DNA of 64,000 nt from Daejeonella sp. (GTDB taxonomy: Bacteria; Bacteroidota; Bacteroidia; Sphingobacteriales; Sphingobacteriaceae), in contig NZ_JAUYSS010000058.1 in assembly GCF_030695525.1 (NCBI RefSeq), positions 1-64,000 of the forward strand, written 5' to 3'. Positions 1-64,000 of this stretch are shown here, one piece after another. How positions within the stretch are numbered: position 1 is the first letter of the stretch; each line of letters begins with the position of its first letter. Under the pieces are notes generated by a model. That model saw nothing but the letters and a program-made list of their open reading frames with translations. It was not told where the DNA came from and did no database searches. Both the position numbers and the translations under genes were made by a program.

Positions 1-1773
1 AAATTCATTATAACTTCCAACCAAAGGTGCTGTAAGATCGATCTTAAATACATTATCAAGTGAAGGAAGGCTATAAGCCATATTAGAGAATGAATAACTG
101 TTATATCCATATCCTTCTCCCCAGGCACCATCTTTCTGATCTACAACACGATTAATGAAGCGGTAATACTTTATCAGGGCACCTGTAAAGTATGGTTCCA
201 GATTTTCGGTTTCAGGTCCGTCTGCATAAACAGCAGCCATATTCATCAATGAGCCACCTAAAATCATAGCCAGCCAGTTTGATGTAGCGGCAGTTATATC
301 ATCATTATAAACATAGGTACGGTGCGCACCATCAACGATATTTGCCATGATTGCTTTTCGGATAATACTGCTTTCTTCAGGGCTCATCACATCATAGGTC
401 AGGTCATATGCCTCAGCAACGCGGTGTGCCCAACTGCCTGTACGGTGCTCACTAAAACGGCCCCGGTTTGTTTGCCACGGATGGGTCCAGTTTGGCCAGC
501 CGGCTAACTTAACCAAAACATCTTTAACATAAATACCGGCTTCCTTATCGCCATGAAAAGCATAAGCTCTGGCATTTGTACGAAGGGCTTCACCTGTATG
601 ATAAATTTTATTGCCCCAGGCATTCCAGGTTGGAAGCCAGTCCTCTTTTGGGAACTGATCAAGATCAAATATCAGGCTGTTAACCGGAATCTTTTCACGC
701 TGTTCCTTCGCATTCTTTAATATATTTTCATATACTTGACTAAACTCAGGTTGTTTAATTTTCAAATCCAGTTCTTTCTTCTTTTCAGCATCAAACAATA
801 AGCGGGGATGCTTTCCTGCCATATTCTGAGGGGCAATATGGATTGTAAATTCTGTAGTTGCCAGTTCCTTTAAACCATCCAAAGCCTTGATTTTCCCAAT
901 ATAAAGTCCTTCAGGAAAATTAAGCTTTAATGGCCTTGACGACCAATCAGAACCCGATTTGGTTAAATCGCCTTTAAAATATGCTTTAGACTGATCTGAA
1001 AATGAAACTATCTCAAGAGTCACATTTTTCGCATCCAGCGGCCATTTTCCGTTCAGAATGAAGTCATCTCCTGGAGCATAGTGTTTCTTTGGAATATACT
1101 GGGCATATTCAGGCAATTTATACATTTCCGGAGTATTGAAACGGAAAGCTGTTTCGCGGGCGGCGCTGAAGGCAATGTCATCAATTCCAAAATAGATCGG
1201 CATATCCGGATCTGCTGAAGGGAATTTAGTTATAAAGGCCAATGCATAAATCCTAACCTTATCTTTACCTGAGATCTTGGGATTCTCAGACACAAGATCA
1301 TTAAAGCTGACGCTAGCAGTTACCCACTTATTCCGTTCGGGATTATTGATGGTAAAATCTAGTTTTCCCAGGTCTCCTGCGGCAAACCTGACTTTATAAT
1401 ATTCGGAAGGTGTATTCGACTTTAAATAATACCTGAATTTAACACTCGCACCGGGTACCAGATACATGTCCAGTAGTTTCTGTGCACCTGCATAAGCATC
1501 TACATTAGTAAAGGCACGAACCGTTTGAACCACCGAAATATTAGGATCACCGGGTACTATTTCATTTGGTCGAAAATCCTGATTATAAGCGATATCCTGC
1601 CAATGAGGGTATGAAGCCCATGCTCCCAGCTCACGATCTTCAAAGTTTTCAGTATAAGTCCAGGGCTCAAGTATAACATTTGGGTTAGATGAGACCGGTG
1701 CAGCAAGCTGTGCACTGGCTAATGGTGCAGAAAAAATTGCAACAGCAGTGAATAGATAAAATAATTTCTTCAT
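1..1773 (-). CDS. Heparinase II/III-family polysaccharide lyase-like protein, 3' end cut off by window
   Basis: The first 591 residues are visible, starting at the ATG at 1773 and staying open to base 1. The protein begins with a Sec signal peptide (MKKLFYLFTAVAIFSAPLASA), has an N-terminal jelly-roll region to about residue 210, a linker, and an alpha/alpha-toroid region that starts near residue 330. The layout matches the two complete heparinase-like proteins of 1065-1070 residues elsewhere in the window, so roughly 450-500 residues should lie outside. Around residue 496 it has TSNWLAM, where the two complete homologues have an N-H pair (TNHIAV, SNHIGV); the histidine is a tryptophan here. 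It lies 147 bp behind the permease gene and is probably the last visible gene of the nag group. The lyase substrate cannot be read from sequence. Confidence 0.8.
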   Translation of the reverse strand, partial: MKKLFYLFTAVAIFSAPLASAQLAAPVSSNPNVILEPWTYTENFEDRELGAWASYPHWQDIAYNQDFRPNEIVPGDPNISVVQTVRAFTNVDAYAGAQKLLDMYLVPGASVKFRYYLKSNTPSEYYKVRFAAGDLGKLDFTINNPERNKWVTASVSFNDLVSENPKISGKDKVRIYALAFITKFPSADPDMPIYFGIDDIAFSAARETAFRFNTPEMYKLPEYAQYIPKKHYAPGDDFILNGKWPLDAKNVTLEIVSFSDQSKAYFKGDLTKSGSDWSSRPLKLNFPEGLYIGKIKALDGLKELATTEFTIHIAPQNMAGKHPRLLFDAEKKKELDLKIKQPEFSQVYENILKNAKEQREKIPVNSLIFDLDQFPKEDWLPTWNAWGNKIYHTGEALRTNARAYAFHGDKEAGIYVKDVLVKLAGWPNWTHPWQTNRGRFSEHRTGSWAHRVAEAYDLTYDVMSPEESSIIRKAIMANIVDGAHRTYVYNDDITAATSNWLAMILGGSLMNMAAVYADGPETENLEPYFTGALIKYYRFINRVVDQKDGAWGEGYGYNSYSFSNMAYSLPSLDNVFKIDLTAPLVGSYNEF

Positions 1774-1920
1774 TAATTAATAAATTATATAAAACAAAAT
1801 TTTATTCATAGAAATTTAAGAAGCCTAAGCTTTATAGAATATGTAAAGTACTGTCCAAAACAGACATTGACCGAAAACTGTTCAGCCGATTACAATCAGG
1901 CTTTTAGGTTTTTTCTCAAT

Positions 1921-3240
1921 TTATAGAGTCCATTTCCGTAAGCGATAACCTCTAAAGGCGTAGAAAACAAGGTAGGCATAGCAAGGGAATAGAACCCAAT
2001 ATGCACTACGGGCATCCCATATATCCACAAAATAACCGTAAATTAAAGGAAGAATGGCGTTACCTGCAAGCCCCATTACCATCAGAGAAGCACCGATCTT
2101 TGTAAATCTGCCTAGTCCGTCTAATGCGAGTGGCCATACACCAGCCCAAACCAATGAGTTGGCTAATCCCAGCATAACTACAAACCAGATGGAGATATCA
2201 GTAGTATGACCCAGGAAGGTAACCTCTTTCTTGACAAAGACAATAAGTAAGGTTAAAATAATTCCCAAAACTGTGCTAACCTTTAATGCGGTTAACTGTG
2301 AAAAAAACTTTGGAATGAAAAAGATCCCAACGAAGTAAGCACAAATCTGGGCAGTAAGTGTATAGGAAGGGAATACCTTTGCCTCAATTAAATTCAGGTT
2401 CATGGTTGCAGCATAGCTGATCACTGTATCAATGGAAATAACCTGAGTGCCCACATGAAGAAATATTGCTATTGCTCCCAGAATAAGATGAGGAAACTGG
2501 GTGATACTTGTTTTCGAAGAATTAGCCTGTGCCAGTTCATCACTTTCATGTTCCGTATCAATTTCAGGTAATGGAGAGTAACGGATAAATAATCCAATAA
2601 GAAACAAAAAAGTACCTACAATTGCATACGGTACGATCACCCTTTGAATCAACTCATGAAACACCACATCCCTTTCAGCCTGTGACAAATTCGCAACATT
2701 ATCCAGCATTGCACTATCTGTTGCCTTAAATATAACGGCTGCAAATAACAATGGCGCCAAAATACCGGCTCCCTTATTACAGATCCCCATAATACTAAAG
2801 CGTTGAGCAGCACGCTCTTTTGGTCCAAGTATGGTGATATATGGGTTCGCTGCAGTTTGAAGAAGGGCTAGTCCAGCACCTATTGAGAATAAACCAAGCA
2901 GAAACAATTCGTAGGTCATCGTAATTGCTGCAGGAACAAACAAGAATGCTCCGCAAGCCATGACCCAGAAACCAACCATCATTCCTTTCTTAAATCCCAC
3001 GTTCTTGAGCAGGTATGAGGCAGGTACAGAAAAAAGTAAATAAGAGATATAAAAAGCGAATGTTACCAAATAGGATTGAACGTGTGAAAGTTCAAATGAA
3101 ATCTTAAAATATGGAATTAATATTGCATTGATCCAGGAAGTAAAGCCAAACATGAAAAACATGAATGCAATGATCACCATGCCTGTGATGGTATCCCGCT
3201 GACTTAAAGATCCTACTGTGACTGTTTTGTTTATACTCAT
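1921..3240 (-). CDS. Sugar MFS permease, FucP/NagP type
   Basis: This 439-residue inner-membrane protein has about 12 hydrophobic segments. It carries signatures of the fucose/glucose/GlcNAc:H+ symporter branch of MFS: FGFTSWINAILIPYFK in the first segments and LLQTAANPYITILGP in the middle, matching the family's E-T-(A/S)-A-N-P-Y-(I/V) element. It sits 68 bp behind the nagB-like gene in the order nagA, nagB-like, permease, which in Bacteroidota and gammaproteobacteria is the usual setting of NagP, the non-PTS N-acetylglucosamine importer. The role in bringing GlcNAc or a related amino sugar into the cytoplasm is inferred from that context. No dedicated GlcNAc kinase was found in the window, so phosphorylation before NagA/NagB must be encoded elsewhere. 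Confidence 0.85.
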   Translation of the reverse strand: MSINKTVTVGSLSQRDTITGMVIIAFMFFMFGFTSWINAILIPYFKISFELSHVQSYLVTFAFYISYLLFSVPASYLLKNVGFKKGMMVGFWVMACGAFLFVPAAITMTYELFLLGLFSIGAGLALLQTAANPYITILGPKERAAQRFSIMGICNKGAGILAPLLFAAVIFKATDSAMLDNVANLSQAERDVVFHELIQRVIVPYAIVGTFLFLIGLFIRYSPLPEIDTEHESDELAQANSSKTSITQFPHLILGAIAIFLHVGTQVISIDTVISYAATMNLNLIEAKVFPSYTLTAQICAYFVGIFFIPKFFSQLTALKVSTVLGIILTLLIVFVKKEVTFLGHTTDISIWFVVMLGLANSLVWAGVWPLALDGLGRFTKIGASLMVMGLAGNAILPLIYGYFVDIWDARSAYWVLFPCYAYLVFYAFRGYRLRKWTL

Positions 3241-3308
3241 TTTTTTGGTTTTAATTTCCGGATTTGATGCCCAATTCTTAAATATAATATTTTAATAAAT
3301 TACCTTAA

Positions 3309-4061
3309 TTATAATTTGGAGGCACTGTCTTCATCAATAAATAAGATCGCATGATCATGTCTTCTTAGTATTGTGGAAGGGTATTTTTCACTGATTTCAC
3401 TATTTATTGTATGATCAATAGCATTTGCCTTAAACTTTCCGGGCACAATCGCGATTGCATAAGTTGATTTGAATAATGCAGGCATAGTAATAGTAAGAGC
3501 ATGCGTCGGAACCTCATCAATCGTGTTGAAACAGCCATCATTTACCTGTTGAACCCGGCAATCCTGATCAAGATCAACAACTTTAACAATCAATGGATCA
3601 TTAAAATCGGCAACATGCGGATCATTAAAAGCCAGGTGAGTGTTTTCACCTATACCCAGACAAACAATATCCGTTGGATATTGGATTAGGAGATCCGAAT
3701 ATCTCTTACATTCTTCCTGTGGATCCGTATTTCCATTCAGATAATTAACTGTACGGCAATTCACATGGCTAAACAGTCTATCTTTAAGGAAATTACCAAA
3801 ACCCTGTGGTGCATCCGGATGTAAACCAATATACTCATCCATATGGAAAGCATTGATTTTCCCCCATTCAATATCCTTTTTAAGCAATTCGGCCAGAAAT
3901 TCATTTTGTGAGGGAGCAGAAGCAAAAATAATATTCACCTGTTCCTTTGACTTTAGTATTTCAGCAATTCTGGCAGTCAATGTTTCTGCTGCTGCAGCAC
4001 CTAATTCCGGCCTTCCGGCATATATGTTTACTTGTAATTTATCCTTTTTAATCTCTCTCAT
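3309..4061 (-). CDS. nagB: Glucosamine-6-phosphate deaminase-like protein (NagB family)
   Basis: This cytosolic protein of 250 residues belongs to the NagB/6-phosphogluconolactonase fold. It has the catalytic FHMDEYIGL stretch (D75) and the active-site loop GIGENTHLAFNDP with H142. NagB converts glucosamine-6-phosphate to fructose-6-phosphate and ammonia. The family loop normally reads G-x-D/N-G-H; here the glycine before the catalytic histidine is T141, unlike the second NagB-type gene in this window, which keeps it. It is somewhat shorter than E. coli NagB (266 aa). The start is 12 bp behind the nagA stop, consistent with co-transcription. The GlcN6P activity is likely from context, but a related aminohexose phosphate is possible because of the substitution. 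Confidence 0.8.
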   Translation of the reverse strand: MREIKKDKLQVNIYAGRPELGAAAAETLTARIAEILKSKEQVNIIFASAPSQNEFLAELLKKDIEWGKINAFHMDEYIGLHPDAPQGFGNFLKDRLFSHVNCRTVNYLNGNTDPQEECKRYSDLLIQYPTDIVCLGIGENTHLAFNDPHVADFNDPLIVKVVDLDQDCRVQQVNDGCFNTIDEVPTHALTITMPALFKSTYAIAIVPGKFKANAIDHTINSEISEKYPSTILRRHDHAILFIDEDSASKL

Positions 4062-4073
4062 ATTGGTTTTGTA

Positions 4074-5261
4074 TTAATCTAATTTATTATAAATAATGCG
4101 TCCCTGCACAATGGTAGTACTAACATTGATGTTGGAATCAAAAATAACAATATCTGCATCTTTGCCACTGATCAGTGAACCTTTGCTTGCTCCAAGACCC
4201 AAAATATTCGCTGGAGTGAGTGAGGCCATTTTAACTGCTTCGAGGATAGGGACATCAGCCATATTTATCATATTTCGTACCAGTCGGTCGAAGGTAGCCA
4301 CGCTGCCGGCAAAGGAAGTACGATCAGGCAATTTCGCTACACCATCTTCAACAAGAACTTTGAGTCCGTTGTGCTTGCTGCCCAGGATACTATCTCCCGG
4401 TGGCATACCTGCAGCACGCATAGAATCTGTGATCAAGGCAATACGGTCAGGGCCTTTTATCTTATAAATCAGCTTTAACAATGGTGCAGGAAGATGAATA
4501 CCATCAGCTATGATCTCTACGTCCATCTCATCCAACAGGTAAGCCGTTTCAATCACGCCTGCATATCTGAAACAGTTTCTACGACTTACTCCTGACATGC
4601 AGGAATAAAAGTGGGTACCCAGAGTGAACCCTGCCTCAAATGCTTCAAGTGCCTCCTCGTAAATAGCATCGGTATGTGCCATTGCTACCAGAATTCCTTT
4701 TGAACGAAGATGGTTTGCAAATTCAATTGCACCTTTCAATTCAGGGGCAGCACTCCATCTTTTAATATCATTCGATCGCGACAAAATATCCATATATTCT
4801 TCAGGATCAGGGTTATGAATATATCGGGGATCCTGTGCTCCGCGCTGAGACATCGCAAAATAGGGCCCTTCAAGGTGCATACCCAAAAATTGGGCTCCCA
4901 TTTTATTATTTTTATCGGCTTTTTTGTATAAATCAAGTGTATTATACAATTCTTCCAGTTCACTGGTTAATGTAGTCGGCATCAGGCCGGTAGTTCCATA
5001 TCTGGCATGAGTCTCGGCAATCTTTAGGAAAGCTTCTTCCGATCCATCCATAAAATCGTGTCCCCCACCACCATGAACATGAATATCAATAAAGCCCGGA
5101 GAGATATAATTTCCCTGCGCATCTATTTCAACCGCACCGGGAACATCAATATTCCCTTCTGCAACCTCTTTTATTTTCCCATCTACAACCACAACTGTAC
5201 CACTGATGATACGATAAGGTGTTAATATTTTACCATTGTATATTTTAAGTTTGTTTTCCAT
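4074..5261 (-). CDS. nagA: N-acetylglucosamine-6-phosphate deacetylase
   Basis: This 395-residue cytosolic amidohydrolase removes the acetyl group from GlcNAc-6-phosphate to give GlcN6P for NagB. Visible elements are GFIDIHVHGGGG (H61, H63), HLEGPYF with E131, the metal ligands H196 (AMAHTDA) and H217 (GTHFYS), IADGIHLP near 251-258, and ITDSMRAAGMPPG with the catalytic D279. Length and motif order fit NagA. The C-terminus ends with the GKDADIVIFD and IVQGRIIYN elements usual in this superfamily. It is the first gene of a nagA, nagB-like, permease, heparinase-like order, 208 bp behind the transglutaminase-like gene. The metabolic role is well supported. Confidence 0.93.
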   Translation of the reverse strand: MENKLKIYNGKILTPYRIISGTVVVVDGKIKEVAEGNIDVPGAVEIDAQGNYISPGFIDIHVHGGGGHDFMDGSEEAFLKIAETHARYGTTGLMPTTLTSELEELYNTLDLYKKADKNNKMGAQFLGMHLEGPYFAMSQRGAQDPRYIHNPDPEEYMDILSRSNDIKRWSAAPELKGAIEFANHLRSKGILVAMAHTDAIYEEALEAFEAGFTLGTHFYSCMSGVSRRNCFRYAGVIETAYLLDEMDVEIIADGIHLPAPLLKLIYKIKGPDRIALITDSMRAAGMPPGDSILGSKHNGLKVLVEDGVAKLPDRTSFAGSVATFDRLVRNMINMADVPILEAVKMASLTPANILGLGASKGSLISGKDADIVIFDSNINVSTTIVQGRIIYNKLD

Positions 5262-5469
5262 AATTTAATTGTATTCTATAAAAACAGAGAATTTACCATC
5301 CCGGTAATTTTAGTAAAAAATATTTGAGTTTAACCCTCATCTCATAAATATTACCACTATTAATCCAAAAGAGAGGTATACTATATTTTAGGACTCCGGA
5401 AAGAAGAAATGTCCTACCCTAATTGAAAATAAATCCGAAATCACCAATTTCTAAAAACTCTAAAAAAAA

Positions 5470-7737
5470 TTATCCTGCTTTAGGGATGTAATTAATATTA
5501 ATTATACTCTTTGTACCGGAATTGCCCATAACATCGACCACGTAAATTTCAATCGAATTCAGCCCGGAAATCAGTTTAACCTTTGCTCCATTTACTTTAA
5601 TCGAACTTTTCACTCCATTTTGCACAATATTAAAATGATCAAAGCCCGGAGAATATGTTGCGAGATCAAACCGGATTTCCCCATCCTGTATATATTGTAC
5701 AGCAAAATCTACCTGAAACAAGCTACCATAAATATCTGAAGGTCTGCGTACATAATTCCGATGCTCCGGTGTTTCAGGAGTTTGTGAATCAGTCCATGCG
5801 TAATACCCATCCCATCCCCAATGGGTTCTTCCATGAGTTACCGGTAATGGAGATGTTTGGCTCAGCCAATTGCTCCGGGGTAGCCAACGAACTTCAGCAG
5901 TATTGTAAAATCCATAACCACCCGAATAACCTGGGTTTGCCTCATTAAATGTCACTTTCCACCAGACATAATCTTTGGTTATTTTACCTGAAAAGGCATT
6001 CCCTCCTGCTTCCATAGCAATAGGAAGATCATTAGGATCAATTCGGCTTGCACGACGATCCCTATCTTCAAATGACCATTTATCCCTGTCAATTATCTCC
6101 CCTCCGGGATAATAGGTTTTCAGAAATAAATCATGCAGTTCCAGAATATTTAAAGGGATTCCAGTTGTTTTGTCATAAAACATGGTATCAAAATTGGGAT
6201 CTGCCATGATCCACTTTTCATAATCCCGCGACCACACTTCAACCAGTTCATGACCTCCCCATATTGCATAATTTGTATTTACAATCCGGGCAGGAATCCC
6301 AAAGCTCTGGCAAGCCTGCGCGAAAACAATCGCATAATGAAGGCAGTTACCGCCTTTTTTAGATAAATTTCCCGGTGCAAGCGGGCCGCTGAGTATTTTA
6401 CTCGCGTCCCAGCTCAGCAAGTCTTCAAATTCTGAGTTTGGCAAAAACCAATCCCAATTTGCGGATGTCCATGCCCGCAGGCGCTTAATCTTTTCCCATT
6501 CTGTTGTTGCCCCTTCAACCACCTGATCAAGTTTAAATTGCTTCCTGAATTCCTGAAGCTCCGGTAAGGCGGGGTTCTCATGAACAAAATCAAATGAAGT
6601 CCTGATTAAGGGGTAATTCTTTACTTCAGATATAAAAATACTGCCGCTTGAGGAAGTTGTACGCCACTTACTTATTAAATCCAGTCCAAGAATTTTTGGT
6701 GTACTGTTTCCAGTACCCGGATCAATATTATACTCAAGTTGAACGAAACGATGATTCCCTTCTACTGGTATAGTTGAACCATCAAAATTCCGCCATGCAG
6801 TCCATTCTCCGGCTTCAGGCAGATGTGTATTTCCGCTTCTGATCCGCGTTTGCCATTTTGATCCTTCAGTATTTATGATGCGGGCTTTAATCACTGAAGA
6901 TTCCAAAATCACCGGAAAATACACCACGCCTCCTAAAGCATTATCGGCAAGATTAATTACCGGAGTTTGCAGCCAGGCTTTCTTTGCATAAGCCTGCATC
7001 TTTAGACGAATTGGATATTCTGCTAAATTAGATGAGCTACCGGCATACCTCCAGGTTTTTCCATTATCAATGCTCCGCTCACTATTTCCTGTAAATGATG
7101 TTGGCTGTCCAATGATATTACGAATAATCGAACTCAAAGCCATTGGAACCCTGAATTTTTCATTCTGATTGTGCACCCTGACATCGATCTGGTTTCTACC
7201 CATTTTTAAATAGGAAACCGGAATGGGTACTGAAGTCCAGAAATGCCGGAGTTCGTAAACTATTGGCTTATTTCCATTTACAATAAACTCAAGTTTTCCG
7301 CCGCTCATGGGTTCAGCCGGAACCATAGGATAAATGAGCATACTTATCCACGCATTCTTAGCAGGCAACACCGGTAATTCCAGAACCTTCCTGATGATAC
7401 GGCCTTTTGACAGCGTATCCCATGCTTCAGAACGTATAGAACCTAAGGTAACTGCATCATTTTCAATCAGTAGATTATCTTCAAGTACAATAGCATTGTC
7501 TTCCAGTTTTAGGTTCTGAGAAATTGATTGCGCCCATAACTCTGCAGCAGTCCAGGTTTCAACTTTAGATTTCAGGGTATCAGCTTTCATTTCTGACCCC
7601 AAATCAGATGGGCATAAAAATGAATTAAGAGACCTTATTTCAAAACGACTCTCAAGATCTGCAGAAAAACCATCTATTATTCCGGCAAGACTTGCAATTG
7701 AAATTAAGACAATTCTGAAAATGGGTTTTATGGTCAT
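5470..7737 (-). CDS. Secreted transglutaminase-like (papain-fold) protein
   Basis: A 755-residue protein with an N-terminal signal segment, long beta-rich regions (about 80-380) and a transglutaminase-like core at about 400-530. The Cys-His-Asp triad is visible: C465 in GGNCLHYA, H496 in GGHELVEVW and D513 in MADPNFD. Bacterial members of this fold are mostly proteases or amidases rather than cross-linking enzymes. It has the same architecture as the 756-residue protein at 32071-34341, so each PL-containing group in the window has one. The placement between a heparinase-like gene and nagA suggests that it acts on a peptide or amide substituent of the glycan or on a glycan-linked peptide; this is inference. 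The last residues form an Ig-like beta domain. Confidence 0.75.
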   Translation of the reverse strand: MTIKPIFRIVLISIASLAGIIDGFSADLESRFEIRSLNSFLCPSDLGSEMKADTLKSKVETWTAAELWAQSISQNLKLEDNAIVLEDNLLIENDAVTLGSIRSEAWDTLSKGRIIRKVLELPVLPAKNAWISMLIYPMVPAEPMSGGKLEFIVNGNKPIVYELRHFWTSVPIPVSYLKMGRNQIDVRVHNQNEKFRVPMALSSIIRNIIGQPTSFTGNSERSIDNGKTWRYAGSSSNLAEYPIRLKMQAYAKKAWLQTPVINLADNALGGVVYFPVILESSVIKARIINTEGSKWQTRIRSGNTHLPEAGEWTAWRNFDGSTIPVEGNHRFVQLEYNIDPGTGNSTPKILGLDLISKWRTTSSSGSIFISEVKNYPLIRTSFDFVHENPALPELQEFRKQFKLDQVVEGATTEWEKIKRLRAWTSANWDWFLPNSEFEDLLSWDASKILSGPLAPGNLSKKGGNCLHYAIVFAQACQSFGIPARIVNTNYAIWGGHELVEVWSRDYEKWIMADPNFDTMFYDKTTGIPLNILELHDLFLKTYYPGGEIIDRDKWSFEDRDRRASRIDPNDLPIAMEAGGNAFSGKITKDYVWWKVTFNEANPGYSGGYGFYNTAEVRWLPRSNWLSQTSPLPVTHGRTHWGWDGYYAWTDSQTPETPEHRNYVRRPSDIYGSLFQVDFAVQYIQDGEIRFDLATYSPGFDHFNIVQNGVKSSIKVNGAKVKLISGLNSIEIYVVDVMGNSGTKSIININYIPKAG

Positions 7738-7962
7738 AGTATAAATTCTTAATTTTTAACCACATAGTACGCATAGATCATACCTTTCAAAAGCCAATGA
7801 CAGCAATCAATTCTATGTTTCTATGTGGTTTAATTAACCCTAAATTGAGCTAAGGTTTTTAATTACCCACTAACAAAAATACCGGACCTCCATATTAGGA
7901 TGAAGATCCGGAAATTTAAAATTTCAGGGATGCAGTTTTCTGTTAAACAGAAAACAGAACCT

Positions 7963-10900
7963 TTATTTATTGATTTTCAATGCTACTGTTCCTGCCGGTA
8001 ATTTCACAGCTACAGTTTTAGCCACTGCATCAAAAGTCCAGTCTTTTATTGTCTGTCCGTTAACCTGAACAGAACCTGGTTTTCCGGATACCATAATTTT
8101 CAGTGAACAGCCTTTCCATGATTTGATTTCGGCATCTATACCTGATGAAACCAAAGCCAATGTACCTCTTGTGCCAACATCTGAACTTAAAGATAAACCG
8201 TTACCGGAGATCGAACTTCCTTCGTAGTAAATTTTCTGAAGAGCTCCTGATCTGTCATAGCTTGCAGTAAATCGTTTCGCATCAGTTGTAAAACCAGCAG
8301 CTACACCATTTTCTGTTCCGGTTCTGAAGAAACCAATGTCCGAACCATTGCTGTGTACCATTTTAGCACCAATCCATCCCGGAGCTTCTAGCTTTGTTGT
8401 TACCGGAGCAGCACCCGAAGCTGGTTTAGATTCAGGTAAAATAACTGCAAGGAAATTAACCTCGTTAAGATCAGGTTTACTTGCAAGATCAAGGAATGAC
8501 TCATAAAACACCTTTCCAACTCCTTTATCATAAATTTTTGAGGCATCAATCTCCGGACTAACTACATCCATAGTCAGCTTTGCATTAGGGCGATCGATGA
8601 CCATACGTCCTTTTTCATAAGTGATCGCAGTTGTATTATTCTCTCCCGGAGGGGCATGAAACAACCAATCGTAAACATGTCCTTTTGGTGATTTGCTTTT
8701 CACTTCATCAAACAAAAATATAGGTCCAGTCTTTGTGTAAAGTAAGGTACGTGAATACTCTTCAAGTTTACCTTTATAAACTGAACTCAGCTCACTTTCA
8801 ATTCCATCAGCATCTTTACCATTGAACAAATGCTGTACTCTTGGCCAATCGGTAAGGGCTTTGATACCATTATCGTAATGAGCAGGGGCCTGACTTTCAG
8901 GATCATGATCAACAAGCATTACGTTGTGTGCATTGGCCTGAACATGATAGCTCAAATATTCAAGGTTTGCATAATAGCCCAATGGACCGTATGCAGGATC
9001 AGTAAGCAAAGTTTCACCATTTTTCATGATCTGGAAACTTCCCTGGTCATAATGATAATGATTTGAGTTAGGCCCAACACGGGTACTCAAAACCATGGAT
9101 GCATCATCCCAGCCTGAACGCATCACCATACCTTGTGCTGAAAAGAATTTGGATGCAGGCAATGTTTCTCTTGATACCGGAGTAATATCATCCCTGTACC
9201 ATAAATAACTTAGATAACCGCCTTTTCCGGCTTCCCAGAAGGGCTTTACATAACTGTAAAGGAAAGGATTTTTTGTCCGGTTTACTAACCACCAGGAATG
9301 TATCTGTCCACCAAGATCAACTCTTGATCCTTTTGCACCACCACCATCTCCATAATCCTGCATCAAACCATTTGAATAGCTCGCCTGAATAAGATATTTG
9401 TAAAAATCTTTAAAACTGGTTGTTGTAGAATAATCCACTCCAAAATTACGCTCCAAAGCCGGGAGTAATTCACCCATATCCCTGCTTGCCATATTCATAT
9501 AGCCACTTTTTGGCTCACCATAACTTCCATCCTCGTAATACGTACGATCGATAAATGTTTTTGTTTTGGTCAGAATGCCTGAGATGTATGGTTCAAGATT
9601 TGGATTGGAAGGATCATCCCCGTAAATAGCGGTAGCAGCTAAACCCATACCACCAGCCAATACTGCAATGTGATTGGTTTGGTTAGACGGCATACGATTC
9701 ATTTCAACCATATCACGATGGAACATTTTTAATCCTTTTTCCATAATGGCGGTCCGTACAAATGCACGCTCAGATTCAGAAAGCAAGTCGTAAAGCATGT
9801 CATAACCGTAAGCTACAGGCTTGATTGTATATCCTACCGGATAGTAAGTCCAGAATTTACGTTCCAGCATCCAATCGGCATTCCATTTTTTGAAGGAGCA
9901 AAGTTTCAGTAATGCTTTTTTGGCTTGCTCACCAGCTGCACGATCGCCAGTGAAGATATATTGAAAACTTCCCTCTTCAATTACATTACCAAGTCTGGAA
10001 TTAGGGCTATTCCAAAGAGCATAAGAATTAAAACCAACAGAAGTTTTAGAATGTGGACCACCTACAAGGTTTTCGGCGGTTAAATCTACTCCCTCATTGA
10101 TTGCATCTACATCTACTTTCATAAAGTCTTTATGACTCAAAGCATTGTCAAGAATGCCTTTAGCAACCGGCGACTTTTCATTCGCAAGGCGGTTTTTGAT
10201 CTCATCAGCAGAGAAATATAGCCTTGGGTGACCATTTATTTGTTTTCCGGGCATCAGGAAACGTATGGCCCAGTTTACTACTCCACCCTGATTATCCTCG
10301 CCTTTCAGACGGATTTCCCATTGACCGCGGGCATCCTTTTCAGAAAGTTTATACATTGCTGTATTTGCCCATTCATTACCACTGCGGCTGAATGAAATAT
10401 TATCTTTAACAATTTTTCCTTTGCTATCTACCAATGTTCCCTTAACCTGCTGCAAGCTTAAATTTCCTTCGGGTGCAACTTTAAGGCTTATGTTATCCCC
10501 GTAGAAAAAGTGCTTATTCAAAATAGTTACATCAAACATATCCAGATTGGTAGATGCCGGAGAAGTGGCAATAAATTGTCTGTCGCGCTCACCATTGATG
10601 CTGAAATCATCCATCAGGATAGTGTAGGTGAACAAATAATTTACGATCGGATAAGTTCCTTTCAGGGTAATAACCTGAATATGCTCATTAGCTCCAAGGG
10701 ACTTTCCATCCAGCTTAAATGCTGAAATTGGCAGATCAAGTTCTAACCAGGAATTTGCCTTTGGATTGTTTATTTTGTGAAAGTAACGTCTGCCGTCAAA
10801 GGTTCCCAGAGATAGTTCAAGAGATTCTGCATTACGATCACTCTGGAAATATACAGCAGCTTTCACCCGTGTGTCTGAAATCGTATACAAATTTAAGCGT

Positions 10901-11175
10901 CTTGTAAATCCCTGATATAATTCAGTCACATCATGGGCTTTAAACGGACGAGCAAGTGCATATTTGCTGTCTTTATAGGTCGGGGATTTAACTGCAAAAT
11001 ACAGCGCATCAAAGGCTATATCCTGTGCATAGGGATAAGTTTCCCAACCGAAAAGTTCACCGGTTTCAAAGTCGTTGAATAAAGTGTAAGGAGTCCTGCC
11101 GACTGGATTTTGAGCATAAGCAAGATTAAGAATCATGCAAATGGCAAGCATTTGTAAAAGGAATTGTTTCTTCAT
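7963..11175 (-). CDS. Heparinase II/III-family polysaccharide lyase-like protein
   Basis: A secreted protein of 1070 residues with a Sec signal peptide (MKKQFLLQMLAICMILNLAYA). It has an N-terminal galactose-binding-like jelly roll (about 25-200), a second beta domain (about 215-320), an alpha/alpha toroid (about 330-640) with MPSNQTNHIAV near residue 495, and a C-terminal beta-sandwich. The sandwich opens with NHYHYDQGSF near residue 705, the typical Hep_II_III signature whose Tyr/His residues act in PL12/15/17/21-type lyases. It is closely similar in layout to the 1065-residue protein at 24410-27607. It probably cleaves a uronate-containing polysaccharide by beta-elimination. The PL family and substrate are not assignable by eye. 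Confidence 0.85.
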   Translation of the reverse strand: MKKQFLLQMLAICMILNLAYAQNPVGRTPYTLFNDFETGELFGWETYPYAQDIAFDALYFAVKSPTYKDSKYALARPFKAHDVTELYQGFTRRLNLYTISDTRVKAAVYFQSDRNAESLELSLGTFDGRRYFHKINNPKANSWLELDLPISAFKLDGKSLGANEHIQVITLKGTYPIVNYLFTYTILMDDFSINGERDRQFIATSPASTNLDMFDVTILNKHFFYGDNISLKVAPEGNLSLQQVKGTLVDSKGKIVKDNISFSRSGNEWANTAMYKLSEKDARGQWEIRLKGEDNQGGVVNWAIRFLMPGKQINGHPRLYFSADEIKNRLANEKSPVAKGILDNALSHKDFMKVDVDAINEGVDLTAENLVGGPHSKTSVGFNSYALWNSPNSRLGNVIEEGSFQYIFTGDRAAGEQAKKALLKLCSFKKWNADWMLERKFWTYYPVGYTIKPVAYGYDMLYDLLSESERAFVRTAIMEKGLKMFHRDMVEMNRMPSNQTNHIAVLAGGMGLAATAIYGDDPSNPNLEPYISGILTKTKTFIDRTYYEDGSYGEPKSGYMNMASRDMGELLPALERNFGVDYSTTTSFKDFYKYLIQASYSNGLMQDYGDGGGAKGSRVDLGGQIHSWWLVNRTKNPFLYSYVKPFWEAGKGGYLSYLWYRDDITPVSRETLPASKFFSAQGMVMRSGWDDASMVLSTRVGPNSNHYHYDQGSFQIMKNGETLLTDPAYGPLGYYANLEYLSYHVQANAHNVMLVDHDPESQAPAHYDNGIKALTDWPRVQHLFNGKDADGIESELSSVYKGKLEEYSRTLLYTKTGPIFLFDEVKSKSPKGHVYDWLFHAPPGENNTTAITYEKGRMVIDRPNAKLTMDVVSPEIDASKIYDKGVGKVFYESFLDLASKPDLNEVNFLAVILPESKPASGAAPVTTKLEAPGWIGAKMVHSNGSDIGFFRTGTENGVAAGFTTDAKRFTASYDRSGALQKIYYEGSSISGNGLSLSSDVGTRGTLALVSSGIDAEIKSWKGCSLKIMVSGKPGSVQVNGQTIKDWTFDAVAKTVAVKLPAGTVALKINK

Positions 11176-11222
11176 TTGTATATTATTTGTTTTTAATTTC
11201 CGCTACTGCGGGATGTTTATTT

Positions 11223-12047
11223 TTATGTCCCGCTCGTGCGGGATAGCATACGCATCGCATTCCCCGACCATACCTTTTGTTTTTCAGTCTCGTTTATGGC
11301 CTTAAAAGCTCCGAGTCTTAAAAATGGTGAAGTATAGTCAACAAAAGGAGTCTCTGTTCCAAAGGCCAGCTTATCAGCTCCGAAATTCTCAAGCAAATAG
11401 CTTAAACTTTCACTATTCGGCCCTTTAACAGCCACTCCGCTACCTCTTGATGTGTCGAAAAGGACATCTGCTGCCTTCAGTATTTTAACAGACTCAGCTG
11501 TTGTTGATTCCTGTTCGTCAGTGATTCTGGCCTCAAGAATCATATATTTTGCATCAGGCACTTTACTGACCAAAGCAGCAATATCGTTATAACTGATCGC
11601 CTTATCCACATCCAGCCAGGATCGTTCCCTCAAATCAGTCATTCTGAGTGGAATTGAAACCGGCATGCCGAGATCCCTGGCAGCCTTTACCATTTCAATA
11701 CATGCTTCATCAGTCAGCTTATAGTGATGATAAATGGGGAATATCCGTATTCCTTTCATCCCAAACTCTTTATGGCATGTCTCTAAAGCATCCTTCCACC
11801 AGGGCAGAACCGGATTTATCGTTGCAAACAGAATGAAGCGATCTTTAAATGAGGCATCGGAGTTCAGTTCAGCAAATAATTCTTCATTTGCAATTTGTCC
11901 ATCCACATAAAAAATCCCATTCAGATTGGATACAATTGCTTTATCCACTCCATAGGTATTCATACGTTTCAGCAGGTCTTTGAGATTATTCCCTCTTAAA
12001 TTCCGGTATGGCCAGTGACCCACAAATGCATTAATATCAAGCAGCAT
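11223..12047 (-). CDS. Amidohydrolase_2-fold protein lacking metal ligands (probable pseudoenzyme)
   Basis: This 274-residue TIM-barrel protein has no signal peptide. The overall pattern follows the amidohydrolase_2 family, but the residues that normally bind zinc are absent: the first strand reads MLLDINAFVG in place of D-x-H-x-H, the middle strands read VSIPLRM and LEARITD where relatives have histidines, and the last reads FGTETPF. Its start overlaps the end of the active homologue at 12037-12987 by 11 bp, implying translational coupling and perhaps a complex. The last codons (LSRTSGT then TAA) are encoded by a TCCCG-type palindromic repeat. The function is unknown; a regulatory or scaffolding subunit is a plausible inference. 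Confidence 0.7.
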   Translation of the reverse strand: MLLDINAFVGHWPYRNLRGNNLKDLLKRMNTYGVDKAIVSNLNGIFYVDGQIANEELFAELNSDASFKDRFILFATINPVLPWWKDALETCHKEFGMKGIRIFPIYHHYKLTDEACIEMVKAARDLGMPVSIPLRMTDLRERSWLDVDKAISYNDIAALVSKVPDAKYMILEARITDEQESTTAESVKILKAADVLFDTSRGSGVAVKGPNSESLSYLLENFGADKLAFGTETPFVDYTSPFLRLGAFKAINETEKQKVWSGNAMRMLSRTSGT

Positions 12048-12987
12048 GATTACCCGCCTTTCTCAATAAATTGTTAAAGTTTTCGAAGAATATCTTTTTC
12101 CTGTCTTCTTCACTCAGATCAGCCCATATAATCTTTCCAACACCGGTTTCATAATTCATATCGGTAGCAAATAACAAACGGTCTGCACCCAGATATTTAA
12201 CCGCCATATCAATCATACCCTCATCACTAACACTACCACTCGTATCCAGATATAATGTTGGAGCCTTCTTTAAAATCCGGCACATATACTCCCAGTTACC
12301 TCCCCCACCGATATGACCACAAATAATCATGGCTTCGGGATAGCGGTTAGCTATTTCAACAAAATCTTCAGGAACAGAGGAGTTTGGGGGATTAGCAGGT
12401 AAATATCCAGGACGCCAGTTTCCAAGGGTGGTAACCCCGTGAAGCATCAATGGGATTTTATGCTGGATACATCGTTCAACAATCGGGTAATAAAGCGGAT
12501 CATTGATCTTAACTGCATCATAAAGTTCGCCAAGCATCACCATACCATTGTCTACACAACGGTCTATTTCATCCAAAGCTTCTTTTTTATATAAAGGATT
12601 GATATAACATTGTCCTATAATCCTTTTGGGATGAGATTTCATAGCCTGAATGATGATATCATTATTGGCACGGATTTCTGCAACTGTTTTACCTCCGGGA
12701 ATAGAGCAAGCTGCTTTTGTAATACCAAGCGCTTCACAACTTTCATCTACCTGAGCTGCATTACTGCCGGACCATACATGGTTATGAGCATCCAGCTTTG
12801 GATACTTCTTTGCCGATTCCATAATGGCTTTCCAGCCATCCTTCTGAAAGGTATTTGCAGCCTTTTCAGATTCTTCTTTTGAAGGTACACTACATAATAC
12901 ACCCGACATGGAAGCCCCCAAAAGCCCGAGACCACTGGTACTTAAAAATGTTCTTCGGTTTAAACCAAAATCAGTCCGGTTTTTCAT
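12037..12987 (-). CDS. Tat-exported amidohydrolase_2 family hydrolase
   Basis: This 316-residue TIM-barrel metal hydrolase has a twin-arginine signal (NRRTFLSTSGLGLLGASMSG). The metal-binding pattern is intact: LDAHNHVW (H-x-H) near residue 70, a histidine in the ICGHIGGGG stretch, and FATDMNY near 275 with the catalytic aspartate. Members of PF04909 hydrolyse or decarboxylate small cyclic or aromatic acids and lactones, so the reaction cannot be named. It is the first gene of the heparinase/nag group and overlaps the metal-ligand-depleted homologue downstream by 11 bp. A sugar lactonase or deacetylase role in the envelope would fit the context but is inference. Confidence 0.78.
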   Translation of the reverse strand: MKNRTDFGLNRRTFLSTSGLGLLGASMSGVLCSVPSKEESEKAANTFQKDGWKAIMESAKKYPKLDAHNHVWSGSNAAQVDESCEALGITKAACSIPGGKTVAEIRANNDIIIQAMKSHPKRIIGQCYINPLYKKEALDEIDRCVDNGMVMLGELYDAVKINDPLYYPIVERCIQHKIPLMLHGVTTLGNWRPGYLPANPPNSSVPEDFVEIANRYPEAMIICGHIGGGGNWEYMCRILKKAPTLYLDTSGSVSDEGMIDMAVKYLGADRLLFATDMNYETGVGKIIWADLSEEDRKKIFFENFNNLLRKAGNHAA

Positions 12988-13173
12988 GAATTGAAGTATA
13001 ATTCAGATTTTTAAATCATTTGCTTAGATAAATGACCTGAAAAAAGGAAAAAGCCCCATTCGGAAAATAAAATATGTTGAAAAATATGGATAGACGAGTC
13101 TGTCCCGTAGGTACGGGATTGAATTTAATAATCCGTAGAGATTCTGTTAACTAGAACAGAGGAATTTCTTTCA

Positions 13174-13596
13174 TTAGTCTTCGGGCATAAAGTCAGGGTT
13201 GTAAACTATTTCCCAAAGGTGTCCGTCAGGATCCTGGAAATAGCCTGCATAACCACCCCAAAAAGTGTCAGCGGCAGGTTTAATAATTTTTGCCCCGGCC
13301 TTTTCGGCAAGTTCCATTACTGCATTTACTTCTTCTTTACTGACAACATTATGTCCAATAGTAAACTCTAATGCAGAAGGCTTTTGGAAAGGAATACCTG
13401 TGTCGTTTACTAAACTTTTTCTTGGCCAAAGGGCTAATTTTAAACCATTTTGCAAGTTAAAAAATGCGACTGCACCATATTCAAATTCCTTCCCGATAAT
13501 TCCTTCCGTTGATAATCCAAGTCCGTCTTGATAAAACCCGACTGACTTTTCCAAATCTGCCACTCCCAATGTCAATACTGAAATTCTTGGTTTCAT
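13174..13596 (-). CDS. VOC-family (glyoxalase/bleomycin resistance-like) protein
   Basis: A 140-residue cytosolic protein with two beta-alpha-beta-beta-beta modules: ISVLTLGVADLEKSVGFYQD at the N-terminus and the GYAGYFQDPDGHLWEIVYN ending typical of the vicinal oxygen chelate superfamily. The DPDGHLWE element carries the usual C-terminal metal-ligand glutamate. The family covers glyoxalases, extradiol dioxygenases and antibiotic-binding proteins, so the reaction is open. It is transcribed in the same direction as the neighbours, but lies between repeat-rich spacers and is probably unrelated to the glycan genes. Confidence 0.82.
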   Translation of the reverse strand: MKPRISVLTLGVADLEKSVGFYQDGLGLSTEGIIGKEFEYGAVAFFNLQNGLKLALWPRKSLVNDTGIPFQKPSALEFTIGHNVVSKEEVNAVMELAEKAGAKIIKPAADTFWGGYAGYFQDPDGHLWEIVYNPDFMPED

Positions 13597-13627
13597 AATT
13601 CGTTTGTTTTAGTTTACCTCCTGTTCT

Positions 13628-13692
13628 GTAGAGTTTAGGAAGCTCTACGGACTTTTCAATGACGAGGAGTCTCATGACTCCCCAAAATACAA
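13628..13692. repeat. Two-hairpin intergenic repeat, copy A
   Basis: The first stem is GTAGAG (13628-13633) with CTCTAC (13643-13648). The second is GGAGTC (13666-13671) with GACTCC (13676-13681). Copy B at 14680-14749 has the same order, orientation and 3' tail (CAAAATA-AAAT). The two copies lie on either side of the TSUP gene. Confidence 0.7.
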
Positions 13693-13840
13693 ATTGTCTT
13701 GTCTCTACATACAGTGGGGATATTTGATACTAGAAAAGGTCTTTTATTCTTGCTTGCTCATTCATATATTAAGTGATTTACCATTTCATTTCACCTGAAA
13801 ATTTATGTTTGCTCTACTTTTTTGTCGCGTTTGTTCTTTG

Positions 13841-14614
13841 TCATATTAGTCCTGCCCCCAATGCAAATGAAATAATTATCAGCATTATTGCTATCGTTAT
13901 TTGCAAAAATCGCAAGGTTATTTTCTTTAATAGCTTGTTGCCCAAATATGCTCCTGCAATTCCTGCAAGTGTTACACAAATTACCAAAGTCAAATTGTCA
14001 ATCAGTCCTGATTTAGTGAACCTTGTCCCATAAATACTTAATCGGGTAAAATCCACAAAAGTTGAAACAACAACAGCTGTGGCAACAAATGCTTCTTTTG
14101 AAAGTCCTGCTTTAATTAGAAACGCACTTCTCAAAGCACCCTGATTGCCCGAAAGTCCACCAAAGAAACCACTTAAGGCACCTCCAATCGGAAGTTTGTC
14201 TTTTCCGAATTGTAATGTGTTGAAATACGGAATGAGGTCAATGCTTGCAAATATGATAAGCAAGATGGAAATGATTAATTTCACGGGATAAACTTCAAAG
14301 TGTTTTCCAAAGGCGTCATAAGAAAATAAAGGCTGTAAGTCGCTTATGTTTAATAAAATCCAGGAACCGGCAATTGCAGCAATAACTGCCGGAATTCCAA
14401 AACGCATCAATACTTCTTTGTTGGCATTGCGACCAACCAAAAATAGTTTGAAAATATTATTGAAAAAATGAACTACTCCTGTTAATGCGATTGCTAATTC
14501 AACAGGAAAGAATATCATAAAAACAGGTGTCAGAATTGTGCCAAGCCCGAAACCCGAAAAGAATGTAAGAATAGCAACTACAAAAGCTGCTAATGATATG
14601 ACTATAATTTCCAT
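13841..14614 (-). CDS. TSUP-family membrane permease (TauE/SafE type)
   Basis: A 257-residue integral membrane protein with about 8 hydrophobic segments in two halves. The N-terminal GFGLGTILTPVFMIFFP and the internal GGALSGFFGGLSGNQGALRS are characteristic of the TauE/SafE (4-toluene sulfonate uptake) permease family. Members export or import sulfite, sulfoacetate, taurine or other organic anions; the cargo is not predictable here. The gene is bracketed by two direct copies of a two-hairpin intergenic repeat (13628-13692 and 14680-14749), which may mark a mobile or recombination-prone segment. It is transcribed divergently from the gene at 15135. Confidence 0.85.
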   Translation of the reverse strand: MEIIVISLAAFVVAILTFFSGFGLGTILTPVFMIFFPVELAIALTGVVHFFNNIFKLFLVGRNANKEVLMRFGIPAVIAAIAGSWILLNISDLQPLFSYDAFGKHFEVYPVKLIISILLIIFASIDLIPYFNTLQFGKDKLPIGGALSGFFGGLSGNQGALRSAFLIKAGLSKEAFVATAVVVSTFVDFTRLSIYGTRFTKSGLIDNLTLVICVTLAGIAGAYLGNKLLKKITLRFLQITIAIMLIIISFALGAGLI

Positions 14615-14679
14615 TTATTTTTTGCGCTATTCAGTTTCTGTTGGAATTTGAATACCAAAAAATGGCTCTTTCCCTTCTG

Positions 14680-14749
14680 GTAGAGTTAAGCGAAGCGCCT
14701 CTACGGATTTTCCAATGAGGAGGAGTCTCCTGACTCCTCAAAATATAAA
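14680..14749. repeat. Two-hairpin intergenic repeat, copy B
   Basis: The stems are GTAGAG (14680-14685) with CTCTAC (14699-14704), and GAGGAGTC (14720-14727) with GACTCCTC (14732-14739). The second stem is 8 bp and perfect, longer than in copy A. The outer sequence is shared with copy A, while the loop of the first hairpin differs in sequence and length. Confidence 0.7.
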
Positions 14750-15008
14750 TAGTAATTCTAATTTATTAAATAAAAGATAATTACATAAGTACTACTAGAA
14801 ACTTACAATTTTGCTTTTTCATAGTACTAAACTATAGATTGATATCGTATAATATCGGCATTCTCTCCCCAATTACCTAATCCAAATTGCAATTAATAAG
14901 AGTAATTAACCCGGAAGCTTCAATTCTATATTGAACCAGACTTAAATTGTCAGGAAAGCACCCTTGTACAGCTATTTCAGGTTGAGCCAAATGGTACTTG
15001 TTGCCTTA

Positions 15009-15063
15009 GTTAAAGTATAGTTTAAGCATAGTCAAGGTATAGTTAAGGTATATTTAAGGTATA
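15009..15063 (+). repeat. 11-bp tandem array, five units, upstream of unknown gene
   Basis: Five uninterrupted 11-bp units of consensus GTTAAGGTATA run from 15009 to 15063. A reverse-complement unit (TATACTTAACCTATAT, about 15073-15088) follows, so the last direct unit and this copy can pair into a hairpin ending about 45 bp before the chosen ATG at 15135. An 11-bp period puts each unit on nearly the same face of the helix, as in an operator or a protein-binding array. Confidence 0.8.
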
Positions 15064-15134
15064 TGATAAAAATATACTTAACCTATATTTTATTTTTATT
15101 TTGTATATTGTTTATTACCAAATACTTACACTAT

Positions 15135-15920
15135 ATGGCTATACTAAAAAACGGTCTTGAGTTTTCCGGGGGACTGGGAAACCTTTCGGCTTACAGGCTG
15201 CCGGGAATGAAGCAAACCATTATCCGTACTAAGGGGGGTGCCGATAAAAAGAAGATTCTGAAATCGCCTTCCTTTAAGCTTACCCGTGATAATTATACCG
15301 AGTTCGGTGCTTGTGCAAAAATGGGTGGATGCATCCGCAGGTCGATGCTGGCTTTAGCTCCTTTAGCGGATTATAATTATACCCCTATGCTGAACTCTCT
15401 GGCAAAAACCATTCAGCTTTTGGATACTGAAAGTCCGCGCGGTAAGCGGAATGTCTTTTTATCCCAACATAAACATTTGCTAACAGGATTCAGTCTGAAC
15501 AGGAATACAATTTTTGAAAGTGTGGTCAGGCATCCGATGCAATTCAGTATCGACCGCGATCATAAACAGACCCATATTCAGTTTCCTGAATTAATGCCTG
15601 GTGTAAATTTAATGTTATCCAAACAGTATCCGCTGTTTCGTTTCATTGTCAATCTGGGCTGCGTACGCGACATGTGTTTTATTGGTAAAGAATATCATGC
15701 AGGCAATATAGCAAACAGCAGTGTGTACACCGACTGGTTTCATGCCAGCCAGCTGTTTCAGGCAATGGATGTTTCTGTGCAATTAAAGGATACGTTTGTA
15801 ATTTCTGATCAGATGACGATAATCTTATCGCTGGGGATACAAATGGGGATTCAGATAACTGATACACTTGTCAATCCTGTGAAATATGGTGGCTGTGCGA
15901 AGATTATTGGGGTGGCCTGA
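15135..15920 (+). CDS. Unknown protein with a Sphingobacteriaceae-type 'GNLxxY' N-terminus
   Basis: I chose the ATG at 15135 (261 aa, MAILKNGLEFSGGLGNLSAY). The longer in-frame start at 15063 would use codons made by the 11-bp repeat array and its inverted copy. No signal peptide or membrane segment is visible. The N-terminus recalls the DUF6266-like proteins common in Sphingobacteriaceae (M-A-x-L-K-x-G, then G-x-x-G-N-L/V); that assignment is from memory and uncertain. The rest is rich in Met, Cys and His (GACAKMGGCIRRSM near 70-85), with no catalytic motif that I recognise. It stands alone between repeat-dense spacers and is convergent with the ceramidase-like gene. Confidence 0.65.
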   Translation: MAILKNGLEFSGGLGNLSAYRLPGMKQTIIRTKGGADKKKILKSPSFKLTRDNYTEFGACAKMGGCIRRSMLALAPLADYNYTPMLNSLAKTIQLLDTESPRGKRNVFLSQHKHLLTGFSLNRNTIFESVVRHPMQFSIDRDHKQTHIQFPELMPGVNLMLSKQYPLFRFIVNLGCVRDMCFIGKEYHAGNIANSSVYTDWFHASQLFQAMDVSVQLKDTFVISDQMTIILSLGIQMGIQITDTLVNPVKYGGCAKIIGVA

Positions 15921-16015
15921 GGTTCATGAAATAAAATTCAATCTAATATCACTGTGATCCCTCAGCTGCTGAAGCTACCGTGTACCCACAAATTTTATTT
16001 CATATAATCAGGCAA

Positions 16016-16404
16016 CCGACCCCGAAGGTGGTCGCATGTTTATAGAAACGCTATAAAATACCATTTATCGACCCTGAAGGGCAATGTCATTAAGTTAAGG
16101 ATAAATTACGCGTTAATTACAAAGGAGGTTCTCGCTTTCGCGAGAATGACAACTCCTTGGGTGTCGAGAGGAGATTCCGGCTCAAGGCCGGAATTGGAGT
16201 CTTATCGATAGCTGATTTATACATCGACAAGGCCTTGTTTCGGTCCTCACTCCGATCCTGACGAAAGTCAGGATCTCCCCTACTATTAAATATTGAACTG
16301 TCATCGTGGCGGAGGCCACGACCCCCTTTTCTTCTTAACTTAATGACATTGCCTGAAGGGGTCGTATGTGTCGCCTTGTTACATACGACCACCTTCGGGG
16401 TCGG
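16016..16404. repeat. 24-bp inverted repeat of the CGACCCCGAAGG type
   Basis: The left arm is 16016-16039 and the right arm 16381-16404; 23 of 24 bases pair. Both arms contain CGACCCCGAAGGTGGTCG, itself an imperfect palindrome. Adjacent to the left arm is TTTATAG-aaacg-CTATAAA. I recall such palindromes as dispersed REP-like elements of Bacteroidota, but copy number elsewhere cannot be seen here. Confidence 0.75.
16082..16351. mobile_element. MITE-like element, 270 bp, 18-bp TIRs and 9-bp TSD
   Basis: The terminal inverted repeats are perfect over 18 bp: CAATGTCATTAAGTTAAG at 16082-16099 and its reverse complement at 16334-16351. The element is flanked by the direct duplication CCTGAAGGG at 16073-16081 and 16352-16360. 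Removing the element and one duplication restores the palindrome CGACCCTGAAGGGGTCG, so it inserted into the loop of a REP-like hairpin. Internally it has several small hairpins (ATTCCGGC/GCCGGAAT, ATCCTGAC/GTCAGGAT, CGTGGC/GCCACG) and no transposase. A 9-bp duplication would suit an IS4/ISAs1-type transposase acting in trans; this is inference. Confidence 0.85.
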
Positions 16405-16637
16405 GATTTCCGTGCTAACTTATGCTATAAACATTTGACCCTTTCCGGGTCATGTAAATTCAATTAAAAACCGTAGCTGGCAAATAGATGTGGGTACAAG
16501 GCAGGCTGCTGAAGGGTAGCTTTCGGGACGACAGTAATCTATTGCAACAGATCTCTCCTCGCGGAATATTTAGTGAATAAATCTAAATTCTGTCCTCGAA
16601 ATATCTAACTTCTACAGAGATGACGGTATACAATCCC

Positions 16638-16708
16638 TCATGAGCGGGACAATCCCGCATGGGCGGGACTCTATCCCGTACGTACGGGACAATCCCTTTC
16701 GTACGGGA
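16638..16708. repeat. Cluster of TCCCG-type short palindromes
   Basis: Consecutive short stems of the form TCCCGnnnnnnnCGGGA occupy the 70 bp directly downstream of the ceramidase-like stop codon, for example TCCCGCATGGGCGGGAC, TCCCGTACGTACGGGAC and TCCCTTTCGTACGGGAT. Related single copies occur at about 11227-11244 and 13100-13118. The cluster could act as a terminator or mRNA stabiliser. Confidence 0.7.
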
Positions 16709-18061
16709 TTATTCCTTCGATTTTTTAACCAATTCAGCCACCTTTTTACTGATTTGCTTTTCTACCGATTGAGTATAAGGTGCACGATGTCCGTACTCAG
16801 CCATTCCGCTGTCTCCTTCATATCCGCCTTCTTTCAAAACTCTCAGACTTGGGACATAACTTAAGAGATCATTGTTATAGCCAAAGACCCAGGTATCGTT
16901 CCATCCGTACAATCCTTTGAATTTGAGTGAGTAATCGACAACAGTTTCACCGGTTAAGGCAATAAAGGTAAATCCGGAGCCAAACCTCCAAACCTGAATG
17001 GGGTATTTCACACGATCAGGTGGCGCACCCAGGGTTTCATATTGATTGATCTGATGTTCAATTTCAGTTTTTGCCATACCGGTTTGGCCAGGTAGTTGTT
17101 TCTTTAATTCTGCAAGAGATAATCCCGGTTTAAGAAAGAGTTCCGTTTCACCCATTACAGCCTTAATCGGGCCGCTAATTGCTTTCATCGGGGCTGCAAT
17201 CACTTGCTTAACGGATTCAGCAAGGATATGTCCGTACATCGAAGTAAGTTTCACAGCCTCAGCCTCATTTCCACGTATTCTGGGAAGTGGATTTGCATCT
17301 CCACCACAATTCTGAACAAACATCGCAAGCGATCCCGGATATTGCTTTTCCAGTTCAATCTGCGCAAAACCGGCATAATCGCCGCTGATGCTTAAGCCTC
17401 CCAAAGCAGTGGTATGGCATGAATAACCGAAAAGAATACCACGGAGTTGTCCCCCAGACTTAATAGTCAATACCGGAACATCCTGATCAACCTGTCTGCC
17501 GAATGCTCTTGTTTCAGGACCGCGTGATCTCCTGCGGTTCACGGCAATACCGGCCAGTCCCTGTTCAAAATTGATTTCTGCCGGAGAAAGATCTTTTAAG
17601 GCAGCAGCAATTACTTCATCATATCGCTGATAAACCATTTGGGTATACCGATCCTTCGCCGCCCTTTCCTGATCATTAAACTCATAATAGATCCATAATA
17701 CATCTTCAGTAACCGGGCATGAATGATTATGAGAGGTATTTAAAATCAGGCGTTCTCTTGGTATTTTATACTTTTCTACTGCATTAGCCGCAATAATACC
17801 TACCATTTTATCACTCAGACCAACCAGGTCGGCAGTCACCATGACTGATAATTGCCCCGTTTCATCCCGCAAGGCCATTGCCTTAAGCCAGATCGGATGG
17901 ACAATCTCATGCGACATCCGGGTTTTGCCTCCATAACCTGCCAGAGGAACGGATTCCGTGGGTGTGATATCTGCTTTGGCAACACCTGCCTGCCATTGGG
18001 CAAGAGCAGGGCTTGATAACAATATACTCGCCAGGATAATTTTACTCATTAGTCTATTCAT
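16709..18061 (-). CDS. Secreted neutral ceramidase-like amidase (short form)
   Basis: This 450-residue exported protein starts at the ATG at 18061 (MNRLMSKIILASILLSS, signal cleaved near ALA-Q); the longer frame begins only with a TTG. The N-terminal AGVAKADITP is the typical opening of the neutral/alkaline non-lysosomal ceramidase family. The zinc-site candidates are NTSHNHSCP near 110-120 and GYSCHTTALGG near 220. It is shorter than classical ceramidases (about 650-700 aa), lacking their C-terminal domain. Family members hydrolyse N-acyl amide bonds. Inside a glycan locus the likely substrate is an N-acyl group on a sugar rather than ceramide (inference). It is the last gene of the long minus-strand series. 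Confidence 0.8.
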   Translation of the reverse strand: MNRLMSKIILASILLSSPALAQWQAGVAKADITPTESVPLAGYGGKTRMSHEIVHPIWLKAMALRDETGQLSVMVTADLVGLSDKMVGIIAANAVEKYKIPRERLILNTSHNHSCPVTEDVLWIYYEFNDQERAAKDRYTQMVYQRYDEVIAAALKDLSPAEINFEQGLAGIAVNRRRSRGPETRAFGRQVDQDVPVLTIKSGGQLRGILFGYSCHTTALGGLSISGDYAGFAQIELEKQYPGSLAMFVQNCGGDANPLPRIRGNEAEAVKLTSMYGHILAESVKQVIAAPMKAISGPIKAVMGETELFLKPGLSLAELKKQLPGQTGMAKTEIEHQINQYETLGAPPDRVKYPIQVWRFGSGFTFIALTGETVVDYSLKFKGLYGWNDTWVFGYNNDLLSYVPSLRVLKEGGYEGDSGMAEYGHRAPYTQSVEKQISKKVAELVKKSKE

Positions 18062-18248
18062 TATCAAAATATAAAAACTGTTAACTAGTTAATTCGCATC
18101 TCTGCGTCACTGCGTCTTTGCGAGAGTCCTTCTAATATTTTATATTCCCTGTGTCAGTGCCCTCATCGCTCCACAAGAACTTCTCATTTTTTCTCTAGCA
18201 AAGACGCAAATAGTTAAAGATTATCCAAATTCATCTATTTGAGCCTTG

Positions 18249-18302
18249 GTTCCTAGTTCTTAGTTCTCAACACGTAATTCGTAATTCCGTAATTCGTAAT
18301 TA
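18249..18302. repeat. Heptamer arrays GTTCTTA x3 and GTAATTC x4
   Basis: Three 7-bp units (GTTCCTA, GTTCTTA, GTTCTCA) run from 18249 to 18269. Four more (GTAATTC, GTAATTC, GTAATTC, GTAATTA, with one extra C) run from 18274 to 18302, just before the stop codon of the double amidohydrolase at 18310. Confidence 0.75.
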
Positions 18303-18309
18303 ATTATCC

Positions 18310-20064
18310 TTATTTCCTGAAAACAACAGGCACATTATACTCCGGCATATTCTTAATACAAGGTTCAATAACTGTATATGCATTTTCACCCAGGATCTTT
18401 TTCTTACTTGCCAATGGAAGGTTCGAAAATACCAGCCATCCTAACTGCTGACGCGGGTCACGCATAGGAAGGTCAGAACCATACATAATCCGGTCATCGC
18501 CCACGGCATCTACCATATATTCTATAATCCCCAAGGGAACCGGGGTAAGCGTAATTTCAGCAAAAACATTTTTATGCTTCTTCATCATAGCGATTGCCAT
18601 ATCAGCCATTTTGAAGCTTCCTCCGGCATGTGCAATAACCCAACGTACATTTTTATACTTTTCAGCCAGTTTATCTACCTCCAATAAATCGCCTCTGGAA
18701 GGATGGATCAGTGCATATAATCCGTTTTTATTTCCATATTCCCACCAGATATCATAAGCCGGATTATGGTATTCCATTCCATAGAAATGGTAAGGCTTCA
18801 TTCCTATAATACGCTTATCTGAATATACCTGCGGAATCATTTCAGCCAGTTGCTCTTGAGTATAATGCGTCGGACTAAAAGTCGCGAGTCCCCAAAAACC
18901 TTTGGGAGAGGCATCCAGAGCCTCTTTGACTAATTTATTCCCCTGTACAGAATCATTACTCACCACTCCATTCCAGCTCATGAAGCCCCCTCCAACACAA
19001 CCCAGTCGTTCCATCATCTTGAATATTCCCTTTGGTCCACCATTTTCCATATGGTATCCGGTACCTCCAGCCCCATGAATTCCTTCATGAAGCATATGCA
19101 TATGCATATCAATCACAGGAACCGGAATAGGTTTACCATTCCGAACAGAGCTCATTAAAATATCTTCTGACCTGTTTGTATGAACTTTAGGAGGGCGTTG
19201 TCCACCCAGAAGTCGGATCAGATTTCCTCCTGCAATTTTGGCTTTTGCATCATCCGGTATATCTGCATAATCAATGTAGGTACGATGTGCCCCGGCCGAC
19301 ATAGTTGGTGCATCAGTGGCAAATATCAACTGATTAATATGTCCTTTTTTGTAGAGAAACTCTAAGCCTTCATTAATCTGCATGCGGTCAAAACTGATAT
19401 GCAGATTAGGATGATCTTTCAATAATCCGATTGCATATCGCTGCTCCCCCCAGCTGATAGCAGAGACAAGCAGAGGAATTGATTTATATCGGGTTAGAAA
19501 CTCATTCAATTCCTTCCAGCCACCAATTTCTGAAACTGTAGTAATGGTAAAAACCTTATTATCATTCAGATGCTTCATAAGCTCCTGACTCGATTGCGCG
19601 CTCCAATCCCAACCATTTGAGGCAGGATGAATCGTAACCGCCCGCACATTATGCTCAGCCATCTTAAGCTTTAACTGGGCCGGAGGAAGGCATTCATTCG
19701 TATGATGTGGCAATACATTCCATATTCCAAATAAATTGGGATAAGGCTTTAGATGATTGCTTAATTCCAAATTGGAATACATTGCATCGTAACTGAGGGA
19801 TAAGGTAGAGGCAACCAGTGCCCCGGAAATGGAACAATGATCCAATTCCTTTATCAAATCTTCCAGTTGCCACTTTTCACCCGGATGTTTGTACCTTCTC
19901 GGACCAATGCGTGCGAAAGCATCGAAAAACAAAAGGTCTTTGGTCTGTGGCATCAAAAAATCGGCAGTAGAAGCAAGAAGGCTTCCTGATGTTGAAGCTA
20001 ATACTGTGGTTCCTAAAAGGGTTATGGAATTTTTTTTAATGAATTCCCGTCTGGATTTATACAT
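18310..20064 (-). CDS. Tat-exported double amidohydrolase: degenerate N-half fused to active C-half
   Basis: A 584-residue protein with a twin-arginine signal (KSRREFIKKNSITLLG) followed by two amidohydrolase_2 domains. The N-half (about 43-295) lacks the H-x-H element (FFDAFARIG) and the mid-barrel histidines, though it keeps ATDAP. The C-half (about 315-570) has an intact VIDMHMHML, HPSRG, IAHAGGSF and YGSDLPMRDP. This is twice the family's usual length. The separate pair at 11223-12987 shows the same combination as two genes, in opposite order. The reaction is unknown. It lies 33 bp behind the jelly-roll gene. Confidence 0.78.
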   Translation of the reverse strand: MYKSRREFIKKNSITLLGTTVLASTSGSLLASTADFLMPQTKDLLFFDAFARIGPRRYKHPGEKWQLEDLIKELDHCSISGALVASTLSLSYDAMYSNLELSNHLKPYPNLFGIWNVLPHHTNECLPPAQLKLKMAEHNVRAVTIHPASNGWDWSAQSSQELMKHLNDNKVFTITTVSEIGGWKELNEFLTRYKSIPLLVSAISWGEQRYAIGLLKDHPNLHISFDRMQINEGLEFLYKKGHINQLIFATDAPTMSAGAHRTYIDYADIPDDAKAKIAGGNLIRLLGGQRPPKVHTNRSEDILMSSVRNGKPIPVPVIDMHMHMLHEGIHGAGGTGYHMENGGPKGIFKMMERLGCVGGGFMSWNGVVSNDSVQGNKLVKEALDASPKGFWGLATFSPTHYTQEQLAEMIPQVYSDKRIIGMKPYHFYGMEYHNPAYDIWWEYGNKNGLYALIHPSRGDLLEVDKLAEKYKNVRWVIAHAGGSFKMADMAIAMMKKHKNVFAEITLTPVPLGIIEYMVDAVGDDRIMYGSDLPMRDPRQQLGWLVFSNLPLASKKKILGENAYTVIEPCIKNMPEYNVPVVFRK

Positions 20065-20097
20065 TGAATATTTCTTTATAGCTTTTGATTAGTTCTG

Positions 20098-20805
20098 TTA
20101 ATTTCCTGGTTTATAAATACTGAGATCCCTGATCAGGCATGAAGCAGTTAATCCGGCAGTTCCCCGAATCCTGAACAGGATATTTCCATTTCCATGAGGA
20201 GTAGTATCCTGCATTTCCACAACCCGTTTCCCATCTATACTCATACGGATATCTTTACCAATTTTGGCGATCTCTACCTGGTAATAGATTCCCGCTACCA
20301 TCATATCAGGATGTGAAGCATTCGCGATTTGCACAGATGCCGGATTTTTTAAAATGAAGGGATTTGCACCATGAGGGGCATTTTTATACGCAAAAAGGTA
20401 ATTCTTACTATCTGCATTCAGCAATTTCATACCACCATCATAATCTGACGGTATAGTTAAGCCTTTTTTTTCTAAGGGATCTGAAGCGGATAAGATTGTT
20501 ACAAGTACCGTAGCAGGAGTCAGTGCAAGGACTTTATATTTTAGAATAACATCGCCGTAAGATTCCGGGCTCATCAGCATGACTCCCTGACTATCTTCGG
20601 CTTCTGAAAGGCAGGTCTGTGCATTTAACACATTAAATACCTTCCCTTTTCCAAGCAATTTCCATTTCACGAGATCTTCGGCAGAAATCTTATGTTCCTG
20701 CCAATCAGATGGTATCTCTACCGAATTTCTAACAGATGCAAAAGAGATTTGAGCTGATAGAAGAAATAATAGAAGAAATCCGAGAGTTAAAATTCTATTG
20801 TTCAT
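20098..20805 (-). CDS. Secreted jelly-roll (LamG/DUF1961-like) protein
   Basis: A 235-residue exported protein with a Sec signal peptide (MNNRILTLGFLLLFLLSAQ). The rest is beta-rich with the pattern of a concanavalin-like jelly roll: YGDVILKYKVLALTPATVLV in the middle and VEIAKIGKDIRMSIDGKRVVE followed by GNGNILFRIRGTAGLTASCLIRDLSIY at the end. This resembles DUF1961/DUF1080-type domains found in polysaccharide loci as binding modules or as hydrolases; I cannot choose between them. It lies between a secreted AGE-family gene and the double amidohydrolase with short spacers, so it is probably co-transcribed. Confidence 0.65.
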   Translation of the reverse strand: MNNRILTLGFLLLFLLSAQISFASVRNSVEIPSDWQEHKISAEDLVKWKLLGKGKVFNVLNAQTCLSEAEDSQGVMLMSPESYGDVILKYKVLALTPATVLVTILSASDPLEKKGLTIPSDYDGGMKLLNADSKNYLFAYKNAPHGANPFILKNPASVQIANASHPDMMVAGIYYQVEIAKIGKDIRMSIDGKRVVEMQDTTPHGNGNILFRIRGTAGLTASCLIRDLSIYKPGN

Positions 20806-20884
20806 GGCTTATTTTGTATTTGTTTATTCTATTAATTTTATTTTTCTACCCATAACATTATGGTTGATGGCTTTATATTTCCTT

Positions 20885-22246
20885 TTAGGATTTTGCAAAT
20901 AACCCTGAAACTTTACCTCCTCTGGCAATAATTCTTTCCAAAATTTCTATGGAGTAAAAAAATTGCCTAGGGGTATGCAATAAACCATTGGTGACAATCT
21001 TTTCGGGTTTGGCTGAGTAAACCTTGAAACAATCATTATAATAATCGATTACCAGCGGATCATGCGTATGTTCGATGGTCATAAGACCAAACACGAGAAC
21101 ATCATCCAGGGCACCCCAGGTATAATTCCCATTCTCAACTAATTTAGCTTTTGGATGACTTAGTGATAAACCCCCGAAATCGGGATTTGAGGGCATTCCC
21201 TTACCTAAAATATAGGTCTTTTCGAGCGTAGATATTCCCATTTCCATGCCTTTTCTAAAGGTAGGATAATGAGAAACCCGCAAGGCTTCATTCATAACCA
21301 TCCAGCAAGCCTGAATCGAATGCCAGCCACTTACACCCTGAGGATAGAAAGCACCCCAATTTGGTGCATCAAAGGTATAGGGTCTGAAATAATCATCGAG
21401 TAATTCAAGTAAAACACCTTCATTAGGCTGCCAGTGATGCTCACAGATTACACGTACACAATAACGGGCAATCCGCTCAACAGCCGGATCACGGCTAACT
21501 TTAAGTAATGGAGTTAAAGCGGCTAAAAAGTGTTGCCAGCTTGGAAGACGGCGGGTTCCCGGCTCCAGCGCCTCGGTATGTGCATCAACATGCTGATAGG
21601 TTGGAGATAATAATCTGTCTTTAACAGATATGGCCGTTTTGATTGCCAGTTCAAGATCTCGAGGATCTTTTGTTGCGATATACAATTCTGCCAAACCCTG
21701 CATCATATAGATATCACCATAATGATCCAAAGGTTCTGTCAGTTTCTTTGTCCCATCGCGACTCACGAATGATGCCCATCTGTAGTCATCCGTCATTGCA
21801 CTTTTGATCAGGAAATCACGGCCTTTTATGGCTGCGTCCAGATGCTTTTTATCATTTGTGATATGATTATACAGATAAGAGAACATCCAGACAGCTCTGC
21901 CCTGGAAGTACATGCCTTTCTTTTCAAAATCAGGTTCCTGACCCGGACTTATTGCATTGGCAAATCCACCGTACTTATGATCAATACCCCGCTCCCAGTT
22001 TGGAATGTAAATGTCTTTCAGATAATTACGGTGATACTTCAGCAGATCCGGAAGAGACATACCTCCCAATTGATCAATGCTTCCTTCGATAACTGTCTTA
22101 TCACTTAGGTATTCAGTTTGTCCTTCTTCTCTAATTCTTTCTGAAGCAAGAATTTCCGGACTTAGCCCAAGTCCTATCATTGAAGCTAATCCCACTAAAG
22201 AATTCTTTTTCAGAAACTGTCGTCTTGAATATTCACAATTTTTCAT
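20885..22246 (-). CDS. Tat-exported N-acylglucosamine 2-epimerase (AGE) family protein
   Basis: A 453-residue protein with a twin-arginine signal (EYSRRQFLKKNSLVGLASM) and an (alpha/alpha)6-barrel sequence: DHKYGGFANAI near 85, FQGRAVWMFSYLYNH near 115, and a repeated helix-loop pattern to the end. AGE-family enzymes epimerise or isomerise sugars at C2, but this fold is shared with unsaturated glucuronyl hydrolases, and secreted AGE-like proteins in PULs are poorly characterised. The sequence is more distant from the two AGE-like proteins at 50425-53109 than they are from each other. Export to the periplasm argues against the usual cytosolic sialate role. Confidence 0.75.
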   Translation of the reverse strand: MKNCEYSRRQFLKKNSLVGLASMIGLGLSPEILASERIREEGQTEYLSDKTVIEGSIDQLGGMSLPDLLKYHRNYLKDIYIPNWERGIDHKYGGFANAISPGQEPDFEKKGMYFQGRAVWMFSYLYNHITNDKKHLDAAIKGRDFLIKSAMTDDYRWASFVSRDGTKKLTEPLDHYGDIYMMQGLAELYIATKDPRDLELAIKTAISVKDRLLSPTYQHVDAHTEALEPGTRRLPSWQHFLAALTPLLKVSRDPAVERIARYCVRVICEHHWQPNEGVLLELLDDYFRPYTFDAPNWGAFYPQGVSGWHSIQACWMVMNEALRVSHYPTFRKGMEMGISTLEKTYILGKGMPSNPDFGGLSLSHPKAKLVENGNYTWGALDDVLVFGLMTIEHTHDPLVIDYYNDCFKVYSAKPEKIVTNGLLHTPRQFFYSIEILERIIARGGKVSGLFAKS

Positions 22247-22321
22247 ATTCTAGTTTATTTCATTCGGAGCTAAAAAAGGTTATTAGTCCATTGATGCCAA
22301 TCTGTAAACATATATTATTGC

Positions 22322-22474
22322 CTCTGGTCGGTGTTCTCACCGTACCATAAACGCTCTCTCATCTCATGGTCTGTGAAAACACCGACCAGAGAAAATAGTA
22401 ATTACGGGCAAGCGACCCGATAGCTATCGGGTGACGAATTTAACCGGCATGATGCCTATGTAAATTCGTAAGTC
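22322..22474. repeat. Composite palindromic repeat, copy 1
   Basis: It begins with an inverted pair of 19-bp arms (22322-22340 and 22373-22391; 18 of 19 bases pair, core GGTCGGTGTT/AACACCGACC). A perfect 18-bp palindrome ACCCGATAGCTATCGGGT follows at 22415-22432. It ends with a hairpin ACGAATTTA (22434-22442) / TAAATTCGT (22461-22469) enclosing GGCATGATGCC. A related copy at 41166-41332 has the last hairpin in reverse orientation. Confidence 0.78.
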
Positions 22475-22510
22475 GGAAAACTAATTCAAATTAGTAATTC
22501 ATTGCCTTTA

Positions 22511-22531
22511 TTCCTTGTTCTTTGCTCTTTG
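22511..22531. repeat. Short heptamer array TTCTTTG x3
   Basis: Three 7-bp units (TTCCTTG, TTCTTTG, CTCTTTG) end 8 bp before the stop codon of the CBM9-like gene. It is one of several heptamer arrays at gene ends in this window. Confidence 0.6.
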
Positions 22532-22538
22532 ATCCCCA

Positions 22539-23267
22539 TTATTTAAACACCAGTGTACCAAAATATTGCGGAAGATGAAACTGTGGAACAGGATTCTGAA
22601 CAATATTCCAGGTTATGTAATGCGGATTAGTACTTCTGCTTGATGTTTTATAGAAATTGGCCTTCCATTTAACACCCTTTTCCGGTTGCGTGTAATTTCC
22701 ATATTTTGCAAGCAATGAAAGAGGCATTTTAAACTCGAGGAACCAGGTTACGGGTTCGCTTATTTCCTGTTCCAGTTTTTTTGGCAAAGTATGTGCAATT
22801 TCTACGACATCAAAATCTTCCTCTTTTACATTAGTTCTTTTTCCATCCTTATGGTAAGCCATCAATCCTGTTCCCCCCGCATTAATCTCAACATTGAAAT
22901 ATCTAAGCGGCCAGTCCTTATCCGGTGAGAAAAAGAATTCAACACATGCATCTGTCGAAACAGAGCTGTTAAACTTTGTATTCTGAATTCTGACATGACG
23001 GTCCTCAACTTTATAGATCAGGTATACATTTTCAGAATCGTACATCATTTTTGCTGTGACCACAGGCTGAAATGCCGGTAGAGTCCCCATAAAATTCACA
23101 ATTGGAATTTCCTTTACTTTCTTCCATTGCGGTTTATCCCAATTCGCATCAATTGTCAATGATCCTTTCAACTTCCTGACTTTGTAAACAGATGGCTTCT
23201 CAGATGAATATGCTACAGGCAGCATGTAAACCATGGCAATTAACAGTAAGAATGATATTTTTTTCAT
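22539..23267 (-). CDS. Secreted carbohydrate-binding module family 9-like protein
   Basis: I chose the ATG at 23267, giving 242 residues with a clean Sec signal (MKKISFLLLIAMVYMLPVAYS). A longer frame to 23345 would encode residues from a heptamer repeat array and is rejected. The body matches CBM9/DOMON-like domains: LKGSLTIDANWDKPQWKKVKE near 35, TAKMMYDSENVYLIYKVEDRHV near 85, the FFSPDKDWPLRYFNVEINAGG stretch, and WFLEFKMPLSLLAKYG. Stand-alone proteins of this type are common in PULs and presumably bind sugar ends at the cell surface or in the periplasm. No catalytic residues are evident. Confidence 0.75.
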   Translation of the reverse strand: MKKISFLLLIAMVYMLPVAYSSEKPSVYKVRKLKGSLTIDANWDKPQWKKVKEIPIVNFMGTLPAFQPVVTAKMMYDSENVYLIYKVEDRHVRIQNTKFNSSVSTDACVEFFFSPDKDWPLRYFNVEINAGGTGLMAYHKDGKRTNVKEEDFDVVEIAHTLPKKLEQEISEPVTWFLEFKMPLSLLAKYGNYTQPEKGVKWKANFYKTSSRSTNPHYITWNIVQNPVPQFHLPQYFGTLVFK

Positions 23268-23282
23268 AATTATATATTTTTT

Positions 23283-23359
23283 GAGGTATGAGGTATGAGG
23301 TATGAAGTATGAGGTCTGAAGTATGAGGTCTGAGGTATCAGACATCCGACCTCAGACAT
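23283..23359. repeat. Heptamer array, eight direct plus three inverted-type units
   Basis: Eight 7-bp units (GAGGTAT/GAAGTAT/GAGGTCT) run from 23283 to 23338. CAGACAT, CCGACCT and CAGACAT follow to 23359; these are partly complementary to the preceding units, so the array can fold back on itself. It fills the spacer between the Kelch-like gene and the CBM9-like gene. Confidence 0.85.
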
Positions 23360-23367
23360 CAGTTGTC

Positions 23368-24372
23368 TCAATTCTTCTCCAACCACTTCTTCGGCACCTT
23401 CAAACTCCATACCTCACTATCCAGCAAATAGTTTGGTTCTGCTGCGCCACCTGCAATCCAAATTTTATCTTTAAAAACAAATGCAGCCTGCTCATGCCTT
23501 TTGGTCCATTTTAAATCAGACTTTAACTCTGTCCAGTTTTTTCCATCCTTTGAATACCAAACATCACCCTTATTTCCTGATTCAGCCCAGCCACCCAGTA
23601 CCCAAATCCTGTCTCTGTAAACCACTGTAGAAAACCAGATCCGTGGATCCCATGGAGCAGCGGCAGTGACCTGAGTCCAGTTTACCCCATCTTCAGAACA
23701 CCAGACATCATTCAGTGATTCTGGTTTGGGAGCCCGAAGTCCTCCACCTATGATCCAGATCTTTCCGTCAAATACAAGGGCCTGTCCATGAGTTCTTTTT
23801 GACCAGGGTGCATTAGCCAGCTCAAGTTTCCATTCTTTGCCATCTGCTGAGGACCATACATCATTAAATAAGGTAGTGTCATTATTCTTATAAAAATCGC
23901 TGGTACCGCCCATTATCCACATGCGGTTTTTAAAAACCACAAATCCGGGTGCTAATCTTGGGCTCCATCCTGCATTGGGTGTTTCCAAAACCCAATCAGC
24001 TCCATTCTTTGATGACCAAACCTGATTGCTCGTATTTGTACCAGGTAATTTCCTTCCACCCATCATCCACATTTTCCCCTTAAAAACCATTGCTGCAGGA
24101 AGATCACTATGCTCCCAGGGTGCAGTTTCTGTAACCCTTGTCCAGTTCTTTCCATCCGGCGACTTCCAGACATCCCGCGGATTCGGTAATTGAGGTGTAA
24201 ACCATCCGCCGAGAATCCACATATTACCTTTAAACACAAACTCCCCCTGAGAATCCCGGGCCTGCCAGGCAGCTTCAGGTGTTTCCTGCACCCAATTCAG
24301 GGTATTTGTTTGAGCAGATAAACCGGAACCTGTTCCGATTAAAATTGCTATCAATAGGATTAAATGCTTCAT
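23368..24372 (-). CDS. Secreted six-bladed Kelch-type propeller with Asp-box motifs
   Basis: This 334-residue protein has a Sec signal peptide (MKHLILLIAILIGTGSG). It consists of six repeats, each containing a Kelch-type strand pair ending in Gly-Gly (MWILGGW, MWMMGGR, MWIMGGT, IWIIGGG, IWVLGGW, IWIAGGA). Five of them are followed by an Asp-box-like S-x-D/N-G-x-x-W (SPDGKNW, SKNGADW, SADGKEW, SEDGVNW, SKDGKNW). It has a repeated aromatic 'W-x-x-R' step between blades. It resembles the C-terminal propeller of DUF6242-type Bacteroidota proteins. No sialidase active-site arginines are obvious, so a binding or lectin-like role is more likely than catalysis. Confidence 0.75.
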   Translation of the reverse strand: MKHLILLIAILIGTGSGLSAQTNTLNWVQETPEAAWQARDSQGEFVFKGNMWILGGWFTPQLPNPRDVWKSPDGKNWTRVTETAPWEHSDLPAAMVFKGKMWMMGGRKLPGTNTSNQVWSSKNGADWVLETPNAGWSPRLAPGFVVFKNRMWIMGGTSDFYKNNDTTLFNDVWSSADGKEWKLELANAPWSKRTHGQALVFDGKIWIIGGGLRAPKPESLNDVWCSEDGVNWTQVTAAAPWDPRIWFSTVVYRDRIWVLGGWAESGNKGDVWYSKDGKNWTELKSDLKWTKRHEQAAFVFKDKIWIAGGAAEPNYLLDSEVWSLKVPKKWLEKN

Positions 24373-24409
24373 TTTCTTAAATTAATTGAACATATAAATG
24401 CCTATTCGC

Positions 24410-27400
24410 CTAGTTTATTGAAATTTTTGATTGGCCCTGAGGTATAGTCAGTGTCAGAATTTTTAAATTCTGATCATACTTCCAATTCTTTACACTCTGT
24501 CCATTCTGAACAACAGAAGACGGCTTTACCGGACTTACCATCATGAGTTCAGAAGGACTATCCGATTTTACTTCAAGAACTGTACCTCTATCTGAAAGGC
24601 TAAGAGAAGCGATAACAGAACTAGAAAATTTCAACCCTGAACCATAAGCATCAAAACTTTTGCCTTCAAAATAAGCTTCTTTTAGCTGATCTTCCGAAAT
24701 TACTGCCGTAAATCTGCTTGCATCTGTTTTAAAACCCTCAACACTGGCATCTGAACTTTGATTCACCCTGAAAAATCCATAATACTTTGTGTTAACTTCA
24801 TTCAACACAGCACCTATCCAGTCATTAGAATCAATCCGCGTAGGTTTTGGCCTTACTGCATAATCACCGTTAGCAGGTTTTCCTTCAGGCACCATTACCG
24901 CCAGAAAATCTGCATTATTTTGTTTCGCAGATGATATAGCAATAAAACTCTCATCCCGATCAGAGTTACGAATCACTCCCGTTAATGGCTGCGGGGAAAG
25001 TACATCCATAGTCAATCTAGCCGCAGGGCGATTTATGCTCATCCGATTATCCGCATAAGAAATTGAACTTTTCCCATTCGTGTGCTCGGCATGAAAAAGC
25101 CAATTGTATGAATGTGCATCAGGGCTTTTCACCTGATCAAAGAGAAATATCGGACCATTTTTAATGCTGAGTAAGGTGCGGGTATAATTTGACACAACTC
25201 CTTTGTAAACACTTGTGAGATCTCCTTCCACACCACTTGATCTTTCACCTGCAAATGAACTGGTAATTTTTGGCCAGGTCTTTAACGATGCTATCCCGTT
25301 ATCAAAATCTCCGGGTGCCTGACTCTCGGCATTCATATCCACCAGCATCACATTATGTCCTACCGCCTGAGTATAATATCCGGGGAAATAAAGATTTGCA
25401 TAATAGCTGCTGCTATGACCGGCGTCACTCAACAACTCTTCTCCATTATGTGTCAGCAGAATGGTACCCTGATCATAATGATAATGATTTCCATTAGGTC
25501 CGGCTTTATAAATCAGGATACTACCTGAATCATCCCAGCTTGAACGAATTACCATGTGGCCTTTACCTACAAAGTGCTTTGAAGTTGGAAGAGTCTCCCT
25601 GCTGATCGGTGTGATACCCTCTGTATACCAGAGGTATGGCAAAATACCTCCCCTTGCTACACCTGAATCCCATGATGGTTTAACATATTTATACATGAAC
25701 GGATCTTTCATCTTATAAACAAGCCACTGCATGGGTTGCTGGGTAAAATTGTAGGTAGGAGAAACATCACCCAGATCCTGATATTTTCCCCTGTTATTCT
25801 GGGTTACATACAATGGATACTGGTAAAACTCTTTTAAATAGGTAGTAGAAGTATAATCTATCCCATAATTATTTTCGAGGGAAAACAGAAACTCTACAAA
25901 CTCCCGGTATCCCATTTCCTGATAAGTATAGGGCTCATTGTAGCTACCTTCAGGCAGCATGGTGCGATCAATAAACTGTTTGGATTTAGCAAGGATACCC
26001 GAAAGATAAGGTTCAAGGCCAGGTAATTCCGGATCATCATTGGCAATCGCCATAGCCGCAAGCCCCACTCCGGAGAGGATCACACCTATGTGATTCGAAT
26101 TGCTTGTTGGCATTCGGTTTAATTCAACCATATCGCGATAGAAAGGTTTGATGGAGTTTTCCATAATTCCTTTACGAATCTCTTTACGCTCCTGTTCAGA
26201 AAGAATTTGAAACAATAAATCATAACCCAATGCCGCAGCCATAGCGGCCGGAGCACCAGGATAATAGGTATGGTTTCCGTTTGCCTCCATCCATGGATGG
26301 TTCCATGATGGCATTGAGCAAAGTTCGGTAAGTGCTGCCTTAGCCTTCTCTCCGGCTTCTTTATTGCCGGTCAGATAAAATTGCCAGGCTTCATTATTAA
26401 TAACCCTGGCAAGAGTATTCTGGGTGTTATACCAGCCACCCATGCTTGCACTGGCATAAGGACCGCCGGTAACAGATTCAGGAGCTACTGATGTAGGTTG
26501 AGGCAAGGAATTGATATCTACAGTTGATGGCTTATAAGTGTTGATAAAATTCTCTAATAATTTTTTTGCAGCCGGGGGTTCAAATCCGGCTCTTCTGGCA
26601 GCCAGTTCCGGGCCGGTAAAAAAGACCCTGGGATGGCTTGTTGCATTTAAACCCGGAACCTGAATGATAAAACTCATATCCCATGTAAAACCTTGTGCTC
26701 CTTCGGCAGTAATTCTTGCTTTCCACTGTCCTCTGGAATCTCCGGCTTTGATTGTATGTACTGCATTATTAGACCATATACCATCTCCTGCCCGGGAATC
26801 GCCATGTGTTCCATCATCATAAAATTTGACTTTTTTTAATCTGGTCTGCCCATCCGGACTTATAAGATCAGCGCTTACAGCATTAGGCTTCACACCATCC
26901 TCGGCCTTTACGCTCAATGATATGGTTTGACCTGTTGTATAATGGTTATGAATTACCGTCTGACCAAAGTGCTCCAGCCAGGTGGAACCTGGCTGGGTTG
27001 AAATAAACTGTCTGGGCCTTTCTCCGTTAAGCCGGAATTCATCCATCAGCATAGAATAGCTGGGTAAATGATTCACCACCGGATAAAAAGTTTTCATAAC
27101 GACAACCTGAAGGTGCGCACCTGCACTCAGCGACTTACCTGAAGACTTGAAAGACTCAATTGGAAGGTCCACTTCAACCCAGGTGTTTGCTTTTGGCGAA
27201 CTGATAGTGTGGGTGTACAATGTGCCTTCAAAAGTTCCCAGAGAAACATCCAGATTTGCCGGTTTTCTGTCACTCATTAAAAAGAAAGCAAACTTCAATC
27301 GCGTTGATGAAGTAGCATACATATCAATTCGCTTAGTAAATCCCTGTGTAAGATCATTAGCATCATTAGGCTTGGTTAAACGCCAAAGCGAACTCCCTTT

Positions 27401-27607
27401 TCCACCATAAGCAGGTTCCTTTTTGGTACTGAAGGCAGGATCGTAACCTGTGTCCTGTTGATAGGGATACGGCTCCCATGTGAACATCTCACCGGTATCG
27501 AAATTATCATAAATGACATATGGCACCCTGCTTCCTGATGTTTGCGCATTACCTGCACTTACGAAAAGGAGAAGTGACAGGAAAGGTGCTATTGCTTTTA
27601 TTTTCAT
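24410..27607 (-). CDS. Heparinase II/III-family polysaccharide lyase-like protein
   Basis: A 1065-residue secreted protein with a Sec signal (MKIKAIAPFLSLLLFVSAGNA). It has an N-terminal jelly roll (about 25-200), a second beta domain, an alpha/alpha toroid (about 330-640) with MPTSNSNHIGV near residue 500, and a C-terminal beta-sandwich beginning with NHYHYDQGTI near 707. It is a clear paralogue of the protein at 7963-11175 along its whole length, which suggests duplication between two related gene groups. Tyr/His residues expected for beta-elimination are retained. The specificity is not readable. It lies 37 bp before the Kelch-like gene in the transcript order. Confidence 0.85.
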   Translation of the reverse strand: MKIKAIAPFLSLLLFVSAGNAQTSGSRVPYVIYDNFDTGEMFTWEPYPYQQDTGYDPAFSTKKEPAYGGKGSSLWRLTKPNDANDLTQGFTKRIDMYATSSTRLKFAFFLMSDRKPANLDVSLGTFEGTLYTHTISSPKANTWVEVDLPIESFKSSGKSLSAGAHLQVVVMKTFYPVVNHLPSYSMLMDEFRLNGERPRQFISTQPGSTWLEHFGQTVIHNHYTTGQTISLSVKAEDGVKPNAVSADLISPDGQTRLKKVKFYDDGTHGDSRAGDGIWSNNAVHTIKAGDSRGQWKARITAEGAQGFTWDMSFIIQVPGLNATSHPRVFFTGPELAARRAGFEPPAAKKLLENFINTYKPSTVDINSLPQPTSVAPESVTGGPYASASMGGWYNTQNTLARVINNEAWQFYLTGNKEAGEKAKAALTELCSMPSWNHPWMEANGNHTYYPGAPAAMAAALGYDLLFQILSEQERKEIRKGIMENSIKPFYRDMVELNRMPTSNSNHIGVILSGVGLAAMAIANDDPELPGLEPYLSGILAKSKQFIDRTMLPEGSYNEPYTYQEMGYREFVEFLFSLENNYGIDYTSTTYLKEFYQYPLYVTQNNRGKYQDLGDVSPTYNFTQQPMQWLVYKMKDPFMYKYVKPSWDSGVARGGILPYLWYTEGITPISRETLPTSKHFVGKGHMVIRSSWDDSGSILIYKAGPNGNHYHYDQGTILLTHNGEELLSDAGHSSSYYANLYFPGYYTQAVGHNVMLVDMNAESQAPGDFDNGIASLKTWPKITSSFAGERSSGVEGDLTSVYKGVVSNYTRTLLSIKNGPIFLFDQVKSPDAHSYNWLFHAEHTNGKSSISYADNRMSINRPAARLTMDVLSPQPLTGVIRNSDRDESFIAISSAKQNNADFLAVMVPEGKPANGDYAVRPKPTRIDSNDWIGAVLNEVNTKYYGFFRVNQSSDASVEGFKTDASRFTAVISEDQLKEAYFEGKSFDAYGSGLKFSSSVIASLSLSDRGTVLEVKSDSPSELMMVSPVKPSSVVQNGQSVKNWKYDQNLKILTLTIPQGQSKISIN

Positions 27608-27618
27608 GGTGTGTTTCT

Positions 27619-27674
27619 GTTGTCTGTTGTCTGATGTCTGATGTCTGATGTCTGAAATCTGTTTTCTGTTATCT
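27619..27674. repeat. Heptamer array GATGTCT, eight units
   Basis: Eight consecutive 7-bp units (GTTGTCT x2, GATGTCT x3, GAAATCT, GTTTTCT, GTTATCT) lie just upstream of the heparinase-like start codon at 27607, where the 5' leader of that gene would be. Confidence 0.85.
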
Positions 27675-27737
27675 TTACCAATTGTCAGTAATTTATTGGT
27701 TCATTTTACACTTGGTTTTAATACCCTAGAAGGTTTT

Positions 27738-27772
27738 GTCAACTGTCAACTATCAACTGTCAACTGTCAGTT
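27738..27772. repeat. Heptamer array GTCAACT, five units
   Basis: Units GTCAACT, GTCAACT, ATCAACT, GTCAACT and the variant GTCAGTT run from 27738 to 27772. The array touches the stop codon of the ceramidase-like gene at 27772. Confidence 0.8.
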
Positions 27773-29253
27773 CATTTAACCCTATTTATCAGCTCCATCG
27801 ACGCATCAATCAATACCTGCTCAGCCTGCGGTGCATAAGGACTTCCATTAACTGCATATCCGCCTTCTATATACTCTGCGGCGGTGGCGATATATCCATT
27901 AAATCCACCTGCCACACCCAAAATAAAGGTATTTGCATAAGGTGATTTTTGTTTAACGCTTAAACCAATTTCAGTAAAGACTTCAGCAGGGAAGGTTACC
28001 AAAACTGTTGTTCCGATACGGATGGCCTGCATAGGCATTAAATACGGTGCCGGATTAGCAGGAAGGGCTTCAATCCTTTTCGATTGACCGACCGCCTGGG
28101 TGGCAAGCCAATAATCAACTTTATACTTATCCAGTGTTCTTGGTCCGATGGTTTTACCTATATCGCCTTTAGCCACCAATTCACGGGCGGCTTGGTTCAG
28201 TCTTTCAACACCTTCGAGATCTTTGGGATAATAAATGACCAATTTTTCCTTTTCCTCTAAAGTCTTTTTGGCCTGCTCCTGCCAGCGAAGGGCTTCTTCA
28301 TGTGTATAAGGGAAAGTTGTACGAACCGGGATTTTAAATTTATCATAAGCAACCTTTACATCCAGGTTTGCAGAGGTTTTAATCCCCGGTAATACCTTGA
28401 GAACTGCTTCTGAAAGGAGGGCACCTTTCTTTTCGGCAAATTCAAAGCTTCTGATTCCCTGCATAAAAGCACCCACTGCCGAAAGTTCTGCCTGGTAGCC
28501 TACTTTGGCATCGCCCTGAGCGGATTGAAAATATCCTACAATAACACCCTTCGGTAATTTATCTTTAATTCCTTTGATAGAAAAATACGGCCAGTCTTCT
28601 GTGAATTTTAAATTATGAAGATCCAAAGTTGAAGGATGGCAGCCATAATTGAAAAATACCCCCATTAGTTTGCCCTGCGCATTCTCAACTTTGATAACGG
28701 CTGCTTCAGGATCAGGTGGAACACCGCCATGCTCCATTCTTCTGTCATTCATTGCCATTCCAAAAACATCTGTTGAACCTGCTCCAATCTTCCCATTAAC
28801 TCTGCCTTTCCATGCATTAACAGCACTTTGAACTGTTCTGCTTATGAAAAATTTGATATAAGCATCCTCCAGATTGCCCATAACAGGGCCGGAATGGGTA
28901 TGGGTAGAAGAAACGATCACATTTTTAAATGGAATTCCGGTCTCTTTATTTACCCCTGTACGGATCTGGTCCATTACCAGTTCAGACATATTAACCACAG
29001 CAACAGTGATCATTGCAGAACTTGTTCCGTCAGCAGCCTCTACAACCAGACTTCGGGCAAATAGATCATCATGAACACCGGTAGAGGTATTTGCACCCCT
29101 GTCGTAACCGGCCATCCTCACACCAATTGGATTCGGGGGCGTAATTATTGTCTCTGCAACACCTACTTTTATTTGCGCTGAGAGGCTTTCAGATAAACCA
29201 ATAAATACAATCAGAGTTAAGGAGAATAACTTTAAATAATGTGTTTTTTTCAT
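27772..29253 (-). CDS. Secreted neutral ceramidase-like amidase
   Basis: A 493-residue protein with a Sec signal peptide (MKKTHYLKLFSLTLIVFIGL). It has the family's N-terminal VGVAETIITPP...GVRMAGY, the probable zinc site SSTHTHSGPVMG near 120, a mid-protein FNYGCHPSTLDLHN, and GGFNGYIATAAEYIEGGYAV near 455-475, which resembles the ceramidase segment before the C-terminal domain. The C-terminal immunoglobulin-like domain of classical enzymes is missing. Such proteins hydrolyse N-acyl amides. Placement next to a heparinase-like gene suggests N-deacylation of a glycan or glycolipid (inference). It is a distant paralogue of the protein at 16709-18061. Confidence 0.8.
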   Translation of the reverse strand: MKKTHYLKLFSLTLIVFIGLSESLSAQIKVGVAETIITPPNPIGVRMAGYDRGANTSTGVHDDLFARSLVVEAADGTSSAMITVAVVNMSELVMDQIRTGVNKETGIPFKNVIVSSTHTHSGPVMGNLEDAYIKFFISRTVQSAVNAWKGRVNGKIGAGSTDVFGMAMNDRRMEHGGVPPDPEAAVIKVENAQGKLMGVFFNYGCHPSTLDLHNLKFTEDWPYFSIKGIKDKLPKGVIVGYFQSAQGDAKVGYQAELSAVGAFMQGIRSFEFAEKKGALLSEAVLKVLPGIKTSANLDVKVAYDKFKIPVRTTFPYTHEEALRWQEQAKKTLEEKEKLVIYYPKDLEGVERLNQAARELVAKGDIGKTIGPRTLDKYKVDYWLATQAVGQSKRIEALPANPAPYLMPMQAIRIGTTVLVTFPAEVFTEIGLSVKQKSPYANTFILGVAGGFNGYIATAAEYIEGGYAVNGSPYAPQAEQVLIDASMELINRVK

Positions 29254-29388
29254 TGCCTGATAGCTAAAAATATATTATAAAAATTCAGAACAGAAGATGG
29301 TCAAAGGCAAACATTCTTCTCAATTGAGAAATTTAAAAGGGAGAACAGGTACGGCCTTTCAGATCCGTACCTGATATTCCCATTTGTT

Positions 29389-30735
29389 TTATTTGGCTTT
29401 TGTTTCCAGCGCATGTACTGTTATCTGAGGAGGATAATTGTATTTCAATGCCTCGTCTTCCACATACTTTACAAAATCCTTTTCATTATTATTTACTTCA
29501 CCAAAACTCCAGGCGCCAAATATCATGTACTCATAGCTCAGATCAGCGGTTACAGGCATCTTAAATACATGGTTTCCTCCATAGTTCTTTATCGCCTGAT
29601 ACTGAGGCTTAAATTTGTCTTTTATCACCAAACCTATTCCCTGCCATGGCACCATCAAAACCTCATCACCAATATCCTCATCCGGGATTCTTGCCTCAAC
29701 ATTTTTACCCATTGATATGGCAATCCCATTTTTATTTACTGAAGTATACTCATTCATTATCCTGCGAATACCTGCACCAAACATCACCTGGGCATTCGGT
29801 GCATTAAACTCATTGAATTTTGTCTCAACTGTACTCCAGCTTTTACCCGCATAGGCCGTATAGTATTGATCCAGTTCATAAAATCCCTGTCCTGAATTCC
29901 AATTGGTCGTGCTAACCTTGATCATGCTGCGTAGCGGACCGTTATACACTAAATCAAATGCAAAGCGGCTGTCGTCAAAGGGTCCTTTATTCTTGAATGG
30001 AGAATGATATGCGCGTGCTGGGTTCTCCATATCCATTGGGTTTTCAAAAATACACATCCCTCCTGCTCCGAAAGTGCTCGCTACTGTCATGATATCCGTC
30101 CCCATTTCCCAGGGCATATAATAGCCCGACTTATTGGTGGAATATTCATAATACGCGGTCAACATTGGTGCTCTCTTTCCGTGAAGGTCTACTTCATGAG
30201 GGTACCAAAGTTTCCAGCCCATATCTTTTGATTCCCAAAGCGGTACAATATGACGGCCATAATTGGCTATTGATCCATGAACCTGATGCTCATACATGCC
30301 ACGCTCATAGTGGTCAATATAGATGTAGAAATCACGGGATTCTTTAGCTGCCAAATCTGACATGAAAAATATCTCATCCCAAATTCCATCCTTATTCTTA
30401 TCATCTACCTGAAGTTCTACATAATGGCCGTTCGTTTCTTTTCTTCGCACGTAACCACTATTCGTCTTGAGCTGTTCAACCGTAGGCTCCGGATCGGAAG
30501 GAAGTTGGGGATCTACAATACCTATCCATCGTTCCGGGATGTTTTGCATCGGTAAAATTGTACGTGGGACTACGATCGGACATCCTTTGACCGGTACATT
30601 TAAAGGGTTTGTAACTGTAATCTTGATTCTTCGGGTAGGGGCATAATCTTTCCCTTCTGTATACCAGCCAGAACCCGTTTGGGCATTGGTCATTCCGGCT
30701 GTAAAAAGTAAGGCAACAAATACGGCAATTTTCAT
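29389..30735 (-). CDS. Secreted DUF4861-family protein
   Basis: A 448-residue protein with a Sec signal (MKIAVFVALLFTAGMTNA). The core has the DUF4861 features as I know them: RIKITVTNPLNVPVKGCPIVV at the start, ELQVDDKNKDGIWDEIFFMSDL near 110, and the conserved GSIANYGRHIVPLWESKDMGWKLW stretch near 155-180. The family occurs in pectin, rhamnogalacturonan and other uronate loci near GH88/GH105 and PL genes, and its biochemical function is not firmly settled to my knowledge. It lies between an M28 peptidase and a ceramidase-like gene. Confidence 0.72.
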   Translation of the reverse strand: MKIAVFVALLFTAGMTNAQTGSGWYTEGKDYAPTRRIKITVTNPLNVPVKGCPIVVPRTILPMQNIPERWIGIVDPQLPSDPEPTVEQLKTNSGYVRRKETNGHYVELQVDDKNKDGIWDEIFFMSDLAAKESRDFYIYIDHYERGMYEHQVHGSIANYGRHIVPLWESKDMGWKLWYPHEVDLHGKRAPMLTAYYEYSTNKSGYYMPWEMGTDIMTVASTFGAGGMCIFENPMDMENPARAYHSPFKNKGPFDDSRFAFDLVYNGPLRSMIKVSTTNWNSGQGFYELDQYYTAYAGKSWSTVETKFNEFNAPNAQVMFGAGIRRIMNEYTSVNKNGIAISMGKNVEARIPDEDIGDEVLMVPWQGIGLVIKDKFKPQYQAIKNYGGNHVFKMPVTADLSYEYMIFGAWSFGEVNNNEKDFVKYVEDEALKYNYPPQITVHALETKAK

Positions 30736-30795
30736 GTTTATACTAATTAAATTATATGGTTTGTTATTATTTACTCATGATTTATTTTCGGGCTT

Positions 30796-32031
30796 TCAAG
30801 TACGGTCTGCTCTTTTTATGAACTCATCAAACACTTGAAAACTTATTTCCACACAATCAAGTGGAACTTTGTCAGCAGTATCATCTGGACGATGATAAAC
30901 AGGCAGGGTTTTCTCATCATAACCGCGGCTGTTTGCATGCAAAGCTATGGCACCTGAAGGTTTGAAGGGTAATGAGTCCATCACAAATCCATCATTTTCT
31001 CCGTAAATCGGGGTTGATTCAATATTCAAATCCTTATGAATATCCCTGATCATATCTTTGACTCCCTGGTCTTTTGAATTAATCCAGAGGTTTGGGCCAT
31101 AGGTCAATGAATCAAAATTCAGGACATACCTGATATCATTCATTGTATTATCAGCAATGCGGCCCGCTGCATAGTGATGTGCACCCTCATAAACATACTC
31201 CTCGGAATCAGAGGCCACAAAAGTCAGTGTATGATTATGTTCCCTACCGGATGCAGCATGTGCAAGCATCAGCATGACAATCACTGAGGCTGCATTATCA
31301 TTGGCACCCGGTGTATTAAAAATAGTATCCAGATGGGCAATGATCAGAATTTCCTTTTTTGTTTTGCCGGGTATACGACCTATTACATTGATTCCGGGAG
31401 CTTTATGTACAGGCTTATATTCAGATTTAATACTTGCCGAAAGTTTATTTTTTGCACTTCGGTCCAGAAGAAGAACATCCTGCTTCCCAATCCCAAAAAC
31501 TGGAACGGATTTATCAAGGTTTCCTGAGCCAGATCCTGCTATAGCTCTCCCATATTGATTGACAGAAAAATATGCCAGAATCTGACCATTTTGCTCGTCT
31601 GTAATAGCATAAGCACTTCCAATTTTAGCAAAAACTCCACTTACACCATTTGCAGGAGTACCAAAACCTCTCTTCTGAGGTATAGCCTCAATATGCTGAG
31701 CTCCAACAATCAGACTTGAACTATTTATCGGACCCCAGTCATCAAATTCGTATCTATCAAAATTTACCTGAGGAAGGGAACGCTGCATTTCCTTAAGAAC
31801 TATCTTTGCCGCTTTTGCAAAAGCCTTACTACCACTGGGTCTTGGTCCAATATCAGTAACAAGTTTCTTTAATAAGGCAATAGTATATTCCTGACGTTTT
31901 TGTGCGCTTGAAACAAGATCGGAGGATAAACTGCTTTGAGCGAAAGACCATTTATTGCTTAGCATTAAAAATACCAGTCCACCGGTCATTTTCAGAAATT
32001 CAGCTCGCTGAAGCTTTTTATAATTCATCAT
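30796..32031 (-). CDS. Exported M28-family zinc peptidase
   Basis: A 411-residue protein with an N-terminal export signal (FLKMTGGLVFLMLSNKWSFA); the signal has only one arginine, so Sec is more likely than Tat. The dinuclear zinc site of M28 aminopeptidases is visible: IAHLDTIF (H233, with D235), GANDNAAS (D245), SDSEE near 275-278, NFDSLT near 306, and VYHRPDDT near 390. An inserted PA-like region may lie at about 110-200. M28 enzymes release N-terminal amino acids or act as carboxypeptidases. Co-location with a transglutaminase-like protein suggests processing of peptide or amino-acid substituents (inference). Confidence 0.82.
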   Translation of the reverse strand: MMNYKKLQRAEFLKMTGGLVFLMLSNKWSFAQSSLSSDLVSSAQKRQEYTIALLKKLVTDIGPRPSGSKAFAKAAKIVLKEMQRSLPQVNFDRYEFDDWGPINSSSLIVGAQHIEAIPQKRGFGTPANGVSGVFAKIGSAYAITDEQNGQILAYFSVNQYGRAIAGSGSGNLDKSVPVFGIGKQDVLLLDRSAKNKLSASIKSEYKPVHKAPGINVIGRIPGKTKKEILIIAHLDTIFNTPGANDNAASVIVMLMLAHAASGREHNHTLTFVASDSEEYVYEGAHHYAAGRIADNTMNDIRYVLNFDSLTYGPNLWINSKDQGVKDMIRDIHKDLNIESTPIYGENDGFVMDSLPFKPSGAIALHANSRGYDEKTLPVYHRPDDTADKVPLDCVEISFQVFDEFIKRADRT

Positions 32032-32070
32032 AATCTAAATTGTCCCACCATAAACTTCTATTGACCAATT

Positions 32071-34341
32071 TTATGGATTATAAGTAACATTTAGCTCGCT
32101 AACCGGGCCCAGTATCCCTCGGATATTTTTGGTGCGCACCTTTATCGTATTTAAACCACTCTGAAGCGCCCAATCCCATGACTTCTGGCTTTGACTTTGC
32201 CATTCTCCATCGGTATTGGCAACGAGAAAACTATCAAATCCTCCGGGAGTAAAAGCATCAACTTCAACCTTTAGAATTCCGGATTTATTAGTCTCATTCA
32301 AATAAATTTTAGCCTGGTTCAGGGGCTGGTAAAAATCAGATTCACGGTTAGTATATCGCTGATATTCATCACGCTTTGGAAATACATCATCGTACCAGTT
32401 TAAAAATCCATCCCAACCCCACATAGTATCACCGGTATGTACCGGAACAGGCAGAGGATTTGACAGGAAGTCGTTGCGGGGAATGATGCGGAAATGACCC
32501 ATAATTTCAAGAATGTGAGTGCCACCTCCTCCCTCAATTGGGAAAGGATTATTACCCTGACGCTGTGCAACTTTTAATGTTTTAACCAATTCCGGACCAA
32601 ACTCCGGAGCGAAAGGACGTTCCCAGGTTTCTACACGTGGCATTGCGGCTGCAAGCAGATTATGGATTTCAAGCAAATTAAACGGAATACCTGTTTCCGG
32701 GTCAAAATAATAATAGTCGCGGGTTGAGTCCATATAGATCCACTTATTAAGCTGATTTGACCATACTTCTGTCACTTCATGGCCACTCTCCCCTTCACTA
32801 TGTATGTTTATATGTCGTGCCTGATATCCCATAGAAAGGAGCGCCCCAATCAAAGCCTGATTTGGGTAAAGACACATTTCAACCATTCTACGGCCTTTAA
32901 AAAACGGTCCGTTAAGCTGTGGCATACCGGTTTCTTCCGATATCAGCGGAGTTACAGTAACATCATTCCAGTTCCAGGAATAAGCTTCACTCCTGAGTGG
33001 CACACGATAAGCCCAGTTCAGAAGGCGCATCATCACTTCAAATTCTGTATTGGCACCTTTAACAATCTGATCAAGCTTATGGTCTTCCCTATACTTTTTC
33101 AGTTCAAGGTGATTTAAATTTTCATAGGAGAAGGGATAAGATGATTGAATTATCCTTCCATTATTTTTCACATGGGCTTGTAATCCGGCTTTCGTGTTTA
33201 GTGAATTATCTTCCCATGACGTTGAATAACGAAAATTTCTGATGAGTGGGGTCCGTAAAGGATCGGTGGTGTTAAGCTCAGCTTTCCATTGGAAATAGCG
33301 TTTATCCCCCAGAGAATACTCCCGGCCTCTTACAAGCGGCTGCCAGGATGTCCATGATTGATCACCAACAAATGGACCTGATCCATAACGGAAAAAAACT
33401 TTGGCAGATGTCATTAAGGGTTCTTCAATATCAGCCCAAAAACTCGCTTTCAAATTGCCTAAGCTTCGCTTAAGCGGACTTCCCCCATCCACAAGGTCAA
33501 TTAAAGGAGAAATGTATTCGCCGGATGGCAGGAACCTGTCTAAGCTAAAACGCACAGAATACTCCCCGTCAATCTGATCCATTGCTCCGAGCTTTGTATC
33601 GCTCCATGTATTGCCGCCATTGCTGCTTTTCATAGAACGGTTCGGGCTTGTACGTGTTAAAGATCCACGTTTAAATTCATTGATGTGAGCAATCAATACC
33701 CGCCAGGAAACTGAATCTGTCTCGGTCCACATAAGAACTTCATTCTTTCCCTTTCGTAGTTTTTCATGTGGGATGTCGATGTAATACCATCTGTCAAGTC
33801 CTGACATTTTAATATACTGATGTGCATGTGGATATGCGATGACAGAAGCAGGTCTGATAAACTTCTCCCCGTTCAGGGATAAATGCAGTGGGGCACGGTT
33901 ACCTTTAACCTCCATTCCTTTAAATACCAGTCTGGCAGAAGCTGCAGTAGTATTATCAATCTCTAAAATCTTCTTTATTACAATTCCCTTTTTCAAATCT
34001 TCAACCCATTCTACCGGACCTTTAGTATAGGTTTTATACCCTTCGGGAAGACCGGCAGCCGGTGCATCATCCTCAACAAGTTCAGTATCCTGTAGTCTGA
34101 TTATTTTTTTACTTTGATCAAACTTTAATTTGATCAATTGCGCTTCCTTCTCAATACCTGCAGCATCAAGATTGGTTTCTTTAAACCTGAACTTTGAATT
34201 GATTTTAGGATCATCAGTTCTTGCAATACCGGCAAGTGCCTTGTAGCCTGACTTACTTTCTTCTGTTAGCTGCCCAAATAATGAGAGTACAGTTAAACAG
34301 TTGAGCATCAGTAATGCAAATAGGGAAGATACTTTTCTCAT
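32071..34341 (-). CDS. Secreted transglutaminase-like (papain-fold) protein
   Basis: This 756-residue protein has a Sec signal (MRKVSSLFALLMLNCLTVLS), beta domains at about 80-380, and a transglutaminase-like core at about 410-545. The triad is C490 (VEMCLYPN), H521 (SGHEVTEVW) and D538 (YMDSTRD). It ends in an Ig-like domain. It is a paralogue of the 755-residue protein at 5470-7737 with the same domain order; the residues around the cysteine differ (GGNCLHYA there). It is the first enzyme gene after susD and is separated from it by a strong hairpin. It is likely a protease or amidase rather than a cross-linking enzyme. Confidence 0.75.
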   Translation of the reverse strand: MRKVSSLFALLMLNCLTVLSLFGQLTEESKSGYKALAGIARTDDPKINSKFRFKETNLDAAGIEKEAQLIKLKFDQSKKIIRLQDTELVEDDAPAAGLPEGYKTYTKGPVEWVEDLKKGIVIKKILEIDNTTAASARLVFKGMEVKGNRAPLHLSLNGEKFIRPASVIAYPHAHQYIKMSGLDRWYYIDIPHEKLRKGKNEVLMWTETDSVSWRVLIAHINEFKRGSLTRTSPNRSMKSSNGGNTWSDTKLGAMDQIDGEYSVRFSLDRFLPSGEYISPLIDLVDGGSPLKRSLGNLKASFWADIEEPLMTSAKVFFRYGSGPFVGDQSWTSWQPLVRGREYSLGDKRYFQWKAELNTTDPLRTPLIRNFRYSTSWEDNSLNTKAGLQAHVKNNGRIIQSSYPFSYENLNHLELKKYREDHKLDQIVKGANTEFEVMMRLLNWAYRVPLRSEAYSWNWNDVTVTPLISEETGMPQLNGPFFKGRRMVEMCLYPNQALIGALLSMGYQARHINIHSEGESGHEVTEVWSNQLNKWIYMDSTRDYYYFDPETGIPFNLLEIHNLLAAAMPRVETWERPFAPEFGPELVKTLKVAQRQGNNPFPIEGGGGTHILEIMGHFRIIPRNDFLSNPLPVPVHTGDTMWGWDGFLNWYDDVFPKRDEYQRYTNRESDFYQPLNQAKIYLNETNKSGILKVEVDAFTPGGFDSFLVANTDGEWQSQSQKSWDWALQSGLNTIKVRTKNIRGILGPVSELNVTYNP

Positions 34342-34667
34342 AACCTTTAAGTTATATAGATTTTGATAAAAGAAAATTAACAGGAAAACTCATAAATTAT
34401 AATAACATGATGGAATTCAACGGGAGCCCTGTAAACTCTCAAATAAGAATTTTGTTATATAATTACTGAACTACTTAAGAGATCAAACGGTTGTAATCCG
34501 AAACTCAGCAATATGTTTATATATACAAACTAAAGCACAGATAAATAAAATTTGCTTATAAGAACAATTTTTCTTTGATAGAAAAATTAAATTAAGCTGT
34601 ATAATGTCTAATAAAGAGTAAAATAGCAGTTATTGATTATGAAAATCAATAACTGCTATTAAAAACA
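34342..34667. other. 326-bp spacer between susD and the enzyme genes
   Basis: Besides the terminator-like hairpin at its right end (34622-34660) the region is AT-rich and shows no gene. A separate promoter for the downstream enzyme genes could lie here, but I saw no convincing TAnnTTTG element on the minus strand. Confidence 0.5.
34622..34660 (-). terminator. Hairpin terminator/attenuator downstream of susD
   Basis: A perfect 17-bp stem (34622-34638 with 34644-34660) with a 5-nt loop starts 8 bp after the susD stop codon. On the minus strand it is followed by a moderately T-rich run (TTTTACTCTTTATT). It could reduce read-through from susCD into the enzyme genes, giving higher SusCD levels. 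Confidence 0.8.
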
Positions 34668-36335
34668 TCAATCTGTTGGAGTTGGGAACGAAGCCAAAGG
34701 CTTAGCATCCCACCATACCCGTGTTGCATAGCTATCCGGGCCACCCAGAAGAGCCAGGGCAGCGTCTGTTGCTGCTTTGTTGGTCGAATAAGAGTTAGGA
34801 GGATAGATTAATCTTCTTGCCAGCTGAGTTCTGCTAAGAGCAGGATTATCGGATTGAATAATTGCATATCCTCTAGGATAACCTGTTCTACGGCGTTCAG
34901 CCCATGCCTCAGTATCATTCATTGGGAAAAGGGCAAGCCATTTCTGCGTGATGATCTGCTCCAATTGTCTTTCAAAACTTCCTGCTGTTTCATAAAGTAC
35001 TGGAATATCAGTTACAGGCGGACTATTCCGTGCATCCGGATTACCGAATCTATCCAATGGTTTTGAAGGCTTCTTAGTACTGACAACATAAGCATTAACT
35101 TCAGCATCAGAAGCAGTAGTCCGGAATTTAAGGGATGCCTTAATTCCTTCATTGTAAAAGTGTTGTGCTGTTCCGCCCATATTCCAACCTCTCAGTGCTC
35201 CCTCTGCTCTCAGGAAAAACACTTCGGCAGCTTCCATAATATGATCAGGCTCATTGGTACCTCCGTTATTAATTGGTAACCATTTTTTTCCAACATAGGA
35301 ATATGACAAATCAAGATTGTTTCCTCTTTGAGCTGAAGGGTAACCGTTTCTAAATCCAACTAAACCACCAAAAACGGCAGTTGAAGGAGTTAAACGTCCA
35401 CAGCATGGCTGAGTATATACAGGAATCCTTGGATCCTCGTATCCATTCATAAGACTTGCAAGAGTAGAGCTGAGCACAAATTCACTGATATAGGTAATCG
35501 TACTTAGTTTGTTCACGTTTGTACCATCAACTTTAACTTTTGAAAGTGCATTATCCGCATTATTTACAATAAAACCTTCAGGCGCAGCAGCAGCTTTTTC
35601 GGCCTCCAGCTTCGCTTTTGCAGGCTCAACATAAGAAATACGCATGGCAAGTCTCAAACGTAAAGAGTTAAGGAATTTAAGATTCTTTAACACATCCCCA
35701 TTGTAAACAAGATCATGAGAACCTCCACTTATTGCGAAAATTTTAACTGCCGGATTTGCTGCCCTAAGATCTGCTGCCGCTTCATCCAATATCTTAAAGA
35801 AATCGTAATAAATATCCTTCTGAGAATCAAATGGAACACTGGTTTTACCATTACCAAATTCAGAATAGATTATTGGCCCAAAGTAATCAGTCTGACGGTG
35901 ATATAATGCAACTTTCCATATCTTAGCGAGTGCACTCTCAGGCTTCAGATTATTTTGAGCTGTATTTTTAAGTACTAAATCCAGCTGATTTGCAGCAGCT
36001 CCATAAGCAGTATTCGAATAGAATCCTTCCATCAACAAATTTAACCAGCTGCCCGGTCCGTTAAAATTAGCGGAAGCAAAGTTAGGATGTATGATCGCGT
36101 GAAATTGTGAGTACTCTCCCGCGAACAGGTTATTCCCCTGATACCAGGCTCTCATTCCAAAATGCTGAGCTTCAGCGAATGCAAAGCCAACCATATTCGG
36201 AGTCATTTGCTCAACAGTAAGCTGAGCTCTGGGTGTATTGAGATCATCGAAATGGTCGGTACAGGAAACTGTACCAATGGTAAGAAGGATGGCCATAGAG
36301 GCTACACTTCTATTTATATAATTTGATATTTTCAT
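34668..36335 (-). CDS. SusD/RagB-like outer-membrane glycan-binding lipoprotein
   Basis: A 555-residue lipoprotein precursor; the acylated cysteine is probably C25 (LTIGTVSCTDHFDDLNTP). The D-L-N-T-P element right after the signal is typical of SusD homologues, and the rest fits the SusD-like_2 type: AYGAAANQLDLVLKN, HRQTDYFGPIIYSEFG near 145-160, EAAEVFFLRAEGALRGWNMGG near 365-385, and QKWLALFPMNDTEAWAERRRTGYPRG near 465-490. It works with the SusC transporter 43 bp upstream to capture oligosaccharides at the cell surface. It is the only SusD gene in the window, so the PUL appears to use one transporter pair. Confidence 0.92.
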   Translation of the reverse strand: MKISNYINRSVASMAILLTIGTVSCTDHFDDLNTPRAQLTVEQMTPNMVGFAFAEAQHFGMRAWYQGNNLFAGEYSQFHAIIHPNFASANFNGPGSWLNLLMEGFYSNTAYGAAANQLDLVLKNTAQNNLKPESALAKIWKVALYHRQTDYFGPIIYSEFGNGKTSVPFDSQKDIYYDFFKILDEAAADLRAANPAVKIFAISGGSHDLVYNGDVLKNLKFLNSLRLRLAMRISYVEPAKAKLEAEKAAAAPEGFIVNNADNALSKVKVDGTNVNKLSTITYISEFVLSSTLASLMNGYEDPRIPVYTQPCCGRLTPSTAVFGGLVGFRNGYPSAQRGNNLDLSYSYVGKKWLPINNGGTNEPDHIMEAAEVFFLRAEGALRGWNMGGTAQHFYNEGIKASLKFRTTASDAEVNAYVVSTKKPSKPLDRFGNPDARNSPPVTDIPVLYETAGSFERQLEQIITQKWLALFPMNDTEAWAERRRTGYPRGYAIIQSDNPALSRTQLARRLIYPPNSYSTNKAATDAALALLGGPDSYATRVWWDAKPLASFPTPTD

Positions 36336-36378
36336 AATATTAATTTTATCTCTATTTAAAACTTATTAATAAAATTTA

Positions 36379-39300
36379 CTAAAAATCAACCTTGAGGTTT
36401 AAACCAAAAGTCCGTTCAGTAGGTGGAACATAGGTTTGAAAACCAGCTGATGCAGTACCAGCTCCCGAAAGAATTTCCGGATCCCAATTACCATTCCTGT
36501 TTAAGAAGAACAGATTCCTTCCAACCAGGGATAGTTTAACACCCGAGATAAATCCGACTTTGCTCAACATTGATTTTGGGAAAGTATAACCAAGTGTGGC
36601 CTCTCTAACCCTGGTATTAGTAGCACTTACGATAAATGCTTCACCAATAGGTGCATTCCTGCCCCCAATTAGTCTCCAAAAAGTTTGTGAAGTTATTGCA
36701 GTAGTATTAGGAGATCCGTTGGCAAGAACGCCAGTCTCATTTGGAAACAAATTCTCTCCGAACACTAATCCTCCCTCTCTGCCTTGAAGAGTTTCCTTGG
36801 TCATTCCTTCCCCATATAAAAGTCCGTCAGTGATGGAAACCATGCTACCCCCTTGTCTGTGCTCAATCAGGAATCCAAAATCAAAGTTCTTATATGAAAA
36901 ATTATTTGTGATGGCACCCATCCAGTCCGGATTAAAATTAGCAGCTAATACTGTTCTTCCGGGAGTAAGGGTTGGTATACCATTTGCGCCAACAATTACT
37001 CTTCCTTGTGCATCTCTATTCCAACCTCTGGTATAAATATTACCGAATTCCTGTCCCTGTGCGACAACGAAATCAGACATATATGAATCACCACCAACAA
37101 TTATTCTTGGACGATCATCAGAAATCTTATTAACCCAGTTCCTGTTTTTTCCAAAATTACTGCTTATATCCCAGGTCAATCCATTTGCATTCTGTACCGG
37201 TGTTGCCGATAAAACAACTTCTATACCTGTATTCTGAACATCCCCACCATTCGTAAAGAATGAAGCAGCCCCAGAACCGGATGGCAAAGCGATTGTAAAC
37301 AACTGGTCAAATGTATTTGTTTTGTAAGCTGTGATATCAAGTCCTAAACGGCCATTAAACAAACGGGTATCAAGTCCAAGCTCATAACCTTTCGTCGTTT
37401 CAGGTCTAAGATCTGGATTCGGCAAAACAGCACCCAAAGTTATGAAACCAAAGTTTCCTCCAGTTCCTGCAAAGGTAGCTGAGCGGCTTAACTGATAAGG
37501 TGATGCACTGCTACCTACTTTTGCATATGAGGCTCTAAGTTTGGCATATGAAATTACATCCGGAAGTCCCGGGATCATATCTGTAAGAATTGAAGATACA
37601 CCTACAGAAGGATAAAAATAGGACCGGCTGTTTGCAGGCAGAGTTGAACTCCAGTCATTACGACCGGTAACATCAAGATACAGATAACTCTTGTATCCAA
37701 AATTGGCTGAAAAATAGGCGGACTGCATTTCTTCTCTTGTACTTGGAACAAAAGAACCTTGTGTAAGAGCAGTATTTCCAAATGAGAAGAAGTTTGGAAT
37801 AATGAGTCCTTGCTGCGTACTTGCAGTCATGCTTCCTGAACCATCTGTCTTTCTAAGGGTACCTCCGATCAAACCTGAAACATTAAGGTTTTTGGTTATG
37901 TTGTCAGTGTAAGACAAGATGGCATCATGGTTCCAGATTTGGCCCGGTCCAGTAATGCTGGCACTATAACTACCAAAATTATCCTGACCACCTCCATAAG
38001 AGTCAATCCAGGCTTTTCTTTCATTGGTATTAGAACCGCCATCAAAAGATGTACGCCCCATGAACTTAAGCTTATCAGTAAAATCAATAGTTGCTGAAGC
38101 TAAGGCAATTACACGATCAGTAGTTGTAAAATTAACAACCCGGTTCATGATCCAGAATGGGTTCCTTCCAATTGTAGAACCCGGATTCCAGAAGTTTTGC
38201 TTATTAGCACCAGATGCGTCAGTATACTCAAATTGCCTCAGATCATCAAACCGAATATTACGTGGCAAACGATAGATATTCATGTATGGATTATTGGCAG
38301 CATTATCACCAGTTCCATTCTGATTATCTATTTCATTTCTGATATAGTTAATTTTAGTATCCAGGGAAAGCCATTTTTTCAACTTACTTGTTACTCTTAC
38401 AGATGCATTATCTCTCCTTAAATTATTATTCTCCATCAACCCCTTAGCATCTTCTCTGGTATAAGAAAATGCTGTTTGAGTATTTGCAGAACCTACAGAA
38501 GCATTAACGTTATGCGTCATATATGTTGAGTTCTGGAATATGTCCTTATAGTTATTCGGCTGAGGAGAAAATGCATACTGGGTTCCTGCCAAACCAGGAG
38601 CAGCCGACCAGTGATTAACCATCTGACCGGTCATTTTTGGACCCCATGATTCTTCAGCTGATGCATTATAAACTCCTGATACTCCCTGTCCATACTCACT
38701 CTGTGGTTCATAATAATGAAGGGGCCTTCCTGTTTGGAATGTTTCATTTACACTAATTTGAACCTGACCCTCTTTACCCTTTTTTGTTTCGATAATAATA
38801 ACACCATTCTGTGCTGCACTACCATATAAAGCCGCTGCATTCGGGCCTTTCAATACGTTGATAGATTCAATATTATCCGGACTAAAGTTAGCTATGTTTG
38901 TGCTCATAGGAACACCATCAACAACATAAAGCGGACTACTGTTTCCAGAAATTGAACGGTTACCTCTCAGAACAACACGCGCCTGGCCACCTAAACCGGT
39001 ACCAGCTGTTTCAATGGACATACCAGCTACTTTACCCTGCAAGGCGTTCACCACATTCAATGTACGGGTTTCCGTTAGTTCTTCTGCACTTACACCCTGA
39101 GTAGCATAAGTAAGGGATTTTGACTCCCGCTGAATACCAAGGGCTGTTACAACCACTTCACTCAAAGATGTAGATGACTCAACCAAACTAACATTAATCA
39201 ATGTCTGATTATTTACTGCAACCTCTTGTGTGACATATCCAATATAAGTAAAAACAAGTATTGCATTATCAGGAACAGTTAAAGAGTATCTACCGTCGAT

Positions 39301-39873
39301 ATCAGATGATGCTCCAATCTCAGTACCTTTAACCTTAATACTTACTCCCGGAAGTGTTTCACCTTTAGAATCTTTAATTTGACCTCTGACAACAATATCG
39401 AGCAGGTTTGAAGACGCAGTTCCGCTTACTTTTCCGGCACTTGCATCATTACCCGTCCTTAAATTATTGATAATCATTATTCTGTTATCAACCTGTTTGA
39501 AATTAAGTGAAGTATTGGATAACAATTCCTTCAAAATATCAGAGACTGTCATATTTTCTGTAGACAGCACTAATTTATCAACATCCTTCACATCGGCATA
39601 TCGATACATAAATTGAAATTGACTTTGCTTCTCAATTTTTTGAAAGGCCTTTACTAAAGACTCGTTTTTAAGCTCAAGTTTTATCTCAACTTTATCAATG
39701 GCCTGGCTCTTTACAGGAGGAGCTGAGAACAACTGAATTGAGGTAGTTAAAACAATAAAAAATGCTAATCTGAGTTGCATAATTATTAATAATAATTTAT
39801 CAAAAAGTAGCCTTAAATGATAGGCAAAATGGGATTTTTGCTGATTTTCAGCAAGAATTGTAAAAATATTCAT
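36379..39873 (-). CDS. SusC/RagA-like TonB-dependent transporter with STN domain
   Basis: I chose the ATG at 39873 (MNIFTILAENQQ, 1164 aa). The longer frame starts with TTG at 39900, and an ATG at 39780 (MQLRLAFFIV) is an alternative. After a hydrophobic signal region comes an STN/secretin domain (about 50-140, MYRYADVKDVDKLVLS), a carboxypeptidase-regulatory-like domain (about 160-245), a TonB plug (SLSEVVVTALGIQ, then VVLRGNRSISG and PLYVVDGVPM) and a long beta-barrel ending in LNLKVDF. It imports oligosaccharides across the outer membrane with the SusD partner. The STN domain, with sigma and FecR genes upstream, indicates trans-envelope signalling to the ECF factor. Confidence 0.93.
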   Translation of the reverse strand: MNIFTILAENQQKSHFAYHLRLLFDKLLLIIMQLRLAFFIVLTTSIQLFSAPPVKSQAIDKVEIKLELKNESLVKAFQKIEKQSQFQFMYRYADVKDVDKLVLSTENMTVSDILKELLSNTSLNFKQVDNRIMIINNLRTGNDASAGKVSGTASSNLLDIVVRGQIKDSKGETLPGVSIKVKGTEIGASSDIDGRYSLTVPDNAILVFTYIGYVTQEVAVNNQTLINVSLVESSTSLSEVVVTALGIQRESKSLTYATQGVSAEELTETRTLNVVNALQGKVAGMSIETAGTGLGGQARVVLRGNRSISGNSSPLYVVDGVPMSTNIANFSPDNIESINVLKGPNAAALYGSAAQNGVIIIETKKGKEGQVQISVNETFQTGRPLHYYEPQSEYGQGVSGVYNASAEESWGPKMTGQMVNHWSAAPGLAGTQYAFSPQPNNYKDIFQNSTYMTHNVNASVGSANTQTAFSYTREDAKGLMENNNLRRDNASVRVTSKLKKWLSLDTKINYIRNEIDNQNGTGDNAANNPYMNIYRLPRNIRFDDLRQFEYTDASGANKQNFWNPGSTIGRNPFWIMNRVVNFTTTDRVIALASATIDFTDKLKFMGRTSFDGGSNTNERKAWIDSYGGGQDNFGSYSASITGPGQIWNHDAILSYTDNITKNLNVSGLIGGTLRKTDGSGSMTASTQQGLIIPNFFSFGNTALTQGSFVPSTREEMQSAYFSANFGYKSYLYLDVTGRNDWSSTLPANSRSYFYPSVGVSSILTDMIPGLPDVISYAKLRASYAKVGSSASPYQLSRSATFAGTGGNFGFITLGAVLPNPDLRPETTKGYELGLDTRLFNGRLGLDITAYKTNTFDQLFTIALPSGSGAASFFTNGGDVQNTGIEVVLSATPVQNANGLTWDISSNFGKNRNWVNKISDDRPRIIVGGDSYMSDFVVAQGQEFGNIYTRGWNRDAQGRVIVGANGIPTLTPGRTVLAANFNPDWMGAITNNFSYKNFDFGFLIEHRQGGSMVSITDGLLYGEGMTKETLQGREGGLVFGENLFPNETGVLANGSPNTTAITSQTFWRLIGGRNAPIGEAFIVSATNTRVREATLGYTFPKSMLSKVGFISGVKLSLVGRNLFFLNRNGNWDPEILSGAGTASAGFQTYVPPTERTFGLNLKVDF

Positions 39874-39972
39874 AATTTTACACGTTTTAAAAGTTATCAA
39901 AATGACTTCTAATTTTAGAAGACAGGATTTAAAACATCAATTGTGGTACGATGGCAGTCGGACAACAATTAT

Positions 39973-40015
39973 CCCTCTGAATACACTGTTCATACAGGAT
40001 TTCAGAGGGTTTTTT
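39973..40015 (+). terminator. Plus-strand intrinsic terminator between fecR and susC
   Basis: The stem is CCCTCTGAA (39973-39981) with TTCAGAGGG (40001-40009), with an inner CTGT/ACAG pair, followed by a T6 run. The T run is on the plus strand, opposite to the flanking genes, so it would end a transcript antisense to the 5' part of susC. On the minus strand the same hairpin lacks a T run. Confidence 0.7.
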
Positions 40016-40095
40016 ATGGTGGTAGGTCAAAATGCATAATCTTCGTTTTATTTCTAAAAATAGTTATTTATAAAGTGACAATTCAATTCTCTACA

Positions 40096-41082
40096 TTATT
40101 TTGAACCCAGAGTAATAACTGTTTTATCAGCATTGTATTGAAAAACAGCTTCATTAAATTCCGATATACTTTTTAAAATCTGATCAAGAGTTTCACCTTT
40201 CCTTACAATAGTCGTAAACCGCTTGGAGCTGATGCTATCATCAGAAATCATTATCTCAACCTTATAACGACTCTCTAATAGTTTGGTAGCCTCAGCAACA
40301 GTCACATCGCTAAGTAATAAATCCTGCTCTTTCCATTCTAAATACTCAGGTGCATTAACCACCTTTTGAACAATATTTTTACTGGCTTTATTATAGGTAA
40401 TCTGCTGATTTGGCATAATAACTCCAAGTGTTCTATTACTTTGATCTTCAACCCTAACCTTACCCCTGCTAACCGTTACCCGGATACTTGAATCATCAGA
40501 CCATGCATTGATTTCAAATGCTGTTCCAAGAACTATTGTTTTAAGTTTACCTGTGTGAATAATAAATTGTTTAGAGGAATTATGTTTAATGTCAAAATAA
40601 GCCTGTCCATCCAGATATACTTCTCTTTTCGCCAGGCCATCAAATGAAGAAGGATAATTGAGTTTGGCTCCGGGTCTTAAAATAACGGTACTTCCATCGG
40701 GTAACTGAATCAATCTGTTCTCCTTTATATCTGTCAGTCGGGAAATAACATTAGCCTGTTTAACAGGTTCATTCTTCAGGAAATATAATCCTGCACTGAA
40801 CACAATCAGCAATACTGCTGCAACAGCTAAAAACTTGAGCCATAATCCATTATTTGACGAAGAAACATCCTTAGGCAGGATCTCATCGTCTAAAATCTCA
40901 TCCCAAATCCTGTTTTCAATTTCGTTCCTGATATCTGCTTTCCGATGCTGCGATAAAGAATCAAAAATATCAGCCTCTGACTCAAACAGATTATAATGCT
41001 TAATAAGCAGTTCAGACTCCTCTTCTGAGGCTTCATGCTTCAAGTATTTGTTCAGTAATTCAGAAAAATATTTATTGTTCAT
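40096..41082 (-). CDS. FecR-family anti-sigma factor
   Basis: A 328-residue inner-membrane protein. The cytosolic N-terminal part (1-83) is acidic and helical, a single membrane segment lies at about 85-105 (FLAVAAVLLIVFSAGLYFL), the periplasmic FecR domain spans about 120-225 (RLIQLPDGSTVILRPGAKLNYP, EVYLDGQAYFDIKH), and a DUF4974-type C-terminus follows (LLSDVTVAEATKLLESRYKVEI). It holds the ECF sigma factor inactive until the STN domain of the loaded SusC signals. The gene lies between the sigma and susC genes, as usual, but the spacers on both sides are long (257 and 222 bp) and hold repeat elements or a terminator. Confidence 0.93.
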   Translation of the reverse strand: MNNKYFSELLNKYLKHEASEEESELLIKHYNLFESEADIFDSLSQHRKADIRNEIENRIWDEILDDEILPKDVSSSNNGLWLKFLAVAAVLLIVFSAGLYFLKNEPVKQANVISRLTDIKENRLIQLPDGSTVILRPGAKLNYPSSFDGLAKREVYLDGQAYFDIKHNSSKQFIIHTGKLKTIVLGTAFEINAWSDDSSIRVTVSRGKVRVEDQSNRTLGVIMPNQQITYNKASKNIVQKVVNAPEYLEWKEQDLLLSDVTVAEATKLLESRYKVEIMISDDSISSKRFTTIVRKGETLDQILKSISEFNEAVFQYNADKTVITLGSK

Positions 41083-41165
41083 TTAGCAAAATAATGTCTC
41101 ACTCTACATCATAGACCATATTATGTAACAATATCCCATTGCAAAATAAAATATTTTTTAAAACC

Positions 41166-41332
41166 CTGTGGTCGGTGTTATCACAGAGCAGATGAAGTGA
41201 ATTGCTTGTGAAATAGAGAACACCGACAAGAGTGACATCTATATGGAGTAAATCGGGAATTCAGACTTACGGATTTAATTAGGCATCATGCCCGATAAAT
41301 TCGTCTTCGCTTTTGCACATTGTGTAAGTCGG
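41166..41332. repeat. Composite palindromic repeat, copy 2
   Basis: The left arm CTGTGGTCGGTGTTATCAC (41166-41184) pairs with a right arm around 41216-41232 (AACACCGACAAGAG). A hairpin ACGGATTTA (41269-41277) / TAAATTCGT (41296-41304) encloses GGCATCATGCC. The latter is the reverse complement of the corresponding hairpin in copy 1 (22322-22474). It lies between the sigma and anti-sigma genes. Confidence 0.75.
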
Positions 41333-41339
41333 AGAAACC

Positions 41340-41882
41340 TTAGTAAAAGAAAACACGTAATTGTTCAATTGCTTTCCCTAACTGATTTTGAACAGTTTTT
41401 CTGGAAATCTGCATCTGACTGGCAATAGTCTTTGTAGGCATATCATCATGAAAACGAAGTCTGAAAATTTGCTGCCTTTTGGGAGGAAGAGTCAGGAGCA
41501 ATTGCTCATAAGCTTGATAGAATTCCTGCCAGAGAATATTTGAATCTGCTTTTTCATTATGGGCAGGGATATTGTCAAACACTTCTAAATATGGAGTTGT
41601 ATTTTTATTCTTTGCGGCAAGTTTGAATACCCGATTACGTACAGATATACTTAAATAAGCAGGTAAATTATTTATTGGACTATGTCTGTTGACCCAAATA
41701 CTTACAAAAATCTCCTGCACAATATCCTTTGCCTGATCTTCATCTTTCAAGCGTTTGAAAGCATTCGAATAAGTTTGTTCCCAATACTTATTGTACAAAA
41801 TATTGAAGGCAGCCCTTTTGCCTTCCTGCAACTGCAGCAACAGCAATTTGTCATCCTGAACTTCCGGGCAATTACCTTCCAT
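41340..41882 (-). CDS. ECF-family RNA polymerase sigma factor
   Basis: A 180-residue cytosolic sigma-70 factor. Region 2 is at about 24-62 (LYNKYWEQTYSNAFKRLKDE, DIVQEIFVSIWVNR), and region 4 at about 125-175 (LPPKRQQIFRLRFHDDMPTK, IASQMQISRKTVQNQLGKAI) with a clear helix-turn-helix. The length and the neighbouring FecR and STN-containing SusC place it in the Bacteroidota PUL-type ECF group. It probably drives the susCD operon and the enzyme genes when the glycan is present. It is the first gene of the 16709-41882 locus, 180 bp behind the end of the amidohydrolase at 42063. Confidence 0.93.
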   Translation of the reverse strand: MEGNCPEVQDDKLLLLQLQEGKRAAFNILYNKYWEQTYSNAFKRLKDEDQAKDIVQEIFVSIWVNRHSPINNLPAYLSISVRNRVFKLAAKNKNTTPYLEVFDNIPAHNEKADSNILWQEFYQAYEQLLLTLPPKRQQIFRLRFHDDMPTKTIASQMQISRKTVQNQLGKAIEQLRVFFY

Positions 41883-42062
41883 TGATTAGATTTTTGAAAC
41901 AATATAATAATTTATAACTATATCTTATCTTAACTTCTAATTGATATTCCTAATAATATGTAAGTTACGTTTACGTACCCGAAAATCCAAAAAAAAATAT
42001 ATTTATTTTTACACATCTTCTAAAACAACGTAAATTGAAGAAATGCAGAGAAAAAACTATTC

Positions 42063-43310
42063 TTACTGATTGATTAGCCCGGAAATAGCATTCAAATCAT
42101 ACACAATCTTACCATCCCGAATGGTTAACTCACAATCAATTTTTTGTTTGCCTTCAAAACTGTTACTAGCTACATCACGAAAACCAAATTTACCATCCCG
42201 AATAGACAGGACAGCTACATCGGCCAAAGCTCCTTCAGAGAGATTGCCCAGTTCTTCCCGTTTAATAACTTGTGCCGGTGTCCAGGTACTTGCTTTTATC
42301 AGATCAGGAAAATTCATTCCCATGGCCATGAAAATAGACAAAACATTTAACTGATCTTTCATCGCACCGTTCACACTTCCCTGATGCAAGTCCGTTCCCA
42401 TAGTATTGGGATAAAATCCGGCCTTTAAAGCGGGAAGTGCCTGATTAAAATTAAAACTTCCTCCACCAAAACCAACATCAAATATGATCCCTTTTCGCTG
42501 AGCTTCAAGAACAAAAGGTTTAAATTTTTTCGTTTTGAGGTCAACAATAGGCTCAACTACCCCCCTCGAAGACTGGATGAAGGTGTGAGTGTAAATATCC
42601 CCCGGTCGGAGGTATTTGGTAAAAAGTTCTTCAATAGATATAAAAATTGTATTCAGGTCAATCATTACTGGCATATTCGCCAATTTTCCAGCCTCTACAC
42701 CTCTGATGATTGGGGTCCATTCAGAACCCGTAAAATGTGCAACCTTAAAACCCACAACATCGTTCTTGTTTGCAATTGCAACTTCAGCAGTTTTTTTGGC
42801 ATCCATATCACTAACATTCTGCTCATACTTTTCAATACCCTTCATCCCCTCACCAACAATATTCAATAATGAAAGAACTCTGGTTTTTGACACATCAATA
42901 ATGTTCTTCTTAAAAGTTGGAAAAGATCTCCAGCCGGCACCTCCAGCATCCACAACTGTGGTAACCCCTGCACGGAATGTCGATTGATCCGGAAGAACGG
43001 CTACTGTACCCCCGCTCAGATAACTGTTAGGATCAAAACCATAAAAGACATGAGCGTGCAAGTCGATTAGTCCCGGAGTAACATACATTCCAGCAGCGTC
43101 AACTACCTGAACGGCAAGCGAAGTGTCAATGCTCTTTGCAACCCTGACAATCTTTCCATCTTGAATAGCCACATCCATTTTTTCGTTGATATTATTCTTT
43201 GGATCTATTACATGGCCACCCTTAATTAATATTCTATAGGGTCTCTGAGCCTGAACAGAGCCTGAAATGAAGATAATTACAATAAAAAGAATAAATAGTT
43301 TGCGGAGCAT
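42063..43310 (-). CDS. Sec-exported amidohydrolase/deacetylase-like protein (COG3964-like)
   Basis: A 415-residue protein with a Sec signal peptide (MLRKLFILFIVIIFISGS). It matches the amidohydrolase/deacetylase group (EF_0837/COG3964): RILIKGGHVIDPKNNINEKMD, GLIDLHAHVFYG (H-x-H), VGFKVAHF with a possible carbamylated lysine, GDIYTHTF, and MGTDLH. Two positions where I expect metal-binding histidines differ (VMIDLNT and FDVGFGGGSF). Relatives sit next to SelA/DgaE-like PLP enzymes, as here (45 bp apart). A role in removing an acyl group from an amino-sugar acid in the periplasm is inferred. It is the last gene of the group. Confidence 0.75.
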   Translation of the reverse strand: MLRKLFILFIVIIFISGSVQAQRPYRILIKGGHVIDPKNNINEKMDVAIQDGKIVRVAKSIDTSLAVQVVDAAGMYVTPGLIDLHAHVFYGFDPNSYLSGGTVAVLPDQSTFRAGVTTVVDAGGAGWRSFPTFKKNIIDVSKTRVLSLLNIVGEGMKGIEKYEQNVSDMDAKKTAEVAIANKNDVVGFKVAHFTGSEWTPIIRGVEAGKLANMPVMIDLNTIFISIEELFTKYLRPGDIYTHTFIQSSRGVVEPIVDLKTKKFKPFVLEAQRKGIIFDVGFGGGSFNFNQALPALKAGFYPNTMGTDLHQGSVNGAMKDQLNVLSIFMAMGMNFPDLIKASTWTPAQVIKREELGNLSEGALADVAVLSIRDGKFGFRDVASNSFEGKQKIDCELTIRDGKIVYDLNAISGLINQ

Positions 43311-43355
43311 GACCAGATAAATTAAAAGAATAAATATAAATTTTGCAATGCAGGT

Positions 43356-44570
43356 TTAAACCCTGGCTTTCATCAATTCCTCAGTAAAACGTTTAGCAAC
43401 CACCTTTTCATCTCCCGGCTGCATCATCCATACCGAAAGAATCATCGCATCATTGATACTCTTTGGTGCTTCAATTGATGGCTCCCCATTACGCAAATTT
43501 AGGGTCATCTCCCGCGAAGTTAACTTAATCAATGACTGATCCCAGGAAATCCTGAGGGTTGGAGTTACATTTGCAATGGGTGGCACAAAAATTTCAGCTT
43601 TGACCCCGTTCACTTTGGTCACTGCATTCAGGATAACATTGGCTCTGTCTTCCCACATTTTCCATTCCTTTCCATGATCCAGATTGACAAAACGATCAAG
43701 AGCCGCATACATGCCGAATATTTCCTCCTTGTTCACTTTCATACCACGACCGATATTTCCTCCACCGGGAGGCGCACTTAGTCGGGCTGCTGCAATAATT
43801 TCTTTTCTTCCCATCAAAATACCCGCACTTTGTGGTCCGCGAATGGCTTTTCCACCCGAAACACAAACCACATCGTAGCCCATATCATTGAACTTCCATA
43901 AATTCTCAACAGGAGGCACATCCGCTGCAATATCTACCATTGCAGGAATTTTGTGTTTTTTAGATATAGCCAGCCATTGATCATGTCCAATTTTGCCCCA
44001 TGGTTCTGCTTCATTATAATACCATGTCATTGCAGTTTTTGGATTAATGGCAGCTTCCATTTCTTCAGCAGTCTCTACAAAAACACGTTTTATACCGGTG
44101 TTTGTTAATGCATGGTCATATGATCCGCTATGGGTCTTCTGAAGGATGACCTCATTTTTCTCAAAACCCGAAACATCAGGCAATAAAGCAACTTTTGCCT
44201 TATCCATACCGGTTAAAATCCCGGCAGTACCAAGTACCAATGCCGACCAGCATCCGGATGTGACCATAGCAGCCTCTGCATGGCAGATAGCAGCAATTTT
44301 TTCACCTACTTTATCCTGAAGATCATTGTACAATACATACTTTTTTGAAGCAAACTGAATGGCATCCATTACCTCATCAGGCATTAATGAGGCCGTATGG
44401 GTAGTATAGACTCCATAAGCATTAATGAAGGTCCGCAGGCCCAGTTCTTTAATCAGGTCGCGTTTTACAAGTGCTTTTACACTTGCATTTGCGGTATTAT
44501 AGGGAACACCGCTAAGTCCGCCAGCCAAAGGTGCCACGGACAAGTATTTAATCAGATCTCTGCGTTTCAT
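43356..44570 (-). CDS. Tat-exported SelA/DgaE-like PLP-dependent lyase
   Basis: A 404-residue fold-type I PLP enzyme with a Tat-like signal (MKRRDLIKYLSVAPLAGG, cleavage near ANA-SV). K241 in SGGKAIRGPQSAG is the probable Schiff-base lysine and D213 in MVDIAAD the pyridine-binding aspartate. The sequence resembles the SelA-like family that includes D-glucosaminate-6-phosphate ammonia-lyase (DgaE) rather than selenocysteine synthase. A PLP enzyme with a Tat signal would be folded with its cofactor before export, which is unusual. Neighbours are an amidohydrolase and a NagB paralogue (7-bp spacer), with RidA one gene further upstream. I infer deamination/dehydration of an amino-sugar acid. Confidence 0.78.
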   Translation of the reverse strand: MKRRDLIKYLSVAPLAGGLSGVPYNTANASVKALVKRDLIKELGLRTFINAYGVYTTHTASLMPDEVMDAIQFASKKYVLYNDLQDKVGEKIAAICHAEAAMVTSGCWSALVLGTAGILTGMDKAKVALLPDVSGFEKNEVILQKTHSGSYDHALTNTGIKRVFVETAEEMEAAINPKTAMTWYYNEAEPWGKIGHDQWLAISKKHKIPAMVDIAADVPPVENLWKFNDMGYDVVCVSGGKAIRGPQSAGILMGRKEIIAAARLSAPPGGGNIGRGMKVNKEEIFGMYAALDRFVNLDHGKEWKMWEDRANVILNAVTKVNGVKAEIFVPPIANVTPTLRISWDQSLIKLTSREMTLNLRNGEPSIEAPKSINDAMILSVWMMQPGDEKVVAKRFTEELMKARV

Positions 44571-44577
44571 TGTAATA

Positions 44578-45321
44578 TTACTTAGTTGAAGAAAGTAAGG
44601 CAGCTGATGGTTTATCTAGATAAAATATGCAATTGGGATGGGTTTGCAGGATACTGGCAGGGAAATTATTACTGACCTCATTCTCCAATGAATTTTTGAC
44701 GGCTTCGGCTTTTCTGGAATCAGGAACTGAACATATTATCATCTTTGACTTGCATATCTGCCTGATCGACATGCTGATAGCCTGCTTCGGAACTTCTTCT
44801 ATTGTCTTAAACCAACCCTCATTAAACTGCTGCAACCGGCATTTTTCGTCCAGATTTACAACAATATAAGGCAATTCAGTATCGAAATCTGCGGGAGGAT
44901 CATTAAATGCCAGGTGCCCGTTTTCACCAATTCCTACCAAAGCCACATCAATCGGATGTTCTGCAATGATTTCATTTAATCGTTTACATTCTGCCTCAGG
45001 ATCATTTTCACCATCCACCAGGTGACTGGCCTTTAATGGAGTCACCAGATTAAGAAAGCGTTCCTTTAAATATTTCCTAAAACTTGCAGGCTCGGTTTCA
45101 GGTAAGCCAATATATTCATCCAAATGGAACATGACCACTTTAGACCAGTCAATACTCTGATCAAGTACAATATTCTTCAATGTTTCAAACTGGCTTGCAC
45201 CTGTGGCCAGAATTACATTAGCCTGTCCCTTTTCATCAATAGCATTTTTAATTCCTTTAATAGCTGCAGCCGCAGACACTTTTCCTAATTCTACAGGGTT
45301 TTCGGATATATTAATTTTCAT
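44578..45321 (-). CDS. Glucosamine-6-phosphate deaminase-like protein (second NagB paralogue)
   Basis: This cytosolic protein of 247 residues has the NagB elements: MFHLDEYIGL (D68) and GIGENGHLAFNDPPADF with H136, here with the usual glycine before the histidine. It has no signal peptide, unlike most neighbours. It is clearly paralogous to the protein at 3309-4061 but diverges in many surface and lid residues. It probably forms fructose-6-phosphate or a related ketose phosphate from an amino-sugar phosphate. Because nagA is not next to it, the substrate may be an already deacetylated sugar or a different isomer. Confidence 0.78.
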   Translation of the reverse strand: MKINISENPVELGKVSAAAAIKGIKNAIDEKGQANVILATGASQFETLKNIVLDQSIDWSKVVMFHLDEYIGLPETEPASFRKYLKERFLNLVTPLKASHLVDGENDPEAECKRLNEIIAEHPIDVALVGIGENGHLAFNDPPADFDTELPYIVVNLDEKCRLQQFNEGWFKTIEEVPKQAISMSIRQICKSKMIICSVPDSRKAEAVKNSLENEVSNNFPASILQTHPNCIFYLDKPSAALLSSTK

Positions 45322-45385
45322 TTGTGTTAAAATTATTTTTTTAATGGCGTTTAAACCCTTAAGGATTTATATATTATTAATTTTA

Positions 45386-45850
45386 TTATTTCTTAGCTGT
45401 AACAGTAATTTCAATTCTTGCTGGTCCGATCAGACTTTTAATTCCCATTATCGAACGTGTTGGACGTGGTTCATCAAAATAAGTACGGTAAACAGTATTC
45501 ATCCGTTCAAATAGTTCCATATCAGTCAGATAAACTTGCACAGACACTACATCCTTATAATCCATGTCTGCCTCTTTAAGAATCACACCAATCTTATCCA
45601 GTGCCTGCTTAACTTCTGTTTCAAATTCCTCAGGAATAATGCCGGTTTTGGCATCCTCACCACTAAATCCAGCAACATAAAGGGTACCATCAACCAGGAT
45701 TCCCGGGGTAAATGGAAGTCCCCTGTTATAACCTTCGGGCATTATAATTTTGCGTTCTGAAATTTCTTTCTTTGACTCTGTTGTAACAGTGCCTACGCAG
45801 GAGGTCAGTCCAAGAATAAAGAATGAACCTAATAGAATTGTTGATTTCAT
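45386..45850 (-). CDS. RidA-family enamine/imine deaminase with lipoprotein signal
   Basis: A 154-residue protein. Residues 1-18 form a lipoprotein signal (MKSTILLGSFFILGLTSC), followed by a RidA/YjgF domain: FTPGILVDGTLYVAGFSG, TEVKQALDKIGVILKEADMDYKDVV in two adjoining parts, VQVYLTDMELFERMNTVYRTYF, and GPARIEITVTAKK with the key arginine (R145). RidA proteins hydrolyse reactive enamine/imine intermediates released by PLP enzymes. They are normally cytosolic, so a membrane-anchored form next to an exported PLP lyase supports a joint envelope reaction (inference). Confidence 0.85.
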   Translation of the reverse strand: MKSTILLGSFFILGLTSCVGTVTTESKKEISERKIIMPEGYNRGLPFTPGILVDGTLYVAGFSGEDAKTGIIPEEFETEVKQALDKIGVILKEADMDYKDVVSVQVYLTDMELFERMNTVYRTYFDEPRPTRSIMGIKSLIGPARIEITVTAKK

Positions 45851-45919
45851 GTTGTTTGATTTAATACTTAAAGTGATAAAATTACAATTAAATAAGACTG
45901 GGGAATAAGCTATATTTCC

Positions 45920-47716
45920 TTAGTTTTTAGAATTCTTCCTTACCTCACTAACTTCAAGACTACTGACTGGTCCAGCCTTATTGCCAAAACTTTGGCGGAT
46001 ATAAGTTAAAATCGATGCAACAGCATGATCGTCAAGAAATTCTGCATGTGCAGGCATCATACCCTGCCAGGATTGTCCGTTAACCATAATTTCTCCATCA
46101 AGTCCGTTAAGAATCACATTGATAAGCCTCTGCTTATCTCCGTTTACCCAATCTGCACCGGCTAGGGGTGGAAAACGACTATTATCACCTTTGCCATCGC
46201 GCTGATGACAGGATGCACAATAGGTATTGTACAAAATACTGCCTGCCAAACGATCGCCTCTATGAAGATTATCTTTCACTTCATCTGGTGTTTTAATATA
46301 TGATCTGCTCTTTCTAAGTTCCATAGCTGCAAGCTGTTTCTCTCCGAACTCGCTTTTGTCACCCTTGTACATTACCCGCCAGATCTTCCCCTTATTGGAC
46401 TCAGAAATATATAAGGAACCATCAGGTCCGGTTGCCAGACCCATTGGACGATATACTGCGTCACTGGTATTAATTACTGTATCTACACCAGTAAACCCAT
46501 CAGCAAAAACCTCCCATTCACCGCTGGGTGCCCCGTTCTTAAAAGGTACAAAGCAAACAATATAACCTGCCTGAGGATAGGGTGAACGATCAGTTGATCC
46601 ATGAAATGCGACAAAAGCACCTTGTTTATAACGTTCCGGGAATTGATTACCCTGATAAAACATCACATCCATTGGTGCCCAATGGCCCGGAAAACCAAAT
46701 ACAGGAATATCAAATTTGGATGCCCTTCCTATAATCTTACCATCACCACCATAGCCCGGTTGCAAAACATTTTTCTTTTGCATATGATCATAATAAGCAT
46801 ATGGCCAGCCAAAATCAGAACCCTCTGTAACCTTAAGTAAAGGCTCTGAAGGCAGAACAGCTGCCTGCCATGCTGTGTACAAATCAGGATAAATGGTACG
46901 AAAATTATCGATTCCGTTCATAACAGCATACAAATTATCATCCAGCGGACTCCAGACCATCCCAACTACACTTCTGATACCTGTCGCAAATTTATAACCG
47001 TCCTGCTGAGTTTGATTAGTCTTAGAGACATCAAACCTCCAGATACCACCATGGGTTTCCAGTTCAGGTGATGGATCCAAACCCTTACCACCCGGTATTC
47101 CAATGGGTCCATATTTAGTAATATCCTGGCCTGCATCTGAAGGTGTTCCAAAAGGAACGTACATATACCCTCTGCGATCAAATGCAACTGGCTTAGTTGT
47201 ATGCCAGTTATTTGCCACGTTCGGACTAAGGTCAGTCAGCACTACTTCTGTTTTACTTTCGGGAACTAATTGACCCGGAGTGAGTTTGTTTTTGAGTACC
47301 TGATTAACTGTACTGGTATAGAGGTAGCCATCATGTATGGTCATTCCCACAGCAGAACCACCAATATCCTTATAATCGCCAAAATAAACAATTGAGTCTG
47401 CCCGGCCATCCTTATTCAGATCACGCAATCCTACGGTACCTCCTGAACCCTTCATTGCCCGGTTAAATGTTAATTTGACATAAATATCCCCATTGTCATT
47501 TACAGCCAGATGCCTGGCTTTACCAATACTGTCAACTACAACGAGTGCTTCGAAATTATCCGGAAGGAACAAACCTCCCTTGTCAGGCAAACCATCAGGT
47601 ATTGTTCTGGAAATTTTTGAACATGAGAATATTATAAGGACAATAAGAATCAGCACAATCCCGGTTCTAATTTTCGGATTGGTATAATTTTTCAGTGATT
47701 GATTCTCAAAGTTCAT
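45920..47716 (-). CDS. Lipoprotein sorbosone dehydrogenase-like propeller fused to cytochrome c
   Basis: A 598-residue protein with an N-terminal membrane/lipoprotein signal (LILIVLIIFSCSK, C32). A six-bladed propeller (about 45-455) resembles L-sorbosone/soluble glucose dehydrogenases (GSDFGWPYAYYD, MGLATGPDGSLYISES). A C-terminal class I cytochrome c domain (about 485-580) has CASCH at 500-504 and a probable axial Met in GMMPAH near 553. Such fusions oxidise sugars or aldehydes, usually with PQQ, and pass electrons to the respiratory chain. No PQQ synthesis gene is in the window. In this group it is the candidate for oxidising the released amino sugar. Confidence 0.8.
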   Translation of the reverse strand: MNFENQSLKNYTNPKIRTGIVLILIVLIIFSCSKISRTIPDGLPDKGGLFLPDNFEALVVVDSIGKARHLAVNDNGDIYVKLTFNRAMKGSGGTVGLRDLNKDGRADSIVYFGDYKDIGGSAVGMTIHDGYLYTSTVNQVLKNKLTPGQLVPESKTEVVLTDLSPNVANNWHTTKPVAFDRRGYMYVPFGTPSDAGQDITKYGPIGIPGGKGLDPSPELETHGGIWRFDVSKTNQTQQDGYKFATGIRSVVGMVWSPLDDNLYAVMNGIDNFRTIYPDLYTAWQAAVLPSEPLLKVTEGSDFGWPYAYYDHMQKKNVLQPGYGGDGKIIGRASKFDIPVFGFPGHWAPMDVMFYQGNQFPERYKQGAFVAFHGSTDRSPYPQAGYIVCFVPFKNGAPSGEWEVFADGFTGVDTVINTSDAVYRPMGLATGPDGSLYISESNKGKIWRVMYKGDKSEFGEKQLAAMELRKSRSYIKTPDEVKDNLHRGDRLAGSILYNTYCASCHQRDGKGDNSRFPPLAGADWVNGDKQRLINVILNGLDGEIMVNGQSWQGMMPAHAEFLDDHAVASILTYIRQSFGNKAGPVSSLEVSEVRKNSKN

Positions 47717-47726
47717 TCAGGTTGTC

Positions 47727-49295
47727 CTATCGACTTAAATATTTGATTAATAGTCCCATGTTCTTTTCGTACTCACGGGTAGAGATATAGTGCTGATCTG
47801 AGGCATCTACAATACCTTTACCATTTTCATCACTGAGCTTCGCAGTATTCATTTCCGAGCCATCCGGCAAAACCGAATAAGGCCTGCTGATCTGAATGTG
47901 CTTTACAAGCCATCGATCCTGATCCAATGCTTTTATGATATCCGACACCATATTATCATTGGGTATAGCCCCACTTGAAGGAACTGCCGGAGAAAGGGAC
48001 TGGGGTAAAGTTCCATCTTTGATTATACCCGGCTTCAAGGGAGAATTCCTGCTGGCTTCTTCCACCGAAAGTGCATTTACCCGCTGATATTCATCTTTGA
48101 GATATTGAATATTAATATTGGTTTTACCTCCATAATGTGCAAGAAGATTATTATCATCATAATCCCACCAGTAATGACCATCCTTCACTCCTGTACCTTT
48201 ACGGTGAGCATAAAGCCCCTTATTGGTCCCGATCTCAATGAATGTTGCATGGGTACGCGTTCCCCCAAGGCTTTTTTCGGCAGGCAAGCGACAGCTTTCA
48301 AGCCACTGGATGGCATCCGGAATACGTGCCAGGAATTTTCTGTCGCCCGTCAACTGGTAATATTTCATCAACAATAAAACATGGGTATAGGTAAATCCTG
48401 GCATCAGGGCAGGTGGTTCATAACTTCGTGCATGTGCAACCTGCAGTTCCATATTATATTGTTGCCCCCAGCCTCCCTGAGGGTTCCCCTGCTGGGTGAT
48501 CAGATAAAAATTCATTCCTCGGCGAATAGGGTCCAGAAAACGCTCCTCTCCCAGGTTGATATAACACTGAATCAGAAAATCGATATTCCCTGATATTACT
48601 TCATCATTAAATGTATAATAAGCGGAATAGTCTTCTTTACCGTTTTTGGGATGATTGTCCTTAAGAGGAAAACGCTGTGGCCATCCACCAAGCGGATACT
48701 GACTGTCAATTATTAACTGAATAGCTTTATCTAGAGCCGGTTTATATTTAGTGTCCATTTTCTGAAGGTAAAGCCTCAGAAGAAAGGAAGCTGGTCCCGA
48801 AGTATTGGAGTCATCAAAAGTTGAAGTGCCATAATAGTAATAGTATTCCTCAAATCCCCAGGCATTTTTCCCAATAGTATTGTACCAATGTTTTAGAGAT
48901 CGGTCTCCGGCAAAGTCGATCATATAATTCCAGCCACCTTCAGGAAGCTGACCCCAGATCAGTGCAGAGGCAACTTTTTCTGCTGCAAGATAGTAGTACT
49001 CATCGCCGGTTGCTTTATAGGCATCGAGAAACACATTTCCCATACTTACAGTTCCTGGATCCTGAACCCAAACCTGAGTTTTAAAACCCTCCAACTCTCC
49101 CCAGCGACGGGAAAAATCAGGAAGGTAATGAGCTACATAACCACCATTAACACTTGCTTTTTCCACCATAAAACAGGTTGCACGTAACATTGCTGAACGG
49201 GCTTCCTGTTCCAGTTTTTTGGACTGGGCAAAACCATTGAATGTTGTCAGAACCAGTATAGAAAAAGCAGCGAAAAGTGATTTGAAGGTTGACAT
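47727..49295 (-). CDS. Secreted PL10-like (pectate-lyase type) alpha/alpha-toroid protein
   Basis: A 522-residue protein with a Sec signal (MSTFKSLFAAFSILVLTTFNGFA). It is built of helix pairs with repeated glycine-rich loops (NGGYVAHYLPDF, PEGGWNYMIDF, PLGGWPQRFP, PQGGWGQQYN), as in Pec_lyase/PL10-type alpha/alpha toroids. YYTFNDEVISGNIDFL near 235-250 and GGTRTHATFIEIGTNKG near 350 are conserved-looking pockets. A C-terminal tail of about 110 residues does not match PL10. Lyase activity is possible but unproven. It lies 10 bp from both neighbours, a strong operon sign. Confidence 0.65.
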   Translation of the reverse strand: MSTFKSLFAAFSILVLTTFNGFAQSKKLEQEARSAMLRATCFMVEKASVNGGYVAHYLPDFSRRWGELEGFKTQVWVQDPGTVSMGNVFLDAYKATGDEYYYLAAEKVASALIWGQLPEGGWNYMIDFAGDRSLKHWYNTIGKNAWGFEEYYYYYGTSTFDDSNTSGPASFLLRLYLQKMDTKYKPALDKAIQLIIDSQYPLGGWPQRFPLKDNHPKNGKEDYSAYYTFNDEVISGNIDFLIQCYINLGEERFLDPIRRGMNFYLITQQGNPQGGWGQQYNMELQVAHARSYEPPALMPGFTYTHVLLLMKYYQLTGDRKFLARIPDAIQWLESCRLPAEKSLGGTRTHATFIEIGTNKGLYAHRKGTGVKDGHYWWDYDDNNLLAHYGGKTNINIQYLKDEYQRVNALSVEEASRNSPLKPGIIKDGTLPQSLSPAVPSSGAIPNDNMVSDIIKALDQDRWLVKHIQISRPYSVLPDGSEMNTAKLSDENGKGIVDASDQHYISTREYEKNMGLLIKYLSR

Positions 49296-49305
49296 CCTGA
49301 TTTGT

Positions 49306-50358
49306 TTAATAGTTTACAATTTTCTTAACTCTGGCAATTTGCTTTTCTGTAAGAATAATCTTCCCTGCTGCCGCATTTGATTCAAGCTGTTTCACATTTG
49401 AAGATGAAGGAATAATTGGGCCCATACCCTTCATTGTTAACATATAGGCCATAACCAGTTGGCTTAGTTCAACCCCCATTTCGTCAGAAATAGCCGCTAG
49501 TGCATGTAATTTACGCATATTCTCCGGGCTTGTTTTTACCTTTAAGTCGCCCTCGTCGAACAAACGATCGCCCGGACCGGCATTTACAGGATTAAGATAC
49601 CGGTTTGTCAGCAAACCTCTGGCCATCGGGCTCCAGCCTACATATGAAATCCCCTGTTCAGAAGCATAATTCAAAACACCCTTATCATTTGCTGCTTCCC
49701 CATCAAGCAGATCAAACTGATTCTGCACAGCAAGAATCCTGCTTCTGACAGACATTTGAGACTGTACAGCCTGATAGGTTTTAAGGATCTCAACACTGGC
49801 ATTTGAAACGGCAAAATAGCGTACCAGATCCTGTTTCACCAGATCTTCAATTGCTGCCAGACTTTCTTCAGGAGGGGTTATTCCGTCAAATCTGTGAAAA
49901 TAAAGCAGGTCAATATGATCAGTTTGAAGCCTCTCCAAACTGGCATATACTGATTCCATGATATTCCCTCTTGATAGCCCGCAATGGTTCGGACTTAATC
50001 CGTCCATCGTTCCGGACATTTTTGTAGCCAGAATTACATTGCGTCTTTGATCCGGGTTCTTTTTAAACCATTTCCCTATTATCCGCTCAGAATTTCCTGA
50101 AGCATTATTATATCGGTTTGCAGTATCCCAAAAAGTAACTCCCAGATCAATGGCCTTGTTGAGAATACTAAAGGAATTCTTCTTATCAATTCGTGAATCA
50201 TCCCCACTATCCGGATATCCCATTTTCCACGTTCCAAGACCTATATTTGAAACTCTTAAACCTGATTTACCGAGAACACGGTAAGGCATATCGTTAAACT
50301 TATCAATAACAAATGGGGCATTATAAAATGCCTGGCCTTCATACTTATTCTTACTCAT
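49306..50358 (-). CDS. Aldo/keto reductase
   Basis: I chose the ATG at 50358 (MSKNKYEGQAFYNAPF, 350 aa) over a TTG six bases upstream. It is cytosolic, with the AKR tetrad visible as D78, Y83, K113 (LATKMSG) and H155 (YFHRFDG). The C-terminal NADP-binding stretch (GPIIPSSSNVKQLESN) fits the YghZ/Tas-like branch. It would reduce or oxidise a sugar carbonyl with NADP(H). The overlapping functional theme of its neighbours suggests handling of a keto- or aldo-sugar after import (inference). The next gene starts only 10 bp downstream. Confidence 0.88.
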   Translation of the reverse strand: MSKNKYEGQAFYNAPFVIDKFNDMPYRVLGKSGLRVSNIGLGTWKMGYPDSGDDSRIDKKNSFSILNKAIDLGVTFWDTANRYNNASGNSERIIGKWFKKNPDQRRNVILATKMSGTMDGLSPNHCGLSRGNIMESVYASLERLQTDHIDLLYFHRFDGITPPEESLAAIEDLVKQDLVRYFAVSNASVEILKTYQAVQSQMSVRSRILAVQNQFDLLDGEAANDKGVLNYASEQGISYVGWSPMARGLLTNRYLNPVNAGPGDRLFDEGDLKVKTSPENMRKLHALAAISDEMGVELSQLVMAYMLTMKGMGPIIPSSSNVKQLESNAAAGKIILTEKQIARVKKIVNY

Positions 50359-50424
50359 CTGCAAATTTTAATAAATTATTAAATTCTAATAACAAAATTT
50401 TATTATTTATCAGGTCTATGTATT

Positions 50425-51762
50425 TTATGAAAATAAGCCTGAAGGCTTCTCTCCTCTACTTAATATCCTGTCAATTGCAAGTATACCAACCATTAATTGT
50501 CTTGGATAATGATAATGCTCTGCTCTCACCTGAGTATGCTTTTGCATTTTTCTGTCGCCACTATCAATCACAAATGCATATTCCGGGCGAACATAATTCT
50601 TTCTGATGTAAGCTTCGGTCTTAGCATAACAATCAATTGCCCACTTGTCTCCGGTATGTTCGATCAGGATCATAGCACCGATCAGAATCTCTTCATGAAC
50701 CCAGCGTAATTTATTCAGTGCCCAGGAATTATTGTTTACATGGCTAAGTTCATGAAAAAACCCGCCATAAACATCATCCCATGAAGTATCCACATGTCTC
50801 TTAAATTCATTTGAGGACCTGTGAAAAAGATCAGCATCCTTTATAAGAACTGCATAGTTCATTACAAATGCTAAAGTTTCACATCCATGTCCAAGGTCAC
50901 CATATTGGGAGGCTACAGGATCAGGAAGCGGACTCAAATCATGCGCCAAAGCTTCATTCAACAATCTGTATTCTTTATTTAAGTGATGGTTCATGATGGC
51001 ATCTACACAACGATCTGCAAGCGCCTTGATTTCCTTATCATTCCTCTGTCGAAGCATTTGGGTACAAACGCTTAGTAAGATCATCCAATGTCCGAGAATA
51101 CGTGGACCAGCTATTCTGTTTTCTGCCTTGTAGTTATAGGTAAATTCAGGTCTGTCATAACGCTGCACAGCTTTGAGCACAATTTCTTTTGCCTGATCAA
51201 AATACTTAGGTTCAGCGCTTGCTTTAGCATATTCTGCCAGCCCCTCTGCTACGAAAAGATTCCCATATATATCCCCTTCGGTATCACCAATTGGATTACC
51301 CTCCTTACTGAAAGAGGAGATATAATAGCTGCCATCTACAGGCAAACGCTTTAAAATAAAGTCTTTGGATTTACGGGCGATTTCAAGATACGCAGGATCC
51401 TTATCCAGGTTATTATAAAGGAATGAATACATCCATATACCTCTTCCTTCGAACCATGCCCGCTTTGTCGTATTGATCAGTTTTCTTGTCAGAATATCTA
51501 CCGAGCACATAAATCCGCCCAGTTCATGATCCACTACATACTTACCCATATTCGGAATAAATTTACTGAGTAAGGCCTCCTTATACTGTTCACGGAGCTT
51601 TCTCAGATCCAGACCAGTAATTTTTTTAAGCTCCTGTGATTCTGAAGCTTTAACTCCGGCCGGCAAAACGGAACCAGCTATGGCAACTGTCCCCATAAGA
51701 CCCAATCCTGCCAGTGTATTTTGTTTTAAAAAACTACGTCTTGAATATTCCTTTTTAGTCAT
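50425..51762 (-). CDS. Tat-exported AGE-family (alpha/alpha)6-barrel protein
   Basis: I chose the ATG at 51762 (MTKKEYSRRSFLKQNTL, 445 aa), because the longer frame starts with TTG. It has a twin-arginine signal, then an AGE-type barrel with DHELGGFMCSVD near 80, WFEGRGIWMYSFLYNN near 105 and GHWMILLSVCTQML near 235. It is closely related to the adjacent protein at 51793-53109, with which it shares most motifs in the same order, so the two are a tandem duplication. The activity is unknown: sugar 2-epimerase or isomerase by family, hydrolase-like by fold similarity to GH88/GH105. Confidence 0.75.
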   Translation of the reverse strand: MTKKEYSRRSFLKQNTLAGLGLMGTVAIAGSVLPAGVKASESQELKKITGLDLRKLREQYKEALLSKFIPNMGKYVVDHELGGFMCSVDILTRKLINTTKRAWFEGRGIWMYSFLYNNLDKDPAYLEIARKSKDFILKRLPVDGSYYISSFSKEGNPIGDTEGDIYGNLFVAEGLAEYAKASAEPKYFDQAKEIVLKAVQRYDRPEFTYNYKAENRIAGPRILGHWMILLSVCTQMLRQRNDKEIKALADRCVDAIMNHHLNKEYRLLNEALAHDLSPLPDPVASQYGDLGHGCETLAFVMNYAVLIKDADLFHRSSNEFKRHVDTSWDDVYGGFFHELSHVNNNSWALNKLRWVHEEILIGAMILIEHTGDKWAIDCYAKTEAYIRKNYVRPEYAFVIDSGDRKMQKHTQVRAEHYHYPRQLMVGILAIDRILSRGEKPSGLFS

Positions 51763-51792
51763 ATCGAATAGGTTCAATTAAATTTGATAATA

Positions 51793-53109
51793 TCAACCGA
51801 AAAGTCCGGATGGCTTGCCATTACGTTTTATCATTCTTTTTAAGGAAAGCAGATTCAGCATCAAATGACGGGGATGATGATAATGTTCAGCCCTCATTTT
51901 TGCGTAATCCTTCATAAAGCGGTCGCCGGCAGAAGCCCAAAACAAATTACCCGGCTTAGCAAAACTCTTTCGAACATAATCAAGGGTTTCATTAAACAAT
52001 TTCTTTGCCCACTCATCGCCTGTATGCTCTGCGATAAACATACTTCCTATCAGCACCTCTTCCTGTAGCCAAAGCACCTTATCAACTTTCCAGGTATTGT
52101 TATCAACATGATCCAGTGCTCTGAAATAACCTCCATACACATCATCATGTGCCACAGTTACATGTCTTTTAAAGACCTCTGTGATTCGATCGAAAAGTTT
52201 TTTATCCTTTCTGCGGGCAGCTTCGAAATGCAGCATCCAGCACATTTCAATACCATGACCGGTATAAGCGAAATCCTTGTATGAGTTATCCGGGCGACTG
52301 AAATCATGGTTAAGCACCTCATTAAATAATTGATATTGAGGATTTAAATGATGGTTAAGGCAAGCATCCAGACATCTGTCAGCTAATTTCTCCATATCCG
52401 CATCTGGCCCGTTCTCTAATATCTGAGTGGCAGCACGCAGAAATACCATCCAATGACCGAGTACCCTTGGGCCAGGAATCTTAGTTGCTCCTGGATTCAA
52501 ATAGGCTACATAATAATCATAATCAGGACTATCGTATCTGTCAAGGCAGGATAAAATAATCTTTTTGGCTATAGTGAAATACTTTTTATCACCTGATGCC
52601 TTAGCAAATTCTGCCAGACCCTCGGCAACAAATAAGCTGGAATAAATATCCCCCGGGCCCGACAGGGCCTTACCATCTTGACTGTAGGAAGATGTAAAAA
52701 ACTTGTCGTCATCTGGAAGATGTTTTAGTATAAAATCCTTTGATTTACGTGCAATTTCGAGGTATTTAGGATTCTTTTCGAGCGTATTATAAAGAAAAGA
52801 ATAGGTCCACATTCCCCTGCCTTCAAACCAGGCAGTCTTATTTGAATTGGCCTGCCGGCCATTTGTAATATCTATGGATGTCATGAACCCACCAAGTTGA
52901 TGGTCAATTACATATTTATCCATATTTGGAATAAACCTGTTGAAAATCTCCGCCCGGTAAAATTCATGAAGTTTATTTAGGTCCAGACCGTTTGGTTCAT
53001 AACCTTCAAATTTTTCGTAAGGTTTATCCTGGTATGATCCATATGCATTGATGCTAATACTACCTAACCCCGCCAAAAGCGTGTTTGACATGAACTGTCT
53101 TCTTTTCAT
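51793..53109 (-). CDS. Tat-exported AGE-family (alpha/alpha)6-barrel protein
   Basis: A 438-residue protein with a short twin-arginine signal (MKRRQFMSNTLLAGLGS). Main motifs are DHQLGGFMTSIDITN near 70, AWFEGRGMWTYSFLYN near 92, GHWMVFLRAATQIL near 220 and GHGIEMCWMLHFE near 285. It is the first gene of the 42063-53109 group, 30 bp before its tandem paralogue. Two near-duplicates suggest different sugar isomers or a heteromer. Transcription starts in the 396-bp spacer shared with the divergent receptor gene. Confidence 0.75.
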   Translation of the reverse strand: MKRRQFMSNTLLAGLGSISINAYGSYQDKPYEKFEGYEPNGLDLNKLHEFYRAEIFNRFIPNMDKYVIDHQLGGFMTSIDITNGRQANSNKTAWFEGRGMWTYSFLYNTLEKNPKYLEIARKSKDFILKHLPDDDKFFTSSYSQDGKALSGPGDIYSSLFVAEGLAEFAKASGDKKYFTIAKKIILSCLDRYDSPDYDYYVAYLNPGATKIPGPRVLGHWMVFLRAATQILENGPDADMEKLADRCLDACLNHHLNPQYQLFNEVLNHDFSRPDNSYKDFAYTGHGIEMCWMLHFEAARRKDKKLFDRITEVFKRHVTVAHDDVYGGYFRALDHVDNNTWKVDKVLWLQEEVLIGSMFIAEHTGDEWAKKLFNETLDYVRKSFAKPGNLFWASAGDRFMKDYAKMRAEHYHHPRHLMLNLLSLKRMIKRNGKPSGLFG

Positions 53110-53505
53110 AAACTGTCTAAATAACCTGATAAACTAACTGAAAATTCCCCGAACTAAAAATACAATTTATTTGATATTGCTTACCCTGTTTTTGATTTAA
53201 AAATTCAGCAGATCATATATTGGGTACGTAAACAATTGGGCAATTGAAAGGCTTAGTTTATAATAATCAATTTACAAAGGCAAATAAAGCGCCCCCAACG
53301 ATAATTCTTCAGTTTCTAACAAAATGAGATTTGACTTTGCAAACATTGTAACAATACTGAGCATAAAATAGCTTGAACAGGGCTTAAGATTATATTTGCA
53401 TCCAATATTAAGAAACGGCAATTCTCAGGTTTAAACCATTATATCCTACGGGCATCTAACTGATTTGAAGTTTGAAATTACCATATGCCCGAAACGATTA
53501 TTTTT
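53110..53505. other. Divergent intergenic region with promoter for the receptor gene
   Basis: The region separates the AGE-family gene (minus) from the receptor gene (plus). It is AT-rich with no gene. It contains one TAnnTTTG match for the plus strand (53391-53398). I found no equally good match for the minus-strand operon. Confidence 0.55.
53391..53398 (+). promoter_or_regulatory. Bacteroidota -7 promoter element TATATTTG
   Basis: TATATTTG matches the Bacteroidota primary sigma consensus TAnnTTTG exactly. A CTTG at 53372-53375 could serve as a weak -33 element, with a spacer shorter than usual. Transcription would start about 100 bp before the receptor ATG at 53506. Confidence 0.55.
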
Positions 53506-56133
53506 ATGAAAAAAATTATCCTTACCCTATTTTTAGTTACCATCTCCTTTTTGAGTTATTCACAGAATTTTCAGGTCAAAGGAAGTGTTCTTGATACAGC
53601 AGGAGTACCCCTAACCGGAACACTGATAAAATTAAAAAATGGTAAAGATAGTATCCAGACATCTGCAGATATCGACGGAAATTTCAATTTAACAAATGTA
53701 AAATGGCCTGATTTTACACTTTCTGCTGCATTTATTGGATTTGAAACATTTATAAAAGCTTTTAAGATTTCGAACGGTAATTCGCTGGTTGTACCACCGA
53801 TCATGCTAAAAACTTCCTCAAATACTTTGGATGAAGTTGTTATAACCGCAGTTACAGCAATTAAAATCAGTGAAGATACCGTTACATTTAATGCATCCTC
53901 TTTTCCTGTTAGGGATGGAGATGCGGTAGATGAGATTTTAAGAAAACTTCCGGGTGTAAAGGTTGATGTTGACGGCAATGTAACAACTCAGGGTGAGGCT
54001 ATTACCAAAATCAGAATAAACGGAAAGGATTTTTTCGGAACAGATGTAGCAACTGCTATAAAAAATCTTCCTGCTGATATCATCAAAAATCTTCAGATTA
54101 TTGATGATTATGGTGATCATGCCAATATTACGGGTATAAAGACCGGTGAAGCTGAGAAAGTATTGAATCTTACTATACAGGAAGATAAAAAACGGGGATA
54201 TTCAGCAAGAATGTTTGGTGGTATGGGAAGTGAAGATCGATATAATACCAGTTTGAGAGGTAATACTTTTAAGGGGGAACGCCAGCTTTCATTTGATGGA
54301 ACCCTCAATAATATCAATATGCGTGGTGGGAATTCAAATGGAATCACCAGCACAAATTCAGCAAGTATGAATTACCGGAATGACTGGAGTAAAAAAGTAT
54401 CTGCAGATGCAGGATACAGGTTTAATAACCGTAAAAATGAGACTTTTAGTAAAACCTACTCTCAGAATTTTTTGGAAAATTTTACCAGAATTGAAAATGC
54501 TGAATCCGACAATAATAGTGACAATTATAGCCATAACTTTTCAGGCAATCTCGTTTTGAAGCCCGATACCTTAAACTTTCTCAGAATTTCCCCAAGCTTC
54601 TCCCATAATTCTGACAATTCTAATAATATAGGTGTAACTGATATTTCTCAACAAAACCTAAGCACAATCAGAAATAATATATCAGGAACAAATTCGCTGA
54701 ATTTAAACATGGGTACTCGATTCTATTACAATCACAAGTTCTCAAAAAAGGGCAGAAATATGAGTATTAGTGGGAACTTAAATTATTCAAACGGAGATAA
54801 TGAGCGGAATGTATTGAATAATTACCTGATCAAGCAGGCCGGAGGTGATTCAACCCGAATTCAGAATCAATTAATAGCCAATGCAAACAACAATTCATCA
54901 CTTTGGTCTAATCTTACCTATATGGAACCTATCTGGGCCAAAACTTATGTTGAATTTAACTATAGTCACAGTCGCTCAAGTACTACTACAGACAGAATTA
55001 CCAATGATATTATTGGCGGAAATCAGATATTCAATTCGGATCTGAGTAATAATTATGAATATCAGTTCTATACCCACAGGTTTGGGGCAAGCTATAGATT
55101 TATAGAGGAAAAGCTCAATTATACCCTTGGATTTAGTGCTCAGCCAGCTATTCTCAAAGGACAAAATTTAAGCAGGGGAATAAATACTGAAAATCGCACA
55201 TTCAATTTGATACCTTCAGCCCGATTGGTATATAAATTCTCAAAACAACAAGCGTTAAACGTTAACTATTGGGGTCGTAATAATCAACCTGGCTTCCTTC
55301 AACTACAGCCAATAACCGACAATTCCAATCTTCAGAATACCATTACCGGTAACCCTGACCTTAATCCGGAATTCATCCATACCTTCAATGCCAGGTACAA
55401 TCAATCTGATTGGAATATGGGACATGTTTTACACGCAAACCTTTCATACAGTCAAACTCAGGATAAAATTGTAACTACAAAAGTTCAGATCCCAAACACT
55501 GTTAACCAGCTAACCAGCTACACCAATACTGATGGATTCTATTCTTTAAGAGGAGATTACTCCTATGGCAAGCCATTTGCCGAACGTAAATATACCCTAA
55601 CCTACTCTGGTTCAGCATACCTGAACAATAACGTAGCATTTATTGACCTAAATAAAAATATTGCCAAAAACTTCATGGTACGGCAGGAAATTGAATTCGA
55701 AGTAGATATCAAAGATGTTATTGATGTAGAATTAGAAACTTCATACGCAATTAACACTACTAAATATACTCAGGCAAATTTTACAGATCGCCAAACCAAT
55801 AGCCTGAGTTTTCAGCTTAGGGGAAGAAATTACTTTTTCAAGGATCTAACTTTGGGTTATGATCTTAGAAAAACCATTAACTCTGGTTTTGATAACGGAA
55901 TCGTTAGAAACCCAACGATTCTCCGTTTATATACTGAATATCGTTTCCTAAAAGGGAATAATGGAACCTTACGTTTTGAAGGCAATGACCTATTAAATCA
56001 GAATACAGGTATTTCAAGGGATGTATTTGACAATATTATCATAGACCGTCAGATTAACAGACTTGGACAGTATTTCATGCTCTCTTTTGCAATGAGATTA
56101 AATAAGTTTGGAGGAGGATCACCAACGAGGTAG
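53506..56133 (+). CDS. Orphan TonB-dependent receptor-like outer-membrane beta-barrel protein
   Basis: I chose the ATG at 53506 (MKKIILTLFLVTISFLSYS, 875 aa); an upstream in-frame ATG at 53485 would add seven residues before a clear signal peptide. A carboxypeptidase-regulatory-like domain (about 20-105) is followed by a plug-like region with ILRKLPGVKVDVDGNVTTQG and FFGTDVATAIKNLPADIIKN, then a long Asn-rich beta-barrel of the OMP_b-brl type. No SusD gene accompanies it. The substrate is unknown; such receptors are common in Bacteroidota for peptides, metals or glycans. It is convergent with the serine hydrolase gene. Confidence 0.82.
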   Translation: MKKIILTLFLVTISFLSYSQNFQVKGSVLDTAGVPLTGTLIKLKNGKDSIQTSADIDGNFNLTNVKWPDFTLSAAFIGFETFIKAFKISNGNSLVVPPIMLKTSSNTLDEVVITAVTAIKISEDTVTFNASSFPVRDGDAVDEILRKLPGVKVDVDGNVTTQGEAITKIRINGKDFFGTDVATAIKNLPADIIKNLQIIDDYGDHANITGIKTGEAEKVLNLTIQEDKKRGYSARMFGGMGSEDRYNTSLRGNTFKGERQLSFDGTLNNINMRGGNSNGITSTNSASMNYRNDWSKKVSADAGYRFNNRKNETFSKTYSQNFLENFTRIENAESDNNSDNYSHNFSGNLVLKPDTLNFLRISPSFSHNSDNSNNIGVTDISQQNLSTIRNNISGTNSLNLNMGTRFYYNHKFSKKGRNMSISGNLNYSNGDNERNVLNNYLIKQAGGDSTRIQNQLIANANNNSSLWSNLTYMEPIWAKTYVEFNYSHSRSSTTTDRITNDIIGGNQIFNSDLSNNYEYQFYTHRFGASYRFIEEKLNYTLGFSAQPAILKGQNLSRGINTENRTFNLIPSARLVYKFSKQQALNVNYWGRNNQPGFLQLQPITDNSNLQNTITGNPDLNPEFIHTFNARYNQSDWNMGHVLHANLSYSQTQDKIVTTKVQIPNTVNQLTSYTNTDGFYSLRGDYSYGKPFAERKYTLTYSGSAYLNNNVAFIDLNKNIAKNFMVRQEIEFEVDIKDVIDVELETSYAINTTKYTQANFTDRQTNSLSFQLRGRNYFFKDLTLGYDLRKTINSGFDNGIVRNPTILRLYTEYRFLKGNNGTLRFEGNDLLNQNTGISRDVFDNIIIDRQINRLGQYFMLSFAMRLNKFGGGSPTR

Positions 56134-56234
56134 TTGAGAGTGGAGAATTGAGAATTGAGAATTAAAGCTCTAAATCGAGAATAAAATTCTTTATCAGTAA
56201 ATCAAACTCTCAATTCTCAACTATCAATTCTCAA
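56134..56234. repeat. Inverted pair of heptamer arrays between convergent genes
   Basis: The left array has four units (TTGAGAG, TGGAGAA, TTGAGAA, TTGAGAA; 56134-56161), starting directly after the receptor stop codon. The right array has four units (CTCTCAA, TTCTCAA, CTATCAA, TTCTCAA; 56207-56234), which run into the 3' end of the serine hydrolase gene. The arrays are reverse complements, so a long hairpin can form that could end transcription from both sides. Confidence 0.82.
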
Positions 56235-57120
56235 TTAACACCCCGTATTTCGTCGCTTTCATCATCGAGAAATAATCAAAAACCCGTTTAGAAAGTGCGC
56301 TGAAAACTCCTGTTGGTGTTGCTGAGGTTTTATAATTTTCCATGATAGCAATGGCATAAGGTCTGTTTGATAAATAGACAATAGCCCATTCTGTTGACAC
56401 CCCTCCCATTCCGCCGGGTTTGAAAGCAAGTTTAACATTTGCCGGAAGTCCATTAGCTATTTTACTATTCGCAATCGGATTATTCTTCAGGATAGAAAGG
56501 ATCTCCTCAGAAGTTGATTTATCTATGAATTTTCCTTCATACAATAACTTCATAATCCTTACGGCTTCTGCAGGAGTAGAAATATTCTCCTCATTTCTTA
56601 GTGAAGCGGGTTGATCAATCATCTTGCGCTGCAGTCTGGTATTCGAAAACCCAAGTGAGTGCATGGTATTAGTCACATTTTTCATTCCAACCAGTTCGAT
56701 CAGAGTATTGGTAGCTGAATTATCACTGAGGCCAATCATTAGTACGCATAAATTCCGAATGCTGAGATTAACCGGATCGACCATAACATTCAGTATGCCA
56801 GAACCAGCGACTGTATTTGAAGGCAATATTGGCCTGATATCGGATAGTGCAAACTTCTTTTCATGTGCCTGTTTATAAACCTCCATCAGGATTGGAATTT
56901 TAATTGCACTAGCCTGTGTAAAAATGACATTCTCATTAATACTAATGGATTCTCCACTACTTAAATCGACAGCCATCAGACCACTTAATGATGGAGATGC
57001 AGCCATGATGGTTTGCAGATCTTTTTCAGTCTTTTGTTTTAGTATTTCCCTTACTGATAACTGCCCAAAAACAGTGAGATGTAAAACACAAAAACCAATA
57101 ATAAGTAAGGACCTCTTCAT
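56224..57120 (-). CDS. Class A beta-lactamase-like serine hydrolase
   Basis: An exported protein of 298 residues with a Sec signal (MKRSLLIIGFCVLHLTVFG). The S-x-x-K nucleophile motif is S71-A-I-K74, and the SDN loop is S132-D-N134. The omega loop (near 170-185, LRNEENISTP) does not show the classical E-P-E-L-N. The K-T-G triad is K234-P-G. The fold is clear, but the changes make hydrolysis of common beta-lactams uncertain; it may be a peptidase/amidase-like relative. Its last residues (LIEN) and TGA stop are encoded by a heptamer repeat array. It lies 10 bp behind the malate synthase-like gene. Confidence 0.8.
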   Translation of the reverse strand: MKRSLLIIGFCVLHLTVFGQLSVREILKQKTEKDLQTIMAASPSLSGLMAVDLSSGESISINENVIFTQASAIKIPILMEVYKQAHEKKFALSDIRPILPSNTVAGSGILNVMVDPVNLSIRNLCVLMIGLSDNSATNTLIELVGMKNVTNTMHSLGFSNTRLQRKMIDQPASLRNEENISTPAEAVRIMKLLYEGKFIDKSTSEEILSILKNNPIANSKIANGLPANVKLAFKPGGMGGVSTEWAIVYLSNRPYAIAIMENYKTSATPTGVFSALSKRVFDYFSMMKATKYGVLIEN

Positions 57121-57130
57121 CTAATAATAC

Positions 57131-59017
57131 TTAAACTTTAAAATCAGGATTTTCAGTAATACGTTTACCTTCGCTTTTAAAGGCCTTGATATAATCTGAT
57201 ATCCTTTTCTTAGCTTCCTGCAGATTCTCATTATTCAGGTTAATATTGAGCAGGTCAATGAACCATGGTATTTTAAATTCATTGAAAACATAGATCTCTG
57301 TAATCTCTCTTGCAATTGGCAGGCTTGTGGTTTTTGATGCATCATAAACATCCTTATTGTTTGCTTTGAGCAATTTCTCATACTCCTCATCTATAAGCCT
57401 TCTAAGAAGCTCCTTTGTGAATTTATCTCCTGCCCTGACTCCTGTACCGGGATCATCCTCTGTAAACACAGCCCCCTTGTGTACCCATTCCCAAACAATA
57501 CTTAATCTGATTTCTCCGGTTGCCATATCCTCCATCAAATAGAGAATATCATCATTCCCAAAATCATCTGCAGCCTTAAGTGCAGCTGCCTGCATACCCT
57601 GAGCAAAGGCATTTCCATACTGAATGGCTACACTAAGCAGATTTCTTGCCCCCCTGATCGTAATCGGTGCCGGTTCAAGTAAAATTAATCCGTCGGCATC
57701 CTGTTGAGTATAGGTCAGAGCCGGGAATTTACGCCCAACTTGATTTGCTTCTCCAATCTTTTCCCATACAGGCCTCACGATATTCACCATTTTCCAGTGT
57801 GCTACCCACTTTCCGCTTGCCCCTTCGTGCTGCTCCCTTTCTGCACCAGCCAAAGCTTTTTTCATACTGGCTGCAACACCTTCTGCTGATCCTACCGGGA
57901 TATTGGGTTCCATTCCTCCCTGCCAGATCGCACAGTTTCCATTGATATCCGGTGTATTTACTGCGCGGCGAACACGGTCTTCATAATTCCGCATATAACC
58001 ATAGGTCATGGTCACGGCCTCAATATTAGGATTAATAAAGCTCATGTCCCATGCCATAGCATCAGAAACGCTGTTAATATAATCCCAGCGACCCGTATTA
58101 TAACCGACGAAATGCTTGCCAAGAACCGCTCTGATTTCCATCAGCTGATAGGTAGCTTCAAGCTGTTCTACCAGCAGATATACTTTAATTGTTCCGTTTT
58201 CAAGACCCAGATGATCTTCCAATGCGCTTAGCATGCTATTCCATAAAGCAGCCTCTCCGGCCGTCTGTATTTTAGGAAGATACAACACAATTGAAGAACC
58301 TGATTTCCGCAATTGTCTGTAATTATTTACAACATAGAGACATAGGTCGGCGATTGAAGCAGCCAAGGCTACACCATCTGCATCACGAATATGCCTGTCG
58401 TCCAGATGAAGTCCGCGACAGCGGAATATCTTTGTTGTAAAATCAAGCTGAGTTTTCCAGTCTTTTACAATTTCCTGGCCGAGAAATCCCAGCGACCAGC
58501 GGTTCATCTCATCCGCAACCTGCTCAGCGACTTTTAAGAAAACCGGATCTTTGGCAATGGCAAGCTTAAGGTTCCGCTGATTATCCAATGACATGCTGGC
58601 AATTTGTCCTAAAGCATCTTCCCCATCAAACATCCAACCATCTGCACCAGATAAGAGTGCGTAAGCTGCATTCCTGATGCTGCTTTCTAAACTTGCATTT
58701 GGTTTAGCTGCAGGCCCAGTTCCCTGAATCCACTGCCGCTGAAGATCATGCGGGATCACAGAGCCTACAAACCTGCCTTCCCTGGCATCTGAAACTTTTA
58801 TTTTAGAACCCGGAATCAGGCTTTCAGGATCGTAAAATTCGATTCTTTTATTATTTGTATGACGATCCTTGCGGAGTTTGATCCGCTCATTCATCAAATG
58901 TTTAACTGATTTATTAAAATGGGCCAGTGTGTTTAAAGCCAGCAAGACCTCATCAGTGTATATGTCTCTGTACTGTTCTTTTAAATTATCACGAATGATT
59001 ATTGAATCGTTCTTCAT
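57131..59017 (-). CDS. Malate synthase-like protein, long form
   Basis: This cytosolic protein of 628 residues is longer than malate synthase A (about 530 aa). It has the malate synthase TIM-barrel with equivalents of the catalytic residues: R201 in FRCRGLHL, E284 in LLVEQLEA, D312 in NTGRWDYI and D497 in YLMEDMATGEI. The middle region (WDMSFINPNIEAVTMTYG) differs from classical enzymes. Malate synthase condenses glyoxylate with acetyl-CoA. No isocitrate lyase gene is in the window. It is the fourth gene of a lutA-lutB-lutC order (15-bp spacer), which hints at glyoxylate made from a 2-hydroxy acid such as glycolate (inference). Confidence 0.8.
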   Translation of the reverse strand: MKNDSIIIRDNLKEQYRDIYTDEVLLALNTLAHFNKSVKHLMNERIKLRKDRHTNNKRIEFYDPESLIPGSKIKVSDAREGRFVGSVIPHDLQRQWIQGTGPAAKPNASLESSIRNAAYALLSGADGWMFDGEDALGQIASMSLDNQRNLKLAIAKDPVFLKVAEQVADEMNRWSLGFLGQEIVKDWKTQLDFTTKIFRCRGLHLDDRHIRDADGVALAASIADLCLYVVNNYRQLRKSGSSIVLYLPKIQTAGEAALWNSMLSALEDHLGLENGTIKVYLLVEQLEATYQLMEIRAVLGKHFVGYNTGRWDYINSVSDAMAWDMSFINPNIEAVTMTYGYMRNYEDRVRRAVNTPDINGNCAIWQGGMEPNIPVGSAEGVAASMKKALAGAEREQHEGASGKWVAHWKMVNIVRPVWEKIGEANQVGRKFPALTYTQQDADGLILLEPAPITIRGARNLLSVAIQYGNAFAQGMQAAALKAADDFGNDDILYLMEDMATGEIRLSIVWEWVHKGAVFTEDDPGTGVRAGDKFTKELLRRLIDEEYEKLLKANNKDVYDASKTTSLPIAREITEIYVFNEFKIPWFIDLLNINLNNENLQEAKKRISDYIKAFKSEGKRITENPDFKV

Positions 59018-59032
59018 TTGTATCCAGGTAAA

Positions 59033-59617
59033 TTATTTAATCAAATAAACGGTCATACTTAAAGGACCATGAGCACCAAGCACCAAAGCCTGCTCAATAT
59101 CGGCTGTTTTAGAAGGCCCCCCGATGAAGCCACCAAAGCCATAATCTTCTGAGGCTATTTTTGCATAAGCATCATGCATGGTTGAAACTATGCTATCTTC
59201 CCGTACAATTACTGCCAGGTGCTGGGCAATATAAGGTAATACGCGATGCCCCATAACATCCTCTGTTAACCAGACCGCACCATTTTCTGCTACGGCCAGG
59301 CGTGCTTCAATAATGGCTAATTCAACGTCCTCAAGTGTATGAGGATCTGCATCAGGGTTAGACAGCTCGGCTACATCACTCAAAGCCTGAAGATTACTCA
59401 GCATTCGTTTGCTTTGATCAAAATCCTTTCTGATCAGGTCTTTTACATTCTCAAGACTTCCTGCCGAAACAAGTAAGCCCCCAATACCCGCAAACATCTC
59501 ACTGTACTTTTTAACTACATCTTCTTCATGCACCTTAAAAACCGAAATATCCGGAAGTGCAGAAAGCGGTGGCTGATTCTTTTTTACAGCCGCCAGTATT
59601 TTTTCTCTGGTACTCAT
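59033..59617 (-). CDS. lutC: LutC-type lactate utilisation protein
   Basis: A 194-residue cytosolic protein of the LUD domain family (LutC/YkgG). Characteristic elements are GAVWLTEDVMGHRVLPYIAQ near 128-148 and YGFGGFIGGPSKTADIEQAL near 160-180, followed by GAHGPLSMTVYLI at the end. It is a subunit or partner of the LutABC complex that oxidises L-lactate or a related 2-hydroxy acid to the keto acid. The start is 14 bp behind the lutB stop. The usual substrate is lactate, but the malate synthase neighbour leaves another 2-hydroxy acid possible. Confidence 0.88.
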   Translation of the reverse strand: MSTREKILAAVKKNQPPLSALPDISVFKVHEEDVVKKYSEMFAGIGGLLVSAGSLENVKDLIRKDFDQSKRMLSNLQALSDVAELSNPDADPHTLEDVELAIIEARLAVAENGAVWLTEDVMGHRVLPYIAQHLAVIVREDSIVSTMHDAYAKIASEDYGFGGFIGGPSKTADIEQALVLGAHGPLSMTVYLIK

Positions 59618-59631
59618 TCAAATTCTGTTAA

Positions 59632-61008
59632 TCATTTCTTAGATCCATTCTTTGCATACCATTCTCCAAAGGATTGCTGTGAACTATCCGGCATATCGCG
59701 TTGCTTATACCATGGATTAAATTTATTGTTGATAGCAAATGGCGCATTATTCAATAACCAGCGTCCTGTTTTTCCTGCCGTTTTATAAATTTCAGGGGAA
59801 GAAAGTGTCAATGCCATCGCCTTCATACTAAAGGTTTTACGGCTGGCAGAATATCCTTGTTTCACAATCTCCTGACGCCATTTATAAAGCTGATCATGAA
59901 TAGGAATTTTAACAGGACATACATTGGAACAAGATCCGCATAGTGTTGAAGCAAAGGGAAGATCTGCATGTTGCTTCATATCCAGATTTGGCGCCAGAAT
60001 TGCCCCGATAGGTCCTGAGATCGTATTATGATAACTTAATCCACCACTTTTACGATAAACCGGACAAGTATTCATACAGCCTCCGCATTTAATGCATTTC
60101 AGAGAGTCCCTGAAATCAGGACGGGCCAATAAATTGCTTCTTCCCTTATCAACCAGAATCAGGTGCATCTCCTGCCCCGGACGAGGTTTCTTATAATGAC
60201 TGGAGTAAATGGTGATGGGCTGTCCAATAGCACTACGGGCCAGCAATCTCAGAAATACGCCGAGATGCTTGCGCTCAGGAATGATCTTCTCAAGTCCCAT
60301 AGATGCAATCTGCACTTCAGAAAGATGTGCACCCATATCCGCATTCCCCTCATTGGTACAAACCACATATTCCCCGGTTTCAGCAACTGCAAAGTTTACA
60401 CCGGTGAGTGCTGCACGACGGGTAAGGAATACATTACGAAGGTGTTTACGCGCCACACGGGTCAATAATGTAGGGTCTGATAGCCCTTTCTCAGTCCCCA
60501 GATGCTCATGAAACAGCTCTCCAATCTCTTCCTTGCGCTTGTGAATACAAGGCAATACAATATGACTAGGCGGCTCATTATCAATTTGTTGTATATATTC
60601 TCCTAAATCAGAATTGATAACCTCAATACCCCGATCTTCTAAAAATTCATTCAAATGGCATTCTTCAGTAAGCATAGACTTACTCTTAACCATTTGTTTG
60701 ATTTCTTTTGCTTTCAGGATAGAATAAACAATCTGATTATGCTCCTCTGCATCCGATGCCCAGTATACCTGAACACCATTTTTCTTCAGATTCTCCTCAA
60801 ACTGAATGAGGTAATCGTGAAGATTAGATATAACATTGGATTTAATGGCAGATGCTGCCTCCCTTAATTCTTCCCATTGCGGGGTTTGATGAGCAGAACG
60901 GTCACGCTTCTGCCTGATCCACCATAGTGCACCATCATGCCAGTCGACACGTTCTTCATCTTTATTAAATTCTTCAGCTAATGTTGCGTGATCTAAAGTA
61001 CTCTTCAT
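59632..61008 (-). CDS. lutB: LutB-type iron-sulfur lactate utilisation protein
   Basis: A 458-residue protein with a LUD domain in the N-terminal two thirds and a ferredoxin-type region at about 300-375 with two cysteine clusters, CIKCGGCMNTCPVYRK and CGSCSNVCPVKI, for two [4Fe-4S] centres. GVNFAVAETGEYVVCTNEGN near 205-225 is typical of LutB/YkgF. It passes electrons in the LutABC 2-hydroxy-acid dehydrogenase. It overlaps the end of lutA by 4 bp (ATGA type), so translation is coupled. Length and motifs agree with the family. Confidence 0.92.
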   Translation of the reverse strand: MKSTLDHATLAEEFNKDEERVDWHDGALWWIRQKRDRSAHQTPQWEELREAASAIKSNVISNLHDYLIQFEENLKKNGVQVYWASDAEEHNQIVYSILKAKEIKQMVKSKSMLTEECHLNEFLEDRGIEVINSDLGEYIQQIDNEPPSHIVLPCIHKRKEEIGELFHEHLGTEKGLSDPTLLTRVARKHLRNVFLTRRAALTGVNFAVAETGEYVVCTNEGNADMGAHLSEVQIASMGLEKIIPERKHLGVFLRLLARSAIGQPITIYSSHYKKPRPGQEMHLILVDKGRSNLLARPDFRDSLKCIKCGGCMNTCPVYRKSGGLSYHNTISGPIGAILAPNLDMKQHADLPFASTLCGSCSNVCPVKIPIHDQLYKWRQEIVKQGYSASRKTFSMKAMALTLSSPEIYKTAGKTGRWLLNNAPFAINNKFNPWYKQRDMPDSSQQSFGEWYAKNGSKK

Positions 61009-61751
61009 GCCTTTATGGATGAACTGTTTAATATTTCTGCTATATGTATGATCTTAACCTTGCTTTTATTTCGCTGCAGGATCCCTTCCAGGTGCATCAG
61101 ACAGGAGAGATCAGGTGAAGTAATGTACTCAGCTCCATGTTTGGTATGATCTGTAATACGGTCTTTACCCATTTTTACGGATACGGCCTCCTCTGCAATA
61201 CAGAAAAGACCTCCGAAACCACAACACTCATCAACACGGTCGAGTTCTGTTAACTCCAGGCCTGATACCATGTTCAGCAAATGACGAGGTTTGGAAAAAT
61301 CAGGTGCAATCAATTCAGACATTTGCGCCAGATGTAGCCCCCTTAATCCATGGCAGCTTTGATGAATCCCAACTTTATGTGGGAAATGGGCTTCCAGTTT
61401 CTCAATCTTTAACACATCGGTCAGAAATTCTACCAGTTCATATATCTTGCCCCTGATCTCTGTTGCAGCAGCCTCATCAGCGTGAGAATGTAAATGATCT
61501 TTGACATGCAGCACACAACTCGCAGATGGTGCTACAATATAGTCGAATCCGGAAAAATTTTCTACGAATAGATCATTACATGATTGTGTAAGGTGTTCGT
61601 AACCCGAATTTGCCATTGGCTGCCCACAACAGGTTTGTTTGGAAGGATAGGTAACATCAGCACCAAACTTTTGAAGCAATTCCAGTGTTGCTATGGCAGC
61701 GTTCGGATATAACTGGTTGACATAACAGGGTATAAAAAGACCGATTTTCAT
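61005..61751 (-). CDS. lutA: LutA-type CCG-motif protein
   Basis: A 248-residue protein with two cysteine-rich CCG domains (QTCCGQPMANSGY near 41-53 and DECCGFGGLF near 185-195), which bind an iron-sulfur or related cluster in LutA, GlpC and heterodisulfide reductase subunits. The N-terminus (MKIGLFIPCYVNQLYPNAA) is typical of LutA/YkgE. It is the first gene of the lutABC-malate synthase series. The promoter should lie in the 217-bp spacer shared with the divergent esterase gene, but I could not pick out a clear element. Confidence 0.92.
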   Translation of the reverse strand: MKIGLFIPCYVNQLYPNAAIATLELLQKFGADVTYPSKQTCCGQPMANSGYEHLTQSCNDLFVENFSGFDYIVAPSASCVLHVKDHLHSHADEAAATEIRGKIYELVEFLTDVLKIEKLEAHFPHKVGIHQSCHGLRGLHLAQMSELIAPDFSKPRHLLNMVSGLELTELDRVDECCGFGGLFCIAEEAVSVKMGKDRITDHTKHGAEYITSPDLSCLMHLEGILQRNKSKVKIIHIAEILNSSSIKA

Positions 61752-61968
61752 CTGTTTATTATGTTTTTGATTTTATTTGTCGGATGGGGCCTTTTAGATT
61801 AAAATTCAATTCCAGGAATTAATCAGACACACAATCATTCGCAGAACAAAATACACATTTTTTGGAAAGTTAAAACAGATAAAAGTCGATTTCTATCTGT
61901 TAAACGAAGAAATTTTGATAAATTTTCCTGATACTTGGTTATCGAAGCCCCTAATGATTTTTAGTACC

Positions 61969-62886
61969 ATGAAAATTAAATTTATTTGCCTTATAATCTG
62001 TCTGTTCTGCAGTCAATTTCTTTTTGGGCAATCATCTCCGGAACAAGGTTTGCATACCGATTCGATAAGCTATGACGGACTCCAGCGAAAATACATGTAT
62101 TACATTCCATCCGGCATTGAAAACCTCGGAAAAATTCCTGTTGTGTTTTTTCTCCACGGAATGGGTGCCAGTGCACAGATTGGTGTAAATGTTTTGGGAC
62201 CACAATACCATGCAAGGGCAGAGCGGGATAAGGCAATAGTTGTATATCCTGATGCGAGCTCCAAACACTGGAATGATAAATTAGGGGGAAGCTATCCATT
62301 AACCGACAACATTGATGATGTGGGTTATTTAAGCTCATTAATAGACCTCTTCATCCGGGATTTTAAAGGAGACCCAAAGCGCGTTTATTTCTCAGGTAGT
62401 TCGAACGGAGGAATGATGACCTACCGATTAAGTTGTGATATTCCTGAGAAGATCAGAGCTATTGCTCCTTTTGTCTCAACAATAAGTCCGGGCGTAGCCA
62501 GGGAGTTTGAAAATGCAAAACCAATCCCCATTATTATAACCAGCGGTACTGCAGATTCTGTAATTAAATGGAATGGTGGTTCAATCAAGGTAACGGGTAC
62601 TCCTGTAATACTATCAGGTGATGAAAATGTGACCTATTGGGTAGCTAGAAATGGAACAAAGAAAAAAGCGAAAATCACATATCTGCCGGATGTTGAGCCC
62701 GGTGATAATTCTACTGTTGAAATTCAGCATTATAAAGGCAAGAATGATGTGATACTTTATAAGATCATTGGTGGCGCTCATACCCATCCAACCCTCCGGG
62801 CTCCGGGAAAGGCATTGGTTAAGGGACTGAATATGGATTATAATTCCTTTGAGAGGGTATGGGATTTTATGATGTCCTATAAGTAG
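61969..62886 (+). CDS. Secreted alpha/beta-hydrolase, PHB depolymerase/feruloyl esterase type
   Basis: I chose the ATG at 61969 (MKIKFICLIICLFCSQFLFG, 305 aa) because the signal peptide begins there; an upstream in-frame ATG at 61915 would place 18 extra residues before it. The oxyanion HG is in FFLHGMGA (H63-G64), the nucleophile S145 in FSGSSNGGMM, and a C-terminal histidine in GGAHTHP near 275. The pattern fits the LpqC/CE1-like esterase group, which cleaves ester bonds such as feruloyl or hydroxyalkanoate esters. It stands alone, divergent from lutA. Confidence 0.82.
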   Translation: MKIKFICLIICLFCSQFLFGQSSPEQGLHTDSISYDGLQRKYMYYIPSGIENLGKIPVVFFLHGMGASAQIGVNVLGPQYHARAERDKAIVVYPDASSKHWNDKLGGSYPLTDNIDDVGYLSSLIDLFIRDFKGDPKRVYFSGSSNGGMMTYRLSCDIPEKIRAIAPFVSTISPGVAREFENAKPIPIIITSGTADSVIKWNGGSIKVTGTPVILSGDENVTYWVARNGTKKKAKITYLPDVEPGDNSTVEIQHYKGKNDVILYKIIGGAHTHPTLRAPGKALVKGLNMDYNSFERVWDFMMSYK

Positions 62887-62892
62887 ATGCAA

Positions 62893-62927
62893 GTATCAAG
62901 AATCAAGTATCAAGAGCCAAGAACCAA
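62893..62927. repeat. Heptamer array GTATCAA/GAACCAA, five units
   Basis: Five 7-bp units (GTATCAA, GAATCAA, GTATCAA, GAGCCAA, GAACCAA) start 6 bp after the esterase stop codon. Similar units recur at 63042-63062. Confidence 0.82.
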
Positions 62928-63041
62928 GACTGAATCCGGGTTCATATTAAATTTGTGCTCAGGGATTTTAACTAATAGTAATACATTTGATAACAACGAT
63001 AAATTTACTAACTATCCAAAGACTACCAACAACTGATTATA

Positions 63042-63098
63042 GAGCCAAGTATCAAGAACCAAGACTTAAAACTTACAACTTAAAACTCAAAACTCAAA
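63042..63098 (+). repeat. Heptamer arrays directly upstream of the moaCB start codon
   Basis: Three units (GAGCCAA, GTATCAA, GAACCAA; 63042-63062), one extra base, then five units (ACTTAAA, ACTTACA, ACTTAAA, ACTCAAA, ACTCAAA; 63064-63098). The last unit ends at the base before the ATG at 63099, so the array occupies the whole ribosome-binding region. No Shine-Dalgarno sequence is present there. Confidence 0.85.
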
Positions 63099-64000
63099 AT
63101 GCGCGATATCAGTCATAAACAGATCACACTCCGAACTGCCAGGGCAGTGGGAATTATATTTTGTTCAGAAAAGAGTATTGATCTGATTAATTCAAATGAA
63201 CTGCCTAAAGGGAATTTGTTTGATGTAGCTCGCGCAGCAGGCTTTTTAGGCGCAAAGCTCACTCCACAACTACTACCCCATTGTCACCCGGTTACAATCG
63301 ATGGAATGGATTTCACCTTTGAATTCCTTGGCAGAAAGTTGCATTCCGACCTGTTTAATGATGAGATTCTGAATCGTACAGGAATAGTGATTCAGGGTGA
63401 AGCAAAATCCATTGGTCGTACAGGAATAGAAATGGAAACACTAACGGCCGTTTCAGTTGCTGCACTGGAGATCTACGACATGCTGAAACCTGTAGATACT
63501 ACTCTTGAAATCGGGCATATCAGGCTTCTGGAAAAGAAAGGTGGAAAAAGTGACCGCAGTAGGTACACAGAAAGCTCCGCGATATGCGCCGTATTGGTGT
63601 GTTCTGATTCAACTGCAAGTGGTGAGCGTGAAGATAAAAGCGGCAAACTTATTTGCAACATGCTCAAAACTTCAAATGCCAAAGTATGGCATTACCAAGT
63701 ACTCCCAGACGATAAGGATGCAATACAAAAGCAGATTCTGGACTGGGTGAAAGAAGATATACAGTTCATATTTACAACAGGAGGAACCGGACTTGGCCCA
63801 AGGGACAATACGGTTAGTGCCGTGAAAGAGATTCTGGAAAGAGATGCAGACGGCATCACAGAAGCCATGCGAAATTTCGGACAAATGCGTACCCCGCTTG
63901 CCATGATGAGCCGCTCGGTAGCCGGATCAATCGGTAAAACCTTAATCGTTACCCTCCCCGGAAGCACTAGTGGTGCAAGAGAATCTCTTGAAGCCATTCT
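63099..64000 (+). CDS. moaCB: MoaC-MoaB/MogA fusion, molybdenum cofactor biosynthesis, 3' end cut off
   Basis: The first 300 residues are visible from the ATG at 63099 and the frame is open to the window end. The N-terminal MoaC domain (about 1-150) shows KGNLFDVARAAGFLGAKLTP, LLPHCHPVTIDGMDF, GRTGIEMETLTAVSVAALEI and GHIRLLEKKGGKSD, the cyclic pyranopterin monophosphate synthase signature. The C-terminal MoaB/MogA domain (about 165 onward) has CAVLVCSDSTASGEREDKSG, FTTGGTGLGPRDNTV and TLPGSTSGARESLEAI, typical of the molybdopterin adenylyltransferase fold. Fusions of this kind are known in Bacteroidota. Only a short C-terminal tail should be missing. Confidence 0.88.
   Translation, partial: MRDISHKQITLRTARAVGIIFCSEKSIDLINSNELPKGNLFDVARAAGFLGAKLTPQLLPHCHPVTIDGMDFTFEFLGRKLHSDLFNDEILNRTGIVIQGEAKSIGRTGIEMETLTAVSVAALEIYDMLKPVDTTLEIGHIRLLEKKGGKSDRSRYTESSAICAVLVCSDSTASGEREDKSGKLICNMLKTSNAKVWHYQVLPDDKDAIQKQILDWVKEDIQFIFTTGGTGLGPRDNTVSAVKEILERDADGITEAMRNFGQMRTPLAMMSRSVAGSIGKTLIVTLPGSTSGARESLEAI

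Follow-up and report, generated by a model that had tools for sequence, protein, structure and literature searches.

Two short ceramidase-like proteins in a SusC/SusD polysaccharide locus of Daejeonella: candidate zinc amidases for the N-deacylation of amino-sugar glycans

The window analyzed here, a stretch of 64,000 nucleotides of Daejeonella sp. (contig NZ_JAUYSS010000058.1), raises the question of whether two ceramidase-like proteins encoded within a polysaccharide locus act on lipids or on glycans. Both predicted short zinc amidases are encoded on the minus strand and carry an apparent signal peptide: P0001 (16709..18061; 450 aa, with an alternative TTG start at 18067) and P0002 (27772..29253; 493 aa). 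A preliminary description of this DNA had reported the two reading frames, their ceramidase-type elements and the absence of a C-terminal domain, and each of these observations was recovered: the elements are AGVAKADITP and TSHNHS in P0001, and VGVAETIITP and STHTHS in P0002, and no match to PF17048 (ceramidase C-terminal domain) was found in either protein or anywhere else in their own genome. The pair does not stand alone, as the genome has at least 13 members of the ceramidase-like family. Both window proteins are under purifying selection (Ka/Ks of 0.05-0.10 against orthologs).

With 48.1 bits for P0001 and 58.8 bits for P0002, both proteins passed the gathering cut-off of Pfam PF04734 (Ceramidase_alk; 32.1 bits), so the resemblance to ceramidases is not due to chance. 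Their scores against the NCBIfam neutral ceramidase model NF041649 (20.6 and 27.2 bits) fell far short of its cut-off of 1200. P0002 matched the solved structures 2zws and 4wgk, and profiles led by P0001 and P0002, each of which includes rows of the other protein, aligned with four long ceramidase-type proteins over 421 and 425 columns, respectively (probability 99.6 and E 1.3e-24 for both). In the alignment, with positions counted by hand, H118, E424 and Y454 of P0002 correspond to H97, E411 and Y448 of 2zws, which are zinc ligands of that enzyme. All four zinc-ligand columns (H, H, E and Y; including H206) are kept in P0001 and P0002, and in 78 of the 83 aligned rows when Asp is accepted in place of Glu. 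With these ligands, a length within about 400-530 aa and no PF17048, the two proteins belong to a class of short PF04734 proteins that have the N-terminal domain only.

The position of the active-site serine of ceramidase (S274, after a G-D/N motif) is occupied by Asn in P0001 and Lys in P0002; three of the four long proteins have Ser or Thr there and the other has Glu. These long proteins scored 163 to 591 bits with PF04734, and PF17048 was over its cut-off in two of them, below it in one and without a match in the last. The clustering with ceramidases that the preliminary description had named as part of a refutation was not seen: in a quick tree whose rows include no ceramidase verified by assay, the four long proteins, ceramidase-type by sequence, formed one group (SH-aLRT 98) excluding both P0001 and P0002.

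P0001 and P0002 lie in a SusC/SusD polysaccharide locus of a Daejeonella-type member of the Sphingobacteriaceae, and the genes described here are on the minus strand. In the order of transcription, an ECF sigma factor (41340..41882; PF08281 and PF04542) and a FecR-like anti-sigma factor (40096..41082; PF04773) are followed by a SusC-like TonB-dependent receptor (36379..39900; PF00593, PF07715 and PF07660), a SusD-like lipoprotein (34668..36335; PF12741) and a 756 aa protein (32071..34341) with no Pfam match of its own. The last is a relative of a transglutaminase-like protein encoded at 5470-7737, with orthologs of the two about 25% identical. An M28 family peptidase (30796..32031; PF04389) lies two genes before P0002 and a DUF4861 protein (29389..30735; PF16153) directly before it. 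Next after P0002, as the preliminary description had noted, is a heparinase II/III-like lyase (lyase 1; 24410..27607; PF07940), followed by a kelch-repeat protein (23368..24372; PF24681), a CBM9-family carbohydrate-binding protein (22539..23345; PF16011) and an AGE-type (N-acylglucosamine 2-epimerase-like) protein (20885..22246; PF07221) with an RR-type N-terminus, which scored 88.9 bits with NF052547, under its cut-off. An amidohydrolase (Amidohydro_2; 18310..20064; PF04909) precedes P0001; downstream are two overlapping Amidohydro_2 genes (11223..12987; PF04909 in both) and a second heparinase II/III-like lyase (lyase 2; 7963..11175; PF16332 and PF07940), a paralog of lyase 1 with 43-44% identity.

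Further genes flank this block. NagA, N-acetylglucosamine-6-phosphate deacetylase (4074..5261), scored 303.5 bits with TIGR00221, above the cut-off of 225.65. A protein of the NagB-like glucosamine-6-phosphate isomerase/deaminase family (3309..4061; TIGR00502 133.2 bits, under cut-off) is 46% identical to its Martelella counterpart, and a NagP-like MFS sugar transporter (1921..3240) reached 376.4 bits with NF046060, under the cut-off of 625. These three genes count in favor of glycan chemistry. At the other side, 42063..45850 encodes an amidohydrolase/deacetylase (NF006689), a DgaE-like PLP lyase, a NagB-like protein and a RidA-family protein.

By sequence, lyase 1 resembles the PL35 glycosaminoglycan lyases. 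Its best solved relatives were 8khv, 8khw and 9o3q, and its N505, Y562 and H708 correspond to N192, Y246 and H401 of GAGase II, so that the catalytic Asn, Tyr and His of PL35 are all kept. Lyase 2 keeps the Asn and His motifs; its Tyr region is gapped in the pairwise alignment.

The arrangement around P0002 is conserved in related genomes, where matches 76-93% identical to it were found in 11 loci. The order DUF4861, P0002, lyase 1 is kept in all seven related loci that span it. Taken singly, lyase 1 follows P0002 in 8 of 8 loci, and a DUF4861 ortholog precedes it in all 10 loci reaching that far, with one extra frame between them in L083. Each of the four related loci extending as far as P0001 has an ortholog of it (L082, L085 and, cut by the end, L078 and L081). 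In L082 this ortholog lies between the CBM9 gene and the two amidohydrolases, which directly follow it, and lyase 2, all on one strand, so that lyase 2 is joined there to the same gene block as P0001. In favor of glycan chemistry, the DgaE-like ortholog lies on the contig of P0002, 12 to 15 kb away, in four of five related genomes (G349, G350, G351 and G353); it is on another contig in G352. Against it, NagA is on the contig of P0002 in only two of the five (G349, about 20 kb away, and G353, about 44 kb) and on another contig in G350, G351 and G352.

This genomic company suggests that acyl groups are cut from amino sugars rather than from lipids. From it we infer a deacylase activity, its substrate, the bond cut and the order of steps, and the reading that P0001 and P0002 are zinc amidases re-used for the N-deacylation of amino-sugar glycans seems to us about evenly balanced. 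The two proteins would be exported zinc amidohydrolases that have the neutral-ceramidase fold but only its catalytic N-terminal domain. Their substrates, met in the periplasm or on the cell surface, would be products of a polysaccharide of uronic acid and amino sugar imported via SusC/SusD. The two PL35-like lyases would cleave the polymer by beta-elimination, after which P0001 and P0002 would hydrolyze the amide bond between the amino sugar and its N-acyl group, using water activated by zinc on His, His, Glu and Tyr. The freed amino sugars would then pass to epimerases and NagA/NagB-type enzymes. No open-licence paper on such enzymes in glycan breakdown was found among titles and abstract openings.

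The preliminary description had already proposed glycan N-deacylation. What stood of that proposal is the conserved glycan context, the relatives in amino-sugar and glycan loci, and the position outside the ceramidase group; the link to heparinase-like genes did not hold across the family. Of 39 heparinase-like matches, 2 lay within 5 kb of a family member (0.46 expected; Poisson p 0.08), 5 within 10 kb (0.82 expected; p 0.0016) and 7 within 20 kb (1.43 expected; p 0.0007). Two of the five 10-kb matches are those of this window and the other three come from one genome, and the link is seen in two of the eight genomes with matches to both families; as a general rule it is weak. A general link of the family to SusD was not found, with SusD_RagB found among 6 of 111 neighbors of Bacteroidota ceramidase-like proteins versus 5 of 111 controls; the scan covered 111 of 160 neighbor proteins (14 genomes) and 111 of 295 control proteins from hand-chosen round coordinates in 7 genomes.

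Relatives in other lineages were examined for their gene neighborhoods. Seven plasmid proteins form a group at least 53% identical to an alphaproteobacterial relative, a Martelella protein (itself included), and in all seven cases an amidohydrolase gene lies directly before, NagA-like in the four that were scanned. The seven operons also contain genes for a NagB-like protein, a SIS isomerase and a sugar ABC transporter, and all seven proteins, judged by eye, have no signal peptide. In the Bacteroidota genome G162, the gene order is SusD, GH109-type, SSF transporter, heparinase-like, ceramidase-like and GH20 (hexosaminidase). Both contexts lend independent support to the deacylase reading. Against it, nine of the 16 plasmid loci of short proteins that were read have contexts other than amino-sugar catabolism. 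A first profile comparison had placed P0002 especially close to the alphaproteobacterial operon proteins, but its profile also contained P0001 rows, and a cleaner comparison rejected this kinship: the group ranked 5th and 3rd of 17 subfamilies for the two window proteins, the nearest to neither.

NagA in the window counts against N-deacylation by P0001 and P0002, since the removal of plain acetyl groups is already covered and a second enzyme for it is not needed. This point favors an alternative, which we consider unlikely, in which the two proteins, working alongside the M28 peptidase and transglutaminase-like proteins of the locus, cut other amides of the polymer, namely those joining amino acids or short peptides to uronic acids or amino sugars. 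It would fit the place of the peptidase near P0002, the kinship of the 32071 protein with the 5470 protein, and the genes of the D-serine-dehydratase type (4 of 111) and M19 type (3 of 111) near relatives, neither of which is among the 25 families listed for the 111 controls. However, these neighbor counts are small, and P0002 and lyase 1 stay in place where the M28 gene is absent (L082) or the 32071 protein is absent (L079 and L081). Furthermore, no peptidase appears in the gene tables of the alphaproteobacterial operons, which are incomplete and contain NagA-like and NagB-like genes and genes for sugar transporters.

The number of paralogs (this genome has at least 13, and G162 gave 19 HMM matches), together with the varied neighbor genes, would also agree with general amidases for N-acyl amines that act on 2-acylamino-3-hydroxy compounds (ceramides, N-acyl amino sugars and N-acyl serine lipids), each paralog having drifted to a local substrate. 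We regard this as rather improbable, because P0001 and P0002 keep to one locus in all the related genomes and their alphaproteobacterial relatives to a single operon type, which points toward a set substrate.

That P0001 and P0002 are true ceramidases acting on own or surrounding sphingolipids, which Sphingobacteriaceae do make, and are in this locus by chance is highly improbable: the fold, the zinc ligands and the PF04734 match are shared, but the tree position, the lower PF04734 scores (48 and 59 bits), the missing C-terminal domain, the Asn/Lys replacement, the conserved glycan synteny and the signal-less relatives in sugar ABC operons argue against it, and a sphingomyelinase gene such as that adjoining a ceramidase-annotated Kitasatospora protein was not found among the window proteins scanned. 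A Tenacibaculum ceramidase has been described among toxins, with no connection to glycans (PMC5561996).

If N-deacylation of amino-sugar glycans is the role of P0001 and P0002, a candidate step is added to the breakdown of glycosaminoglycan-like polymers. It is also possible, though somewhat less likely than not, that part of the short N-domain-only ceramidase relatives form an unrecognized carbohydrate N-deacylase family, whose fold would set it apart from NagA and from the polysaccharide deacetylases known so far. Its members would be exported where they belong to glycan loci of Bacteroidota and cytosolic where they belong to amino-sugar import operons of Alphaproteobacteria, and would now be mislabeled as ceramidases in public annotation. 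Among 20 of the 42 plasmid records matched, 14 carried the annotation "neutral/alkaline non-lysosomal ceramidase N-terminal domain"; they come from haloarchaea and Alphaproteobacteria. If some of these proteins deacylate amino sugars, a carbohydrate enzyme family is hidden under a lipid label. As the two window proteins are small and have a clear metal site, the N-deacylase claim is directly testable.

Three known systems can be compared with this locus. The loci of the PL35 glycosaminoglycan lyases GAGase II and VII (PMC12088678) likewise combine SusC/SusD with heparinase II/III-like lyases, and their Asn, Tyr and His recur in lyase 1; further papers on PL35 glycosaminoglycan lyases are PMC11262172 and PMC12269599. 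Unlike the PL35 GAGases, the lyases here are extended by a long N-terminal part, to 1065 and 1070 aa, and the similarity of lyase 1 to 8khv is distant (E 1.3e-16). With neutral/alkaline ceramidase (Pseudomonas aeruginosa 2zws and human 4wgk), P0001 and P0002 share the N-terminal catalytic domain, the GVA...ITP element, the THTHS motif and the His/His/Glu/Tyr zinc ligands, but both are shorter than the 2zws chain (646 aa) and differ at the active-site serine position, in their separate tree branches and in their glycan gene surroundings. NagA belongs to family CE9 and acts on a phosphorylated sugar in the cytoplasm. Its outcome, an amino sugar freed of its N-acyl group, is like that proposed for P0001 and P0002, and NagA-like genes directly precede their alphaproteobacterial relatives; however, it is of an unrelated family (TIGR00221), and P0001 and P0002 carry signal peptides.

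The two genes lie where the preliminary description had placed them: P0001 (450 aa) is encoded at 16709-18061 and P0002 (493 aa) at 27772-29253, each by a reading frame on the minus strand. By eye, both N-termini are typical signal peptides, with cleavage ends SPALA-Q and SLSA-Q, respectively. Both proteins exceeded the Pfam cut-off for the catalytic domain PF04734 (Ceramidase_alk) and scored far under the NCBIfam cut-off for neutral ceramidase. The Pfam scan gave no match to PF17048 in either, which bears out the absence of the C-terminal ceramidase domain proposed earlier. P0002 matched the neutral ceramidase structures 2zws (Pseudomonas aeruginosa, E 4.5e-6) and 4wgk (human, E 3.3e-5); a single-sequence search of the solved structures with P0001 gave no credible match (best E 0.16). 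In profile comparison, each of the two could be aligned with four long ceramidase-type proteins, the alignments spanning 421-425 columns.

The zinc ligands of 2zws are presumably H97, H204, E411 and Y448, and H118, E424 and Y454 of P0002 were the partners of H97, E411 and Y448 in an alignment counted by hand. The zinc columns (H, H, E or D, Y) were intact in 78 of 83 aligned proteins, including P0001, P0002 and all four long ceramidase-type proteins. Judged by these sequence features, P0001 and P0002 are almost certainly zinc amidases of the ceramidase fold. The five exceptions were three rows from locus L098 and one from L124, in which the second His was gone, and one from L111, in which all ligands were gone. 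Since the members in L098 (three genes) and L124 carry Pro in the second zinc His column, they would have a different metal site or none.

The main block is transcribed from the minus strand in the order ECF sigma factor, FecR, SusC, SusD, a 756 aa protein, M28 peptidase, DUF4861, P0002, heparinase-like lyase 1 (24410-27607), kelch protein, CBM9, AGE-like epimerase, a 235 aa protein, an Amidohydro_2 protein and P0001. Lyase 1 thus comes next after P0002, as had been described. Its closest relatives among solved structures were PL35 enzymes, and its N505, Y562 and H708 were the counterparts of N192, Y246 and H401, the catalytic residues of GAGase II as numbered in PMC12088678, for which the one offset fitting the published residues was used. 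In the paralogous lyase 2 (7963-11175, minus strand), the Asn and His were present and the Tyr region was gapped in pairwise alignment. Downstream of the main block, past a short run of other genes, come two further Amidohydro_2 genes, then lyase 2, a transglutaminase-like protein and NagA, which scored above its cut-off (303.5 bits); genes for a NagB-like protein and for a NagP-like transporter are last in the series. The genes ahead of the sigma gene encode an amidohydrolase/deacetylase, a DgaE-like PLP lyase and two further proteins, one NagB-like and one of the RidA family. In this set (42063-45850), the amidohydrolase has a Sec-type signal, the DgaE-like protein an RR-type N-terminus and the RidA-family protein a lipoprotein-like signal, with the NagB-like protein between them carrying none (all by eye); the set may serve as an exported pathway for amino-sugar acids. 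RRxF-type (Tat-like) N-termini were also seen by eye on AGE-like and amidohydrolase proteins at 20885, 50425, 51793, 18310 and 12037, and would place these sugar enzymes in the periplasm.

A single search of genome contigs with P0002 gave matches of 76-93% identity in 11 loci. Four of these come from records named Daejeonella, which puts the window close to that genus; two (L087 and L088) are pieces of one assembly. DUF4861 preceded P0002 in all 10 loci reaching that place, with an additional 437 aa frame between the two in L083, and lyase 1 followed P0002 in all 8 loci extending past it (L078-L082, L084, L085, L087). The three genes occurred together in all 7 loci spanning them; L087 begins within P0002, and L083, L086 and L088 end before the lyase 1 place. 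P0001 was present in 4/4 loci reaching its place and was cut by the locus end in L078 and L081. In L082 it is flanked by CBM9 and two amidohydrolases, with lyase 2 next, so the two window blocks are there joined as one unit. Other genes were less constant: M28 was absent from L082, the 756 aa protein from L079 and L081, and the kelch gene from L079 and L085. Measured against their orthologs, P0001 and P0002 had Nei-Gojobori (Ka/Ks) ratios of 0.05-0.10, and lyase 1 had ratios of 0.08-0.11. With contigs matched by their length, the DgaE-like gene was on the same contig as P0002, 12 to 15 kb off, in four of five related genomes and NagA in two of the five; in G352 neither was on that contig. The DgaE-like protein had between 9 and 18 matches at E 1e-30 or better in each of six genomes (G000, G349-G353), where its family is as strongly expanded as the ceramidase-like one.

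Among 296 sampled Bacteroidota genomes, in which weaker candidates per genome were scored in part, PF04734 was found in 17 and PF17048 in one. The genome of the window holds at least 13 family members (11 HMM matches, P0001 and L016:8421-9914), and among the neighbours scanned only L012 has a SusD gene beside a family member, besides the window pair. This second locus (L012:739-17491) has a SusD gene and one of SusC size, a ceramidase-like gene, a member of the 3-keto-disaccharide hydrolase family (PF06439, by a scan of the L100 copy), and genes for an oxidoreductase and an enolase-like protein; by gene sizes and N-termini, its counterpart is L100 in the same-genus genome G331. On another contig (C2), six consecutive ceramidase-like genes run from L016:8421 to L017:4219, one cut by the edge of the stretch read, preceded by three genes that look, from their N-termini, like the Lut-type block at 59033-61751 of the window. 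Genome G162 had 19 family matches, one of them in a locus with the gene order SusD, GH109-type, SSF transporter, heparinase-like, ceramidase-like, GH20.

Short relatives, consisting of the N-domain only, on plasmids of the Alphaproteobacteria Martelella, Nitratireductor (three), Ponticoccus, Devosia and Microvirga share one operon type, the set being all 7 plasmid proteins at least 53% identical to the Martelella one, itself included. An amidohydrolase gene is followed by the short relative and sugar ABC transporter genes, with LacI, NagB-like and SIS isomerase genes ahead. The amidohydrolase scored 179 to 193 bits against NagA in the four scanned, under the cut-off of 225.65, and the Martelella NagB-like protein was 46% identical to that at 3309-4061 of the window. 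At 37.1 and 41.0 bits, the two operon proteins scanned were above the cut-off for PF04734. In all 7 the AG-x-A-x-x-DITP-type element begins at most five residues from the first Met, which leaves no room for a signal peptide. By profiles of uneven depth, this group ranked 5th of 17 subfamilies for P0002 and 3rd for P0001; since it is not the closest subfamily, its support is by analogy. The operon was absent from the nine other short-protein plasmid loci read, among them Arthrobacter alpinus, where a PL8 lyase gene lies about 3 kb from a short protein under the PF04734 cut-off (26.7 bits).

This gene context suggests that P0001 and P0002 may remove N-acyl groups from amino sugars. The amino-sugar context is strong in the window lineage and in the alphaproteobacterial operons, and present in G162; as a rule it is absent for the family at large. 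A serious rival is that the two proteins cut amide-linked amino acids. Under the amino-sugar reading, because NagA genes keep the same company, the acyl group, or the sugar form, probably differs from that in N-acetylglucosamine 6-phosphate.

P0001 and P0002 are likely to be other than ceramidases. In a quick-mode IQ-TREE tree of 83 rows, the four long ceramidase-type proteins (two actinobacterial plasmid proteins and two from Bacteroidota) formed a single group (SH-aLRT 98). P0001 fell inside a 21-row group (97) of short proteins from Bacteroidota, haloarchaea and one Arthrobacter, and P0002 grouped firmly with its own orthologs only; the two were not mutual closest relatives. By the profiles of uneven depth, the long proteins ranked 13th (P0002) and 11th (P0001) of 17. 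The ceramidase serine position is N in P0001, K in P0002, and N in 50 and S or T in 9 of the 79 short proteins; it is S or T in three of the four long proteins and E in the remaining one. These long proteins scored 163 to 591 bits for PF04734, and they are an imperfect yardstick because PF17048 is uneven among them (passed in two, 27.1 against a cut-off of 30.5 bits in one, absent in one) and they are ceramidase-type by sequence or annotation. The Kitasatospora member is annotated as a ceramidase, and its gene adjoins a sphingomyelin phosphodiesterase gene.
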